Shown: one piece after another, positions 1-22,479 of the stretch
Position numbering within the stretch: the stretch's first letter is position 1
Layout of the letters: the number at the start of each line of letters is the position of its first letter
Virus record (IMG/VR): IMGVR_UViG_3300017753_000124
Coordinates: 1 to 22,479 of that record
Direction: 5' to 3' (one strand)
Length of the DNA stretch: 22,479 nt
DNA from: a virus
Notes under the pieces: model-generated
What the model saw: the letters and a program-made list of their open reading frames with translations, nothing else
The model's database searches: none
Told to the model about the DNA's origin: nothing
Program-made: the position numbers and the translations under genes

Positions 1-169
1 AAAGCAACATGATGATAGAGAAAAAAACTATATTGAAGTTATGTTGTCAAGTGGTGGTAGTTTAAGTTACGAAGATGTAATGAATATGCCAGTTCCTGCA
101 ATTCAGCTTTTTGTTGAAGTTATTAACAAAAGAGCAGAAGATCAGAAGGCATCATCCCGTAGGCGCTAG
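1..169 (+). CDS. 3' fragment of a gene, possibly a gp26-like baseplate hub assembly protein
   Basis: The reading frame starting at base 2 is open to a TAG at 167-169, giving the last 55 residues of a protein whose start lies left of the window. The fragment is charged and looks helical, with a segment SYEDVMNMPVPAIQLFVEVI followed by a basic Ser/Arg tail. An 'MP' followed by a helix and a charged tail recalls, by eye only, the C-termini of T4 gp26-type baseplate hub assembly proteins. That assignment is a guess. Its stop overlaps the stop of the convergent minus-strand gene: the palindrome CTAG at 166-169 gives TAG on both strands. No terminator hairpin is visible at the junction, so transcripts from the two sides probably run into each other. 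Confidence 0.5.
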   Translation, partial: KQHDDREKNYIEVMLSSGGSLSYEDVMNMPVPAIQLFVEVINKRAEDQKASSRRR

Positions 170-603
170 CCTACGATTGATTTATAATAATCTTCTGGCC
201 AACTATCGTAATAAGATGTACTGTGTAAGTAAGCACGTTTTTCTTCAAGATCCCCACGCAATTGTATAAACACACAATCCTGGAAATTTTTAGCAAAGTG
301 TCCACTATCTTTTGTACTAATAAAATATAATAATTCTGGATTTTCTTTATGCATGACTTCAAGCATATCTGGAATACTATCTACATCATTCCCTTCAATC
401 CACGCAATACCTATTTCGTATTTGGTGTCATCAAACTCTCGAAATTTTTCTAAAGATAAATCTCTGGCATCAATAAATTGTATTTTGCCTTGTAACCTAG
501 CCTTACGGGCAAATGGGCAAATAGGAAATCCGCTATCTCTTTTTGCTTCGATAACGTTAATAGTCCAGTCTATAAACTGTTCTTGGAATTGTTCAAATGT
601 CAT
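166..603 (-). CDS. Hypothetical protein with a CPFA motif, under a late promoter
   Basis: I do not recognise this protein with confidence. The frame can be extended to a TTG at 631-633, but the ATG at 601-603 is preferred, giving 145 residues. The TTG sits in the loop of a hairpin and has no ribosome site, while a weak GAGTG lies about 11 bases before the ATG. The protein is soluble and acidic, without signal peptide or membrane segment. It has a CPFA motif at residues 29-32 followed by basic residues, a middle with several acidic stretches, and a Tyr/Trp-rich end (SYYDSWPEDYY). The N-terminal W...CPFA layout faintly recalls the DUF1415 family, too weakly to name it. It is transcribed leftward, opposite to the baseplate genes, from its own TATAAATA late promoter. 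Product made late in infection; role unknown. Confidence 0.75.
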   Translation of the reverse strand: MTFEQFQEQFIDWTINVIEAKRDSGFPICPFARKARLQGKIQFIDARDLSLEKFREFDDTKYEIGIAWIEGNDVDSIPDMLEVMHKENPELLYFISTKDSGHFAKNFQDCVFIQLRGDLEEKRAYLHSTSYYDSWPEDYYKSIVG

Positions 604-625
604 GGTATTTTTTTCACTCAGAAGG

Positions 626-641
626 ATCACCAAATGGTGAT
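626..641 (-). other. Hairpin near the 5' end of the late transcript for the 166-603 gene
   Basis: ATCACC at 626-631 and GGTGAT at 636-641 form a perfect 6-bp stem with a 4-base loop. If transcription starts about 6 bases after the TATAAATA box at 650-657 (near 644), this stem-loop begins about 3 bases into the mRNA, ahead of the ATG at 603. There is no U-tract on either strand, so it is not a terminator. A 5' stem-loop of this kind could stabilise the message. The structure is read by eye; its position relative to the start is inferred. Confidence 0.45.
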
Positions 642-649
642 GTTATAGT

Positions 650-657
650 TATTTATA
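650..657 (-). promoter_or_regulatory. T4-type late promoter, TATAAATA
   Basis: The minus strand reads TATAAATA, an exact match to the T4 late -10 element recognised by the gp55 sigma factor, which needs no -35 box. It points at the gene ending at 166, with a predicted leader of about 40 bases. gp55 is encoded in this window, and two relatives of this box (GCTAAATA at 5547-5554, GATAAATA at 12434-12441) share the TAAATA core. Confidence 0.65.
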
Positions 658-667
658 AGTCCTTAAT

Positions 668-684
668 AATGCTCTTCGAGCATT
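668..684. repeat. Inverted repeat upstream of the late promoter
   Basis: AATGCTC (668-674) and GAGCATT (678-684) make a 7-bp stem with a three-base loop, a compact terminator-like hairpin. It is followed by AAAACTTCTT on the plus strand and ATTATTAAGG on the minus strand, so neither side has a proper U-tract. It could end leftward readthrough from the gp55-gp46 operon, but that is weakly supported. A second small stem, AAAGC/GCTTT at 695-708, lies beside it. Confidence 0.35.
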
Positions 685-739
685 AAAACTTCTTAAAGCT
701 ATCGCTTTACTCGTTTTGAATTGTTTACATTAATAGTAT

Positions 740-1220
740 CGAATTTTTTTTATGGTTTAATAATAATGAATGGAATAAATTATTTTTAACTTTAACCTGA
801 AGTTTAATCACACTATGCCTGGTTACGGCATAGCATGAAGAAACAAATAGACTTTAACCGTCATTATCACCCACATCACAGTAACAAACCTTAAAGGGGA
901 GGCGGTTGAGCTGTACCTCTATTACATGTTGCTTTTTCAGCACGGGTATCGATATGTAGCCACTGTGACGACAGCATATCACCCATCAAGTTCCAAGTGT
1001 CAGGAGAGCTTGATCATTTTGTAAACTGTTTCCAGATTACCAACTATTGAGACAATACAAACGTTTCTTACACAAAGGGTAGACGTTTAAGCATCCTGCG
1101 ACTAACAGGGTAGTGTATTGAATTAGGCCACCAGAATAGCCCTTGCTTACCGTCACACATCAGAACGGATTCAGCGACACAATTATAGCCGGCGTGTCAA
1201 CCTTATGCTGGTTTATTTTT
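740..1220 (+). ncRNA. Candidate structured non-coding RNA of unknown family (boundaries approximate)
   Basis: Within the 609 bases from 604 to 1212 I see no convincing gene on either strand, which is unusual in so compact a genome. By my count 901-1200 is about 44% G+C, higher than the flanking genes. Inverted repeats follow one another: 813-819/827-833 (7 bp), 985-990/1009-1014 (6 bp with three further inner pairs), 1059-1064/1083-1088 (6 bp), 1093-1098/1106-1111 (6 bp), 1150-1153/1165-1168 (4 bp), and a terminal pseudoknot. The 1093-1111 stem and the pseudoknot contain G-U pairs that would be A-C mismatches on the other strand, favouring a plus-strand RNA. No tRNA, tmRNA, RNase P or group I intron signature was recognised. 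The 5' end is unknown; TTTACA at 724-729 is only a weak -35 candidate. Confidence 0.4.
1176..1220 (+). terminator. Potential H-type pseudoknot followed by a U-rich tract
   Basis: Stem 1 pairs GACAC (1176-1180) with GTGTC (1194-1198). Stem 2 pairs AGCCGGC (1187-1193) with GCTGGTT (1207-1213), with two G-U pairs. The stems interleave with no base between 1193 and 1194, a 6-base first loop and an 8-base last loop, which is workable H-type geometry. Stem 2 alone, followed by TATTTTT (1214-1220), also reads as an intrinsic terminator for a plus-strand transcript. The two stems could also be alternatives. The U-tract overlaps the antisense of the last codons of the GIY-YIG gene. Confidence 0.4.
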
Positions 1221-1650
1221 GAGAATTGTGTTGGAAAGATTCTTTTAGAGCTTTTGATCCGCCTACACGGACGTTTATAATGCCATTGTAATAGTCATCT
1301 GTTAGTAATACTTCTCTATCAAACTGTTCTTTTGCTTCTAAGTATGATAATTGGCCTCTGGTGGTACAATAATATAATATTTGTTTTGTGAATTTTTGTT
1401 CGCCTAAGTTTTTTATATCTTCTAGTAAGTGTTCCGATGAGCCCCAATAATCGCGCCAATCACTTTCAACAGTGGATCTGCGTTTACGTTTTTTGCCTTT
1501 TAGCGGTGGTTTTGTTTTTTTGAATTGCCCGAGCTTTTTGCCAATGTATTTTTTGCCATTAATAGTATTTGTGATTAGATAGACGAATCCTATACAACCT
1601 TCCGGAAGTTGCTGTACTTCTTTGCCTTCATAAGTCCATGGAGTCGTCAT
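1213..1650 (-). CDS. GIY-YIG family endonuclease (free-standing, Seg-like)
   Basis: This 145-residue protein carries the GIY-YIG nuclease fold. GFVYLI is at residues 21-26 with YIGKK at 35-39, the expected spacing of the two tyrosine-bearing motifs. A Lys/Arg-rich stretch at about 44-59 probably contacts DNA. WRDYWGSS is at about 65-72, followed by a helical segment with the likely catalytic glutamate at E105 (YLEAKEQ) and conserved-looking asparagines near 122-126. The family cuts DNA using a divalent metal; in T4-like phages such genes are often free-standing homing endonucleases of the Seg type. Whether this one homes or has a DNA-processing role is unknown. It starts at the ATG at 1648-1650, inside the end of the upstream small gene (23-base overlap), with only a poor ribosome site, so it is probably translationally coupled. 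It is the last gene of the leftward operon. Confidence 0.85.
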   Translation of the reverse strand: MTTPWTYEGKEVQQLPEGCIGFVYLITNTINGKKYIGKKLGQFKKTKPPLKGKKRKRRSTVESDWRDYWGSSEHLLEDIKNLGEQKFTKQILYYCTTRGQLSYLEAKEQFDREVLLTDDYYNGIINVRVGGSKALKESFQHNSQK

Positions 1651-1819
1651 CTAATAGTTTATTGATTTTTATCGCAATGTCAACACTTAATTTTTTACCT
1701 GTGGTGTCAACTGGTGTTGGTACAAGCTGTCTCATACCTGGTGGGTCTCCTTGCCGGCGCTTGTATATTTTTTCGCCAACTCTTTCGTAAATATAATCTT
1801 GCTTATTATTAAGCGTCAA
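1628..1819 (-). CDS. Small conserved-type protein of unknown function (TTG start)
   Basis: A 63-residue basic-to-neutral protein lying between gp46 and the GIY-YIG gene. No alternative ATG lies near the 5' end. The TTG at 1817-1819 follows a strong purine-rich site (GAGGTGGAG) by four bases, supporting it as the start. It overlaps the end of gp46 by 11 bases and the start of the endonuclease by 23, so the three are locked into one operon. The N-terminal half is charged (YERVGEKIYKRRQGDPPGMR), the middle has a proline-threonine turn (VPTPVDTTGKK), and the end is a short acidic helix. No family recognised. The tight overlaps on both sides make it a real gene rather than a chance frame. Confidence 0.7.
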   Translation of the reverse strand: MTLNNKQDYIYERVGEKIYKRRQGDPPGMRQLVPTPVDTTGKKLSVDIAIKINKLLDDDSMDL

Positions 1820-3584
1820 CTATCTCCACCTCAGTATTATAAGTTGTAAATCCGTTTTCCTTTACAACCTGTAATACACTGTTTACCCGTCCAACAAGTT
1901 CGTCGCGATGCGAGATAAGCAGGATATTTTTATCACGCTCTCTCTCCATTTTTTTAAGTACACCTAACGCACTTTCAACTCCGATAGTATCCATGCCGCT
2001 ATCAACAAGTTCGTCAATACAAACCAAGTTAATAGGATGATTCATACTTTCAAATACATCACGAAATGCCCAACTAAGTCCTAGTATAAGTCTGTTGCGC
2101 TCACCACGTGATAAGTTATCAAAGTCTAAGTCTTGTCCAAGTTGGACAATACTAACTGTTAAGTCACTTTGGAATTGCACTTCGTGTGGCAACCCAAGTT
2201 TAGTAATGTAATACTCTAAACGATTGTTAAGGAATTGTAGGTTCTGTTCAATAATCTTTTTGCGAATAAAACTATCTTTGTTTGTTAATAGTTTTAGCAA
2301 AAATTCCTGATGATCTTTTAACTCTGTAAGTCTGTTAACTTCTTCCCACTGTACTTCTTGTAGTCCAGTTTCTTTGAGTGTTTTAATTTGATCAACATAT
2401 GGATTCTCTTCTACTTTTTTAGACTCTAAAGTAGTGTTGTTTGAATCTATTTTACTTTGATGCTCATATGCTTCTTTGATTGTATTATAATGCAAAGAAG
2501 GAGCCGCCCCAAGTCCCCCTAATTCGTTTAATGCTTCTCTATATTCATTTATCTGATCAGTGTCAGAAGTAATGTGTCTTACTGACTCTTCTACTAATTC
2601 TGTCTTTTGTGCTACAATCTTTTCGTGTTGATCATCATGTAGCTCTTGTCCACATGCATAACATTTGTGTTGTAGCGTAGTATCTAAGTCTTTTTGTGCT
2701 TTATCTAAACGCTTTTGTTCACGCTCGATGCCAGTAGTAAGTTTAGCAATCTCGCTGTTTAACACGTCTATTTGTGTACGCTTATTGTTAAATTCTTCAA
2801 ACTCAGCATGTGCTTTAAGTTCTTTTTCAATGTCAACTGAATTTAAGTTTACATTTTCACGTTCTAGATATTCAATATCTGATTGTAGTTTTTCCTGCCA
2901 AGTACGCTCACGCCGCTCCAAGTCAGAAATACTTTTTTCAATACGTTGATTTGCTTCTTCAATACCTTTAATACGATATGTTTCTTCTTGAATACTATCT
3001 TTACTATACTTTACAAGCTCTTTTAAAATATCAGCTTTTTCACTAAGTTGTGTAATACCTAGTAATTGTTCAATCATTTCACGCTGATCATTTGCTCGCA
3101 TGCTCAAGAAAGGTTCAGTATAAGTGTTCAGTGCCACAACATGCTTAAACATTGTGTGGCTCATCCCTAATACTTTTTCGATAGCATGTTGGCTAAGTTT
3201 ACCTTCTCCCTGCATTTCGTCAGTAATATCATCAGAACTGTCAATATTATTAACCATGTATTTGAAAACATTTGGTTTGCGTCCTCGCTCAATACGATAC
3301 TCCATACCATCTTTTTCAAACTCAACAGTAACTAACATCTGTTTATTGTTAGTTTTATTGATTAGATTATCTTTTTTAATGTTATATAATGCATTACCAA
3401 ACAATGCAAAGCTCAGTGCATTAACAATAGTAGTTTTACCTGTACCATTACGTGAACCATCGCCACCCAAATCAATATTGTTACCCAACACAAGTGTGAG
3501 CCCATGATTATCAAAGTGTACAGCCTGTGTTACATTGCCAAAACTCATAAAGTTTTTAACAGATATATTTTTTATTTTCAGCAT
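1809..3584 (-). CDS. gp46: gp46 recombination endonuclease subunit (Rad50/SbcC-type ATPase)
   Basis: With gp47 this forms the phage Mre11-Rad50 complex, which resects DNA ends to start recombination-dependent replication and helps degrade host DNA. The 591 residues hold the whole SMC-like plan: a Walker A motif in GSRNGTGKTT (residues 43-52), coiled-coil arms at about 185-305 and 315-450, a zinc-hook CYAC at 308-311 between them, the ABC signature LSRGE at 491-495, Walker B NLVCIDE at 519-525, a D-loop DSGMD, and the switch histidine in ISHR at 557-560. The length is close to T4 gp46 (about 560). It starts at the ATG at 3582-3584, one base after the gp47 stop, so translation is probably coupled. 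All key motifs look intact. Confidence 0.97.
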   Translation of the reverse strand: MLKIKNISVKNFMSFGNVTQAVHFDNHGLTLVLGNNIDLGGDGSRNGTGKTTIVNALSFALFGNALYNIKKDNLINKTNNKQMLVTVEFEKDGMEYRIERGRKPNVFKYMVNNIDSSDDITDEMQGEGKLSQHAIEKVLGMSHTMFKHVVALNTYTEPFLSMRANDQREMIEQLLGITQLSEKADILKELVKYSKDSIQEETYRIKGIEEANQRIEKSISDLERRERTWQEKLQSDIEYLERENVNLNSVDIEKELKAHAEFEEFNNKRTQIDVLNSEIAKLTTGIEREQKRLDKAQKDLDTTLQHKCYACGQELHDDQHEKIVAQKTELVEESVRHITSDTDQINEYREALNELGGLGAAPSLHYNTIKEAYEHQSKIDSNNTTLESKKVEENPYVDQIKTLKETGLQEVQWEEVNRLTELKDHQEFLLKLLTNKDSFIRKKIIEQNLQFLNNRLEYYITKLGLPHEVQFQSDLTVSIVQLGQDLDFDNLSRGERNRLILGLSWAFRDVFESMNHPINLVCIDELVDSGMDTIGVESALGVLKKMERERDKNILLISHRDELVGRVNSVLQVVKENGFTTYNTEVEIVDA

Positions 3585-3585
3585 A

Positions 3586-4608
3586 TTAATTTAAACCATT
3601 ATAGATGGAGATAAGAACTTCATTTTTGACAACCTCGCTGTCAATAGTAGTAAGTTGATTAAGTACAATTTGATCTACATTTTCTACTTCTATCTCTGCA
3701 CCCTTACTCCAGTCTTGTGCGTGTTCTTCTTTTTTACTAGGCAACAAACTTATCTCTCTCAAATCATATTGCTTTAAGAAAGTTTCCTTGATAAAATTTG
3801 CCTCTTCGTAAGTAATACCTACATCAAGGGTAATCCTACAGTGTGTTTTATTCGACAATACTTCTTCAGGATTGTCAATCAATTTAGATAAATTTAGTGT
3901 TCTATACTTTGGAGCATCTGGCCAATTTACAAACTCAGGCTCTTGTCTCCATTTCAAAAATGTAATACCACGATCGTCATCCCATGCATCAGCATAGTTG
4001 TGTGGAAAACAATTTCCTGGATAAATGATATTTCCGCGAGTTTGTCTTTTATGAAAGTGTCCACTAAAAACTTTTTCAGCTTTACGCAAATCGTCTGGCT
4101 TTAATCCATGTCCATGATCTGGCATTTGTACCATCGCATTCATAAAGAAGTGTGGTAGCTCAAAATGTCCAAATATATATTTGACATTGAGTTCTTTTAA
4201 TTTTTTATGTTCATCTTCTACAAGCCATGGAACAAATGCACAATCATCTTCAACTAACATTCCATCATTAATCATTCTAATGTTAGGATATTTGTCAACC
4301 ATTGGAACACTGTGTATTTCTCGCTTTTCTCGATAATACAAATCATGGTTTCCTGTAATCATAATAACTTCATCAAATGAGTCATTTAATCGTTGTAAAT
4401 TACTGGTTGTATAATTTAGTGTACTAACATTGATGCTGGCACGATTATGATGCCAATCACCTAAAAAGAGACATTTTTTAATGTTTCTTTTCTTTGCTTC
4501 TTCTATCATCCAAATGATAAATTCTTCACAATCAATGTTGTGAATTCGTGAGTTATTTTTCATACCGAAATGAATATCGGTAAAGATTACTGCTTCATCA
4601 AATAACAT
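3586..4608 (-). CDS. gp47: gp47 recombination endonuclease subunit (Mre11/SbcD-type nuclease)
   Basis: This is the metal-dependent nuclease partner of gp46. The 340 residues match T4 gp47 (about 339) and keep the calcineurin-like phosphoesterase motifs: DIH at 11-13, GDWHH at 50-54, GNHD at 86-89, GHFE at 147-150 and GHFHKR at 183-188. These supply the two-metal site and the catalytic histidine. The region after about 230 is probably the capping and gp46-binding part. It lies 7 bases downstream of the gp55 stop and one base upstream of gp46, so the two subunits are co-transcribed and probably made in step. Nothing is missing or out of place. Confidence 0.97.
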   Translation of the reverse strand: MLFDEAVIFTDIHFGMKNNSRIHNIDCEEFIIWMIEEAKKRNIKKCLFLGDWHHNRASINVSTLNYTTSNLQRLNDSFDEVIMITGNHDLYYREKREIHSVPMVDKYPNIRMINDGMLVEDDCAFVPWLVEDEHKKLKELNVKYIFGHFELPHFFMNAMVQMPDHGHGLKPDDLRKAEKVFSGHFHKRQTRGNIIYPGNCFPHNYADAWDDDRGITFLKWRQEPEFVNWPDAPKYRTLNLSKLIDNPEEVLSNKTHCRITLDVGITYEEANFIKETFLKQYDLREISLLPSKKEEHAQDWSKGAEIEVENVDQIVLNQLTTIDSEVVKNEVLISIYNGLN

Positions 4609-4615
4609 GTTTTAA

Positions 4616-5479
4616 CTATGTGTCCTTGGTATCTTCTTCAGTTTCAGGGGGTTTTTCAGATTTTAAACGCTCTTCCCATTCAGCATTAAATGTACGGGTA
4701 AAGCTAGGGTTTAATCCGCCTTCTTCCAACAAATCATCTCTAATGTTCTGTCCTCTTTTTTCTAGATTGAGAACTCTAGTAAAGCTGTTGTTTATAGCGG
4801 CAGTATAATATGCAAATGGATTTTGCGACTTAACTTCGTTAAATTGTAAACCAATTTGTGTTAATTGTAACAATGCTTGTCCACGCATTTCATCTACATA
4901 TGTGTAACCTCGCCAGTTACTTTTCATGCTATACCTATGGCATAACATCATATACATTCTTGCCAAACGATCATTTGTAGTACCATGTGATACACTAAAA
5001 TGTCCGTTACCAAGTCCACCTTCCCAATGACTACGTGCTACTTCTTTCCATTCGTCCTTTACTTTAGCAATATGCTTAAAGGGAGGAAAGTTGCACTTAG
5101 CATGTCTGTCTGCTTCTGTCTTTGGATTAGTTTTTCTTTGCTCTTCTGGAACATGATCAAATGTCATAATCCTAATTACAATTTCTTCATCAAGTATTGT
5201 TGCGGGATCAACAACAAAATCAGCACCTCTAGGTTTGGTTTTACGCTCAAGTTCTCCACGTTCCCATTTTTTAACCTGTTCTTCATGTGCTAATTTTTGC
5301 ATTCTAGATGCACGATTTTGCTTTGCCTCTGCAATATGCTCGTCAGTTATCTCCTGATCCTCTTCCAAAATTAGGTCGAAGTAGTGATATTTGTCGTCCA
5401 TTACATAACAATAGCTCATTTTGCTGTTGTGTATCTCTTTTAATAACTCTTTATTAGATAGATAGTGATTTCTTGCCAT
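4616..5479 (-). CDS. gp55: gp55 sigma factor for late transcription (enlarged)
   Basis: A divergent sigma70-family factor that redirects host RNA polymerase to TATAAATA-type late promoters. Two blocks match T4 gp55. The N-terminus (YLSNKELLKEIHNSK, residues 6-20) resembles T4 YVNNKELLQAI. Residues about 168-250, a sigma region 2-like helical block with SNWRGYTYVDEMRGQAL and QNPFAYYTAAINNSF, match T4 FNFSGYTQSWKQEMI and KNPHAYITQ. The protein is 287 residues against 185 in T4. Most of the extra length is a charged insert at about 25-160. The C-terminus is acidic (ETEEDTKDT) and does not show the SLDFLYE-like clamp-binding end of T4 gp55. The start is ATG 5477-5479, after a good AGAGGA site at 5487-5492. 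It is the first gene of the leftward operon. Confidence 0.88.
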   Translation of the reverse strand: MARNHYLSNKELLKEIHNSKMSYCYVMDDKYHYFDLILEEDQEITDEHIAEAKQNRASRMQKLAHEEQVKKWERGELERKTKPRGADFVVDPATILDEEIVIRIMTFDHVPEEQRKTNPKTEADRHAKCNFPPFKHIAKVKDEWKEVARSHWEGGLGNGHFSVSHGTTNDRLARMYMMLCHRYSMKSNWRGYTYVDEMRGQALLQLTQIGLQFNEVKSQNPFAYYTAAINNSFTRVLNLEKRGQNIRDDLLEEGGLNPSFTRTFNAEWEERLKSEKPPETEEDTKDT

Positions 5480-5486
5480 AGATTAG

Positions 5487-5492
5487 TCCTCT
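5487..5492 (-). promoter_or_regulatory. Ribosome binding site of gp55
   Basis: The minus strand reads AGAGGA ending 7 bases before the ATG at 5479, the clearest Shine-Dalgarno site of the leftward operon. With the predicted start near 5496 the leader would be only about 17 bases, nearly all of it this site. Confidence 0.65.
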
Positions 5493-5502
5493 GATTAAAC
5501 TT

Positions 5503-5531
5503 AATCTAACACTATTTTGTTAACGTGTCAA
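5503..5531 (-). promoter_or_regulatory. Sigma70-type promoter for gp55-gp47-gp46 operon
   Basis: On the minus strand a perfect -35 box TTGACA (5526-5531) is followed by exactly 17 bases and a -10 box TAGATT (5503-5508, four of six matches to TATAAT). Predicted initiation is near 5496. This is what a host polymerase would use early in infection. It lies back to back with the plus-strand late promoter at 5547-5554. Confidence 0.75.
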
Positions 5532-5546
5532 CCGGTATTTTTCCAG

Positions 5547-5554
5547 GCTAAATA
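5547..5554 (+). promoter_or_regulatory. Late promoter of the baseplate operon, GCTAAATA
   Basis: GCTAAATA shares the TAAATA core with the T4 late box TATAAATA. Predicted initiation is near 5560. That leaves a leader of about 12 bases holding GGAG at 5561-5564 before the ATG at 5572. It heads an almost unbroken run of plus-strand structural genes. Confidence 0.65.
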
Positions 5555-5571
5555 CCTATAGGAGAAAAGTC

Positions 5572-6195
5572 ATGCGTATTGATGAAGTAATATTAACAGA
5601 AGCAAAAGCAAATCGAGTTATAGCAATTATGCCAGGTGGATTTCATCCGTTTCATCCTGGGCATAAGAGTCTATATGATTGGGCGTCTAAAACGTTTGGG
5701 CAAAGCAACGTATATGTTGCGGCAACATCAGACGTTAGTACGAGACCATTCCCTTTTGATATTAAAAAGCAATTAGCATCAATGGCAGGCGTTCCAGCTG
5801 AAAGATTTATACAAGTCAAATCACCATTCAACATGCGTTCTTATGCAGATATTTTAGATAGTAATACTGCACTAGTATTTGTACGCAGTGTGAAAGACAA
5901 GGGCGAAGCGCCTATGCCAGACCAAACTAAAAAGAATGGTGAGCCAGGCTACTTACGCACTTACACAGGAAAAAATACACGAACATCAGACGAGATGGGT
6001 TATATGGCATACGGTCCAACTATCAACTTTAACTTTGGTGGCATGAGTATAAAAAGCGCAAGTGAACTAAGAGCCGCATGGCCTAACATGGGTGAAGAAG
6101 AAAAATTAAAAGCTGCACAATTAATGTACGGCAATGGTGCACCAAAAGCAGTACAGCTATTGGATCAAGCACTAGGCAATGGGGGACAGGAATAA
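5572..6195 (+). CDS. Nucleotidyltransferase with probable capsid-targeting leader
   Basis: A 207-residue protein of the HxGH nucleotidyltransferase superfamily (NMN adenylyltransferase and cytidylyltransferase type). MPGGFHPFHPGHKSL at residues 20-34 holds the nucleotide-binding HPGH (28-31), and GMSIKSASELR at 157-167 resembles the second signature ISSTxxR. These enzymes transfer a nucleotide from an NTP to a phosphorylated substrate; the substrate here cannot be told. The first 11 residues, MRIDEVILTEA, closely match the T4 internal-protein leader MKTYQEFIAEA. They place a gp21 protease-type site (LTE|A) after residue 10, as in T4 IPII and IPIII, so the enzyme may be packaged in the head and injected. 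It is the first gene after the late promoter, with a good GGAG site at 5561-5564. Its stop directly abuts the next ATG. Confidence 0.85.
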   Translation: MRIDEVILTEAKANRVIAIMPGGFHPFHPGHKSLYDWASKTFGQSNVYVAATSDVSTRPFPFDIKKQLASMAGVPAERFIQVKSPFNMRSYADILDSNTALVFVRSVKDKGEAPMPDQTKKNGEPGYLRTYTGKNTRTSDEMGYMAYGPTINFNFGGMSIKSASELRAAWPNMGEEEKLKAAQLMYGNGAPKAVQLLDQALGNGGQE

Positions 6196-6801
6196 ATGAG
6201 CGGTGGTATTAACACAAGCCAAAGAACCACGTTAAGAACAAAAGGTTCAAGTTTCAACTATGATGGAATATTATCTCCTCTCAATTTAGATCGAGGAGTT
6301 GTGTTCCCTTATACACCTGTGATTAACATTGGACACTCGGCAAACTTTGGACAATATGATATCACACACGGAATTTACCAGCCAAATTTTTATGTAAATA
6401 CTCCTAACCCACAGATAGATATGACATGTACATTTACTGCTCAGGATATAACAGAAGCAGAACACACAGTAGCATGCTTACATTTTTTTAAAGCGGTAAC
6501 AAAAGGTGATTTTGGAGAAGCATCCAGAGCCACTACAGCAGGCACACCGCCTCCAGTACTTCTCTTTAGCACATATGGTAGTGCAACAGCGCAAAACGTT
6601 CCTGTTGTTTTGCGTTCATTTAACTATACATTGCCAGATGATTTTGATTATGTTACTGTTGAGACTGCCGCAGGACCACAAACTATACCAACACAAATGA
6701 TGGTTGCAATTAGTTTAATTCCACAATACGCACCGACAAAAGTTAGAAAAAACTTCAACATACAAGATTATAGAAGTGGCAGAGCTGGAGGATTTATGTA
6801 A
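6196..6801 (+). CDS. Tail-tube/baseplate junction protein (gp48/gp54-like)
   Basis: A 201-residue structural protein resembling, from memory of the family, the baseplate tail-tube cap proteins of marine T4-like phages. Features are a FPYTPVINIGHSANFGQYDITHG block at about 37-59, the NTPNPQIDMTCTF strand at about 68-80, a helix TEAEHTVACLHFFKAVTK, a PPPVLLFSTYGS strand pair, and a late PQYAPTKVR. The repeated long beta strands around one helix suit a tail-tube fold. In T4, gp48 and gp54 sit on the baseplate hub and start tube assembly. T4 gp48 and gp54 are longer (about 364 and 320), so this is a compact form, and which of the two it replaces is uncertain. It starts on the ATG immediately after the upstream TAA and overlaps gp53 by one base (TAATG). 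Confidence 0.75.
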   Translation: MSGGINTSQRTTLRTKGSSFNYDGILSPLNLDRGVVFPYTPVINIGHSANFGQYDITHGIYQPNFYVNTPNPQIDMTCTFTAQDITEAEHTVACLHFFKAVTKGDFGEASRATTAGTPPPVLLFSTYGSATAQNVPVVLRSFNYTLPDDFDYVTVETAAGPQTIPTQMMVAISLIPQYAPTKVRKNFNIQDYRSGRAGGFM

Positions 6802-7082
6802 TGAAATTTAGATCAGATAGCATGTATAGGAATACAAAGGTTGTTAACAGTAAATATTTGGATATCATGGATCCAATTATTGATAATGTTGCATCTTTTC
6901 CAACTCGCTCATTAAAAATTACAGCTAAACAAGATAGGCGCCCAGATATATTAGCACATGAACTTTATGGAAACGCCAAACTATGGTGGGTATTTGCAGA
7001 GTTCAATCCAGATTCTCTGAACGATCCTATTGTAGATTTTACTGCCGGAAAAACTATCATAGTACCAACAAGGTTCTCATAA
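6801..7082 (+). CDS. gp53: gp53 baseplate wedge protein
   Basis: At 93 residues it is about half the length of T4 gp53 (196), but it keeps the recognisable core: DILAHELYGNAKLWWVFAEF at about 50-69, then NPDSLNDPIVDFTAGKTIIVP, a LysM-like segment typical of gp53 relatives. gp53 is a wedge component that T4 adds late, enabling wedges to join around the hub. The first half (PIIDNVASFPTRSLKITAKQDRR) gives a strand and the turn leading into that core. The ATG overlaps the previous stop by one base, and the next gene begins two bases after its stop, fitting tight translational coupling in the baseplate operon. Confidence 0.85.
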   Translation: MKFRSDSMYRNTKVVNSKYLDIMDPIIDNVASFPTRSLKITAKQDRRPDILAHELYGNAKLWWVFAEFNPDSLNDPIVDFTAGKTIIVPTRFS

Positions 7083-7083
7083 A

Positions 7084-9894
7084 ATGGCACAAGGCGACAG
7101 ACGACGACAGGCTCCAAGGAGCGTAAGAAATAATAATCCAGGAAACATCAGAAATAATCCTAACTTTACATGGCAAGGACAAACTGGCGTAGACTCTGGC
7201 GGCTTTGCTGTCTTTGATACACCAGAAAACGGCTCAAGAGCTATGGCTAGGTTATTACAAAATTACCAAGGCGATGGTACTGATGCAAACACAGTTAATA
7301 AAATTATTCATCGCTGGGCACCTCCTAACGAAAATGACACAGGGCGTTATGCACAAGAAGTAGCAGATGCGATGGGCGTTGGTGTTAATCAACCAGTTGA
7401 CTTATCTAGAAATCCAGAATTACAAGCTAAAATGATGGACTATATGACTCAAAAAGAAGGTGGGGCTAGAGCGCAAAGTTATTTTGAAGATAGCCATTCT
7501 GTTGGTATTGGAATGCAAAACGGAACAGTCACGTCAGCAGAAGCAATTGCACAAGCAAACGCACAACGGGTACCAACTTCTCCTAGACCAGAAATGTCAG
7601 ATGGTGACAGAGAAAGAATAGCACAAATTGATGAAGCAATAGAAAACAATTTGATTTATCAAAATGCACAAAGAGAATTAGCAGCAGACCAAGCAGCTTT
7701 TGATGAAGAGTTCGGAGCAACACATAATCCAGATGGCACTGCTAAAGTTGCAGGAGTAGATGATTTAGACTTTGGTAGACCAACTGGAGACGAAGAAGGC
7801 GATCCTTATAACTTTCAAGGTGCAGCATCATCAGTAGCAATATTAGAAGCAGAAAAGAAACAAATACAAGACAGACTTGCCGCAGAGCAAGCGGCATGGG
7901 ATGAACAAAATGCTGGTGCAGGAGATGCAGACGATGAGGTTGAAGAAACCATTGGAGCAGAGGATCCTGATTTAGCAGACGAATTTACCGATCAATTTAA
8001 TGCAGGTGCCGAAGACGCAATCGTGGAAGGACCTGATCCTGTTGAGCGTTCATATTCAGATGTAGTAGTTGAAAATTGGATGACTCAAAATGATCTAACA
8101 ACATACAAATGGACATTTTATCTTGTTAAGTCAAATATTTGGAATCAACCAACAGTATTAGAAAATGACGACAGTGTAACTAGACAAGGTGATGCAGTTG
8201 TAATAGCTGAAAGCGGTGTTGAGACTGCCTTTGCTATTGAAAATATGTTAATGCTGAGTAAACTTGTTGGTGGTACAGGTGCAGTTGGAACATTCCAATT
8301 TGACTTGTATGAGCCATATGGATTTACATTTATGGATCGGTTAGTAAAACTACAACCAAATTTTTATGGACAAATGGGATTGCAAAGTGCATTATTTGTT
8401 CTTAAATTGGAATTTTTAGGAAGAGATCCTGACACTGGTGTAGAAGTAAAATGGCCAGGAAAGAGTTTTTTCTATCCTTGTACAATACGAGAAATGAAAG
8501 GCAATGTTGATGCTAGCGGTAGTAGATATAATATTGTGGCTTTCAATACAAAACAAAGTGCAGAAGCTAATGTTACAGTTGTAACTGATATTAAGTATAC
8601 AGATGTTGGTAATGTAGAGAGTTTAGCATCCTCATTACAGACAGCATTAAATGAACATGAAAACGATATTAGGAATGGTGGTAGAGATCCTGCAGATATC
8701 CCACCAAATGCCACTGCTCAACCTATTAAGCAATGGGAAATTATATTTGCGCCAAGTGCAACAGGACAAGAGTTTAATTTACCCAAAGCCGCATTCAGTA
8801 GTACTGAAGATCAAGCTATGGCTGCAATGCTCAGTGCAAGTAATGAAGATCCAAATCTAAGAGATGGTACTGTTGGTAATAATACAAATATGAAAGTATT
8901 TTTGGAAAGATTAATAACAGCTAACGTTCCTGAGTTTGCACGTTTTGCAGCAGAGCATCGTGAACAAGGATACAGAGTTCCATATATACATGTTGACACA
9001 AACACAGTAGTTGGTGATGGTGTAGACCCAGCAACAAATAATAGACAAGCAACAGAACAATTAATTGTTGAGATTAAATGGACTTATACTAATATTAATA
9101 ATGATCCGGAAATTGCCAGACAACAAGCCACAAATCCAACATTCCAAAATGGAAGATTTGATGACTTGCCAATTAGCAAAGTGTATAGATACCTGTACAG
9201 CGGAGAGAACACACAGCTAGTTAATTTTGACTTGACATTTGATACATATTTCTTTAATGTTAGAGATCCAGGACTAGCTAATACATATGCAGAACCATCT
9301 GGAGTTGTTCACCCTGGTGCAGGAGTAGTAAGTAATAATACATCAGCACCAAGAGATATTGTTAATAGTGGACCTATCGGACAAGTTAGAGTTGGTAGAT
9401 TTTTAAGCGACATTAAAGTTGATCAAGATGACATGGCGATACAAATACCAAGTTATGGCTTTGCTGCTTTAGGTAGTGCAGCACAACAAGTGTCAGACAT
9501 TAAAAATGGAAATGTTGATACAGTGGATGCGGTTCGTGATGCGGCACTTGTTGGCAGAGACATGGATTTTATGACTGCTAGTTTTGAAATAGTTGGCGAT
9601 CCATTTTGGATGGGTGCGCCGGGTGCAGTTATAGCAGGAGATCAAGACTTGCTAATTGAATATGCAGATGCAGATACAATGATTGTTTTCATTAATTACC
9701 TAGGTAAAGAAGAAATGTATGAAGCTGGATATTCAGGCAAAGCAGATATGGATCTTGTTAGTAGCGGAGTATATAGAATTACAGATATTGAAAGTAAATT
9801 TAGTCAAGGACAATTTACACAAATCCTAAAAGGATATAAAGATACAAGAACAACACCAAGTATTGTTAAAAACAAACTGGAGAATATTGGATGA
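7084..9894 (+). CDS. Large baseplate hub protein, gp27-like, with N-terminal lysozyme-like domain
   Basis: A 936-residue protein of three parts. Residues about 12-130 form a phage lysozyme/transglycosylase-like domain with RNNNPGNIR at 15-23, GGFAVFDTPENGSRAMARLL and RWAPPNENDTGRYA at about 77-90. Residues about 165-325 are acidic, Ala/Glu/Asp-rich and partly coiled-coil, a linker. Residues about 325-936 look like the beta-rich hub domains, ending IEYADADTMIVFINYLGK...VYRITDIESKFSQGQFTQILKGY. This resembles in layout the end of T4 gp27. Position between gp53 and the gp5-like spike supports a gp27 role, since gp5 and gp27 bind each other in T4. The gp27 link is inferred from position and fold style, not close identity. 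The product would hold the spike and may help breach peptidoglycan. Its stop overlaps the next ATG (ATGA). Confidence 0.72.
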   Translation: MAQGDRRRQAPRSVRNNNPGNIRNNPNFTWQGQTGVDSGGFAVFDTPENGSRAMARLLQNYQGDGTDANTVNKIIHRWAPPNENDTGRYAQEVADAMGVGVNQPVDLSRNPELQAKMMDYMTQKEGGARAQSYFEDSHSVGIGMQNGTVTSAEAIAQANAQRVPTSPRPEMSDGDRERIAQIDEAIENNLIYQNAQRELAADQAAFDEEFGATHNPDGTAKVAGVDDLDFGRPTGDEEGDPYNFQGAASSVAILEAEKKQIQDRLAAEQAAWDEQNAGAGDADDEVEETIGAEDPDLADEFTDQFNAGAEDAIVEGPDPVERSYSDVVVENWMTQNDLTTYKWTFYLVKSNIWNQPTVLENDDSVTRQGDAVVIAESGVETAFAIENMLMLSKLVGGTGAVGTFQFDLYEPYGFTFMDRLVKLQPNFYGQMGLQSALFVLKLEFLGRDPDTGVEVKWPGKSFFYPCTIREMKGNVDASGSRYNIVAFNTKQSAEANVTVVTDIKYTDVGNVESLASSLQTALNEHENDIRNGGRDPADIPPNATAQPIKQWEIIFAPSATGQEFNLPKAAFSSTEDQAMAAMLSASNEDPNLRDGTVGNNTNMKVFLERLITANVPEFARFAAEHREQGYRVPYIHVDTNTVVGDGVDPATNNRQATEQLIVEIKWTYTNINNDPEIARQQATNPTFQNGRFDDLPISKVYRYLYSGENTQLVNFDLTFDTYFFNVRDPGLANTYAEPSGVVHPGAGVVSNNTSAPRDIVNSGPIGQVRVGRFLSDIKVDQDDMAIQIPSYGFAALGSAAQQVSDIKNGNVDTVDAVRDAALVGRDMDFMTASFEIVGDPFWMGAPGAVIAGDQDLLIEYADADTMIVFINYLGKEEMYEAGYSGKADMDLVSSGVYRITDIESKFSQGQFTQILKGYKDTRTTPSIVKNKLENIG

Positions 9895-11105
9895 GCGGTT
9901 ATAGAAACACTAACATAAACAACATGCCAGGCAGAGTACAGCAGGGCGGTAGAGATGGTGTGAATACCATTGCTGGAGTGTATCCAGCAGTTGTTGTAAA
10001 AAATAATGATAGTACGATGATGGGTAGAATTGAAGTTCGTATACCAGAATTTGGAAACCCAACATCAAAAGCAACACGTATGATATCATTAGTTTCTCCA
10101 ATGGCTGGTATTAATAATTTACCAAATGTTGAAGATGATTATAAAACTGATTCGGGTACCGCTAGTAGTTACGGTATGTGGCCACAACCTCCAGCAGTTG
10201 GTACAGAAGTATTAGTAGGATTTAGTAGTAGCCGAGAGGAAGGCTTTTATTTAGGCTCGTTTATGAGCAAAGACAGAAATAGCATGATGGGCGGACATGC
10301 AAGTACTGAAGCATATGATCCAGATACTGGAGAATCAAGTTTTGGTCCAACACTAGAAAAAAACCCAAATGACGGACAGGACTCAACTACTAGACCTATG
10401 AATAGCTTTAATGATGCAAAGTTAAAGCAACAAGGACTTGCAGGAGATCTTGTACGTGGACACAGTCAAAGTACAGCTAGAAGAGAATCTCCAAGTAAAG
10501 TTTTTGGTATGACTACAGCAGGCGGACATGTATTAACAATGGATGATGGCGCCGCTGATGGTAGCGGAAGTCAAAATATTAGAATCAAGACTATGAGCGG
10601 AGCTCAGATACTAATGGATGATACTAATGATTTTATTTTTGTTTCCAATAGCACAGGCAGTGCATATATTGAAATTGACAGTGAAGGAAATATTGACATG
10701 TATAGTGCTAAAAATGTAAGTGTACATGCAGAAGAAGATATAAACTTCCACTCAAAACAAAATATTAACATGCAAGCAGACCAAGGAGTTAATATCAAAA
10801 GCACAGGTGCAGAAGGTATAAAAATGGAAGCAAGTGTTGGCGGCATACACCAAACAGCCAAAGATATATGGTCAGTAAAAGGACTTACATCAAACATCAC
10901 AAGTAACCATCACAAAGAGACAGCAAGTAGGATTGACATGAATGGTCCTACAGCAACTATACCTACTGAAATTACAATGCAAAGTCAAGTAGCAAATAGA
11001 AATATCTTAGAGAGTGCAGCTAGTCGTGTTCCAGAACATCATCCTTGGCAAGGTGTAACTGCGGTACAAGAAAGATTTAAAACAGGTGAAGGAAATATTA
11101 CATAA
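9891..11105 (+). CDS. gp5: gp5-like tail spike (OB-fold plus beta-helix), lacking the lysozyme domain
   Basis: This 404-residue protein begins with a gp5/VgrG-type OB-fold domain at about 26-130 (GVYPAVVVKNNDSTMMGRIEVRIP, then PPAVGTEVLVGFSSSREEGFYLGS). A glycine/asparagine-rich linker spans about 131-205, containing RRESPSKVFGM at about 197-207. It then enters repeats that suit a triple-stranded beta-helix at about 210-320 (GNIDMYSAKNVSVHAEEDINFHSKQ and following), the membrane-piercing needle. T4 gp5 (575 residues) has a lysozyme domain between these parts. Here nothing like it is present and the length is short by about that amount. A separate GH24-like gene follows directly, overlapping the stop by one base. 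The protein should form the trimeric spike beneath the hub. Confidence 0.85.
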   Translation: MSGYRNTNINNMPGRVQQGGRDGVNTIAGVYPAVVVKNNDSTMMGRIEVRIPEFGNPTSKATRMISLVSPMAGINNLPNVEDDYKTDSGTASSYGMWPQPPAVGTEVLVGFSSSREEGFYLGSFMSKDRNSMMGGHASTEAYDPDTGESSFGPTLEKNPNDGQDSTTRPMNSFNDAKLKQQGLAGDLVRGHSQSTARRESPSKVFGMTTAGGHVLTMDDGAADGSGSQNIRIKTMSGAQILMDDTNDFIFVSNSTGSAYIEIDSEGNIDMYSAKNVSVHAEEDINFHSKQNINMQADQGVNIKSTGAEGIKMEASVGGIHQTAKDIWSVKGLTSNITSNHHKETASRIDMNGPTATIPTEITMQSQVANRNILESAASRVPEHHPWQGVTAVQERFKTGEGNIT

Positions 11106-11833
11106 TGGCTGACATTACTTTACCAAATAAACTTACCGATAAAGACTTAGTTGAATTTGAATTATTTACAGTAAAAAATTCAGAATACGTAAACAATCAG
11201 ATCCCATTAAAAAATTTAGAGGCTAGTGAAGAATTATTAAACTTTATGCTTCGTCAAACACAGTGGCGAGGATACAGTTATGTGGTTCCTGGAACCACTA
11301 CTACTCTTATTGGATACGGCACTAGTGAAAATTTAAATTCAATATCTGGATTAACAGAAAGCCAAGCATATAGTGATTGGATTTCTAAAGTAAAAAATAG
11401 TGAAAAAAAATTAAAAAGACAATTCCCTCTTGACAAACTAACACAATCACAGTATGATGGACTAGTGAGTTTATTCCACACTACTGGTAGTTTCACGAGT
11501 GTTGGCTCTGATGTTAGGAAGTTCCAAATTGGTAATTATATCAAACAAGAGGAATGGAATTATGTTGCCACTGCACTAATTAATAGTGGTACTAACAGAG
11601 CAAGGCGCCAAGCAGAAGCTAAGATTATTATGCTAGGCGACTATGGAATTTACAAAGATAGAAGTCTAATGAAAGAGGCAGGCATACAGGATATTAGACA
11701 ACAATATCCAGACGGCTTTGCAACAACAGTATCTAAAAAACAAGCAGAAGTGGTATACTATGCTGAAACAGGATTGTTCCTACCACAATTAACTATGTCT
11801 AGAATGAGAGAATTAGTTAAGTTAAATAGCTAA
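11105..11833 (+). CDS. GH24 (T4 lysozyme-like) domain protein with degenerate active site
   Basis: A 242-residue protein whose residues about 45-185 follow the GH24 lysozyme plan: LRQTQWRGYSY...TTLIGYGT at 49-73, LTQSQYDGLVSLFHTTGSF at 112-130, and a final NRARRQAEAKIIMLGDYG at 164-181. In active members the first block reads as a catalytic Glu followed by Gly, then Tyr-x-Asp, then T-I-G-Y-G. Here the Glu position is Thr or Gln (51-53 region) and the Asp position is Val or Pro, though the IGYG turn is kept. The fold is probably retained and catalysis lost, or rebuilt with other residues. About 40 N-terminal and 60 C-terminal residues lie outside the domain. Sitting right after a gp5 that lacks lysozyme, it may be that domain split off as a structural subunit. 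Confidence 0.78.
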   Translation: MADITLPNKLTDKDLVEFELFTVKNSEYVNNQIPLKNLEASEELLNFMLRQTQWRGYSYVVPGTTTTLIGYGTSENLNSISGLTESQAYSDWISKVKNSEKKLKRQFPLDKLTQSQYDGLVSLFHTTGSFTSVGSDVRKFQIGNYIKQEEWNYVATALINSGTNRARRQAEAKIIMLGDYGIYKDRSLMKEAGIQDIRQQYPDGFATTVSKKQAEVVYYAETGLFLPQLTMSRMRELVKLNS

Positions 11834-11856
11834 ACTAAAAGAAGGAACACCATGTT

Positions 11857-12411
11857 TTGCCCAGTGTCTTATTATTAAATGCAGATGCTCAACCACTAAG
11901 TTACATGCCTTTGAGCACCATTAGCTGGCAGTCAGCAGTAAAGGCAATATTCCAACAAAAAGCCAAAGTACTTGCAAACTACGAAAATAAATTTTTACGT
12001 AGCGCAAACTTTTCTATGCCACAGCCAAGCATTGTTATGCTACATGCATATCACAAGCATCCAACCAAAGCAAAATTTACAAGACGTAACTTGTATATTA
12101 GAGATAACTTCCAATGTCAGTATTGTGGAGACAAATTCCATTACGGCGATTTGACTATAGATCATGTTATACCTAAATCACGAGGCGGCAAGTTAACCTG
12201 GGAAAATAGTACCTCTGCATGTATGCCATGTAATGTTGCTAAAGGTAAACGTATGATTAATCCATTATCAAAACCTCACAAGCCAACTTGGCATGAAATT
12301 AACAATGCAGCAAGGAATTATAAGCTATCAATTCCAGATCCAGCTTGGCAGGACTACATTAACTGGCCAGAAGAGCTTTTATCTATAAATTTGCTTCCTG
12401 AATACACTTAA
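11857..12411 (+). CDS. HNH endonuclease (TTG start or frameshifted ATG)
   Basis: A 184-residue HNH nuclease of the free-standing phage type. The zinc-binding CQYC is at 87-90, IDHVIPKSRGG at 101-111 gives the metal-binding Asp-His, WEN at 115-117 gives the central Asn, and CMPCNVAKGKR at 122-132 gives the second CxxC and third catalytic position. The N-terminal MPSVLLLNADAQPL is typical of this family. Such genes cut DNA and are often mobile; here it interrupts the baseplate operon between the GH24-like gene and gp25. The frame opens with a TTG at 11857-11859, ten bases after AAGGA. An ATG at 11852 sits at better spacing but in another frame that stops after eight codons. Loss of two bases in the TTTT run would join that ATG to this frame. 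Confidence 0.9.
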   Translation: MPSVLLLNADAQPLSYMPLSTISWQSAVKAIFQQKAKVLANYENKFLRSANFSMPQPSIVMLHAYHKHPTKAKFTRRNLYIRDNFQCQYCGDKFHYGDLTIDHVIPKSRGGKLTWENSTSACMPCNVAKGKRMINPLSKPHKPTWHEINNAARNYKLSIPDPAWQDYINWPEELLSINLLPEYT

Positions 12412-12432
12412 AGAAAAAACGTTGATTTTTCT
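12412..12432. repeat. AT-rich inverted repeat ahead of the gp25 promoter
   Basis: AGAAAAA (12412-12418) and TTTTTCT (12426-12432) are perfectly complementary around a seven-base loop, immediately after the HNH stop. With one G-C pair the stem is too weak to be a convincing intrinsic terminator. It may instead act as an AT-rich upstream element to the adjacent late promoter. Confidence 0.35.
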
Positions 12433-12433
12433 A

Positions 12434-12441
12434 GATAAATA
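12434..12441 (+). promoter_or_regulatory. Late promoter for gp25-gp6 with no room for a leader, GATAAATA
   Basis: GATAAATA differs from the T4 late box at one position. By T4 spacing (box at about -13 to -6) initiation falls at about 12447, the A of the gp25 start codon. It lies right after the HNH gene, so gp25, gp6 and the giant gene can be transcribed independently of genes upstream. Confidence 0.6.
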
Positions 12442-12446
12442 TCTTT

Positions 12447-12830
12447 ATGGACAAGATAATTGGATATACAACAGTAGATCAACTTAGAAGCGCAAAATAC
12501 CTAACTGATATTGATCTGGCAAAGCAGGATCTAAAGAATCACTTTGGTATTCGTAAAGGTGAGAAGTGGACAAACCCAGAGTTTGGTAGCGACTTGCCTT
12601 TATATGTATTTGAACCACTAGACGATTCTACACTTGACTTAATTAACGATGATGTTAATCAAGTAGTAAGCTACGATCCTAGATTTGAACTAGCATCACA
12701 GCAAGCAATAGTAAATCGCGATCAACATACTGTTACAGTATTAGTTAAATTAATATACTTACCTACTACTACGCCAACTGATCTTGTACTTAAATTCGAT
12801 GACGAATTTGGTGAAACAGTAGAGTTTTAA
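12447..12830 (+). CDS. gp25: gp25 baseplate wedge protein
   Basis: The 127 residues fit T4 gp25 (132). The conserved core is present: LRSAKYLTDIDLAKQDLKNHFGIRKGEKWTNPEFGSDLPLYVFEPLD at about 13-59 with the GEKWTNPEFGS turn, followed by the helix DSTLDLINDDVNQVVSYDPRF and the strand HTVTVLVKLIYL. gp25 is the most conserved wedge protein of contractile tails, bridging wedge (gp6/gp7) and the first sheath layer. The start ATG has no purine-rich site in the five bases between it and the late-promoter box, so the transcript may be leaderless. gp6 follows after two bases. Confidence 0.92.
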   Translation: MDKIIGYTTVDQLRSAKYLTDIDLAKQDLKNHFGIRKGEKWTNPEFGSDLPLYVFEPLDDSTLDLINDDVNQVVSYDPRFELASQQAIVNRDQHTVTVLVKLIYLPTTTPTDLVLKFDDEFGETVEF

Positions 12831-12832
12831 CA

Positions 12833-15800
12833 ATGGCACAAAAAATTAGACAAGCAAAATTATTCGCGGCTGAGGATTATACTACTGTATATGAATCATA
12901 TGTACAGGCGGATTTAAAATCGTACGATTACGATACCATACGAACTGGTATGGTTGAATATATCAGAACAAATTATCCAGAAAATTATAACGATTGGGTT
13001 GAGAGTAGCGAATTTGTCGCACTACTTGATTTGATTGCACAGTTTGGACATAACTTAGCGTTCCGTGTAGACTTAAACAGTCGTAACAATTTCTTATCTA
13101 CTGCAACCAAACAAGAGAGTGTCTTAAAGTTAGCTGACTTTTTAGCATACCAACCAAAACGAAATGTGCCAGCATTTGGTTTGCTAAAACTCGTAAGTGT
13201 AAAAACTAACGAAGCAGTTATTGGTAGTGATGGTTCGAGCTTAGGCGGTAAAGAAATCCGTTTTGAGAACACCAGCTCTCCTGATAACATTGATGACTTT
13301 ACGGCTGTTATTAACAGTGTGTTTAATAAAAGTAATCCTTTTGGTAGCCCACAAAAACAGTCAATTATTGACGGCGTAATGACAGACTTTTATGCACTAA
13401 ACAACACAAATGATCAGGTATACTTTTCATTTAGTGGTGCAGTTCAAGGCATTTCAAGCTCGTTCAACGCAGTTAGTGTTACAATAGAAAATGGACAGCT
13501 TGCAGAAAATTCACCAAATCCAAACGGATCATTTAACGTTGCATATAGAAATGATAACCTAGGTATCACAAGTAACAATACCGGGTTCTTTATGGGCTTT
13601 AAACAAGGACAATTACAATTTAAAGACTTTGAAATTACAGACACTATTAGTAGTCAGTCTTTAGATGTTAATATTTCAAATATTAACGAAAGTGATGTTT
13701 GGGTACAAACGGTTACCAGTGATGGCGAAGTTCTTAAAAACTGGACTAAGGTAGATAAAAATGTTATCTACAATACAGTACCTTCAGGTGTACGTGATGT
13801 GTTTGCAGTTAAAACAAGAGCTACTAATCAAATTAGTATTATGTTTGCAGATGCTGCTTTTGGTAATGTACCTTCAGGTATTATACGTGTTTGGTATCGT
13901 ACAAGTGCCAATGACACTTATGTACTACGTCCAGATGACATTACCAACAAAAAATTTAGTATACAGTATACAGGTGCTGATGGCAACCCATACACAGTTG
14001 TTTTTGAAGGACAGCTTAGACAAAGTGTATTAAACGCAAGTCGTAGCGAAACTGTTTCTGAGATAAAAGAAAACGCTCCTCGCACCTTTGCATCACAAAA
14101 TCGTATGATTACAGCAGACGATTATAACAGTTTACTGGCAACACAAAGTACATCAATTAAGAAAATTAAAAGTATAAACCGCACACACAGCGGACACAGC
14201 CGTTATTTAGATATTAAAGATCCAACAGGTGCATACAGTAACTTACATCTTTATTCATTAGACGGTGTTCTTACTAGAGAACAAATTACAAAAGAAAAAA
14301 CAAGTGCTTCTAGAACACCAAGTAGTGTGTTTAGTAACTATATTGTTCCTATGTTAAATGATGATGAAGTAATTAACTTGTATTATGATTTACACAGAAA
14401 TCAATTCAATGCACTAAAAACAACCGATGCTGCATTTAACACACTAACATGGCAGGCGGCGAATGGTATTGAAGGCACAAGTGGTTACCTTACAGATGCA
14501 TCTAACAATATTGCTAGAACAGGATTAGTAAGTTCAATTTATTCAAAATATATTAGAGATGGTGCTTTAGTAAAATTTACAAAAAATAGTAAAACAGTAT
14601 GGACAAAAGTATCAAGCATCTATAATAATGGATTAGGTGTTGACGATACAAGTGGTGCACCTACTGGGCTACGTGCAAATGGCGACGGTGCTATTATTAC
14701 AGACAGTGTTATTCCTAATGGATCGTCTGTAGAAATTATTTACCCTGCAATTAATAGAACATTTACAAGTGAAGAACGTTTTGCTATTAATACATTCTTA
14801 ACTGCAAAAACTGACTTTGCTCTTACATATGATTTTATTAACGGCGGATGGAATATATTAGAAACACCGACAGCAAAAACATCGGCGTTTGATATTATAT
14901 CTTTCTTTAGTACACCAAATAATAATTGGATTTTACATGTAGATTTTGACACACTAGTAAATTATGGAAAATATAATATTACTACTCGTGTTTCAAGATT
15001 TGTCTTAGAAAGTCAATTAATTGAGTTTAGTAATATTAATAATCAAGAAAAATTAGAAGAAGAAAGTAAAAAAGCAAGTCGAGATCAAATTGAAATTATT
15101 GACTTAGGTGCTGGTACTACTGGTAACTTCTATGTTTATGGATACACATTCCAAGGACTAAACGGGCAGCAAGCTGGCGTTTATAATCCTAATCGTGTTA
15201 TATTATCACTAAAAGATAAAAATAAAGATGGACGTCCAGACGATCCAGATGCAGTATATAATATTTTAGGAAACAGTTCAAGTTTAGTTGATTTAAGAAT
15301 TGAATGGAAACATATTCCAGATAAGAATGAAATTATTGATCCTAGCTTCAGTAATATTATTGACACATTTGTATTAACAACATCTTATGACAGCAATTAT
15401 AGAAATTGGTTAAAAAATAACGACAAAACATTAGAGAGTGAACCTAACCCACCAACAATGGACATGTTAAATTCACAGTTTGGTCAGTTTATGGATAAAA
15501 AAGCAATGAGTGATACTATCATTTATCGCCCAGTAAAATATAAAGTTTTATTTGGTCCAGAAGCAGAATCAGAACTACAAGCAAAATTTAGAGTTGTTAA
15601 ATTACCAAACACAAGTTTAACAGACAACGAAATTAAAAGTAAATTAGTAGATGCAATTACTGAATTCTTCCATATTGATAATTGGGATTTTGGTGAAGAG
15701 TTCTTCTTTACAGAATTAGCAGCACACGTACACCAATCATTAGCTGGTGTAGTTAGTAGCTTTGTAATTGTACCTATGAGTTCAGACAGTGTATTTGGAG

Positions 15801-15904
15801 ATTTATTCCAGATAACACCACAGACAGACGAAATTTTTATTCCAGATGTGAGTATTTCAGATATAGATATCATTACAGATGCAACACAAGCAACAACGGT
15901 TTAA
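12833..15904 (+). CDS. gp6: gp6 baseplate wedge protein (enlarged)
   Basis: gp6 forms the iris ring of the baseplate that holds wedges together. The 1023-residue product has the gp6 N-terminus (LFAAEDYTTVYESYVQADLK, then DWVESSEFVALLDLIAQFGHNLAFRVDLNSR at about 58-88 and TATKQESVLKLADFLAYQPK). The C-terminus is also in keeping (FFHIDNWDFGEEFFFTELAAHVHQSLAGVVSSFVIVP near 945-980). T4 gp6 has 660 residues, so about 360 extra residues lie in the middle, with Ser/Asn/Gly-rich beta segments suggesting added domains. Residues 795-806 read DKNKDGRPDDPD, an EF-hand-like calcium loop. It begins two bases after gp25 and ends nine bases before the giant gene. Confidence 0.88.
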   Translation: MAQKIRQAKLFAAEDYTTVYESYVQADLKSYDYDTIRTGMVEYIRTNYPENYNDWVESSEFVALLDLIAQFGHNLAFRVDLNSRNNFLSTATKQESVLKLADFLAYQPKRNVPAFGLLKLVSVKTNEAVIGSDGSSLGGKEIRFENTSSPDNIDDFTAVINSVFNKSNPFGSPQKQSIIDGVMTDFYALNNTNDQVYFSFSGAVQGISSSFNAVSVTIENGQLAENSPNPNGSFNVAYRNDNLGITSNNTGFFMGFKQGQLQFKDFEITDTISSQSLDVNISNINESDVWVQTVTSDGEVLKNWTKVDKNVIYNTVPSGVRDVFAVKTRATNQISIMFADAAFGNVPSGIIRVWYRTSANDTYVLRPDDITNKKFSIQYTGADGNPYTVVFEGQLRQSVLNASRSETVSEIKENAPRTFASQNRMITADDYNSLLATQSTSIKKIKSINRTHSGHSRYLDIKDPTGAYSNLHLYSLDGVLTREQITKEKTSASRTPSSVFSNYIVPMLNDDEVINLYYDLHRNQFNALKTTDAAFNTLTWQAANGIEGTSGYLTDASNNIARTGLVSSIYSKYIRDGALVKFTKNSKTVWTKVSSIYNNGLGVDDTSGAPTGLRANGDGAIITDSVIPNGSSVEIIYPAINRTFTSEERFAINTFLTAKTDFALTYDFINGGWNILETPTAKTSAFDIISFFSTPNNNWILHVDFDTLVNYGKYNITTRVSRFVLESQLIEFSNINNQEKLEEESKKASRDQIEIIDLGAGTTGNFYVYGYTFQGLNGQQAGVYNPNRVILSLKDKNKDGRPDDPDAVYNILGNSSSLVDLRIEWKHIPDKNEIIDPSFSNIIDTFVLTTSYDSNYRNWLKNNDKTLESEPNPPTMDMLNSQFGQFMDKKAMSDTIIYRPVKYKVLFGPEAESELQAKFRVVKLPNTSLTDNEIKSKLVDAITEFFHIDNWDFGEEFFFTELAAHVHQSLAGVVSSFVIVPMSSDSVFGDLFQITPQTDEIFIPDVSISDIDIITDATQATTV

Positions 15905-15913
15905 GGTAAAAAA

Positions 15914-18900
15914 ATGAGCAAGTATAAAAGTAATAAGCCAACTACACCAGGTAGGAAAAAACGTGCAGGTAGCTATAAGGGTACTGAAATTAAAAGTAGT
16001 GACTTTTTACCAAGTGTTTTCCAAACTAACGTAAATAAATCATGGCTTAATGCAACCTTTGATCAAATGATTAGTAAATCAGATCTTAAAGATATTGATG
16101 AGCTAGTTGGTACAAGGGATGGCAGATACTTTGATAAAAATGACATTTATATGACAACATCTGAACATGATGTACGTGGTGTAAAGCAATTTGAACCAGC
16201 AATTGTAAGTAGAGACAAATCAAAAAATCTAACTAACCTTATAGGCATAGACGATATTTCAAACTCTATAAATGTTGATTTTGATCAATATAATTATAAT
16301 GCCGCTTACCAAACTCGTGCTTCAACATTCTTACCACCGATTGATGTTGATAAATTTATTAACTATGGACAATATTATTGGATAGAAAACTTACCAGTAT
16401 ATGAAAGTTTTAATACAAATATCACATATACAAACGTTGTAAGTGAAATTAATGGTGAGATTGAATATACATTCAAAGACGATGAGAATGAGTTCCCGTT
16501 AATGGATGGTATGATTATAGAATTTACCGCAGGTTATGGACAATGGGATGGCTGGCAGTTCTTAGTAACTGGTGTTGGTGATTTTATTAAATTAAGACCA
16601 TATAGATCTAACACAGGAAAAAATGAATGGAACGCACTTACATCTTACAATGGTGCAATACGAGGATACTGGGACAAGGGTGATGTTAAGCTATATGAGC
16701 GAGGTGCTATTTCTCAAGACTTATGGGATTATATTAAAGACCACAATGCAAATAAAACATTACCATTATTAAAACTTAGAGATACTGGATTAGTTAAAAA
16801 AATAAATCCTGATGGCACATCTGTAAATGGTGTAGACACATATATTAGCGGCAGAGTAATTGCTCGCTTTGATGAAGATTGGAACTTTCAAAACAGCACA
16901 GGATCATATCCTTTTGCTAAAAACTTCCAGCCTTCTAATTTAGATGAATATAAAGTGTTTATTATTGATACAGACACAGATGGTGATATTGAAGTTACAT
17001 GTATTATTGACGCAAGGCTAACTTCTAATAATGAAATAGAACAATTTATTCCAAGCAACATTAATAAAGAGTTTGCAATGATTGCAGAGAATTTAGAAAA
17101 CTATGACATCATTGGTTGGGACAACGACTTTAAACTTAATTCTGAAAAAGATTATATTGTTATTGACAGAGCAGACCCAATTGCAAGTGCATGGAGTCGT
17201 GTTAATATGTGGATACACAAAGAAGCATTATTCACTATTGCAGCAATGACAAATACATCAGACCAATATCTACTAAACAGAAAAGATTTTCAAGCCAAAC
17301 GTCCTATTATTGAATTTAATAAAAACATGTGGCTAACAAATCACGGCTATAGTGAATACAAATATGACTTTGTATGGCAGGGTAATATTGATTTTATTAT
17401 GTTAAGTAAAACAGTCGCAGAGACAGAACTTTCTGTAGGAACAACATTTGTTGTGGTTGGTGACGATAAAGTTTATGAAGTAACTGCAACAGGTAGTCAA
17501 GTAAATGCCACACTTACAGCTGGTGACACAATGTTTATTATGTCAGGCGGCATACAGTCGCTTGTTGACAAATATCAATACCAAGACGTATGGTTCACTG
17601 AAGATGGTGAATTTATGGTTGCGCAAAAAAAGAAGCGTGTAAACTTTGCACCTTACTTTAAGTTGTATGATGAAGATCAAACTTTATTATCAGACACAAA
17701 CAAATACCCTAACAGTACTGATAGAGGAAGTAAAATATTTGGATACAAACCTGGTACAGGTAAAAAGGATCCAGAGTTAAATTTTGCATTAACATATCAA
17801 GATACTGGATTTAAGGCAGAGATTGTATTTGAGAATTTTTTAGATAATACAGAAGTTACATACAGCAAAACATTATCTTCAGGAAGCCAATTGGCTGTAC
17901 AAAGTAATATACCTGGATACTATTATTACAAACAAGGCATACATTATAAGTCAAATTATCAGACAAGTTATAAGCCTATTGGATCTTTAACTGATTACCA
18001 AGTTGTTGTTAGTGACCCAAGTGTTGCATTAGAAATTCCAGTAGGTAGTGACTCATGGGAAACAAATAAAGAATTCTTATTTTATGAAGCAGACGATTGT
18101 TTTGCAGTACGTGAGCTTTATATGAAAGGTATATATCATGATTATGGATACCTAAAGCCACAGCTTATTATGCAACGAAATAAAAAATATGAATTCCATG
18201 ATCTAGTTGGCGATTTAGAAATATATGATAAAGATTATAATGTTGAAACAAACTACACAACAATTAGTTTAACAGCACCATATACATATGACATTGAGTT
18301 TGACTCAAACGCAAATGATTATTATTACTATGGTTGTCCTCATTTAGGCACTGGAAGAATTATTGTTGTTGATGATATTAATCAAGTATATCATAAACTT
18401 TATATTGATGGTAAATTTGTACCATGCAGTAAGTATACCATTACAAACAACCAAATTATTGTGCCAAGCACATTATTAGAAACTGATAGTGTAGTTGATG
18501 TACAATATTATACAAGTGAACTTCGTTACACATTGGATACTGAAATTCCAGAAGTACACAAGCACAATGCTACAAACGAAACTATTGATACTTTTACATT
18601 CAGTGAAACATTGGATCACTGGAAAAGCATTATTGAAAGTGCAGTAGAGTTTGACGGGCAAGGCGATGGTAATAATAACTCACACCGCAAGTTCAGTGTA
18701 CAAACAAATGGCGGTACAATATTTAGACATGATGATATTAGTGTAATGCAAGACATTACATTAAGTGAAGATTCATTAAATGTATCAGCTGGGCTAGTTG
18801 AACAAGGTAGAGAATGGGATAACTTTAAACAAAGATTTATTGCTCAAGTTAAAAAATTATATAAACAACAAAGTTGGTCAAGCGTTAAAGACATTGTAAA

Positions 18901-21900
18901 CCAAGCGGTTGATAATATCACAGTTACACGCAAAGGCACATTACTGCATGCAGATAGTAATATGATATACACTGGAGAAGAAAACTTTGATCGTATCGAA
19001 CTTACAGGTAACAACCAAACTTTTACAACCAAATTTACATTTAACTCGGATAGAACTAAACAAGATCATTATTACATATATCTAACAGATGATAAAAATG
19101 GTCTAGGATATATGACTACTCGAATTTTACATAAAGATTCAGACTACACAGTTAACGGAAGTGAAATTACTTTACTAGTAAATGCAATAGAAATACCAAG
19201 CCAACTTCCATACGTAACAGTTTACTATCACGAAATGGACAAAGTAAGTCACGTACCTGCAAGTATGACAAAACTTGGATTAGAATTTCCAAGATTTATC
19301 CATATTGACAACGGCAAGTTTGTAGGACATGATGGTGCAATGATGCAAGTAGGTAATCAAAACTTTGACTTGTATAATATGAATAGCCAAACTTTTGATC
19401 CAGTAGTTGCATGTTTATGGGATCTTGAAACAAGAATTTATAATAACCTTGCTGAAACAGAACATTATATTTCAGCAAACAAATACTTACCAAGTCAACA
19501 CAGAGACACCTGGTATACACTAAACGATGTTAATAACTCTATGGAAAAATATTTCCGTAAATGGATGAACAAGAATAATATCTGGAATATTGATAAAGAA
19601 GATGAATATGATCCTGCAAATTCAAATACTTGGAATTATAATTCAATGGACTTGCATGGACACATGGAGCACCTTACAGGAAATAAACTGCCAGGATCGT
19701 GGCAAGGAAATTACATCATCTTATTCGGTACAGAGCGTCCAGATTGTATGCCTTGGATAATACTAGGCTTTGCTTGGAAGCCAGCTTGGTGGGATGACCA
19801 TTATAGTTGGACTGATCCAATCAAACGTGCTAGCTTAATAGAAGCACTAAGAACTGGACAACAAAAAATGATCTGGCATAACTTAGGTGTGTCAGAACAA
19901 AGTGTAGCACATGCTCGTTATTATTGGGATTGGGACAATCATTGTCCAGTTAAAACAGACGGCACATTAGAGGATCCAGAAGTTGTACTAGGTACACCAG
20001 ATCCTATTGATGCCGCAGTACCATTTGAGTGGGGAGACTATGGTTACATCGAAAGACGTTGGAGACATAGTGGTGAAGGTATTGGCGCATTAGTTGGTTC
20101 AATTGTTAAACTAAACAGAACAAAGGCGTGGACAGACTTCTTCCAACCAGGGTTTATTGTAGACAAACACAGCTTAGTGAACAACAAAAGAATATCTCCT
20201 AGTGCATTACATTACCATGGCGGATTATATGGAGAGACAGTTAAGTCTATTAACGTAATTGATAGCTCAACAGGGTTAGGTACAAATAGCACAGTAGATA
20301 TCATATCACCTGCAAGTTCATTAGGCGCATCAGCAATAGCAAATGTTAATGCTTCTGGAGAACTTACACATGTTTCATTAACAACCAGAGGTAATAACTT
20401 TGATCAGGATGCAGCCAAACATGTTGAGAATGTTGGCGGGCAAACGTTTAGTTATGCAAATGTTGATATGGTAAAGCAAGTTATACCTTTCCATGCTAAT
20501 GGTATTAATGTAACACAATTAAATAAAATTAAAAGAAATAATGAGAGCATTGACTTAGAGCAACTATACAAAAGTATAGACACACAGTTGCTAATTAAAA
20601 TGGGCGGCTTTACTGATAAGTCATTATTAAACATTCAAACTGAGAGTGGTATAAGCGGCGCATTTAAAATTAATGACAATGATTATGAGATTGTATTACT
20701 TGAAGGTAAACCAACAAGAGTAGATGTAGCAAGCCAAATTTACATTGAAAAATTAAGTCAAGGTTTCCGTATAAAAGGTATCAGTAACGCACAACAGCGT
20801 TTTACTTTTAATGAGCCACTTATACAAGGTGCTAATGCATACAAAAATCTAAAGCTAGATAACAACGGTGTAGTTAGACAATATACCAAGCACAGTGCAA
20901 AAGAAAGTTATATTGAATATGGTGCAGTACTTTCAAGAGTACAAGACACATATAATTTTATTAGAGGCTATGATCACTATTTAAAATCAAGAGGTGTACT
21001 AGCAACAAACGATATTGGTAGCTCTGCATTTGGCTTTGCAAATTGGACAACACATGCACAGATTGGCGAAGTATATATTATTGACATCGGTTCAGGTGTT
21101 GGTTACCAATCAGACCATGGACACATTTTAGAATTTGGTGCTGCTCCAGAACATCAAAACGAATTATTAGACCCGCAAGGTAAAAAGATTGAAGCTGACG
21201 ATTTAAGAGTAGTTAGAACTGAAAACCAACTTAGAGCGATTACAGCTGATGGCAGTTTAATAGGCTCAGCAGGATTTTCAGAAGTAGATTACGAACATGG
21301 ATTGTTACTGTCAAATAAAACACAGTTTAACAGTACTATTTTTGATGACATTTCAAATGTTAGACATCAACGCTTACACATTAAAGGCAAGCGTACAGAT
21401 GGCTGGAAAGGTCATAAATCTGCAAAAGGATATATCGTAAAATCAAATGGAATTAATCCAAACTTTGATTCTAGTGTTAACCAAATAGACTACTATTATA
21501 AAACAGATATTAAAATTGACAATAGCGACATTAGTAAAATGGAAAAACTTACTAACGGAAATATTGATAGGGACTGGAGCAAAGGATTTAATTTAAGCGA
21601 CAATGTATTAAGTAACTTCTATCGCGAAATGATTAAAGACAGAGGTACTACTGGTATTGCAACAAAGCTGAATCGTAGTACATTAATTAATTTAGGAAAC
21701 AGTAACCTTACTACCAAAGAAGAATGGATGTTTAGAAATGGTTACATGGGTGATCCAACAAGAAGAAAAACAACAGAGATTGAATTAAAAAGATCTAACA
21801 ATGCAAGTGACATTAGACTGATTGACTTCTTTAATGATTCACCAGTTTATGTAAACAATGAGATACAAGTAGACTTTCCAAAAGTTACAATGGAAAAACA

Positions 21901-22479
21901 ATACCCAATGTTTGCGGGTGATTGTCTAGAAACAGAAGTTGATTACGTAGTACCAAAACTTCCTGATTTAGATACACTATATGATTCATTAGCAGACTAT
22001 GCTAACATTCCAACATGGAATGGTACTACTAGTTACAAACGTGGCGACAGAGTTAGACGTAACGGTATGTTACTAAAATGTAATACTAACTTTATTGGAT
22101 ATACAAGTGAAGTTTCAAACAATGACCAGACAGGTAGTGTAAGTAACCCAACATTTAGCTTCCGTCAAAGTGGAACACCTAGTGCAGTTATTGATGGTGT
22201 AAGTGTTTACTTCAATAAAACTACAACATTGTATAGTGCAATTGCTGTAACTGGATCAAATCAATCAGTACAAAGTCCTAAAACATTAAACATTGACAAT
22301 ACATCAGTTAGCTTAGTAGTAACATCACAACAACAAATTATTGATACAACACAACCGTTTTCAGGTAACCCACATGTAAATTCAAATGCGTTAGGTACTG
22401 GTACAGTTATCGTTGACAATTATGGAAAAACTTTAGAGATTGAAGGCACAACAATTAACCTTTGGGATCCAGCAGATGA
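15914..22479 (+). CDS. Giant baseplate/tail structural protein in the gp7 position (3' end outside window)
   Basis: From the ATG at 15914, preceded by AAGGT, the frame stays open through the last base, giving at least 2188 residues and no stop. It begins MSKYKSNKPTTPGRKKRAGS, then SSDFLPSVFQTNVNKSWLNATFDQMISK at about 29-56. FLPPIDVDKFINYGQYYWIENLPVY lies near residues 139-163, and a RVNFAPYFKLYDEDQTLL block near 575. A Trp-rich segment with MPWIILGFAWKPAWWDDHYSW lies near 1280. Near 2035-2060, WNGTTSYKRGDRVRRNGMLLKC is like the short aromatic carbohydrate-binding modules (YxxGDxV). I recall similar very large proteins in marine T4-like phages, where gp7 is expected after gp6. T4 gp7 has 1032 residues, so this is over twice that. 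Function inferred: outer wedge scaffold, perhaps with glycan contacts. Confidence 0.75.
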   Translation, partial: MSKYKSNKPTTPGRKKRAGSYKGTEIKSSDFLPSVFQTNVNKSWLNATFDQMISKSDLKDIDELVGTRDGRYFDKNDIYMTTSEHDVRGVKQFEPAIVSRDKSKNLTNLIGIDDISNSINVDFDQYNYNAAYQTRASTFLPPIDVDKFINYGQYYWIENLPVYESFNTNITYTNVVSEINGEIEYTFKDDENEFPLMDGMIIEFTAGYGQWDGWQFLVTGVGDFIKLRPYRSNTGKNEWNALTSYNGAIRGYWDKGDVKLYERGAISQDLWDYIKDHNANKTLPLLKLRDTGLVKKINPDGTSVNGVDTYISGRVIARFDEDWNFQNSTGSYPFAKNFQPSNLDEYKVFIIDTDTDGDIEVTCIIDARLTSNNEIEQFIPSNINKEFAMIAENLENYDIIGWDNDFKLNSEKDYIVIDRADPIASAWSRVNMWIHKEALFTIAAMTNTSDQYLLNRKDFQAKRPIIEFNKNMWLTNHGYSEYKYDFVWQGNIDFIMLSKTVAETELSVGTTFVVVGDDKVYEVTATGSQVNATLTAGDTMFIMSGGIQSLVDKYQYQDVWFTEDGEFMVAQKKKRVNFAPYFKLYDEDQTLLSDTNKYPNSTDRGSKIFGYKPGTGKKDPELNFALTYQDTGFKAEIVFENFLDNTEVTYSKTLSSGSQLAVQSNIPGYYYYKQGIHYKSNYQTSYKPIGSLTDYQVVVSDPSVALEIPVGSDSWETNKEFLFYEADDCFAVRELYMKGIYHDYGYLKPQLIMQRNKKYEFHDLVGDLEIYDKDYNVETNYTTISLTAPYTYDIEFDSNANDYYYYGCPHLGTGRIIVVDDINQVYHKLYIDGKFVPCSKYTITNNQIIVPSTLLETDSVVDVQYYTSELRYTLDTEIPEVHKHNATNETIDTFTFSETLDHWKSIIESAVEFDGQGDGNNNSHRKFSVQTNGGTIFRHDDISVMQDITLSEDSLNVSAGLVEQGREWDNFKQRFIAQVKKLYKQQSWSSVKDIVNQAVDNITVTRKGTLLHADSNMIYTGEENFDRIELTGNNQTFTTKFTFNSDRTKQDHYYIYLTDDKNGLGYMTTRILHKDSDYTVNGSEITLLVNAIEIPSQLPYVTVYYHEMDKVSHVPASMTKLGLEFPRFIHIDNGKFVGHDGAMMQVGNQNFDLYNMNSQTFDPVVACLWDLETRIYNNLAETEHYISANKYLPSQHRDTWYTLNDVNNSMEKYFRKWMNKNNIWNIDKEDEYDPANSNTWNYNSMDLHGHMEHLTGNKLPGSWQGNYIILFGTERPDCMPWIILGFAWKPAWWDDHYSWTDPIKRASLIEALRTGQQKMIWHNLGVSEQSVAHARYYWDWDNHCPVKTDGTLEDPEVVLGTPDPIDAAVPFEWGDYGYIERRWRHSGEGIGALVGSIVKLNRTKAWTDFFQPGFIVDKHSLVNNKRISPSALHYHGGLYGETVKSINVIDSSTGLGTNSTVDIISPASSLGASAIANVNASGELTHVSLTTRGNNFDQDAAKHVENVGGQTFSYANVDMVKQVIPFHANGINVTQLNKIKRNNESIDLEQLYKSIDTQLLIKMGGFTDKSLLNIQTESGISGAFKINDNDYEIVLLEGKPTRVDVASQIYIEKLSQGFRIKGISNAQQRFTFNEPLIQGANAYKNLKLDNNGVVRQYTKHSAKESYIEYGAVLSRVQDTYNFIRGYDHYLKSRGVLATNDIGSSAFGFANWTTHAQIGEVYIIDIGSGVGYQSDHGHILEFGAAPEHQNELLDPQGKKIEADDLRVVRTENQLRAITADGSLIGSAGFSEVDYEHGLLLSNKTQFNSTIFDDISNVRHQRLHIKGKRTDGWKGHKSAKGYIVKSNGINPNFDSSVNQIDYYYKTDIKIDNSDISKMEKLTNGNIDRDWSKGFNLSDNVLSNFYREMIKDRGTTGIATKLNRSTLINLGNSNLTTKEEWMFRNGYMGDPTRRKTTEIELKRSNNASDIRLIDFFNDSPVYVNNEIQVDFPKVTMEKQYPMFAGDCLETEVDYVVPKLPDLDTLYDSLADYANIPTWNGTTSYKRGDRVRRNGMLLKCNTNFIGYTSEVSNNDQTGSVSNPTFSFRQSGTPSAVIDGVSVYFNKTTTLYSAIAVTGSNQSVQSPKTLNIDNTSVSLVVTSQQQIIDTTQPFSGNPHVNSNALGTGTVIVDNYGKTLEIEGTTINLWDPAD

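Follow-up and report, generated by a model that had tools for sequence, protein, structure and literature searches.

As judged from the comparison of related sequences, the long gap (positions 604 to 1212) in the viral window analysed here, that is, the whole stretch of 22,479 bases from the IMG/VR virus record IMGVR_UViG_3300017753_000124 (positions 1 to 22,479), encodes a genuine structured RNA on the minus strand, which is conserved in relatives and is probably a free-standing, trans-acting molecule of ~350-550 nt. In agreement with a preliminary description made from the letters of the window, the gap holds no convincing gene, its longest internal frame being of 42 amino acids, and its segment 901-1200 has a G+C content of 44.3% compared to 35.4% in the whole window, with only 0.7% of the 300-nt windows being as high. 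The genes and the promoter match around the gap were as follows:

4616-5479, minus strand: gene of a T4-type late sigma factor
3586-4608, minus strand: gp47
1809-3584, minus strand: gp46/SbcC-like gene (phrog_77), used as the syntenic anchor
1213-1650, minus strand: gene of a SegE-like GIY-YIG endonuclease of 145 amino acids (PF19835, 122 bits)
650-657, minus strand: TATAAATA, a sequence match to a T4-type late promoter, 5′ of gene 166-633
166-633, minus strand: gene without assigned function, 155 amino acids, ATG at 603 (phrog_10325, weak)

The product of gene 166-633 had no match in Pfam, and neither a tRNA nor a tmRNA was found in the window with ARAGORN. In a search with gp46 and its neighbours, the order sigma factor, gp47, gp46, GIY-YIG gene (not always present), gap and 166-633 homologue was found on one strand in many contigs, with a nucleotide identity of ~60-86% in the gap among syntenic relatives. 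Moreover, the RNA appeared 3′ of gp46 in every relative whose contig extends that far, and over a hundred related large bacterial viruses carry it. According to gp46, gp47 and the sigma factor, the closest cultured relatives are jumbo phages, namely the PA5oct-type Pseudomonas phages, Phosso and Atu_ph07.

The RNA was resolved into the following elements:

661-1212, minus strand: whole conserved RNA element of ~550 nt, running 5′ to 3′ from 1212 to 661, syntenic and alignable in gp46 relatives
1050-1203, minus strand: 5′ domain, a diverged Polynucleobacter-1 (RF01718), from cmscan and from alignment A3 with RF01718-positive loci
868-1020, minus strand: conserved core with a pseudoknot, in no Rfam family, from the R1 match and the pair counts
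985-1014, minus strand: core hairpin H1, with arms 985-993 and 1006-1014 (A1 columns 8-12/33-37)
962-968, minus strand: 5′ arm of the pseudoknot, TCACAGT on that strand (A1 columns 58-64), partner of 876-882
898-920, minus strand: most conserved motif, GGUACAGC..AACCGCC, closed by AGAGG/CCUC (A1 columns 110-132)
876-882, minus strand: 3′ arm of the pseudoknot, ACTGTGA on that strand, partner of 962-968
802-844, minus strand: 3′ hairpin, clade consensus CACUUGGCC...GGCUAAGUGUGA, following the core in every clade aligned
667-717, minus strand: terminal two-hairpin module, with 11 pairs showing several pair types among relatives

The structure is supported by covariation in the core. Alignment A1, comprising 29 core sequences, was made by sequence only, and the structure was written by inspecting it. 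The nine helices of the core, including the pseudoknot, comprise 36 pairs, which were 96.8% paired in A1; changes on both sides were seen in 27 of these pairs, and the covariation score was 0.603 compared to 0.230 (sd 0.012) in shuffled alignments, none of 500 reaching it, while sliding the partners by 1-3 columns gave at most 0.112. In particular, H1 was 100% paired with both-side changes in four of its five pairs, the pseudoknot (up to 7 bp) was 98.8% paired with six pairs changed on both sides, and the motif at 898-920 showed such changes in all five of its pairs. A second alignment of 87 diverse sequences (A2), which leans towards the structure because it was fitted to the covariance model, was 90.5% paired, with both-side changes in 31 of 32 pairs and a covariation of 0.700 vs. 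0.205 after shuffling (0 of 500), the slid controls reaching 0.152 at most. Furthermore, the covariance model R1 matched the window at 868-1020 on the minus strand only (124.2 bits, E 2.3e−28). Beyond the core, the 3′ hairpin was of the type CACUUGGCC...GGCUAAGUGYGA across clades, and the terminal module, whose first hairpin has GA/GAA internal-loop steps, was kept in most of them.

The single-sequence evidence of the preliminary description was insufficient by itself, and the proof is comparative. The inverted repeats that it had listed are present (11 pairs, H1, the pseudoknot arms and the 3′ hairpin among them), but not beyond chance when folding was set against shuffles, as the minimum free energy of 780-1220 had z-scores of −1.18 on the plus strand and −1.50 on the minus strand, and about 10 out of 100 shuffles folded equally well. 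On the other hand, the compensatory changes in homologues that it had proposed as a check were overwhelmingly present. The plus-strand orientation, taken from the G-U pairs of two stems, proved wrong. The stem at 1093-1111 is real, with compensatory variants in relatives (CCTATC/GATAGG in L072, CCACT/AGTGG in L022 and CCCCAA/TTGGGG in L240), but its plus-strand G-U signal amounts to one position and is outweighed. The stem at 1187-1213 does have G-U pairs on the plus strand, where it resembles a terminator hairpin with a T-rich tail, but it lies outside the conserved structure. Read on the minus strand, the core pairs contained 218 G-U vs. 54 A-C cells in the 87 sequences, and 67 vs. 11 in the 29 sequences; moreover, consensus folding was more favourable on the minus than on the plus strand both in the clade of the window (−180 vs. 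−146 kcal/mol) and in another clade (−181 vs. −167 kcal/mol). Because the RNA is on the minus strand, the same as the gp46/gp47 operon, it does not lie on the antisense side of the operon as had been described, and an antisense role was set aside. The element also reaches further to the left than reported, to about 661.

A covariance search against Rfam, which had also been proposed, gave no credible match on the whole window and nine relatives; however, with the segment 600-1215 alone (616 bases), cmscan matched RF01718 at 1050-1203 on the minus strand with 22.1 bits (E 0.012). Since this score is below the gathering cut-off of the family (37 bits), the window is taken as a relative sharing the domain and not as a filed member of RF01718. 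Beyond this match, neither a group I intron nor any other catalogued RNA was found at the window in Rfam. The 5′ domain contains the elements AAUCCGUUCUGAUGUGUGACGGU, CACUACCC...GGAUG and the closing stem CAAUAC/GUAUUG, thus presenting the same consensus blocks (CACUAYCC...GGAYG) and closing stem as RF01718. In addition, AAUCCGUUCUGAUGUGUGACGGUA was common to the window, L206 and L240, with one difference in L121. Thus, the element described earlier as a candidate new phage RNA is indeed a structured non-coding RNA of phages that had not been listed as such, but it is not wholly new, as a diverged form of a known family makes up its 5′ domain.

RF01718 appears to cover only the first third, at the 5′ end, of a larger RNA that is encoded mostly by phages. 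In L240, it was found directly 5′ of the core with 44.9 bits, and in L184, L195, L174 and L207 immediately 5′ of the core with 85-91 bits. Matches above the cut-off were found in 11 out of 30 records, with 45-91 bits in syntenic relatives (90.6 at best), although this co-occurrence is not independent, since the records were chosen largely for carrying the core. An independent case was seen from the opposite side: a bacterial genome of a Burkholderiales family, one of 401 genomes, was found by RF01718 alone (92.3 bits) and harboured the core ~50 nt 3′ of that match (62.2 bits, E 1.5e−13), so that RF01718 is read as the 5′ part of the larger RNA. The Rfam model, 141 positions long, ends before the pseudoknotted core, the 3′ hairpin and the terminal module. 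On the other hand, the commonest marine clades have a different 5′ domain, which RF01718 does not recognize. In a bacterial contig (L448), the RNA was flanked by a DUF6641 gene on one side and a gene of a 2Fe-2S oxidoreductase on the other, with no obvious phage operon around it.

This relationship bears directly on how the RNA may act. Polynucleobacter-1 was listed in 2010 as probably an RNA and probably cis-regulatory, from freshwater or estuary Burkholderiales, Table 1 giving 'y' for RNA, 'y' for cis-regulation and '?' for switch (Weinberg et al. 2010, PMC2864571), whereas the RNA found here is mainly phage-encoded and behaves as free-standing. A riboswitch or other leader that regulates the downstream gene in cis, as that entry of Table 1 would have it (PMC2864571), agrees with the clade of the window, where gene 166-633 has the same orientation as the core and follows it at a distance of 235 nt. 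However, the downstream genes vary by clade, and when the nearest ORF of at least 110 amino acids was taken mechanically as the neighbour, the downstream one was on the same strand in 40 loci and on the opposite strand in 30, that is, in 30 of 70 loci a cis-regulatory placement was not found; 21 loci had the upstream ORF on the opposite strand. Unlike a riboswitch or 5′ UTR element, the RNA therefore does not precede any single conserved gene or pathway. Furthermore, L174, L184, L195 and L191 have an opposite-strand downstream ORF and yet keep the 3′ hairpin. As this hairpin and the terminal module are retained where the next gene is convergent, both are considered part of the RNA and not a leader. 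Finally, in the clade of the window, a match to a T4-type late promoter lies between the core and the gene that follows, and such matches were also found 3′ of the core in relatives. A leader acting in cis is thus unlikely.

The independent reading in trans, which is preferred here, rests on the varied downstream strand, on predicted promoters of its own and on the late promoter match before the next gene. A sigma-70-type box (TTGAC-N16-18-TA) was found 5′ of the RNA in 24 out of 83 loci compared to 0.68 expected, a count that does not represent independent cases because the promoter-bearing members, chiefly of two clades, are related. Examples of the predicted promoters were TTGACA-N17-TATACT (L057) and TTGAC-N17-TATAT (L198). 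In at least these two clades, the RNA would thus form its own transcription unit from a host-type sigma-70 promoter, for which reason it is probably transcribed early in infection, while in the clade of the window the gene after the RNA would be served by a T4-type late promoter. In the window itself, no good minus-strand promoter was found beside the RNA, which could therefore be produced there as the 3′ end of the transcript of the gp46 operon. It is nevertheless quite improbable that the RNA serves generally as a 3′ UTR or as a processing or stability element of the gp46 and GIY-YIG operon transcript. It does always lie 3′ of gp46 and on its strand where both were seen, but the GIY-YIG gene may lie on that strand or on the other, and one clade has a divergent GIY-YIG gene between gp46 and the RNA, together with a predicted promoter of the RNA; the copies in Atu_ph07 and in the bacterial genome are located elsewhere.

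The adjacent endonuclease might suggest that the RNA is its guide or scaffold, or else a mobile intron-like remnant, given that a SegE-type gene adjoins the RNA in most loci. This was judged very unlikely, as no adjacent gene was detected in L023, L028, L030, L034, L036, L049 and L072-L077, the gene flips strand where present, and no intron family matched. Structure, strand, conservation and independence from any one neighbour gene were established by sequence comparison, while the free-standing RNA acting in trans is the reading that these features make probable.

Regarding its distribution, R1 found the core in 73 out of 76 sources, the other three (L002, L050 and L062) being contigs that end before it. 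Moreover, of 79 loci that were obtained by a pattern search of viral contigs and searched with the core model, 66 had the core at E <0.1, with gp46 identities down to about 46-58%. Strong core matches appeared once per contig, in contigs of ~96-330 kb. This single copy, in a conserved place beside gp46 and gp47, would also suit an RNA that serves the replication of phage DNA as origin or primer, in the manner of ColE1 RNAII; such a role has very little probability, however, as the cultured Agrobacterium phage Atu_ph07, the sole positive among the isolates tested, has two copies, which like the bacterial copy lie away from gp46:

490092-490271, minus strand: Atu_ph07 copy 1, 41.1 bits, in a stretch without annotated genes
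383276-383476, minus strand: Atu_ph07 copy 2, 20.2 bits, in a stretch without annotated genes

Both copies have long identical stretches in common, and the replacements in their stems occur in pairs. The second one lies within a region of ~2.2 kb that carries no gene annotation (L412 / MF403008 382155-384353). The terms noncoding, non-coding, ncRNA, Rfam and intergenic are all absent from the main text of the article on the isolation of Atu_ph07 (PMC6102473). This phage, with its two unannotated copies, offers a cultured system in which the function could be tested directly.

Among the other isolates, R2 gave no match in T4, S-PM2, P-SSM2, KVP40, HTVC008M, phiM12, BF and 121Q at E values up to 5, nor in PA5oct and Phosso up to 1, and blastn of the window and three relatives against isolated phages found short chance matches or nothing. 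With the filters off, a match of 13.7 bits was seen in PA5oct (L408 8687-8866, record ~76336-76515), on the correct strand and 3′ of gp46, where it overlaps a very short CDS of the annotation; it may be a strongly diverged copy. In Phosso, a gene-free, structured-looking stretch of ~1 kb lies 3′ of gp46 (L409 8410-9425, record ~229758-230773), in which the model had no match. In bacterial genomes, the pattern GGTACMGCNNAACCGCC was found in at least 119 stretches, which were taken as chance for a pattern of ~14 specified bases in 257 Gb.

As to what the RNA does in trans, the invariant internal loops (GGUACMGC..AACCGCC and GCUCU...AAC) may provide a surface for binding, and the RNA could scaffold or sequester a protein or a ribosome-type complex, in the general manner of GOLLD and ROOL or of 6S-like RNAs. 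This is a best guess, based on these loops and on the comparison with GOLLD and ROOL (PMC12286853). Like GOLLD, the RNA is large and ornate, is encoded by phages and is conserved in its 3′ part but variable in its 5′ part (PMC12286853); however, it is shorter and adjoins gp46. ROOL (Rumen-Originating, Ornate, Large) is likewise a large, pseudoknotted RNA of phages and prophages without known function (PMC12286853), but it has another neighbourhood. The Rfam models of both gave no match up to E 5, nor up to E 10 on the segment, and both are often found near tRNA islands, in contrast to the tRNA-free window. A further, widespread class of large 'ornate' phage RNA, the third after these two, in which a pseudoknotted core common to all members is joined to a modular 5′ domain that can be exchanged, acting early as an RNA-only or RNP particle or as a catalyst that takes over a host machine, is a doubtful extension of this guess.

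The core and most of the RNA beyond the end of RF01718 were not recognized in the databases and literature searched, and the open-licence PMC literature yielded no account of the core, of the association with phages or of a reading in trans. A truncated and little-noticed Rfam entry thereby becomes the end piece of a far larger RNA of large marine and freshwater phages, its likely mode of action is corrected from cis to trans, and the large structured phage RNAs that lack a known task gain one more well-defined case, whose structure is explicit and supported by covariation. Across the aligned clades, the RNA is ~350-550 nt long, and its 5′ domain, which is RF01718-like here, takes other folds in other clades.

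At the far end of the window, a frame of more than 2188 amino acids (15914-22477, plus strand) runs off the sequence. In the leader 5′ of the core, L005, L009, L060 and L066 present runs of CTAAYA with a spacing of ~11 nt, while the clade of L198 has RGGCAAAC repeats instead.

Follow-up and report, generated by a model that had tools for sequence, protein, structure and literature searches.

The window analysed here, a stretch of 22,479 nucleotides, comes from a giant marine phage, and one of its genes raises the question of whether an enzyme can be addressed to the phage head by a short N-terminal leader of the kind carried by the internal proteins of T4. The gene is an open reading frame at 5572-6195 on the plus strand, encoding a nucleotidyltransferase of 207 amino acids from an ATG start, with no further in-frame start upstream. 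The initial annotation had read its first residues as a T4-type capsid-targeting sequence followed by a gp21 cleavage site, and had proposed that the enzyme is packed into the head and injected with the DNA. The locus has the following features:

4616..5479, minus strand: gp55 late sigma factor (PHROG 12791, 2e-86), divergent from the nucleotidyltransferase
5548..5554, plus strand: CTAAATA, a T4-type late promoter (-10) element shortly 5′ of the nucleotidyltransferase ATG
5560..5564, plus strand: AGGAG ribosome-binding site ahead of the nucleotidyltransferase ATG
5572..5601, plus strand: putative capsid-targeting leader MRIDEVILTE (codons 1-10), ending in the gp21 motif LTE
6196..6801, plus strand: virion structural protein, the next gene of the late operon (PHROG 12050, 3e-40)
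6801..7082, plus strand: gp53 baseplate wedge (Pfam PF11246 and PHROG 7145)

A start-codon artefact was rejected as the origin of the leader because the frame has a single in-frame start with a ribosome-binding site. A secretion signal was likewise rejected, the leader being too short, charged and devoid of a hydrophobic core.

We compared the N-terminus, MRIDEVILTEAKANRVIAIMPGGFHPFHPGH, with the leaders of T4 (record AF158101). IPIII starts MKTYQEFIAEAS and IPII MKTYQEFIAEAR, both with MKTYQEFIAEA, and residues 1-11 of the window enzyme, MRIDEVILTEA, match MKTYQEFIAE/A without gaps as the initial annotation had stated: a basic residue at 2, a hydrophobic one at 7, Leu or Ile at 8, Glu at 10 and Ala at 11. 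The gp21-type site claimed after residue 10 is also present, as the (L/I)xE motif LTE ends at E10 and A11 comes next. The other T4 leaders are MELITELFDED for Alt, MKTFKEFTSTTTPVSTITEA for IPI and MAKINELLRES for gp24. T4 gp21 cleaves after L/I-x-E; mutational work on IPIII assigns processing to residues 8 and 10 and targeting to residues 4 and 7 (PMC9026906). These targeting residues are Tyr and Phe in T4 IPIII versus Asp and Ile in the window enzyme, hydrophobic at 7 and mismatched at 4. Because the T4 Tyr4 is not conserved, a lineage-specific targeting variant would be needed in this phage; the T4 targeting residues may not apply to its lineage, since its core partner is diverged. We formulated the likeness as an 11-residue rule ([KR] at 2, hydrophobic at 7, [LI] at 8, E at 10, [AGS] at 11); in related phage proteins, 13 of 143,132 interior positions fit it, about 1 in 11,000 or about 1e-4 per N-terminus.

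In the AlphaFold model (pLDDT 86), residues 1-9 are disordered with a pLDDT below 50 and the first strand spans residues 15-21, so the predicted site sits just ahead of the catalytic fold, where the initial annotation had placed it. Behind this site we mapped the following features:

5602..6192, plus strand: predicted mature enzyme, residues 11-207 (197 aa, 21.5 kDa), a HIGH-superfamily nucleotidyltransferase
5635..5664, plus strand: GGFHPFHPGH, a nucleotide-binding GxFxPxHxGH motif, invariant in 39/39 aligned homologues
6055..6072, plus strand: SASELR, a C-terminal SxxxR-type motif, with S162, E165 and R167 invariant in 39/39 aligned homologues

By its motifs, its Pfam match (CTP_transf_like, PF01467, 1.1e-4, above cut-off) and its predicted fold, the enzyme is a HIGH-superfamily nucleotidyltransferase; PHROGs assigned it to no family, and no second (L/I)xE site occurs in the enzyme body after residue 10. 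Against the PDB, the model matches NadD-type NaMN adenylyltransferases best (probability 1.00, TM about 0.5), and PPAT appears lower in the ranking. The NadD fold match and the intact HxGH and SxxxR motifs point to a putative NMN/NaMN adenylyltransferase. The substrate is the least certain part, because the best fold match is NadD-type and PPAT matches too. An effect on host NAD pools or NAD-based defence is speculation.

If the enzyme is a head protein, it should be made late. TAAATA lies 22-30 nt 5′ of the enzyme ATG in all 18 syntenic relatives (18/18), with TATAAATACTATT in L121 and L138. The late promoter of the T4-like phage Aeh1 is CTAAATA, and those of T4 itself are TATAAATA (PMC1524935). 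With the element found in the window and in 18/18 relatives, the nucleotidyltransferase is putatively a late product. The intergenic stretch between gp55 and the enzyme (5480-5571) reads as a pair of divergent promoters, the late element on the plus strand for the enzyme and a sigma-70-like TTGACA-17-TAGATT on the minus strand before gp55; within it, GTCAACCGGT is kept across the lineage.

Next we consider the protease. PF03420 (gp21) was not found in the window record, and because this record is a 22 kb virus fragment, relatives and records that overlap it were searched as well. One of these, G018, comes from another sample; it matches window positions 1-11013 at 99.87% identity, carries the same nucleotidyltransferase gene and encodes gp21 at 20035-20664 (PF03420, 2.9e-26). 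The expectation that the genome would hold a gp21-type protease is thus borne out on a record of the same phage, and gp21 is present in 12/20 records of the window lineage. G018 also encodes a portal, a prohead core protein, gp22 (from 20664) and gp23 (from 21771), which were named by gene order and sequence features, gp21 being named by HMM. Its gp23 has LAE/T at residues 39-42 and is otherwise free of (L/I)xE.

Further genes of the window were noted in passing. The nearest isolates to its baseplate gp6 are PA5oct/GAP32-type jumbo phages (37%). An open frame at 15914-22479 runs off the window end; in the overlapping record G019 it extends to 3562 aa (G019:7829-18517) and lies directly after gp6, a candidate for a giant wedge protein. 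Positions 7084-9894 encode a 936-aa protein that joins an N-terminal lysozyme/transglycosylase-like domain with a structural virion region (PHROG 873 and 11190), and a second lysozyme-like gene lies close to it at 11105-11833. Two probable homing endonucleases are an HNH type at 11857-12411, flanked by the lysozyme-like gene and gp25, and, close to gp46, a SegE-like GIY-YIG type at 1213-1650.

We then asked how far the leader is kept among homologues, taking 80 of them at 61-100% identity and a 39-row alignment for the counts. Most of the 80 start M-x-L-R-(E/Q)-L-(F/Y)-E. The motif proved to be retained, as the initial annotation would have it: P1 is Glu and P3 is Leu or Ile in all 39 aligned homologues, with variation at residues 2, 5, 9 and 11. 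P2 is F, Y, T or K; P1′ is A in 28/39, the rest having E, G, N, D or Q, and the roughly one quarter of homologues with a residue other than A, G or S there (E, N, D, Q) count against packaging into the head. In the window's own lineage, the syntenic nucleotidyltransferases between gp55 and the structural gene are about 30% identical to the window enzyme, and their leaders (MRISDIITE/S, MLINEIINLTE/D, MIINEIIKITE/N, MLINEILKE/S and MLIEHILTE/G) all end in (L/I)xE. These leaders differ while their end is constant, and therefore divergent enzyme groups keep the protease motif and not the leader sequence. Two distant matches excepted, window-type enzymes were not found in the isolate collection.

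The history of the locus points to the same boundary. Between the window and its nearest relative, L144, gp55 is 86%, the next structural protein 72% and gp53 73% identical, whereas the enzyme is only 35% identical (partial alignment); the enzyme body is 80% identical to a marine T4-like copy in L004. Both the leader and the DNA upstream are closer to L144, the leader aligning at 22/30 nt compared with 11-14/24 to the donor type. The leader thus appears, from these comparisons, to be native to the window lineage, and the enzyme body to have come from another lineage and been swapped in behind it. The junction is placed as follows:

5597..5602 (ORF nt 26-31, codons 9-11), plus strand: inferred recombination breakpoint, coinciding with the predicted cleavage site E10/A11

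As donors, L004, L036 and L018 give best breakpoints of nt 26-31, nt 24-31 and nt 19-21, respectively. As codon 10 corresponds to nt 28-30, the exchange would lie at the predicted cleavage site or immediately before it. The permutation p value of about 5e-5 is the floor of the test, and much of the signal comes from upstream matches, which follow from synteny. Because the leader offers few informative sites, the position of the breakpoint is less certain than the swap itself.

Furthermore, the initial annotation had suggested a search for the same leader on other proteins, and in related phages this leader type is in excess: it occurs at 18 N-termini of the large related records, against about 2.5 expected from interior positions. 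A loose leader regex over whole genomes gave no excess above background, whereas tighter patterns did. In marine T4-like relatives, the leader is found in 21/67 families downstream of the enzyme versus 2/39 upstream (p = 0.001), the families being not fully independent and one of the 21 being a copy of the enzyme's own family. T7, which is not T4-type, has no match in 51 genes.

The homologues in marine T4-like relatives are often longer proteins. Their C-terminal modules, sigma-70 region 4 (1.8e-14), a peptidoglycan-binding domain (1.8e-14) and a weak match to ParB_N, were seen at L038:10001-11920, L073:9986-12946 and L011:8127-10529. A leader-tagged protein with a sigma-factor domain would be a candidate for reprogramming host transcription at injection. 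We also observed a conserved family of 170-185 aa starting like MKQFKEYLTEAKKTYPF (L093:7466-8011, L107:12391-12948, L211:7017-7529), which bears a near-perfect T4-type leader in several lineages, and NT5C-type nucleotidases in the same gene block (L066:13737-14765, with leader MRVHEIFE, and L059:11236-13260).

Evidence from virus particles comes from cyanophages. According to the available text of two reports, NMNAT-like proteins are present in the virion proteomes of S-CREM2, S-SCSM1, S-SZBM1 and S-CBWM1 (PMC10665884, PMC9602691). We compared the N-termini for three of these phages, leaving out S-CBWM1: they read MKNFSSFLTE/ADEK in S-CREM2 ORF154, MKSFLQFLKE/AAES in S-SCSM1 ORF91 and MRFRQFIIE/AVAA in S-SZBM1. 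The leaders MKNFSSF and MKSFLQF match both T4 targeting positions, 4 and 7. The same start is found on other non-structural virion proteins of S-CREM2, namely a SAM hydrolase (MKDFDSFLEE), a kinase (VKRFDAFLTE), ORF13 (MKDLHSFLTE) and ORF136 (MQTFSMFFSE). A Cas9/Csn1-annotated S-CREM2 virion protein (ORF12, L232:7704-10313, minus strand) has a CTS-like LRFASFMAE/A at residues 17-26.

Fifty-two proteins of S-CREM2 were detected by MS (Table 3 of its proteome report). A strict leader pattern, fixed post hoc, matches 4/219 S-CREM2 ORFs, and 4/4 are MS-detected (p = 0.003; 2e-4 against non-structural proteins). With the regex used first, which was set beforehand, 4/8 matches are detected (p = 0.09; 0.011 for non-structural proteins), and with a broader motif within the first 28 residues, 7/10 (p = 0.002). 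In the available text of their reports, the S-CREM2 and S-SCSM1 authors raise the carry-over of abundant proteins and do not exclude contamination (PMC10665884, PMC9602691).

The cyanophage and window enzymes belong to distant nucleotidyltransferase families (BLASTP E 0.001 over 52 residues). Because of this distance, we regard the cyanophage enzymes as parallels and not orthologues, and their virion data as support for the mechanism and not for the window protein itself. Homologues of the cyanophage enzyme in the jumbo enterophages RaK2, CRJP21 and CBB have no leader and adjoin a DNA methylase and other metabolic genes, and the copy in the cyanophage Syn1 also has none. The available text of papers on RaK2, CBB and jumbo phages does not report the enzyme in virions. 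A search of the available literature returned no relevant report of a CTS in cyanophages or on nucleotidyltransferases.

Collectively, we think it probable that the window gene encodes a pro-enzyme that is made late, packed into the head by its leader, cut by gp21, and released as a nucleotidyltransferase with the DNA. A gp55-type promoter would drive late synthesis of the pro-enzyme, and the 10-residue leader would bring it into the prohead core before DNA packaging, like the T4 internal proteins. gp21 would then cut after Glu10 in LTE/A, removing the leader and leaving a 197-residue nucleotidyltransferase of NMN/NaMN-adenylyltransferase fold in the DNA-filled head. The mature enzyme would enter the host with the DNA and there, as infection begins, probably synthesise a dinucleotide such as NAD. 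Packaging and cleavage in this phage are inferences with good support, and injection into the host is likely by analogy with T4. We consider it likely that the particle carries the enzyme and delivers it together with the DNA, because its leader resembles the T4 tag and other groups have found related tagged enzymes in cyanophage particles. For the head-packaged enzyme put forward by the initial annotation, the gp21 gene, the motif in homologues, the tag elsewhere and the tagged cyanophage virion enzymes are in agreement, and T4 Tyr4 is the part that found no match.

The best-surviving alternative, which we judge unlikely, is a cytosolic enzyme of NAD salvage or other nucleotide metabolism, in which the N-terminal extension serves structure or assembly and the protein is at most a virion contaminant. 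The active site conserved in all homologues would fit this, as would the leaderless cyanophage-family relatives beside a DNA methylase and metabolic genes in jumbo enterophages and the carry-over considered by the cyanophage authors. However, the extension is disordered in the model and variable in sequence and length, yet always ends in (L/I)xE; an early metabolic enzyme would not be expected to have a late promoter; and in S-CREM2 non-structural proteins of several unrelated kinds detected by MS (a SAM hydrolase, a kinase and hypothetical proteins) bear the tag. It is highly improbable that the leader instead docks the enzyme onto the baseplate as a tail protein: the gene does open an operon of a structural protein, gp53 and further baseplate genes, but its homologues in marine T4-like relatives sit among leader-bearing genes outside any baseplate cluster, and the invariant residues are the head protease motif (PMC9026906). 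A chance resemblance, the leader having neither targeting nor cleavage function, can hardly be credited: the motif is short and the Tyr at position 4 important for T4 targeting is unmatched, but the motif is expected at about 1e-4 per N-terminus, and enzyme groups that have diverged retain it although the rest of their leaders differs.

Under the head-packaging reading, we would class the nucleotidyltransferase as a probable internal protein of the T4 type, in which the cargo is an enzyme of a new class. It shares with T4 IPI, IPII, IPIII and Alt an N-terminal leader of about 10 residues, a basic residue 2 and an (L/I)xE end (gp21-cut in T4), and it is also non-structural, with a late promoter and with gp21, gp22 and gp23 homologues in the same phage. 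Unlike in T4, the cargo is a HIGH-superfamily nucleotidyltransferase and not an IP or an ADP-ribosyltransferase, and residue 4 is Asp and not Tyr; for the window enzyme, packaging and cleavage are predicted.

With the NMNAT/cytidylyltransferases of cyanophage virions, the window enzyme has in common an adenylyltransferase-type body and a T4-type leader; a head protease is encoded in the S-CREM2 and S-SCSM1 genomes, and the S-CREM2 enzyme gene directly follows gp55. The cyanophage enzymes differ in belonging to a distant family, in having been detected by MS in virions and, in S-SCSM1, in a long linker between leader and fold. Their leader is not mentioned in the available text of the proteome papers (PMC10665884, PMC9602691). 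The enzymes of NAD synthesis and salvage in jumbo phages (the KVP40 pathway; NMNAT-type genes of GAP32 and CBB) are likewise HIGH-superfamily adenylyltransferases; the RaK2, CRJP21 and CBB homologues of the cyanophage enzyme differ from the window enzyme in their missing leader and metabolic neighbourhood. The head and ejection proteins of phiKZ and SPN3US are also loaded into the head and trimmed after a Glu in a short motif, and many are ejected into the host. They have mostly longer propeptides (20 to more than 250 residues) and a diverged protease, unlike the window enzyme, and the available text on them describes no nucleotidyltransferase among the processed proteins.

A wider reading, on which we would put even odds, is that the leader is a portable address tag, a delivery code of marine T4-superfamily phages, behind which enzymes are exchanged with breakpoints at the cleavage site, the window being one such case. 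Its carriers would be many unrelated genes, including nucleotidyltransferases, HAD nucleotidases, a SAM hydrolase, a kinase and a Cas9-like protein, some of them in a cargo cassette; some of the nucleotidyltransferases would bear a fused domain, namely sigma-70 region 4, a ParB-like or a peptidoglycan-binding one. If this is true, the set of injected proteins could be read from a phage genome.

NMNAT-like enzymes recur in cyanophage virion proteomes, and in the available text the authors are undecided between cargo and carry-over. A T4-type leader on the cyanophage and window enzymes offers a simple reason for their presence in virions, and a single N-terminal peptide could test it. Should the tag prove to be a general code, the injected proteins of uncultured marine phages would be predictable from sequence. 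And if the proposed delivery is true, an enzyme of possibly NAD-type chemistry would arrive at time zero, when NAD-depleting defences and the takeover of the host are decided.
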